Shown here: positions 1 through 20,714 of the stretch, piece by piece
Numbering within the stretch: position 1 is the first letter of the stretch
Layout of the letters: each line of letters starts with the position of its first letter
IMG/VR virus record: IMGVR_UViG_3300026094_000047
Coordinates: 1 to 20,714 of that record
Direction: 5' to 3' (one strand)
Source: a virus
Length of the DNA stretch: 20,714 nt
The notes under the pieces: generated by a model
What the model was told of the DNA's origin: nothing
Database searches by the model: none
Seen by the model: only the letters and a program-made list of their open reading frames with translations
Position numbers and translations under genes: made by a program

Positions 1-1107
1 GAATTTGCTTTTTGGTGCACACAATCCACAACCACAAGTACGTTTAGGGCATATAATAGTAGGCATAGTATTAGATTCAAGTTTTTGTCGTAAATCTTCA
101 ATTATTTTTTTACCTTCGCTGATTTTTCCAATTGGTCCTCTTTTTTCGCCAAACAATGCTTGACAAGTTTGATGATGAAATACTCTATCTGTTTGTTGCT
201 CTAAATGTAGGAAAAACCAATTTACACTGCAATGCCACCCTTTAAATTCTCTCATGTCTACAAACGTGCTTTTGCGACTTTTGTCTCCACTGCTTAAACA
301 CATTTCTCGACTACCGCAGCAAGGTCTGCCTATGGTCATACCCAGCTTTTTATCCTCTGTTGTTTTTTCTCCTGCTGCACTGAGAGTTTTTGTAACTTCT
401 TTTTCATTATTTAATTCGGCGTTTTTGTACTTCCAATAATTTTTCATGTAATCAATTTGCTCATCTGTGTATCTATGAGCAAAATCACTTTTGCTATCAG
501 GTTCTTCACCGATTACCCTTGGAACATATTTTACACCATTTTCATGTAGGAAATCACAAAGTTCTTTACATTCGTCAAAATAAGCCGCGTGGAACATAAC
601 ATTAACACTTACACTAAAATCATATTCTGCGCCTTGTTCATGAAACTGCATTATCCGGTTACGCACCTGTTCTTTGAGTTTTTTACTGCTTTCACTGTGA
701 TAACTTACTGTGGCATGACCAAAATTTTCCATTACTGCTTGGCCCATTTTTTCGCTCATGGCACCATTGGTAGTAAGCGCAAATCCACATTCCCAACGAT
801 GTGCATACTCTTTATGATATTTTTCTTTTAAATACTTTGCAAATGGTATAAAGTTTGGATTCACAGTGGGTTCGCCGCCTGTGAATCCTATATTTGCCAT
901 TTTACTAGTTCTATATTGCATATAAAGATCAATATATTCATAGAGAAAGTCAGTATTAGCTTTTAATTCTTCTAAAGTTGCATGTCTACTAAAGTTGTCA
1001 TGTCTGTGTGCAGGACAATAACTGCAATCATAATTGCATCTTCTTCCTGTATCCCATGTTACTTGAAATACTCCTCCAGTTAAAAGGTCTATAGTGTCAA
1101 AACTCAT
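1..1107 (-). CDS. Radical SAM protein with Cys-rich C-terminal auxiliary-cluster region (3' end missing)
   Basis: A radical SAM iron-sulfur enzyme, substrate unknown. I read the frame by hand: it opens with ATG at 1107 and stays open for 369 codons to the window edge, so the C-terminus is missing. The [4Fe-4S] loop CNYDCSYC is at residues 24-31 and the SAM-binding GGEP at 77-80. The C-terminal third is rich in Cys: CCGSREMC (263-270), C293, C315, C353 and CGCGLC (358-363), as in SPASM/Twitch domains that hold a second cluster. Its ATG overlaps the stop of the upstream radical SAM gene (ATGA), so translation is probably coupled. It is the last visible gene of a ten-gene operon that continues beyond the window. 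The radical SAM assignment is firm; the reaction is unknown. Confidence 0.9.
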   Translation of the reverse strand, partial: MSFDTIDLLTGGVFQVTWDTGRRCNYDCSYCPAHRHDNFSRHATLEELKANTDFLYEYIDLYMQYRTSKMANIGFTGGEPTVNPNFIPFAKYLKEKYHKEYAHRWECGFALTTNGAMSEKMGQAVMENFGHATVSYHSESSKKLKEQVRNRIMQFHEQGAEYDFSVSVNVMFHAAYFDECKELCDFLHENGVKYVPRVIGEEPDSKSDFAHRYTDEQIDYMKNYWKYKNAELNNEKEVTKTLSAAGEKTTEDKKLGMTIGRPCCGSREMCLSSGDKSRKSTFVDMREFKGWHCSVNWFFLHLEQQTDRVFHHQTCQALFGEKRGPIGKISEGKKIIEDLRQKLESNTMPTIICPKRTCGCGLCAPKSKF

Positions 1108-2417
1108 TTAAAATAATCCTTAAATATTGGTTCTACATCAGATATGGATTCGCTTCTTATTTCATCAAGCTTTTTAGTGTATTCAATAAATTCATTCCAC
1201 CACTGATCATAATAAGTTTCGCTGTTCATGTAGTTGCATATACCTTCACTGATTGTTTTTGCACTAGTAACTATATGATCAGGGTATTTTTTATTTTCTA
1301 CCCATTTTATAAAATTGTCAAATCTTTGTGTTGCAATTTGTTTTAATTCTTTGGGCAATACTCTGATGTTTAAATGTTCTGGTTTGTGCGCTACGTGATG
1401 GGTAATAATTGGTCTTCTGTGAGTTCTATTTATATTTTGGAAATTGCTGCTTTCCAATTTCCACTGCATAAAATCAGGAATGTGAAATATGTTGTAAACT
1501 GTAACTGTTAGAGCTAACCAACTTTGAACATTTTTTGGTAAGGTATCAAGAGTTTTTAAATTTTTGTATATTTTATTCCACTTTGCAGGATGACGTTGAT
1601 ATTCCAAAACCTTTTCCATGCCATCTACGCTTGCACCTACTCGTACAGATTTAAATTCTGTCCACAATGATATCACACGAGGTGGCAAAGTACTCATGTT
1701 GGTGTTGTATTCGATTGTGATATTTTTTGCAACATCATTGTCTATACAGCGTTGTAAAAAATCATAATGACGTTCAATTAACAGAGGTTCGCCGCCAGCA
1801 AAATAAACATGTGCAATATTGTGTACATTTTTTTCTAATTGATGCCAAAACTGTTCGTTATTTGGCCAATCAAAATCACTAGCACACAATTTACCATTAA
1901 CTTCTTCTATAGTTACATCACCACTGGTGTCGTTAAAAACATTCGAACCAGTTAATTTAATCCAATCTTCGTACCAACTATCACTGTCTGACGGTCCGCA
2001 CATACGACATTTTAGATTGCAAAAGTTACCAAATCGTAAGTCATAGTATACAACTGGAGTTTTTTCAGTATCTATTCTACCGTCTTGATCTGTTTGTTGC
2101 AGTGCATCTTGTATATTGAATTTCCATTGTGCTTGTTCGTAGCTGCGCCTGCTGTTAAGTCCTGTTTCTTCTTCTCGCTTGCAGCGCCCACATTCTTCGT
2201 TCCATATACCGTTTAACATATTTTTGCGAATATTTTTCATTAATTCGCTGTTGCGAGCTTCTTGTAAATTATCTTTACCTGCATTATAAGCAGTTCCGTC
2301 ATGTTTTCGTATAACACCTTTGTTTTGTGTAACATTGGCCTGACAGCATACTCGCAGGTCTCCGTTGGATCTTGCGGCTTGAAATATCCAAGGAATAGGA
2401 CAAAAAGTATCAGCCAT
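1104..2417 (-). CDS. Radical SAM protein with N-terminal Twitch-like Cys module
   Basis: A 437-residue radical SAM enzyme of unknown substrate. The core loop CNLKCRMC is at 133-140 and GGEP at 208-211. Before the core lies a Cys module: C6, then G19 and CC24-25 (the spacing C-x12-G-x4-C known from SPASM domains), followed by ECGRC with C76 and C79. Family knowledge places such auxiliary-cluster Cys after the core; here they precede it. The C-terminal 100 residues have no Cys pattern and end in a hydrophobic/acidic stretch like those of its paralogues. It is clearly paralogous to the genes at 4543-5940 and 12021-13394. It overlaps the PP-loop gene upstream by 8 bp and the next radical SAM gene by 4 bp, so all are likely translated together. 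Confidence 0.9.
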   Translation of the reverse strand: MADTFCPIPWIFQAARSNGDLRVCCQANVTQNKGVIRKHDGTAYNAGKDNLQEARNSELMKNIRKNMLNGIWNEECGRCKREEETGLNSRRSYEQAQWKFNIQDALQQTDQDGRIDTEKTPVVYYDLRFGNFCNLKCRMCGPSDSDSWYEDWIKLTGSNVFNDTSGDVTIEEVNGKLCASDFDWPNNEQFWHQLEKNVHNIAHVYFAGGEPLLIERHYDFLQRCIDNDVAKNITIEYNTNMSTLPPRVISLWTEFKSVRVGASVDGMEKVLEYQRHPAKWNKIYKNLKTLDTLPKNVQSWLALTVTVYNIFHIPDFMQWKLESSNFQNINRTHRRPIITHHVAHKPEHLNIRVLPKELKQIATQRFDNFIKWVENKKYPDHIVTSAKTISEGICNYMNSETYYDQWWNEFIEYTKKLDEIRSESISDVEPIFKDYFK

Positions 2418-3234
2418 TTTTTATCTCCGTAATTATTTCAGTGACACGAGAATCTGCCCATTCTCTTTCGTTACACCACCAACACTGTTTACATTCAGGA
2501 ATATGCATTCCTTCTTTATAATCTGTAAAATCAGAACATGCTTGTTTTATCACATCATGATGATTTATATCACCTTCGCAACTGCGTGTTAAATGATATA
2601 AATCTAATATATTATGCAGATGATATTGAGCTACTATCCAATCTTTTTTAACAAATCTAAATGGATGAGCAAAAACTGTTTCAGTATTTCGATTATAAAA
2701 CCATAAATCTGAAATATTTCCATCTTTTGCATCGCCATCTCTGTTTTTCATGCGATCATCTCTGCTATCGTCTGGATTTTTACTAGTAGCATTGAATACT
2801 GCATCAAAATTGTAATTCCATGCTGCAAATTTATTAAAACTTCCAACTATGATCTGGTCGCCGCTACGACCATTTAAAATTGGTCCGGCAACACCATGTT
2901 CGATTTCAGGAGGAATATAAGTAGTATGTCTATTTTCGATAATATTTGGATACATATTTTTAAGGAAATTATAAACTTGTATACTAATATAACCTTGCCA
3001 AGGACGAGTAGTCCAACAACGCTGATAAGTGATAACATCAATTTTAGTCTTTAAAGAGTTTTCGTTTATAATTTTACATAAAAGAAAAGTCAATAATGCG
3101 CTATCTGCGCCGCCGCTGAGATTTACACCAATACGCTGCCAATTTTTGTCAAAGGGTATCAAAAGATGACTAACTTTTGTAAATAATATATCATCGTTTA
3201 ATTTTTCATATAATTGGTTATTATCTTTATACAT
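2410..3234 (-). CDS. PP-loop ATP pyrophosphatase, QueC-like
   Basis: A 274-residue adenylating enzyme of the N-type ATP pyrophosphatase superfamily. The PP-loop SGGADS is at residues 40-45 after a beta-strand (GVNL), the signature used to bind ATP and activate a carboxyl or carbonyl group for amidation or thiolation. The C-terminus has RSC (C219) and CKQCWWC (C248, C251, C254), resembling the zinc site of QueC (7-cyano-7-deazaguanine synthase), although the gap between the first and second Cys is longer than in QueC. It lies between two radical SAM genes, overlapping each by 8 bp. No other queuosine-pathway gene is visible. A role in amidating or thiolating the product of a neighbouring radical SAM enzyme is inference; a true QueC or a tRNA-thiolation relative are alternatives. 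Confidence 0.8.
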   Translation of the reverse strand: MYKDNNQLYEKLNDDILFTKVSHLLIPFDKNWQRIGVNLSGGADSALLTFLLCKIINENSLKTKIDVITYQRCWTTRPWQGYISIQVYNFLKNMYPNIIENRHTTYIPPEIEHGVAGPILNGRSGDQIIVGSFNKFAAWNYNFDAVFNATSKNPDDSRDDRMKNRDGDAKDGNISDLWFYNRNTETVFAHPFRFVKKDWIVAQYHLHNILDLYHLTRSCEGDINHHDVIKQACSDFTDYKEGMHIPECKQCWWCNEREWADSRVTEIITEIKNG

Positions 3235-4546
3235 TCTTTAATACCTTGTTATTCACAAATTTAAAAGTGCTTATATAATTATTAAAATCTTGTTTCCAAA
3301 TTTTGTCACTTTTGCGAACATAAACTTCAAATGCCTTCCAGTGTTGTTCAGCAGCCTGATGATTTAATACATATTGCTTTACTTTATCAATGGCATAATG
3401 TGCACTGTTAAGATCTTTCCACTCGTGGCTGTTGTAATAATTTCCAATATACGAATGAAGTTTAGATGATGCAGCAATATTAGCCTTTCTTTGTGATTCT
3501 ATGTTTTCAACAATTTTATAAGATTTTTCTATTTCATCTAATACAAAATCTTTGTGTTCTATCATCATTATACTAGGATTTAAATAATCAGGTGTGTAAA
3601 CTATACTAGTATCTATACCATCGGAATCTAATTTTAAAAATCCATCTATTATATCAGTAAACTCCATTAGTTGATAAACACCAGTTGTACAAACTAAAAC
3701 AATATCACTGGTTTTATTAACCTGCCTATATTTTTCTATGTTGTTTTTTAGTTTATTCCAATTGCCTTGTCTAAAATAAGGATAAATTTTTGGGCCACCG
3801 TCGATGCTAATCATAATTTGAACACTATTAAAATTTTCAAGTAACTTTCCAAGTTTATTTGCATCAAAATCAGCGTTAAAATTAGTATGAAACATTATTT
3901 TCATATTTTTTACATTAGGATGTTCTGTAAGTTTTTCCAAAGTAGGCAAAAACTGCTTTTGATATAATACTTCGCCGCCGGCGAAATCAACTCTTTCTAA
4001 ATTAGGAAAATTTTTGTTAAGATCTTCAACAATTTCCAATGCATGATCTTTGCTGATACTCATAGTTAAATCATCATCTGGTGATTTTCTATGCATAGCA
4101 CCAGTAAGCTGAATTAATTCATGTTCTTTATCTTCGCTATCGCTTTGATAATGCTTTAACTTACTCATCCAACCGCTGCTAAAAACCATACTGCAATGCA
4201 AGCAAGCCATATTACAACTGTTACTAAAACGTATTTCCGCCGTTTTTAACCCAGCAAAATCCACACTGCCGTCTTTGTTATAATATGTTAGATCAGCAGT
4301 TTCCTCTTGACGCATGCTGGTTCCGCTGTTATCACGTTCAACAAATTCACACATATCACAACCTTTTGGCCAGATACCGTTCATAAGGTCTTTGCGATGT
4401 TTTTTAAAATTTTCGTTATTAAAAAATTTACTCGGAAGATGTTCATTATCTAATATTGTTAATTGATCGCTTTGTTGCGGACAACTAGTAGCAAATCCGT
4501 TTTTAAAATTAATTCCTCCTAATGCATAATAACAAGGCAAACTCAT
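3227..4546 (-). CDS. Radical SAM protein, divergent member of the N-terminal Cys-module family
   Basis: A 439-residue radical SAM enzyme. The N-terminal module is C5, G17, C22 (C-x11-G-x4-C) then C63 and C66 (GCDMC). The core loop CNMACLHC is at 111-118 and GGEV at 190-193, with Val in place of the usual Pro. The double Cys of its relatives is a single Cys here, so a putative auxiliary cluster may have another ligand set. The C-terminal region is alpha-helical in character without Cys. Start ATG overlaps the upstream stop by 4 bp (ATGA); its own end overlaps the PP-loop gene by 8 bp. It is the most divergent of the four N-terminal-module paralogues, which suggests a different substrate. Reaction unknown. 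Confidence 0.88.
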   Translation of the reverse strand: MSLPCYYALGGINFKNGFATSCPQQSDQLTILDNEHLPSKFFNNENFKKHRKDLMNGIWPKGCDMCEFVERDNSGTSMRQEETADLTYYNKDGSVDFAGLKTAEIRFSNSCNMACLHCSMVFSSGWMSKLKHYQSDSEDKEHELIQLTGAMHRKSPDDDLTMSISKDHALEIVEDLNKNFPNLERVDFAGGEVLYQKQFLPTLEKLTEHPNVKNMKIMFHTNFNADFDANKLGKLLENFNSVQIMISIDGGPKIYPYFRQGNWNKLKNNIEKYRQVNKTSDIVLVCTTGVYQLMEFTDIIDGFLKLDSDGIDTSIVYTPDYLNPSIMMIEHKDFVLDEIEKSYKIVENIESQRKANIAASSKLHSYIGNYYNSHEWKDLNSAHYAIDKVKQYVLNHQAAEQHWKAFEVYVRKSDKIWKQDFNNYISTFKFVNNKVLKNV

Positions 4547-5940
4547 TTATCAAAAATCTCCTTCATTTCAGGAAATACATTTTTCCAGTTTTGCTTGCGT
4601 TGATTATCGCATACTCGCAGGAATTCCTCCATTTCAGGAAGACGACGGCTCCAATCTTCACTTTCCATAAAATTTAGCATTCCTTCTAAACGTTTAAGGC
4701 CATACGGAGCATTTTCCCACATAGATTGTGTTACTTTACCTTTGTGCCAACTAGGAACACCTAACTCCCAATTTTCCTTCCACCAAGGATAAAAATCTTC
4801 GTATTTTTTTCGTACTTCCTCTTTAAACCATTTGGGTAGTACTTTTACATTGAGATGAGGTGGATGGTATACAAAATGATAATTAATTCCACCAGCGCCA
4901 AAAGGCCACATATTAATTTTACGAAATCCTTGATTTAATTTCCATCGTATAAAGTCAGGTATATAATAGATGTTAAGTGCTTGTACTGCACAAGCTACAG
5001 TTACTTCTACATTATCACTGGTTTGATTATCTAATATATGAAATACTTCCTGTGTACGATTCCAATTACTTGGATAACGTATATAATCATTCATTTCATG
5101 TATACTGTCAACACTGTAATGAAATCTTACAAGTTTAAATTCTTTCCAAAGATCAAATAAATCGTCACGCCATTCAACGCCGTTGCTGTTATATCGAAGT
5201 TCTAGATTCTTAGCATATCCCATTTTAATAGCGTGTTCAAGTATTTCATAATGTTCGTCAATAATAAGACTTTCGCCCCCGGCAAAGTATATCTGTTGCA
5301 TACTTTCCATTTGTTCGTAGAATTGTTTCCAGAATGTAGGATTTTGTTTGTGCCAGTTATAACTGCTGCCATTGACACTGCCTTTGTCTTCCCATTGCAT
5401 GGTTTCTTTGAGACTGGCATTTTCTACCGCAGGAAACATTGCCTTCCAATCCTTAACCCAGCCGCTGCTGTCATGCGGAGAACACATAACACAAGCCAAT
5501 TGACATTTAGTGCCGAAACGCAAATCAATGTATGCTAATTGTGGTGGCACGGAGCCATCTTCGTCTGTATTTGCAATTAATTCATCAACATTGGTACGCT
5601 GGCTCCAATATGCTGTTTCCCACATACGCTTGCTGTTATGGCCTGCTGCTTCTTCTTTGAAGCACTTAAGACAGCTTGGAGGTTTTTCACCATTGAGCAT
5701 TTGTTTACGAACATTTCTCATATATTCGCTGTTCCATGCAGTTTCAAAATCTGTTACATTTAGGTTGTTAGGTTTTCCATCGTCTGTTTTTAAGATTCCT
5801 ACTTGTCCGCCATGTTCTTTGTCATTTGTAGGGCCAACACTGCTGGCATTGGCAGTGCAACAGACTCTCATACTACCATCGGGTCTAGTGGATAAATGAA
5901 CCCAAGGTAATATACAAAATGTATCACTAATCTTGCTCAT
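4543..5940 (-). CDS. Radical SAM protein with N-terminal Twitch-like Cys module
   Basis: A 465-residue radical SAM enzyme and a close relative of the product of 1104-2417. N-terminal Cys module: FCILPW with C9, G22, CC27-28 (C-x12-G-x4-C), then C90 and C93 (CLKC). The core loop CQLACVMC is at 146-153 and GGES at 221-224. The C-terminus ends in a helical segment with the pattern FPEM..IF, shared with the paralogue at 12021-13394. There is no convincing Shine-Dalgarno in the 11-base gap before the ATG, so reinitiation after the upstream stop is likely. Substrate unknown. The paralogy of this protein and the 1104-2417 product is close enough that one may act on a related or neighbouring position of the same target (inference). 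Confidence 0.9.
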   Translation of the reverse strand: MSKISDTFCILPWVHLSTRPDGSMRVCCTANASSVGPTNDKEHGGQVGILKTDDGKPNNLNVTDFETAWNSEYMRNVRKQMLNGEKPPSCLKCFKEEAAGHNSKRMWETAYWSQRTNVDELIANTDEDGSVPPQLAYIDLRFGTKCQLACVMCSPHDSSGWVKDWKAMFPAVENASLKETMQWEDKGSVNGSSYNWHKQNPTFWKQFYEQMESMQQIYFAGGESLIIDEHYEILEHAIKMGYAKNLELRYNSNGVEWRDDLFDLWKEFKLVRFHYSVDSIHEMNDYIRYPSNWNRTQEVFHILDNQTSDNVEVTVACAVQALNIYYIPDFIRWKLNQGFRKINMWPFGAGGINYHFVYHPPHLNVKVLPKWFKEEVRKKYEDFYPWWKENWELGVPSWHKGKVTQSMWENAPYGLKRLEGMLNFMESEDWSRRLPEMEEFLRVCDNQRKQNWKNVFPEMKEIFDK

Positions 5941-5951
5941 GCTGTACTTAT

Positions 5952-7013
5952 CTACTTGTTTATATAATTTATCTCATTATGATATGCTTTGTGTGCTGCA
6001 CAGGTTTTTATACATCTATTAAAATGTAAAGCGTGATCAGGATCCCAGCTAGCTTCTAATAATTCTTCATACCACGGATGTTTTTGAATTTTTTCTACTG
6101 AATGGTATCTAAGACTGTTCCAATTTGGTTCAAAAACTTGTAATTTTTCAACAATACCTTCTTTGTTTTTAAAGGCACTGTCCCAAAGAAAACAACATGG
6201 CCACATTGTTAAATCACTGGCTATAAAAATTTCACCTTCGTGAACATATTTGCAAACAATGCTGTCAATTATTGCTTTTTTTTGTTTGTTGTCTGTATTA
6301 TTTTTGTAATTTTTTATGAATTTATCAAGTTCTTTTACTGCTTCAAGTTTGCTATGCTGTTTGTTGCCTGTTGTGGTAATTTTTTTAGTTTCTTTTACTA
6401 TTTTTTTATTTTCTTTACGCTGTAATTGTGCTATCCAAGTATGATAACTGTTCCTCATACCTGTTCTTGTAGCAAAATGAAACCCTAATTGATCTGCATG
6501 CGATTTTGCAGCTTCTAATTCATGTTCGTTGTGATCGAACACTATGTAAATCCATGTAGCGTGTTCTTTAGGAGCAGCACTAGCATATGCTGCAATATTT
6601 CTTTCGATTATTTTAAACTTTGTGTTAACTCTATAAATATGATTGGTTTCTTTATGACCGTCTATACAAAAATGAACATGTACTAGACCTGGATAAGCAG
6701 CAGCTATTTGACCTAAACTCATCCACCAATCCGCTGTGTTATATCCACCATTGGTGCTTATTTCACAATATCCGCCGTGGTATACTAACCACTCTATCAT
6801 TTTTAAACAATCAGGATTAACTATCGGATCACCTAATACACCGCAAAATTTAAATTCTACACCAGTATAATCACCTGCAGGAAATATGCGCTTTAGATCT
6901 TCAATTGTAAAACTGTTTATTTGTAGTAAATCTTTATTTAAAGTTCTAGCACAACCTGGACATGCTGCATTACAATCACTGGTTATTTCTAATTCTACTT
7001 TTTTTATTCTCAT
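5952..7013 (-). CDS. Radical SAM protein with C-terminal Twitch-like cluster, CGxLGDP type
   Basis: A 353-residue radical SAM enzyme. The core loop CNAACPGC begins almost at the N-terminus (C14, C18, C21). Instead of GGEP it has CGVLGDP (57-63). Auxiliary-cluster Cys lie after the core: C254, CC273-274, C334 and C338, in the usual SPASM/Twitch order, although the Gly of C-x(n)-G-x4-C is Leu here. It is paralogous to the adjacent gene 7010-8089 (shared NHIYR, FDHN and PCC motifs), so the pair arose by tandem duplication. A Lys- and Thr-rich insert at about 200-240 looks disordered. Its ATG overlaps the upstream stop (ATGA). Substrate unknown; this pair belongs to a subfamily different from the other five radical SAM genes. 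Confidence 0.9.
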   Translation of the reverse strand: MRIKKVELEITSDCNAACPGCARTLNKDLLQINSFTIEDLKRIFPAGDYTGVEFKFCGVLGDPIVNPDCLKMIEWLVYHGGYCEISTNGGYNTADWWMSLGQIAAAYPGLVHVHFCIDGHKETNHIYRVNTKFKIIERNIAAYASAAPKEHATWIYIVFDHNEHELEAAKSHADQLGFHFATRTGMRNSYHTWIAQLQRKENKKIVKETKKITTTGNKQHSKLEAVKELDKFIKNYKNNTDNKQKKAIIDSIVCKYVHEGEIFIASDLTMWPCCFLWDSAFKNKEGIVEKLQVFEPNWNSLRYHSVEKIQKHPWYEELLEASWDPDHALHFNRCIKTCAAHKAYHNEINYINK

Positions 7014-8089
7014 TTAAATTGTGCTCCAAAAGGATCAAATTCTACACCACACTTCATCGAACACACTTTTAATTTTCCGTTAGAGCAACTGGACTTGGAC
7101 CAACTGCGTTCTATTTCGTCAAAAATACCAGTGTCAAACACAGCTTTTAATCCTACTTTTTTTGCATTAATAGCATCTTTTCCGCCTGCATCATCTATAA
7201 ATTTCCATATTTGTTCTACTCTAGGATCTTTATGCCACCATTTGTACATACGGCCAGCAGTCCAACAACACGGCATTGCTAATCCTTCAGCAGTAATAAA
7301 CAAATTGCCTTCATCTTTGACTTTGCATTTTATTTCTACTTGGTCATAATAGGCATCTATGCTGCCGTGTTTGTTTGTTAATTTATCATATTTTTGTATT
7401 GCAGAATTTTGATATTTAACATCTGGCTTTTTTATTTCAACTGTTTTTTCGCCTTTGCGATTTACAGCTTGATGACTCTCTTTCTTTTCACTGTTAGCTG
7501 TAACAAACCTGCCGGTTTTTTTAGAAATAAACTTTTCAAACCCCCAGGCTTTACTGAGTGCTTCAGCTTCTTCTACTTGATGCTGATTGTGATCAAATAT
7601 AAGAAAGTCCCAGCGTGCTCTGCCACCAGCAGAAATAAAAGCATGCATACTGCGCTCTACTGAACTCCAATTTACACCTTGTCTATAAATATGGTTGGTA
7701 TCTTCTAATCCATCAACACTGAAAATAACTGCACCCATGCGTCCAAAAACTTTGGCTAATTCTTTCCACCATTCTGCATCTCTTGCACCTGCATTGGTGT
7801 TCATACTAAGCCACATGTTTGGGTTATGTTCTCTAAAATAGCGGAATATTTCTAATGTATCTCGTGCAACAATTGGATCACCTAAATTTCCACACATATA
7901 CATGGTATTTAATTGTGCTATAAATTTTGGTTCAAATATACGCTTAGCATCACTGAGCGTAATTTCACTTAAATCGATGTGGGGATTTACTGCGCCTCCA
8001 TTTTGATTTCTGTCACACATAGGACAGTTAGCCTGACAATTTTGTGTGTTTTCTAAATGTATGGTTTTTATATCTTCATATCTATACAT
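7010..8089 (-). CDS. Radical SAM protein with C-terminal Twitch-like cluster, CGxLGDP type
   Basis: A 359-residue radical SAM enzyme and tandem paralogue of the next gene downstream. The core loop CQANCPMC is at 18-25 and CGNLGDP at 66-72 in place of GGEP. The auxiliary-cluster Cys are C255, G269, CC274-275 (C-x13-G-x4-C), then C335, C343 and C347. A charged linker of about 25 residues near 200-225 separates core and cluster domain. Its ATG overlaps the stop of the 74-residue gene by one base (TAATG) and its stop overlaps the next start (ATGA). The two neighbours could form a heterodimer or act one after the other, but nothing in the sequence decides this. Confidence 0.9.
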   Translation of the reverse strand: MYRYEDIKTIHLENTQNCQANCPMCDRNQNGGAVNPHIDLSEITLSDAKRIFEPKFIAQLNTMYMCGNLGDPIVARDTLEIFRYFREHNPNMWLSMNTNAGARDAEWWKELAKVFGRMGAVIFSVDGLEDTNHIYRQGVNWSSVERSMHAFISAGGRARWDFLIFDHNQHQVEEAEALSKAWGFEKFISKKTGRFVTANSEKKESHQAVNRKGEKTVEIKKPDVKYQNSAIQKYDKLTNKHGSIDAYYDQVEIKCKVKDEGNLFITAEGLAMPCCWTAGRMYKWWHKDPRVEQIWKFIDDAGGKDAINAKKVGLKAVFDTGIFDEIERSWSKSSCSNGKLKVCSMKCGVEFDPFGAQFK

Positions 8090-8313
8090 TAATTATCCAT
8101 AATAAGTTTAACATCTTTTCCTGGTCCAGTTTTACTAGGCAAATCACCATATTGTTCCACATACCAATTTATAACAGCTTTATACCAGTTTTGACTATTG
8201 TGATGCGCTAGTTTGTTAAACTGCCAAATATTATTGTTTGTTGCTTGCATAGTACTCAATGCCCGAGCACTTTCCAGTTGTAATTGTCTAAGAGTTAAAT
8301 TATCGATATCCAA
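8089..8313 (-). CDS. Small hypothetical protein (74 aa)
   Basis: A 74-residue protein with no family I recognise. It is polar, has a likely N-terminal helix (residues 5-20), three Trp and a Lys-rich tail, and no Cys, signal peptide or membrane segment. The only start giving the full frame is TTG at 8313, with GAGG ten bases upstream; an in-frame TGA lies just before it. The first ATG is at 8250 (residue 22) and has no Shine-Dalgarno. It overlaps the methyltransferase gene by 14 bp and the radical SAM gene by one base (TAATG), so its frame is held by coupling on both sides, which argues that it is real. It may be an accessory protein for the radical SAM pair; that is a guess from position only. 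Confidence 0.6.
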   Translation of the reverse strand: MDIDNLTLRQLQLESARALSTMQATNNNIWQFNKLAHHNSQNWYKAVINWYVEQYGDLPSKTGPGKDVKLIMDN

Positions 8314-9136
8314 TTCTCATAAACCTCTTGTATTTACTTAATTGCAGTGCACCACTGAAAAGTTCTTGTGTCATCGGAGTTTTTTCGGAAAAATCTTCTA
8401 ACGTTGAACTGCAATTTACATGTTCCTTGATGTCAAAATAATCGTTGGTCTGCATAATCACTAATGTGTCGGATGGTATTTTTTCATACCAATCTTTAAA
8501 ATTATCAATGTGTTCACAGCTGGTATTAATCACTGTGTTTGGAGTATCATACAATGTTTCAGTTGTACCATCTTTTTTTAATACATCGTAAATGTGTTCT
8601 TCAAATCTTATCTCGTGTATATCTTGAACAACCGGTTTAAATTTCCAATTATCAATTACCCAAGGTTTATTAAAAATTTCAGCTATTTTTGCTGTGCTTG
8701 GATCAATATCAAAACTGCGAATTTTTTCTACTGATAAACCTGATTCAAAAATCATAGTAGCTAGCGCGCCATACCAGCCAGCACAAAGAAACACAGTGCC
8801 CAAGTTTAAATTTAATTTTTTCAGTTCATCAACTAGCCATAATTTACTTTGTAATTGCCCCCTACTAAAACAGTCTTGGTCAAAATCTATATTTTGTTCG
8901 TGCAGAGACTTTAATGTATACACAAAATTGGTGTCTACATATTGATTTAAAAGTCTCCACAAACTGTATGTATTATCATACATTACTAATTTTCGTATAT
9001 CTTCTTTGTTTTCCGTGGTTACTAATCTAAGTATACTGTGTATATCTCTATCAATATATGCTCGTCGAAGATCTTCCAAAGAGTCATTTTGCGGATATAA
9101 TAATTCAAATCTGTCTAATAGTTTAAATATTTCCAT
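8300..9136 (-). CDS. Class I SAM-dependent methyltransferase-like protein
   Basis: A 278-residue protein from the chosen ATG at 9136. A longer frame from a TTG at 9160 is less likely because AAGGA sits eight bases before the ATG. An alpha-helical N-terminal part (1-100) precedes a Rossmann-type domain: motif I as CAGWYGALA (118-126) after a beta-strand, motif II acidic FDIDP (142-146), and a later strand VINTSCEH (203-209) in the motif IV position. This arrangement fits class I methyltransferases; the usual GxGxG loop is altered to AGWYG. The target is unknown. It overlaps the glycosyltransferase-like gene by 14 bp, so it belongs to the same operon. It may methylate the sugar or protein handled by its neighbours (inference). 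Confidence 0.72.
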   Translation of the reverse strand: MEIFKLLDRFELLYPQNDSLEDLRRAYIDRDIHSILRLVTTENKEDIRKLVMYDNTYSLWRLLNQYVDTNFVYTLKSLHEQNIDFDQDCFSRGQLQSKLWLVDELKKLNLNLGTVFLCAGWYGALATMIFESGLSVEKIRSFDIDPSTAKIAEIFNKPWVIDNWKFKPVVQDIHEIRFEEHIYDVLKKDGTTETLYDTPNTVINTSCEHIDNFKDWYEKIPSDTLVIMQTNDYFDIKEHVNCSSTLEDFSEKTPMTQELFSGALQLSKYKRFMRIGYR

Positions 9137-10166
9137 TAAATTTTTCCTTGAGCCAGTCAAAATCGTTTATTTTTTTCAATGATTCCGGATCGTTGCGATA
9201 TCTTGTACCGTATGCAGCGCCAGCTTTTGCACCTTTCAATGCATAATCAGCAAATTCTACATCAGGCTTTGCATATGTACACCAAATTTTTAATCTAGAG
9301 TTTGTTTCTTCATCTTTTTGTCTATCAATGGTTTTAGATGCTAATTTACAACATTCTCTAAAAGCACCTTTCCACGTTTCAAACTCGCCTGTGTTAAACA
9401 CTGTAATATTAGAAATTTCTTTAACTGCTACAAACTTATCACTAATGCCCGTAGTCATATCAGGTTTGCTTGTATCCATGTTAATTGTTTGTTTTTTAGG
9501 AAGCAGTTTTACACCGCCGTAGCCGTAAACTAGTCCATTCACAGGATTTATACTACGCCATACGTGCACATGGTTTAACTGCCATTTTGGAACTTGATAG
9601 TCAAAATTAAAATCATCTAAAATTTCTGCGTCGCCGTCGACTACCCAAAACATATCTGTATTTGCTAACTTTGCTGCTTCTATGTGTGCTTGATGAATTC
9701 CTTTGACGCCATGTACACGTTTAGCATCCGGTACTTTTCTTAATAATCTTTGATAATTTTTATCTGCTGTTGATTCATTATAACTTATAAAAACTGTATC
9801 ATAAGGTGTAGTAATGCTAGGTCTACTAGCTAAAATATCAACTTTCTTTTTTGCAATAAAAAATCTAGTTTTTATTTCGTGGTCACTAATATAATTTTTT
9901 TTTGGAACCAAACAAACACCATCATGATATTTTCCGTTTAGAAAAACGTGTACATATTCTTGGCTTCCAGAATCTGGAGTATATGAAAAATTAAAATCGT
10001 TGCACACATCAATATCTGCCCATACTACCCAAAAGAATTTAGTAACTGATTTTTGCTGAGCATCTCTAAATGAAGATACATTTTTAGCAAATGGATAATC
10101 TTGTTTAAAATGTAACCATTTTTGTGTAAATTTTTGTTTTTCGTCAACAAAGAATATATCATACAT
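9123..10166 (-). CDS. Putative GT-A-like glycosyltransferase with internal duplication
   Basis: A 347-residue protein from ATG 10166. A TTG at 10190 would add eight residues but lies upstream of the -10 box of the promoter. The second half starts with a strand (FISYNE, 126-131), then VHGVKG (151-156) and FWVVDGDAE (173-181), a DxD-like motif typical of GT-A glycosyltransferases. The product of 13394-14320 matches it over its full length. The first 95 residues repeat the same plan in weaker form: FWVVWADID (45-53) aligns with FWVVDGDAE, and VPKK (87-90) with LPKK (222-225). The N-terminal copy has lost the DGD motif, so it is probably non-catalytic. It is the first gene of the ten-gene operon. 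The glycosyltransferase role is inferred from the motif only. Confidence 0.6.
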   Translation of the reverse strand: MYDIFFVDEKQKFTQKWLHFKQDYPFAKNVSSFRDAQQKSVTKFFWVVWADIDVCNDFNFSYTPDSGSQEYVHVFLNGKYHDGVCLVPKKNYISDHEIKTRFFIAKKKVDILASRPSITTPYDTVFISYNESTADKNYQRLLRKVPDAKRVHGVKGIHQAHIEAAKLANTDMFWVVDGDAEILDDFNFDYQVPKWQLNHVHVWRSINPVNGLVYGYGGVKLLPKKQTINMDTSKPDMTTGISDKFVAVKEISNITVFNTGEFETWKGAFRECCKLASKTIDRQKDEETNSRLKIWCTYAKPDVEFADYALKGAKAGAAYGTRYRNDPESLKKINDFDWLKEKFNGNI

Positions 10167-10172
10167 AAAAAG

Positions 10173-10201
10173 ATTATATAGCAATATCAAAAACTTGTCA
10201 A
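10173..10201 (-). promoter_or_regulatory. Consensus sigma70 (early-type) promoter of the radical SAM operon
   Basis: On the minus strand TTGACA (10201-10196) is followed after exactly 17 bases by TATAAT (10178-10173), a full match to the host sigma70 consensus. The region before the -35 box is pure A/T and could serve as an UP element. The expected start of transcription is at or within a base or two of 10166, which is also the A of the first ATG. The transcript would then have almost no leader. It drives the ten-gene run 10166 to 1. Confidence 0.8.
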
Positions 10202-10212
10202 ATTAAAATTTA

Positions 10213-10220
10213 GATAAATA
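10213..10220 (+). promoter_or_regulatory. T4-type late promoter of the fibre gene
   Basis: GATAAATA matches seven of eight positions of the T4 late -10 box TATAAATA, and fits the NATAAATA form used by marine T4-like phages. It lies 19 bases before the ATG at 10239, with the ribosome binding site GGAGG at 10228-10232 between them. Its position only 11 bases from the -35 box of the opposite promoter makes this a compact early/late divergent switch. Confidence 0.65.
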
Positions 10221-10238
10221 CAGTGACGGAGGATTGTA

Positions 10239-11408
10239 ATGGATTTTATACCAGGTGATCGATATAGAATTGATATAGTGGGCGCAGATAGTAAATTGTT
10301 AGTTGACAGCTGGTCTAGCCATATTCGAGCAGATGTAATATCAGCCAACGACACTCTTATGGTTGATACACAAAACGAAAAATTATATGGACCTTTAGTA
10401 GGTAATCTCGAAAACATCAACGGAGATACTGTTGTTGATGTGGAAAACAGCTCAATAGTTGCAAACCTAATCGGTGACGTGTTCAATAACAATAATGAAC
10501 TATTATTAGATGTTGACAGCAAGATTCTGCACAGTGATGTACATGGAAACCTTCTTGATATAAACGGTAATTTAATTGTCGATGCTGAAACTAGCATTGT
10601 AAGAGCAGATTATTTTGAAGGTGAGTTTCATGGCGAGTTTCACGGAAAAATTGTTACAGAAGATGTATTATCTGGATCTTTTTTTGGAGATTTTACTGGC
10701 AAATTTGCAGGAAAGTTTGAGGGAGATATTACCGGAGATGTATTCGGCAATGTTACAGGTGATATTAATGGATCATTAACAGGCGATGTTAACGGAAATT
10801 TATCTGGAAATGTAAACGGAAATCTATACGGCAATGTATTTAATACCAGTGGAGACTCTAAAATACTGGAGTCAACTCCGCAGACAACAAAATTATTAGG
10901 TACAAACAAAAGAATACAAATAGGCAGTAATCAAGATGAAATTTCTACAGTAAGTGAAAATATAATTGTTAATCTTTTAAGAAACAATCAATTAAGTTCG
11001 TGTATTATGTACAAGACACACAAAGGCGACGATTTTATGTCAACTGTCAGTGAACAATTTGAACCTAATGAAGTTCTTGTTTCTCATTTAACTGAAGCAT
11101 ATCACGAAAACAAATACATGTATGCCGGAGCCTACGGATTTGTTGTCGACGAAGGTTCGGTAGTAGACTATATGCCTTCGAAATTTTTTGTCAGTGTCAG
11201 TGATGGTTATAAAATGCCATCTGCTATTACCTCAACTCGTTTAGAATTAGACGGAAAAGGTGTTCTCAGTGTACCTGTTTTACAAACTCGAGGTATAAAT
11301 CTTGCACAAAGAGATAGTTTGCCTGTAAAAGCCGGAATGATTGTTTTTAACGAAAGCATCAAAAAGTTTCAAGGATTCACAGGCACCGAATGGGTTGACT
11401 TACATTAA
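10239..11408 (+). CDS. Tail-fibre-like virion protein with repeats
   Basis: A 389-residue protein that looks like a phage tail fibre or another trimeric surface fibre. Residues 18-125 hold about four repeats of roughly 25 residues built on a [LIV]VD...I...V.G[ND] plan. Next comes a tetrapeptide array, with Gly at every fourth residue from 146 to 198 (14 in a row, plus 128, 132 and 136), of the GDVx/GNVx type. The C-terminal domain ends in AGMIVFN...FQGFTGTEWVDL, the usual ending of marine myophage fibre proteins. The start has a strong GGAGG and a late promoter. It is the only clear virion gene inside the enzyme island and stands on the opposite strand. It may be the modified target or a host-recognition protein; neither can be shown here. 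Confidence 0.8.
   Translation: MDFIPGDRYRIDIVGADSKLLVDSWSSHIRADVISANDTLMVDTQNEKLYGPLVGNLENINGDTVVDVENSSIVANLIGDVFNNNNELLLDVDSKILHSDVHGNLLDINGNLIVDAETSIVRADYFEGEFHGEFHGKIVTEDVLSGSFFGDFTGKFAGKFEGDITGDVFGNVTGDINGSLTGDVNGNLSGNVNGNLYGNVFNTSGDSKILESTPQTTKLLGTNKRIQIGSNQDEISTVSENIIVNLLRNNQLSSCIMYKTHKGDDFMSTVSEQFEPNEVLVSHLTEAYHENKYMYAGAYGFVVDEGSVVDYMPSKFFVSVSDGYKMPSAITSTRLELDGKGVLSVPVLQTRGINLAQRDSLPVKAGMIVFNESIKKFQGFTGTEWVDLH
10674..10835 (+). repeat. 12-bp period repeat coding for Gly-x-x-x tetrapeptides
   Basis: Within the fibre gene a Gly codon returns every 12 bases for 14 turns (residues 146-198), usually followed by Asp, Asn or Lys, then a hydrophobic residue and a polar one. The DNA copies have diverged, so the array looks old or under selection for the protein pattern and not like a fresh slippage product. 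Confidence 0.85.
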
Positions 11409-11423
11409 TATATTTGTTATACT
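11395..11423 (+). promoter_or_regulatory. Sigma70-like promoter for the acyltransferase-like gene
   Basis: TTGACT (11395-11400), a 17-base spacer and TATACT (11418-11423) match five of six bases in each box. The -35 box is made of the last codons of the fibre gene. The expected start is near 11430, leaving a leader of about 25 A/T-rich bases without a Shine-Dalgarno before the ATG at 11455. Confidence 0.5.
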
Positions 11424-11454
11424 CATTGAATATATTTAATTAAAAATTTAAAAA

Positions 11455-12024
11455 ATGAATAATTGGAAAATAGAATTATACAACGGATCGCAAGATCTTG
11501 ATACTTTTTTTGCCGAAGCTCATAAAAAAGGTTTTTACAATAATAACAGCATTGACATACTGTTAAATTCAATAAGCAATATCGAAGAAACTAAACTTTG
11601 GCTTCTTTATTACAAAAATCAAGTAGTCGGAACAAATGTTGCTCATAGTTTAAAAGAACTGGGCATATTAGGAAAAAACGCATGGCGAATTGCTTCTAGA
11701 ACTTGTGTATTAACACATAAGATTGATAATTGGAAAATCGGTGTAAAAAATTACAGCGATCTAGTTTGGAATAATCCTACAGCTCAATTTCTTATACCAG
11801 CATGTATTGACTATGTAGGAAAGAAAAACCCTATGTATATTAGTACACACAAAGGTGATGTTGGAAAACAAAATGCAGTACATCGTGTATGGACCAGGGC
11901 TCAAGTTGAAGCAGGAATATTAAAGAATCCATTGGAATTAGAATACAGAGGAAGTATACAAACATTCTGGCAAGTTGATGTTGATGTTTTTAAAAAAATT
12001 ATAAATCAACACCGCTGGTGTTAG
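11455..12024 (+). CDS. Possible GNAT-type N-acyltransferase
   Basis: A 189-residue protein. The plan suggests a GNAT fold: an N-terminal helix-rich part, then a beta-hairpin (LWLLYYKNQVVGTN, about 48-61), a central strand at about 78-88 (WRIASRTCVLT), and a final part containing YISTHKGDVGKQNAVHRVW (about 127-145), similar in style to the late GNAT motif. I do not recognise it more closely, and the key acetyl-CoA loop (R/Q-x-x-G-x-G/A) is not evident, so the assignment is tentative. It starts with ATG and no Shine-Dalgarno, behind its own sigma70-like promoter. It converges on the radical SAM gene at 12021 with a four-base overlap of the two stop regions. In this context it could add an acyl group to a sugar or amino acid (inference). 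Confidence 0.5.
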   Translation: MNNWKIELYNGSQDLDTFFAEAHKKGFYNNNSIDILLNSISNIEETKLWLLYYKNQVVGTNVAHSLKELGILGKNAWRIASRTCVLTHKIDNWKIGVKNYSDLVWNNPTAQFLIPACIDYVGKKNPMYISTHKGDVGKQNAVHRVWTRAQVEAGILKNPLELEYRGSIQTFWQVDVDVFKKIINQHRWC

Positions 12025-13394
12025 GTATATTTCTTACATAATTCAAAAAAGTCTGACATCTCCGGAAACGCTGCGGTAAAATCATTGCCTCGACGTCTAT
12101 CTTGCTCTGTGAAAAAGTTATGAAAGTCTGTTCTGCCCTGAATAACTCGTTCTAATGGATATTCTGTAGTTTCCATATAATCTACTACGCGTCGAAACTT
12201 TTCATACTCGATAGTGCTAAATGCATCTTTTCGGTTATCGTCTACATTTTCTTTAATAAACTGTAAATGATCGTGCATATAATTCATATAGCTTTTTGGC
12301 AGTATGTTAATATCGTATTGTAAGGGTTCTTTGAGATAAGGTGTGTCAAATCCTAGTCGCTGCCAACGATGTGTTTCTACATCGTTGTACTTTGCACGCC
12401 ATTCCAATATTTTTTCTAAAAGACTGCGAAACGTGGTTACACTAAAAATGTTAAAAGTAATCATTAATGTCATCGGTGCTAAAGTATTGCGCATCCAATA
12501 ATCTAAATTCCTCTCAAACACTTCAATGTCTAACCCATCACGTATATATTCTGCTCTTTTAGTCCAAGTGTCAATACTGCTAAACAGTTTAAAACGTCGA
12601 ATTTTATCGTTTATAAGCAAATCGTTTACACGATTTGTAAATTTTTCCAACTGTTTAGGTTTACCTCCGAGATTACTATTGCAATTTAATTCTAAATTGG
12701 GTTTAGGATCTGCATCTAACATATCAAACAATCTATAAGTACTTTGTTGTATAGTAGGTTCGCCTCCGGTAATTCTTAAAATGTGAAGTTCTTTACTAAG
12801 TTCAGGCCACCAACGCCAAAATGCATCTAAATACGGATTGTTTTCTTCTTCAAATATTTTAAACCAATCAATATCACATCTGTGATTTTTAACGTTGGTA
12901 TAAGGACCATGTTGTTTAATTTCATTGTAATATCTGCTGCTGGCCTTAGGATGACAATACCCACAACGAAAATTGCATTCGTTGCCAAAACTGATTTCTA
13001 AATACTCCGGATTAACATTGAATTCAGAACCACCTTGTTTTACAGCATTTAATCTATGTTTAAAAAATATAGTTTGGTTTCGTTGTTTTCTATCACTAAT
13101 GTAATCTGAACCCATGTTTTCTATGTTCCAACAATACTGACAACCCGACGGTTGTTCTCCCCTTAACATAGCAGCACGTTCTTGTTTCTTTTGTGCTGTA
13201 TTGTGTATTGCACTAGGGTTGTCTTTGAGTGCTTCTACATCAATTTTGTGAGGTGCTGGATGATAACAACTATGGGTTTCGCCTGTTTGAAAATAGATGT
13301 TTGCATGGTACCATTTAGCAAAGCAAAATGTAGGAGATATTTCTTTTGTTATATTGTCGATGCGTTTGATTTCTTCGCTTTCGCTGCGTTCCAT
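12021..13394 (-). CDS. Radical SAM protein with N-terminal Twitch-like Cys module
   Basis: A 457-residue radical SAM enzyme and the seventh in the window. After a charged N-terminal extension of about 20 residues comes the Cys module C24, G38, C43 (C-x13-G-x4-C), then C85 and C88 (GCQYC). The core loop CNFRCGYC is at 140-147 and GGEP at 210-213. The C-terminal tail (FPEMSDFF) resembles that of the product of 4543-5940. It is separated from the other six by the plus-strand pair and belongs to the operon that starts at 16890. Its ATG overlaps the upstream stop by one base (TAATG). As the last gene of that operon it pairs with the glycosyltransferase-like gene just upstream, much as the other six follow a related gene. 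Substrate unknown. Confidence 0.9.
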   Translation of the reverse strand: MERSESEEIKRIDNITKEISPTFCFAKWYHANIYFQTGETHSCYHPAPHKIDVEALKDNPSAIHNTAQKKQERAAMLRGEQPSGCQYCWNIENMGSDYISDRKQRNQTIFFKHRLNAVKQGGSEFNVNPEYLEISFGNECNFRCGYCHPKASSRYYNEIKQHGPYTNVKNHRCDIDWFKIFEEENNPYLDAFWRWWPELSKELHILRITGGEPTIQQSTYRLFDMLDADPKPNLELNCNSNLGGKPKQLEKFTNRVNDLLINDKIRRFKLFSSIDTWTKRAEYIRDGLDIEVFERNLDYWMRNTLAPMTLMITFNIFSVTTFRSLLEKILEWRAKYNDVETHRWQRLGFDTPYLKEPLQYDINILPKSYMNYMHDHLQFIKENVDDNRKDAFSTIEYEKFRRVVDYMETTEYPLERVIQGRTDFHNFFTEQDRRRGNDFTAAFPEMSDFFELCKKYT

Positions 13395-14320
13395 TATATC
13401 TCTCTATCTAAAAACTTTTTGCTGTTGTCTCTTGCAGGATTTTGATATACTGTTTTGAAAAATTTACTTTGTTCGCTGTCCAGTGGACTTGCCGATATAG
13501 GTAAACTCAAGTGCGTTCTTAAACTTACTCCAATTTCTTCTATGCGTTCTAACAAATCTTTACCGTTAAACACTTCTAGTTCAGTGTTCCAATAGTTGTT
13601 TAGCCATTCAAAATCTCGTACATGTACAAAATCCCAATCTGTACACATGGTTTTATACAATCCTTCTCTTGCACCATAGATTGCCCATAGACCATTTTCT
13701 ACATCGGCACCTACCATTAACCAAATGTACAAACGATGTAAATTTTTCCAATGATTATTATAAAATTTTTCCGGAGTAACACGTAAACCTCTATCAAGCG
13801 ACATTTTAACACCCTCTCTAAAACCGGCGCGCCAGGCCTGATGTGGAGTAGAATTATTGTATATGTCGCTAAAGGTGCCATTCATCTGTACATATTCTGT
13901 ATCCCAACAAAAATCTACTTGTGCGTGTGGATTATTAGGATCAGCATTTTCGTGTGTACGCATATTAAGTACATGTTGTTTAGGCCAGCATTTGATGCCA
14001 CCGTTGCCATACGTTAACCCATTAATTGAATTTTTTGCTGTCCAACTAATAACTTTATTTGTAAGATCTACATCACTGTTAAAATCAATTGTTTGCGTAA
14101 GAAAATCATCTCGAATTCTATTATCACCATCAATTGTTATAAATCTTTCGGTGTTACTAAGTTTAGCTGCTGCTTTATGTGCACTGTCACTGCCTTTAAC
14201 ACCGTGTACACGCTCTGCCCACGGAACTTTTGAACATAAATCTGCATAATTTTTTTCAGCATTAGGTTCGTCATAACTGATGTATATAATATCACAGTCG
14301 ATTACTCTAAATTTATTCAT
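13394..14320 (-). CDS. Putative GT-A-like glycosyltransferase (single-domain paralogue of 9123-10166)
   Basis: A 308-residue protein from ATG 14320. GAGG lies six bases upstream of this ATG, so a TTG at 14332 that gives four more residues is not preferred. It aligns over its whole length with the C-terminal two thirds of the 9123-10166 product: YISYDE (13-18), VHGVKG (38-43), IDGD (63-66), NGLTYGNGG, a W-[RK]-x-[GA]-FRE motif, and a closing DFEWL. DGD is the candidate metal- and nucleotide-sugar-binding motif. It lacks the degenerate N-terminal copy. It overlaps the 187-residue gene upstream by eight bases. In both places this family stands upstream of radical SAM genes, which hints at a shared pathway. 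The glycosyltransferase role is motif-based inference. Confidence 0.6.
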   Translation of the reverse strand: MNKFRVIDCDIIYISYDEPNAEKNYADLCSKVPWAERVHGVKGSDSAHKAAAKLSNTERFITIDGDNRIRDDFLTQTIDFNSDVDLTNKVISWTAKNSINGLTYGNGGIKCWPKQHVLNMRTHENADPNNPHAQVDFCWDTEYVQMNGTFSDIYNNSTPHQAWRAGFREGVKMSLDRGLRVTPEKFYNNHWKNLHRLYIWLMVGADVENGLWAIYGAREGLYKTMCTDWDFVHVRDFEWLNNYWNTELEVFNGKDLLERIEEIGVSLRTHLSLPISASPLDSEQSKFFKTVYQNPARDNSKKFLDREI

Positions 14321-14876
14321 CAATAACCTCAATTGAATATGTAGAAAATTTTCTTACAGTATAAACACTTGTAGGAATATTGTCAAATTCAAATTTGTAT
14401 TTAAATGGTATTTCAAGTGTTTCGTTAAATTTTAATACGCGATATAAAAAGTTAGCATTGTATTTTCTAGTTACACTGTAATATTGATCTTTAGGATCAG
14501 CATGAACTGCACCGTTCTGTATACTGTTAAACAAATCTGAATCTATACAAAGTTTCCATACTTGATTAACATTGTCTTTTATGACTTTTACTTCTGTCTT
14601 TGCACTGTTATATGGTATTTCATACAAAAAAGATTCTTTTAATTGCTCTTGTTCATAATCAGCTTTGTGTTTAAGAACATAACGTTTTTCGATAAAATCA
14701 TATTCAACTTTAAAATTAAAAAACGATTCTTTTCCTTCCATTAACGGTCTTACTTGATCAAAAGTTACTTTTATATTATTGTAATTTTCATCTTTATATC
14801 TGCTAACAGATTGAATTTCACCTTGGTCGTCAAACACAACAAATCTATCATTGTTTATACCCATAAAAACTGACAT
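14313..14876 (-). CDS. Hypothetical protein (187 aa)
   Basis: A 187-residue protein without a family I can name. It is rich in Lys, Glu, Tyr and Phe, seems mostly beta-stranded, has one Cys and no membrane segment or signal peptide. The ATG at 14876 is one base from the stop of the glycosyltransferase gene upstream, with AGGA seven bases before it, so the start is well supported. The C-terminus (VRKFSTYSIEVIDE) reads like a closing beta-strand, suggesting a small virion or scaffold-type domain, but this is a guess. Its position between two glycosyltransferase types suggests a partner in the same process. Confidence 0.6.
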   Translation of the reverse strand: MSVFMGINNDRFVVFDDQGEIQSVSRYKDENYNNIKVTFDQVRPLMEGKESFFNFKVEYDFIEKRYVLKHKADYEQEQLKESFLYEIPYNSAKTEVKVIKDNVNQVWKLCIDSDLFNSIQNGAVHADPKDQYYSVTRKYNANFLYRVLKFNETLEIPFKYKFEFDNIPTSVYTVRKFSTYSIEVIDE

Positions 14877-14877
14877 A

Positions 14878-15723
14878 TTATATTCCTAAAAAGTTGCAAT
14901 AGGTATCTTCAATTCTTTCAGTTAAAAAATCTTTCTCTGTATAATGAAAAATACCTGTTTGTAAATAATTCCCTATCATCAAGTTGAGATTTTCATCAAG
15001 ATAAACATCAATTTTGTCTTGCCATCTATTGTTTAAATTGTAATTCCAGTTTTGTACTTTTGTCTTCATATGCACAAAACTAGGGTAAGTTGCCCGTTGA
15101 TTTGTTATTTTAGATTCACAATTCATGATCTTTGCAGCAATTGCAGAACTTAGGTCCATACTGCATGTTTTTTGATAGATTTTTCCTCCTGCATGCTGTT
15201 TATAAAATTGTTGCCAATTATTTGTAATCATTTCTAACCATGTGTAAAATTCGTGCGGTAAATCACTTTTTTTGAAGTAATGAAATCCACTATAGAGATT
15301 TGGCAACTCAAATTGCTCAAACGCTCTTCTATAAAAGGTATTATTAATAACTTCACCTCTATATGTAAATACACGACTGGTATAAAACAAATCATAATTT
15401 CTAAGAAACTCAAACCATGCTGAGAGATCTTGAAGTATTAACATGTCTGTATCTATTACTGCTGTTTGTTCAAACGGAGTAGCATGATAAATCTTCCATC
15501 TGTTGCTAATTTTCCAATTTTCATGTGCTGCATGGTCTCCCCATGGTATATCTATAATATGATCAAACAAATCAGTGTATTTTTCGGGCACAGAATCGTT
15601 AGTAAGCAAACAAATTTTAGAATTATTGTTTGTTGCCTTTATACTCATTGCTGCAACACATGCTTGTCGAACATAATCCACTTCGGTATTCTGAGCAAGC
15701 ATCGTAAAATTAAGACTGGTCAA
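14878..15723 (-). CDS. GT8-like glycosyltransferase
   Basis: A 281-residue GT-A-fold glycosyltransferase-like protein. The N-terminal strand NFTMLA (5-10) and the metal-binding DTD (AVIDTDM, 88-94) after a long helical region fit family 8-like enzymes that use nucleotide-sugars. The start is TTG at 15723: GGAG stands seven bases upstream, and the first ATG (15702) would cut the first beta-strand and has no Shine-Dalgarno. It overlaps the paralogous upstream gene by 14 bp. The two proteins share the DTD region and overall layout but are well diverged, so they probably add different sugars. A cytoplasmic role is likely, as there is no signal or membrane segment. Confidence 0.72.
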   Translation of the reverse strand: MTSLNFTMLAQNTEVDYVRQACVAAMSIKATNNNSKICLLTNDSVPEKYTDLFDHIIDIPWGDHAAHENWKISNRWKIYHATPFEQTAVIDTDMLILQDLSAWFEFLRNYDLFYTSRVFTYRGEVINNTFYRRAFEQFELPNLYSGFHYFKKSDLPHEFYTWLEMITNNWQQFYKQHAGGKIYQKTCSMDLSSAIAAKIMNCESKITNQRATYPSFVHMKTKVQNWNYNLNNRWQDKIDVYLDENLNLMIGNYLQTGIFHYTEKDFLTERIEDTYCNFLGI

Positions 15724-16546
15724 TTACTCTCTCCAAACTGAATTTATTCATTACATGAATATTACTGTCTTGAATCGTTACAGCATTATATTCTCCTAAT
15801 CGATCAGTTTTTTCCACTAAAAATTTAAATTTTTTGTCTTTTATATCTATTAATAAGTCTTTATCACTTGCAAAAAATTTCTTTCCTGGCATTGATCCTG
15901 CAAAATTTCCATGCTGATAACCATTTATAATATGATTAGCAATACTAAAAGCAAAATCATTGCGATATACAGGACTTTTAAACTGAAAAACATTTCTATA
16001 GTGCCAATAATTTTCTTTTATATGTTTTACTAGATCAAAAAACACTTGATTTTCATTGGTTTTTCTAAAAAAAATAGCAGTGGCCCATACAAAATCCACT
16101 CCTGTATCACTGATTTTGTCAAATTCTGATAAATCTTTGTTTATTCCAATGTGATACGCATCTTTGTATAAAAGTAAATCTTTATTTTGACTAAAACATT
16201 GTAAAAAGCAATCATTGGCTATGATAAAATCCGTATCTAAAACTATTGTTTCATCGTACGGAGAAAGATCATAACTGTTTTCTCTTCCGATATTTTTAAA
16301 TTGTAAATATCTTTTGTACAGTGTACCATCGTTATATCGTTTTTTGCTCAATGACTGAGCACCACAATAAATAATTTTGTCAAAATCCTTGGCATAATTA
16401 GAATATTTTTTTGTAATATCTAAATCAGTTACCAATGTTGTAGGTAAACCGAGAATATCGGTAACTCTTTGTGCTAAAAAATGAGCTTGTTTAACATAGT
16501 TGATACTTTCATTGTTAAATGCAAAAACAAGTACACCTTTGTTCAT
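15710..16546 (-). CDS. GT8-like glycosyltransferase
   Basis: A 278-residue paralogue of the next gene. It begins with a strand (GVLVFAFNN), followed by a helix containing YVKQAHFLA and a Rossmann-like LVTDLD. The DTD motif is in TIVLDTDFII (residues 100-109), the expected nucleotide-sugar and metal site. A later VDFVWATAIFF segment fits the acceptor side of GT8-like enzymes. Its ATG overlaps the upstream stop (ATGA) and has no ribosome binding site of its own. The likely role is transfer of a sugar to a protein, a glycan or the host surface; donor and acceptor are unknown. Confidence 0.7.
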   Translation of the reverse strand: MNKGVLVFAFNNESINYVKQAHFLAQRVTDILGLPTTLVTDLDITKKYSNYAKDFDKIIYCGAQSLSKKRYNDGTLYKRYLQFKNIGRENSYDLSPYDETIVLDTDFIIANDCFLQCFSQNKDLLLYKDAYHIGINKDLSEFDKISDTGVDFVWATAIFFRKTNENQVFFDLVKHIKENYWHYRNVFQFKSPVYRNDFAFSIANHIINGYQHGNFAGSMPGKKFFASDKDLLIDIKDKKFKFLVEKTDRLGEYNAVTIQDSNIHVMNKFSLERVIDQS

Positions 16547-16890
16547 AGATCCATAATACTTTCAATGCTTCTATTTTTCTTTAATTTATTATACTCTACA
16601 TGATAACGATTTGCTGCTTCAAAATATTTGGTGTATAATTCTTGTAAAAAGTTTTCTAGATCACTAATTTCGATTGGAAGATCATTGTCATCGATTAAAA
16701 TTGTTTCTGTTTGATGCATATGAATTAAACTTTGACAAAAACTAATTAAATCTTTGGTAATAGTAAATTGACCACCATTGTAATAATAAACTATGTTTTC
16801 GTAATATTGTTCTCTTAGCAACTTTTTTTGATTATTAAGTACAACCATATAATTGCTTATATCAAGAGCTTTTTGTAATCTCTCGTCCAT
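16543..16890 (-). CDS. Small phage protein (115 aa), first gene of the operon
   Basis: A 115-residue acidic, largely helical protein. The right start is ATG 16890, with AGGAGG four bases before it; a longer frame from 16944 would begin inside the -35 box. It contains NYMVVLNNQKKLLREQYYEN (13-32), then YYYNGGQFTITKDLISF, an acidic LIDDNDLPIEI stretch, and a Lys-rich end. I believe similar small proteins occur in other marine T4-like phages, but I cannot name a function. It has no membrane segment or Cys. Its place directly behind a perfect sigma70 promoter says it is made early and in quantity. Confidence 0.75.
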   Translation of the reverse strand: MDERLQKALDISNYMVVLNNQKKLLREQYYENIVYYYNGGQFTITKDLISFCQSLIHMHQTETILIDDNDLPIEISDLENFLQELYTKYFEAANRYHVEYNKLKKNRSIESIMDL

Positions 16891-16894
16891 AATT

Positions 16895-16900
16895 CCTCCT
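16895..16900 (-). promoter_or_regulatory. Strong Shine-Dalgarno deciding the start at 16890
   Basis: AGGAGG on the minus strand, four bases before ATG 16890. It excludes the 18-residue longer reading of this gene and is one of the strongest ribosome binding sites in the window. Confidence 0.85.
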
Positions 16901-16902
16901 AT

Positions 16903-16928
16903 GGCAATATGTTTTATTATATATTGCC
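16903..16928. repeat. Perfect 8-bp inverted repeat around the -10 box
   Basis: GGCAATAT (16903-16910) and ATATTGCC (16921-16928) form perfect arms with a 10-base centre. The centre holds most of the TATAAT box and the right arm supplies its first T. The transcription start falls in the left arm. The placement fits an operator for a dimeric repressor better than a terminator, because no T-run follows on either strand. Confidence 0.6.
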
Positions 16929-16944
16929 TTTGGTATCTTGTCAA
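16916..16944 (-). promoter_or_regulatory. Consensus sigma70 (early-type) promoter of the glycosyltransferase operon
   Basis: TTGACA (16944-16939), a 17-base spacer and TATAAT (16921-16916) on the minus strand match the consensus fully. The sequence before it is A/T-rich (AATCAAAAAAATA). It begins 11 bases after the stop of the structural gene 16956-18023. The expected start near 16909 gives a leader of about 20 bases ending in AGGAGG. It would drive the run 16890 to 12021. Confidence 0.8.
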
Positions 16945-16955
16945 TATTTTTTTGA

Positions 16956-18023
16956 TTATAATTGACTGTTTATCGTGCCCAACGGGGGTGAGAAGATTAC
17001 TGCCGGATATGTTACTGTGTTTATAGTGAATTCGCTATCTGCTGTAAAAGTACGGACAAAACTAGTAATGGTACCAGTTACAGGTTCATCTACAGGATCA
17101 TTAACACCTTCTTGCTGGCCGCCTGTACCCGTATCACCATCATCGAATACAATTTCAAAAATAAGACTAGTACTGTTAGGTTCTACTGCCTGAATATAGT
17201 ATTCGTTGTCTGAATAAATCAATGTAGGATCTACTGTGCCAGTATTTCCGCCGGCTGTGCCTCCGCCAAATTGTGAAAATATTTTTGTTGCATTTGCAAG
17301 AAGTCCGCCAGACACAGTGGTATCGTTACTCAATGATAAAAATTCACTTCCTGTTCCGGTACCTGTACTAATAGTTCTCCATGCGTTATCACTAAACCTC
17401 TTTCCAAATTGGATTTGACCCATGTTATTAAGAATACGTTGCCAATCCCAGTCTTTAGTATCAGTGGTTCCGCTTGTTCCGCCGGTGAGGTTTGCTTCAA
17501 ATCGAATTTGTCCGCCGCTGTTAAAAAAGTAATTTCTATCGTCTGCACTAGGCCATGTAACAGTAATTCTGTGATTTATTCTTGGCTCAGTTGAAGTTCC
17601 CCAACTTGTAGAACGTGTACTAGTTACATCCGCGCCGCCGGAGGTTTTTAAAACCTGTTGTAAAAAGTTTCCAACAGGAAAGTCCTGAGAAAATGTAGGA
17701 TTAAAATTAGCTACAAGACTGCTTATAGTTCCTAAATCACTTATATCACTAAATTCTACAGATGTATCTGGATCAAAATCTGTTATAGATATATTATTGC
17801 TAACTGTTCCAGTTTGATGTACATAAGCTGCCTGTAAGTCAATGAAAAGATCCAGCTGTTGTTGAGATGTAACTGTATCGCTTACTCCAATTGTACTACC
17901 GCCAATAACAGTACTACTAAGTAAAGTTCGGCCATAACCGTTGGGTGATTTACCAACAATTGGATTTAGTAAATTAAAAACATTATTGTATTCTAATGCT
18001 GTTATCGGATCATTTTGGGCCAT
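16956..18023 (-). CDS. Virion structural protein, paralogue of the upstream gene
   Basis: A 355-residue Gly-, Thr- and Ser-rich protein of the kind found in T4-like marine phage virions. It shares with the 18029-19489 product an N-terminal region (ITA.EYN..., HQTG), the strand pair FFNSGGQIRFEA, a DW...L..M..I.F block, and an SDNEYYIQA strand before an acidic IVFDDGD segment. It ends soon after this shared part, so it equals the common module alone without the VWA-like tail. The ATG at 18023 follows the previous stop by five bases and has only a weak Shine-Dalgarno. It contains no Cys. A baseplate, neck or fibre position is possible; the exact role is unknown. Confidence 0.7.
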   Translation of the reverse strand: MAQNDPITALEYNNVFNLLNPIVGKSPNGYGRTLLSSTVIGGSTIGVSDTVTSQQQLDLFIDLQAAYVHQTGTVSNNISITDFDPDTSVEFSDISDLGTISSLVANFNPTFSQDFPVGNFLQQVLKTSGGADVTSTRSTSWGTSTEPRINHRITVTWPSADDRNYFFNSGGQIRFEANLTGGTSGTTDTKDWDWQRILNNMGQIQFGKRFSDNAWRTISTGTGTGSEFLSLSNDTTVSGGLLANATKIFSQFGGGTAGGNTGTVDPTLIYSDNEYYIQAVEPNSTSLIFEIVFDDGDTGTGGQQEGVNDPVDEPVTGTITSFVRTFTADSEFTINTVTYPAVIFSPPLGTINSQL

Positions 18024-18028
18024 ATGGT

Positions 18029-19489
18029 TTATAAATCTCTGTCAAACGGAAGTATCCATCTTTCGGCAGACATAGGCAATCTAATAATGTTTATACCTGC
18101 CGAAGCACACTCTGAGTATAACAGATCTATGCTTGCTTGTACAGTAGAATCTGTCATACTGCCGCTATTATCAATGCTAAGTGCTATATTGCTACCTGTG
18201 GGCAAAGATGATAGATTACAAATATTAAACCAGTCACTGGCATCAAGGCTGTTACCATTGTCCCTGTTTACCTGTATTGGTCCAAACGCTTTAGGATCAT
18301 TTTGATATTCTACTGGTTCTTTAAGAGGCAAAGACACTCTGCCGGGTTCTAGCGCATAAAAAATTCTATTAGGATACGCATTTCTAAAATTAATCCAATC
18401 TGTTCTTACTTCACTTGACGACCTAGAACACTCATCAATAACACTAATACATGTTATTTCAGAACCATCTGGTATAGGCACTGTTGCTTGATCTAAAGTA
18501 TTTAGATTTTGAAATGACGGATATGGCACTTCTACGTATACACCTTCGGCCCTATATACACTGACTTGACTTACTGTTGAGCCTTGCACAACTTCATCCG
18601 CGCCGCCAGCGCCGTTTGCATCATCAACAAATTCTATTCTAAAACTGATTTCTCTATTATTGTTTTCCTTAGCTTTAATTAAATATTCATTGTCTGCATA
18701 TAATCCACTGCCAGTTTTACTGTAAACAGTTTGATAAGCTGAAGTTAACTGATAATTGCCTATTGCTGACCCTGTTCCATTGTTAGTTGGTTGGCTGACT
18801 CCAGATTCTGCGTTTACTAATTCAAAACTATCTGTACTGTTATAGTTAAATTTAATAGTTTTCATAGCAGAGAGCATATTACTCCAGTCATTGGTTTTGG
18901 CATAGTTATTATCGCCTGGCGAAAGATTATGTATTACAGATGCTTCTATGCGTATTTCGCCGCCACTGTTAAAAAACGCTCGTCTATGATTTTCATTGCT
19001 AAATTTCACAACAAATTCATGAACAATTGTTTGCGGAAGAGCATTTCCACCCCAAATTTGTGTTCTGCTGTTGTTGATTCCGGCACTGCGAAATCCTGCT
19101 TGTGTAGCATCAATAACAAATTTATCTTGTTCAATTAATGTCATTAAATCTTCAAATGCTTGAAATTTTTTTGTGTCTCCGGCAGGATCGCTGCTCTGTG
19201 TTCCATCGTCGGATACAAAAAAGCTATCGTTCTCATCTGTTATTACATTAAGATCCTGTGATACTTCGCTAATTTCTGTTGGCTCGATTCCAGTTTGATG
19301 CGTCCTAGCATTGGTCATATCTATATGTAAATTATTTAAATGTGTTGCAGTAATATCATCGGAAACATTTATAGAATAACTTTGTACAGGCTGATTGTAT
19401 CCAGAAGTTCCACTGCCGACTCCTAGAATAGTTTGAATTCTTCCTTGTAAAAAGTTATATTTTGCTGCTGTGATATTTTGGTTTGCCAT
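18029..19489 (-). CDS. Virion structural protein with C-terminal VWA-like segment
   Basis: A 486-residue protein. The first 310 or so residues are the same module as in the downstream gene (FFNSGGEIRIEA, YADNEYLIKA, RIEFVDD). The extra C-terminal part contains ALSIDNSGSM (436-445). Its DxSGS is the metal-ion-dependent adhesion (MIDAS) motif of von Willebrand A domains, placed after a hydrophobic strand and before a helix. Only about 45 residues follow, so the domain is short or circularly arranged, with part of it perhaps in the preceding region (ISVIDECS...). AAGGA lies six bases before the ATG, and a weak late-promoter match stands further upstream. A role in metal-dependent contact with the host or another virion protein is plausible but unproven. 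Confidence 0.7.
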   Translation of the reverse strand: MANQNITAAKYNFLQGRIQTILGVGSGTSGYNQPVQSYSINVSDDITATHLNNLHIDMTNARTHQTGIEPTEISEVSQDLNVITDENDSFFVSDDGTQSSDPAGDTKKFQAFEDLMTLIEQDKFVIDATQAGFRSAGINNSRTQIWGGNALPQTIVHEFVVKFSNENHRRAFFNSGGEIRIEASVIHNLSPGDNNYAKTNDWSNMLSAMKTIKFNYNSTDSFELVNAESGVSQPTNNGTGSAIGNYQLTSAYQTVYSKTGSGLYADNEYLIKAKENNNREISFRIEFVDDANGAGGADEVVQGSTVSQVSVYRAEGVYVEVPYPSFQNLNTLDQATVPIPDGSEITCISVIDECSRSSSEVRTDWINFRNAYPNRIFYALEPGRVSLPLKEPVEYQNDPKAFGPIQVNRDNGNSLDASDWFNICNLSSLPTGSNIALSIDNSGSMTDSTVQASIDLLYSECASAGINIIRLPMSAERWILPFDRDL

Positions 19490-19505
19490 GATGTGTCCTT
19501 GCTGT

Positions 19506-19513
19506 TACTTATA
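19506..19513 (-). promoter_or_regulatory. Possible degenerate late promoter
   Basis: TATAAGTA on the minus strand differs in one base from TATAAATA. It lies 16 bases before the ATG at 19489, overlaps the stop of the fibre-like gene, and is followed by AAGGA. Position and gene type fit a late promoter, but one mismatch in an A/T-rich genome leaves chance possible. Confidence 0.35.
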
Positions 19514-20714
19514 CTTTTAGAACGCATTCAATTAATTTTTCATCTAAAACATCACTGGATTCTAACGCAATTCCTACAATACTAGAAGTTTCGCCGGCAG
19601 AAGCTGTACCGTTAGCACCGGTATAAACTTTTTCTCCCTTTTTAATTGGTCCTGTTACTCTTACAGGAACCCTTCCTTTTAATGCAATAGGTTGCCCATC
19701 GGATTCTGAATTCATTAGATAAGCAGGTTTTTCTGATATGACACCTATTGCCGTATCATTTATATCACATGCACAAGTTTCGCTAGTATTATCTGAAACA
19801 GTCATTACTGTGCCAACTGCATATTTCTTATCCGTTGTGTATTTTTCGGCTAAATCTGCATATCTTGCTTTGGTTGCAGTACCATTAAAGACATTTGCAG
19901 TTAAATTTCCATTTATATCTCTTACTGCTACTGTGTTAGGAGTGCTGATGGTTGACGGCGACTTTGAATCTAATTTTAATGCATTAGTTGCATCACCCGT
20001 AAATGTATTAGCATAAACATTTTGCCATTGTCGCGACGAAGTACCTAATGTAGCCGTAACTGGCGATCCGTTGTCTAGTCCTGGAACAATTCCTATTGCA
20101 TTTGATGAATTAATCACTGTGGCAACATTTACAGCTGATACTCCGTTTAAACTAGCGCCCAATTGAATTTCTTCGCCAGCATTGTTAAAAATTCTAGCGT
20201 TATCGGAACCAGTAATTATATCAACTTTTAGTTTGTTTGTGTATACACCGCCGCTGTCACCAACAGTAAAACCTTCATCAAGAAAATTTAGTTGTCCAGC
20301 AAGAGCAAAATCAGTAGCCGGTCGGCCGCCTAGCAACAACGCATCAGATGCAGTCCCCCAAAAAACATTTTCAGTATCTGCTGTACCATCACTAACCGTA
20401 ATACCGTCTGATGTAGCGCCTAATAATGTTATTCCCTTTTTAATAATCGGAAAGTTTGTTTGTATATTATAATCTTGAATATCAACTGGTTGGTTTTCGT
20501 CAGAAAGAGGTGTAAACTCTTCGTTACTGATAATATATACAGGTTCACTATTAATAAGACCGATTATAACTGATTTCAATATATTACCAACAGCAAGAAT
20601 ATCAACACTTTGCATTTGTGTTTCGCCATTGCCTGCTGCTTGAGGGCCAATTAACAAAAACTCACCATCAGATGTTCTGCCATAAAGTTGATTTTCTGAG
20701 GTACTCCACCACAG
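19509..20714 (-). CDS. Tail-fibre-like virion protein (5' end missing)
   Basis: The frame is open to the window end, so the N-terminus is missing; 401 residues are visible. A TTG at 20657 is not the start, because fibre-like sequence (LWWSTSENQLYGRTSDGEF) continues upstream in frame. The middle has fibre-type motifs: several G[TS]xDA and FxGxAxxA turns (TFTGDATNALKL, VFNGTATKARYADLAEKY). The C-terminal domain of about 115 residues begins at YADLAEKY, has a CAC motif, then GVISEKPAYLMNS and ALKGRVPVRVTGPIKKGEKV. I recognise this as a C-terminal domain common in structural proteins of marine T4-like phages and related to fibre ends with a G2-peptidase/chaperone-like start. Whether it cleaves itself is unknown. 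It lies upstream of the two paralogous virion genes. Confidence 0.75.
   Translation of the reverse strand: MWWSTSENQLYGRTSDGEFLLIGPQAAGNGETQMQSVDILAVGNILKSVIIGLINSEPVYIISNEEFTPLSDENQPVDIQDYNIQTNFPIIKKGITLLGATSDGITVSDGTADTENVFWGTASDALLLGGRPATDFALAGQLNFLDEGFTVGDSGGVYTNKLKVDIITGSDNARIFNNAGEEIQLGASLNGVSAVNVATVINSSNAIGIVPGLDNGSPVTATLGTSSRQWQNVYANTFTGDATNALKLDSKSPSTISTPNTVAVRDINGNLTANVFNGTATKARYADLAEKYTTDKKYAVGTVMTVSDNTSETCACDINDTAIGVISEKPAYLMNSESDGQPIALKGRVPVRVTGPIKKGEKVYTGANGTASAGETSSIVGIALESSDVLDEKLIECVLKV

Follow-up and report, generated by a model that had tools for sequence, protein, structure and literature searches.

The viral DNA analyzed here in full (the window) is 20,714 nucleotides long. 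Positions 1 to 13394 hold seven CxxxCxxC-bearing ORFs, all on the minus strand and all matching the Pfam Radical_SAM family (PF04055) at an E value of 3.8e-7 or lower. By hmmscan, the weakest match of these radical SAM (rSAM) proteins to Pfam has an E value of 1.1e-4, and five of the seven pass the curated Radical_SAM cut-off, with rS3 and rS1 below it. The initial annotation was right to count seven distinct rSAM genes and to sort them into three architectures. Four proteins, rS1 (12021 to 13394), rS4 (4543 to 5940), rS5 (3227 to 4546), and rS6 (1104 to 2417), carry an auxiliary module ahead of the rSAM domain and belong to NF033640, a model whose name (rSAM with N-terminal twitch module) states no reaction. 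They score 303, 426, 205, and 389 bits, respectively, against a whole-protein cut-off of 170 bits that rS2 (42 bits), rS3 (36 bits), and rS7 (38 bits) miss. Two more, rS2 (7010 to 8089) with a CGNLGDP motif and rS3 (5952 to 7013) with CGVLGDP, have C-terminal cysteines that look SPASM-like on inspection by eye; neither has a Pfam SPASM match. The last, rS7 (1 to 1107), is a GGEP-type enzyme with a Cys-rich C terminus, truncated by the window end and 391 aa long when complete, in locus L008. The possibility had been raised that cluster ligands are mutated in most relatives. We found the three motif cysteines invariant in 32 to 37 distinct sequences per set in all six orthologue sets checked (rS2 to rS7; 51 PPl loci only, excluding duplicates and hits below 29% identity or 60% coverage), so the motifs are not due to chance.

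The best NCBIfam match of rS7 is viperin; this and its other leading matches (MoaA and N_Twi) are all far below their cut-offs. PADLOC pVip, for which no cut-off is given, also weakly matches whole rS7 (E = 2.9e-10) and eGGEP2 (E = 6.6e-11), a core protein of the locus discussed below. These matches could point to defence or counter-defence, in the form of a viperin-like antiviral nucleotide system against rival phages. However, the window's rS7 (369 aa, truncated) scores 41.5 bits against the NF038283 cut-off of 180, the match is limited to the initial portion of the rSAM domain, and such a system leaves the rest of the locus unexplained. We regard it as the least probable of the readings considered here.

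Between rS6 and rS5 lies PPl (2410 to 3234, minus strand), a PP-loop ATPase with an SGGADS motif and a QueC-like TRSCEG...C..CWWC.ER motif. Its family matches are all weak (TilS, ATP_bind_3, and QueC-like). In a 16-row alignment of PP-loop proteins (A7), S40, G41, G42, D44, and S45 are invariant, as are C219, C248, C251, and C254; the four cysteines presumably form a zinc site, as in QueC. A downstream PPl paralogue in L008 and a bacterial PP-loop protein pass the Pfam QueC cut-off. An rSAM enzyme together with a PP-loop enzyme of this kind resembles QueE and QueC of 7-deazaguanine synthesis and would suit a preQ0-like hypermodification of nucleosides or DNA. But QueD (PF01242) exceeds its cut-off in none of 30 large records, which are fragments (one hit is under cut-off), none of the window's rSAMs reaches a QueE cut-off, and PPl is an accessory gene, present in 34 of 51 groups. 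Hypermodification is, in our view, very unlikely.

Six of the rSAM genes and PPl are tightly packed on one strand, in agreement with the operon first proposed; the seventh, rS1, lies beyond two opposite-strand genes. The run is longer than the window shows: it continues past the window edge, and the same virus has three further downstream rSAM genes. The methyltransferase assigned to it, MT (8300 to 9160, minus strand), has Rossmann methyltransferase-like motifs read by eye but no credible family in Pfam, NCBIfam, or PHROGs, which leaves that call motif-based. Between MT and rS2 is sml (8089 to 8313, minus strand), a conserved 74-aa protein that is phage-specific within the searches made. Its AlphaFold2 model (pLDDT 90.6) is globular, with three helices. 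Foldseek returned no match for it at E ≤ 0.001, and a profile search gave nothing credible, the low E values coming from designed proteins with no stretch passing alone. Conservation spans the full length of sml, and variation is confined to the last few residues (alignment A1).

The next gene, GTa (9123 to 10166, minus strand), encodes a glycosyltransferase-like protein whose start we moved from 10190 to 10166. It has a perfect sigma-70-type promoter sequence (12/12; 10173 to 10201, minus strand), and the A of its ATG is the 7th base past the −10 box, a predicted leaderless start. D185 and D187 of its D-x-D motif are invariant in 22 alignment rows. The GTa model resembles GT-A enzymes, including B4GALNT1 (Z 11.4, rmsd 2.8 over 137 residues), SunS/ThuS, and WrtF; Foldseek TM-scores are low (0.19 to 0.33), and the fold is common to cytidylyltransferases such as IspD, nearly as good a match (Z ~10). 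Modeled fold and conserved D-x-D place GTa among GT-A-like proteins, with sugar transfer as its putative activity. Profile searches with MT, GTa, and PPl gave no convincing match.

Divergent from GTa are a tail-fibre-like gene (10239 to 11408, plus strand; phrog_30742 tail fibre, E = 2.4e-8) and a gene for a 189-aa protein without a family match (11455 to 12024, plus strand). Beyond them, rS1 sits inside an upstream glycosyltransferase unit on the minus strand. There, GTb (13394 to 14332) is glycosyltransferase-like and related to GTa, with which it co-aligns (A6) and whose profile cross-matches its own. GTc (14878 to 15723), whose sole match is phrog_1903 (unknown function), and GTd (15710 to 16546), which has no informative family match, are labeled putative glycosyltransferases by position. 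The first gene of the unit (16543 to 16890) had its start re-set to an ATG behind AGGAGG, and a second perfect sigma-70-type promoter sequence (12/12; 16916 to 16944, minus strand) serves the unit. Adjoining the locus are tail-fibre/virion structural genes (16956 to 20714, minus strand) for proteins of 355, 486, and at least 401 aa. Their matches are phrog_29022 (virion structural), phrog_19602 (tail fibre), and, under cut-off, Peptidase_G2; the 355-aa product has no family match.

This arrangement could also mean that the rSAMs modify phage proteins in a RiPP-like manner, with a tail fibre as substrate, or sml as substrate or carrier, and glycosylation as one step. SPASM/twitch rSAM enzymes act most often on peptides, which fits such a reading better than a sugar product, and the window has four rSAMs with an N-terminal twitch and two with SPASM-like cysteines. 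The position of the strongly conserved sml between MT and rS2, the tail-fibre genes on the flanks, and the peptide glycosyltransferases SunS/ThuS among the structural matches of GTa agree with it as well. sml itself, however, is a confident globular model conserved lengthwise, without a leader and a variable core. Among 61 phage groups, 6 yielded no sml although they retain rS2 and rS4, and neither did any of 99 bacterial genomes, one of which holds a homologous island. We rejected sml as a RiPP precursor or sole substrate, since it has no such layout and goes undetected in some groups that have the enzymes. The fibre protein, proposed as a partner in the initial annotation, is a candidate substrate by position near tail-fibre genes alone. 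Overall, we consider protein modification unlikely, if worth keeping in view.

The window holds part of a larger locus. A 44.5-kb contig with genes identical to those of the window (G001) carries ten rSAM genes as well as oxygenases, a desaturase, and a PP-loop enzyme that is QueC-like. Two contigs, G001 and G097, were read through; in them, the locus is about 28 to 29 kb long beside tail-fibre genes, flanked by tail/structural genes and, on the other side, by an Mtd_N-type gene that is over cut-off in G097 only. Relatives of rS4 are encoded in 346 IMG/VR stretches, 80 of which entered detailed analysis. We searched 98 of 106 distinct related virus contigs whole (omitting L009 and the contigs of L069, L070, L071, L083, L089, L118, and L125) and found 2 to 21 rSAM genes per record, with a median of 10. 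The claim that phages seldom devote 9 kb to such chemistry fails for this group on this count, and we dropped the idea that rSAM genes are unusual for this phage. Cultured phages yielded no PPl match in 50,697 records and three distant rS4 matches (24 to 25% identity); megablast of the window against them gave no match, with records very near the window's own possibly left out.

A gp23-type capsid protein is present in 3 of 50 records and in 8 of 30 large ones (three common to both), and its gene is absent from the window and from G001. The gp23 of one record, G031, is nearest to those of jumbo T4-superfamily phages (76 to 68% in the best 20 of 2,486 records), and by this marker the uncultivated tailed phages with this locus belong to the T4 superfamily. 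rSAM-rich T4-like marine viruses are already published. TARA_ERS488813_N000010, a T4-like environmental viral genome of 183 kb, has 12 radical SAM genes (PMC5332604). Section 14 of that paper reports the number of genes together with Fe-S assembly genes, and describes no shared core, order, or pathway (PMC5332604). The present phages differ from that setting, the Fe-S carrier PF01521 being a companion in none of the 30 large records. Pelagimyophages, likewise T4-like, have rSAM cassettes in a tail-fibre/host-recognition cluster, where glycosyltransferases are thought to act on O-chains (PMC7029224). Pelagiphages are absent from the best 20 of 2,486 gp23 records for G031, the one record compared, and the parts of the pelagimyophage paper we consulted contain no core/accessory analysis (PMC7029224). 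In the literature searched, we did not find the core/accessory architecture of the present locus.

To describe that architecture, we merged 131 loci into 67 groups by shared exact 300-mers; the 98 records above are unmerged. Gene-presence figures are conditional on rS4 and PPl because the loci were picked by similarity to them. The 67 groups share a core of fixed gene order, made up of GT-A-like glycosyltransferases, MT, sml in most cases, rS2, rS4, and eGGEP2. The order MT-sml-rS2-rS4-eGGEP2 on one strand holds in 62/62 loci with at least three of these genes. All 61 upstream-complete groups have rS2 (59 in the locus stretch, two more at contig level). eGGEP2 is found in 38 of 51 downstream-complete groups, and the contig level adds 10 of the other 13, one of them a fragment because its contig stops there; the contigs of the last three stop less than 2 kb beyond the analyzed stretch. 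MT was first scored missing in 18 of 61 groups, mostly an artefact of the threshold, since 15 of the 18 carry it at 117 to 166 bits. In the other three (L032, L094, and L122), sml, and rS2 where flagged missing, lie outside the locus stretch. GTb, GTa, and MT form a single ORF in 10 of 67 groups (12 ORFs, one in a 182-kb contig); all three parts are present in 11, and the twelfth ends at a contig end.

Distances among core genes, computed after removing proteins whose length deviates from the median by more than 15%, are correlated at Mantel r of 0.60 to 0.82. Those of rS6 are almost uncorrelated with the distances of rS4 (0.11), rS2 (0.02), and sml (0.00) and little correlated with those of eGGEP2 (0.20), and rS3 tracks the core (0.52 to 0.70) though not always present. 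Correlated distances can also arise from plain vertical inheritance. Median dN/dS, from gene pairs with dS of 0.2 to 1.5, is 0.076 for rS4 and 0.069 for eGGEP2, which is strong purifying selection. Profile searches of solved structures found none for rS4 or eGGEP2 at E ≤ 0.01, and only NifB (E ~1e-4) for rS2. The joint multi-step pathway of the initial annotation thus gains support for the core, from order, correlated distances, and the GTb-GTa-MT fusion; rS3, rS5, PPl, rS6, and rS7 vary in presence. The same-order co-occurrence it proposed to test is found in the core, whereas accessories come and go; some of them do occur in random combinations.

The accessories include more than rSAMs. In at least one relative, a carbamoyltransferase, an AMP-binding enzyme, a nitroreductase, methyltransferases, TauD and Asp/Asn hydroxylases, a desaturase, and QueC pass Pfam cut-offs; SDR, GDSL, and PLP enzymes and a B12-binding domain match under cut-off. 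The AMP-binding enzyme, carbamoyltransferase, desaturase, weak PLP matches, and B12-type rSAM recall natural-product tailoring, and host-type promoter sequences suggest expression by the host polymerase. Both would agree with a diffusible small molecule made during infection, whether natural product, inhibitor, or signal, that has nothing to do with the virion surface. We think this quite improbable, given that glycosyltransferase-like domains are fused to a core gene and that tail-fibre genes adjoin the locus where flanks were read; nor did a transporter come to light in an annotation not aimed at finding one.

A homologous island also occurs in a bacterium, at about 638 to 665 kb inside a 936-kb contig (G171:C15). 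It holds homologues of rS2, rS4, rS6, eGGEP2, GTa, MT, rS7, SDR, and PP-loop genes and additional CxxxCxxC proteins. Unlike the phage locus, it has core genes on both strands, and sml was not found in it. The shared rS2, rS4, eGGEP2, rS6, GTa, and MT homologues support a pathway reading, and the island is a cellular counterpart of the phage locus.

We tentatively favor a phage-borne, modular biosynthetic pathway coupled to glycosyltransferases. The fixed core would make and transfer a constant element, most likely an unusual glycan or sugar-derived group, and interchangeable accessory rSAMs would vary the product between phages. Further variation may come from the QueC-like PP-loop enzyme, which perhaps activates carboxyl groups, and from oxygenase, desaturase, methyltransferase, and other enzymes. 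The glycosyltransferases may place the product on the tail fibres of the virion or on the surface of the host. Joint action, sugar-type product, and target are what we infer from the gene set. Counting against a sugar are the phage cassettes, in which we recognized no nucleotide-sugar synthesis gene, and also GTc and GTd without a diagnostic family match, the low GTa TM-scores, and the fold shared with IspD-type enzymes.

The core enzyme rS4 is encoded in hundreds of phage stretches from the environment, and much of the locus codes for enzymes dependent on iron-sulphur clusters, SAM, and reducing power. Invariant rSAM ligands, together with purifying selection, indicate that the product matters to the phage. 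rS2, rS4, and eGGEP2, with GTa, are the few proteins to examine first. It is possible, though doubtful, that the locus represents an undescribed class of viral pathway, in which a fixed rSAM/glycosyltransferase core with interchangeable rSAM tailoring makes a chemically new decoration, specific to phages, by which the surface of virion or host is diversified; an unusually dense set of radical enzymes would then decide recognition or exclusion. Placed on fibres or the host surface, the product would give phage-host recognition or superinfection exclusion a new layer that can be diversified; as a soluble compound, it would make the locus a large biosynthetic cluster carried by a virus.

The window comprises a complete IMG/VR virus record of 20,714 bases, and the seven radical SAM (rSAM) genes that the initial annotation claimed for it (rS1 to rS7) are borne out. 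All seven CxxxCxxC ORFs match Pfam Radical_SAM, five of them above the cut-off, and their division into three architectures is correct. The cut-off of NF033640, the N-terminal twitch rSAM family, was passed by four and missed by rS2 (7010-8089), rS3, and rS7 (1-1107). The cluster ligands are kept in relatives rather than mutated in most of them: in six orthologue sets from 51 loci carrying PPl, each with 32 to 37 distinct sequences, the three cysteines of the rSAM motif never vary, and most cysteines of the N- or C-terminal modules are likewise constant. Among the exceptions are C335 in rS2 and C270 in rS7; nine rS7 sequences from these loci have no C-terminal part. PPl itself (2410-3234), which lies between rS5 and rS6, is a PP-loop protein that has SGGADS and cysteines in a QueC-like arrangement. 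Another gene, MT (8300-9160), has no credible family match, and we treat it as a putative methyltransferase on the strength of a Rossmann-like motif recognized by eye. The N terminus of MT in relatives (e.g., L135:1273-4938) carries a variable number of short repeats, roughly 50 to 70 aa, that match the N-terminal part of MT itself.

The locus extends past the window. A related 44.5-kb contig, G001, has genes identical to those of the window in its locus L008, followed by a short, weakly SDR-like protein, the N-terminal-twitch rSAM eTwi, a second PP-loop protein above the Pfam QueC cut-off, and the GGEP rSAM eGGEP2. The next genes encode an Asp/Asn-hydroxylase, a protein of 238 aa, a desaturase, an rSAM that weakly matches a B12-binding domain, a protein of 259 aa that matches no family, a TauD-type dioxygenase, and a methyltransferase. 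The rSAM matches in G001 total ten. We read the flanks in G001 and in G097, a 182-kb contig with the same layout. Tail-fibre and virion structural genes lie at the near end of G001, and a gene with a weak, below-cut-off Mtd_N tail-fibre domain lies at the far end with a subtilase; in G097, an Mtd_N gene above the cut-off is on one side and tail genes are on the other. A subtilase-domain protein (PF00082; L155:8617-10674) comes after the Mtd_N-like gene where the locus ends on its far side. In many relatives, an extra PP-loop gene separates rS4 from rS5 (e.g., L009:7832-8680); it is absent from the window's virus. An O-carbamoyltransferase homologue (PF02543/PF16861) lies upstream of GTa at L139:247-1776; the cluster to which it belongs comprises 7 proteins from 4 of the 67 groups.

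The initial annotation proposed that the rSAM genes form a joint pathway. We sorted 131 loci into 67 groups and counted upstream genes in the 61 groups that extend at least 6 kb beyond rS4 (4543-5940) on its upstream side and downstream genes in the 51 that extend at least 10.5 kb on the other; since the loci were found by rS4 or PPl, all frequencies are conditional on these genes. Within the analysed stretch, rS2 is present in 59 of 61 groups, and the other two carry it further upstream. GTa (9123-10166), a glycosyltransferase-like gene, is present in 56 groups and MT in 43 by the first threshold, with 15 more at 117 to 166 bits. The gene for a 74-aa protein, sml (8089-8313), is present in 52 groups and lies outside the analysed stretch in three more; a search of loci and whole records did not find it in the remaining six (L051, L098, L129, L132, L139, and L141). 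eGGEP2 is present in 38 of 51 groups and elsewhere on the contig in 10 of the 13 others, once as a fragment at the contig end; contigs of the last three stop less than 2 kb beyond the analysed stretch. The one-strand order MT-sml-rS2-rS4-eGGEP2 is kept in all 62 loci holding at least three of these genes. Accessory genes vary: in the analysed stretch, rS3 is present in 39 of 61 groups, and rS7 in 43, rS6 in 36, PPl in 34, rS5 in 31, eTwi in 29, and eSDR, the weakly SDR-like gene, in 26 of 51. Their combinations form 15 patterns in 47 groups, the commonest of which, with all seven counted accessories, occurs in 16. A joint pathway has good support for the core, whose order is kept; several of the extras are interchangeable.

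Pairwise distances of rS4, rS2, sml, and eGGEP2 correlate with one another (Mantel r of 0.60 to 0.82; permutation p of 0.001 each). rS3 tracks these four (0.52 to 0.70), rS7 does so weakly (0.21 to 0.30), and rS6 hardly at all (rS4, 0.11; rS2, 0.02; sml, 0.00; eGGEP2, 0.20); r between rS3 and rS7 is 0.76. This pattern is what inheritance of the core with exchange of some accessories gives; the correlations within the core could be explained by vertical descent alone. Median dN/dS is 0.069 for eGGEP2, 0.076 for rS4, 0.137 for sml, 0.164 for both rS7 and eSDR, 0.176 for rS2, 0.232 for rS3, 0.287 for eTwi, and 0.329 for rS6.

Two perfect TTGACA-N17-TATAAT sites occur in the window, both on the coding strand and each heading a gene run. 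One, at 16944-16916 on the minus strand (within 16944-16888), precedes the glycosyltransferase unit and has an AGGAGG leader; the other, at 10201-10173 on the same strand (within 10201-10164), precedes GTa. With one locus taken per group (67 related loci, 1.29 Mb), there are 39 perfect sites versus 3.3 expected from base composition and 0 to 6 in five order-1 Markov controls. Weaker promoter-like sites in the window are not commoner than chance (99 versus 92.9). The perfect sites suggest transcription by the host polymerase in separate units. Of the 39, nine immediately precede GTa and ten eGGEP2, and there the A of the ATG is the sixth to eighth base after the -10 box; in many relatives (e.g., L064, L073, and L108), the GTa and eGGEP2 starts are predicted to be leaderless. 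In the promoter of the glycosyltransferase unit, the -10 box lies within a 26-base inverted repeat (16903-16928), a possible operator. An ATATTGC element in the GTa promoter resembles this repeat.

Searches with PPl gave 51 viral contigs, and those with rS4 gave 346 related stretches, of which we kept the best 80, all with at least 82% identity. Together these sets comprise 106 distinct virus contigs, near-identical viruses included. The 98 searched whole carry 2 to 21 rSAM genes (median, 10), and the 44 records of at least 50 kb carry 4 to 21 (median, 10.5). Among 50,697 phage records, PPl had no match and rS4 had three distant ones; no phage with the locus turned up among the cultured phages searched. 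A search for the gp23 protein (PF07068) detected it in 3 of 50 records and in 8 of 30 large ones, with three common to both sets; it is present in the 182-kb record and was not found in G001. Of the best 20 of 2486 matches to gp23 of the related contig G031, the nearest are jumbo T4-superfamily phages: Sinorhizobium phage Phosso at 75.8%, Vibrio phage 2.275 at 73.3%, and the GAP32/CBB group at about 70%; no cyanophage or pelagiphage is among these 20.

Bacterial counterparts exist. The NF033640 cut-off was passed in 30 of 99 genomes (a MAG and relatives) and in none of 14 control genomes; a single genome has as many as 16 scored matches, and tandem arrays occur. Such N-terminal-twitch arrays in G052 and its relatives (L187-L196, L199, and L200) lie beside other enzymes and membrane proteins, and first-look candidates number as many as 36 in one genome, 16 of them scored. 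In one of these genomes, G171, a 936-kb contig has an island with homologues of rS6 (50%), eGGEP2 (65%), rS2 (46%), rS4 (59%), GTa (43%), MT (44%), and rS7 (47%, partial), together with an SDR, a PP-loop protein above the Pfam QueC cut-off, and more CxxxCxxC genes. By eye, its flanks look like housekeeping genes, and an integrase-like gene is nearby. The core therefore occurs outside phages too, without sml. A 13.5-kb contig from a Neisseriaceae MAG (L059) holds GTb, GTa, MT, sml, rS2, rS4, and rS6 arranged as in the phages and is probably a mis-binned phage contig. Another bacterial MAG has four adjoining CxxxCxxC genes, relatives of rS1 (12021-13394) and rS6, downstream of an integrase-like gene (L060:8615-14025).

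Conservation of the sml protein is strong, with a mean column identity of 75%. Its high-confidence model has three helices (pLDDT, 90.6) and no significant fold match. A profile search, with no positive control within the set, did not find sml in the 99 bacterial genomes; the same profile does detect it in four phage records. Since sml was found neither in these genomes nor in six phage groups, a role as accessory subunit or adaptor is likelier for it than one as the substrate.

Twelve ORFs from 10 groups join GTb (13394-14332), GTa, and MT, and one of these ORFs is located in G097. In 11, profiles match the three parts in order; a contig end truncates the twelfth. GTa has no family match by sequence. 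Its AlphaFold2 model (pLDDT, 83.5; pTM, 0.66) aligns with the GT-A enzyme B4GALNT1 (Z of 11.4; rmsd of 2.8 over 137 residues) and, near Z 10, with SunS/ThuS and WrtF, and D185 and D187 are invariant in the alignment. The best Foldseek matches are glycosyltransferases (E of 4.7e-5), with low TM-scores. IspD-type cytidylyltransferases align to the model with scores nearly as high, and we therefore call GTa GT-A-like and infer sugar transfer.

Published studies offer parallels. A T4-like genome of 183 kb is reported to hold 12 rSAM genes (PMC5332604), and pelagimyophages are reported to carry radical-SAM cassettes in their host-recognition cluster (PMC7029224). Genes for rSAM enzymes, methyltransferases, and glycosyltransferases are described as prevalent in phage contigs from the Tasman Sea (PMC7150976), and a study of Baltic viruses discusses que genes together with an AMG of the rSAM type (PMC9301287). 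By analogy with these, the habitat may be marine. In the available passages of the open-licence literature on rSAM in phages or viruses and on the NF033640 family, we found no description of this core and accessory locus. The system is real, conserved, and large. The best single reading, which we put forward tentatively, is that its glycosyltransferases may deliver a decoration of sugar type that is linked to host recognition.
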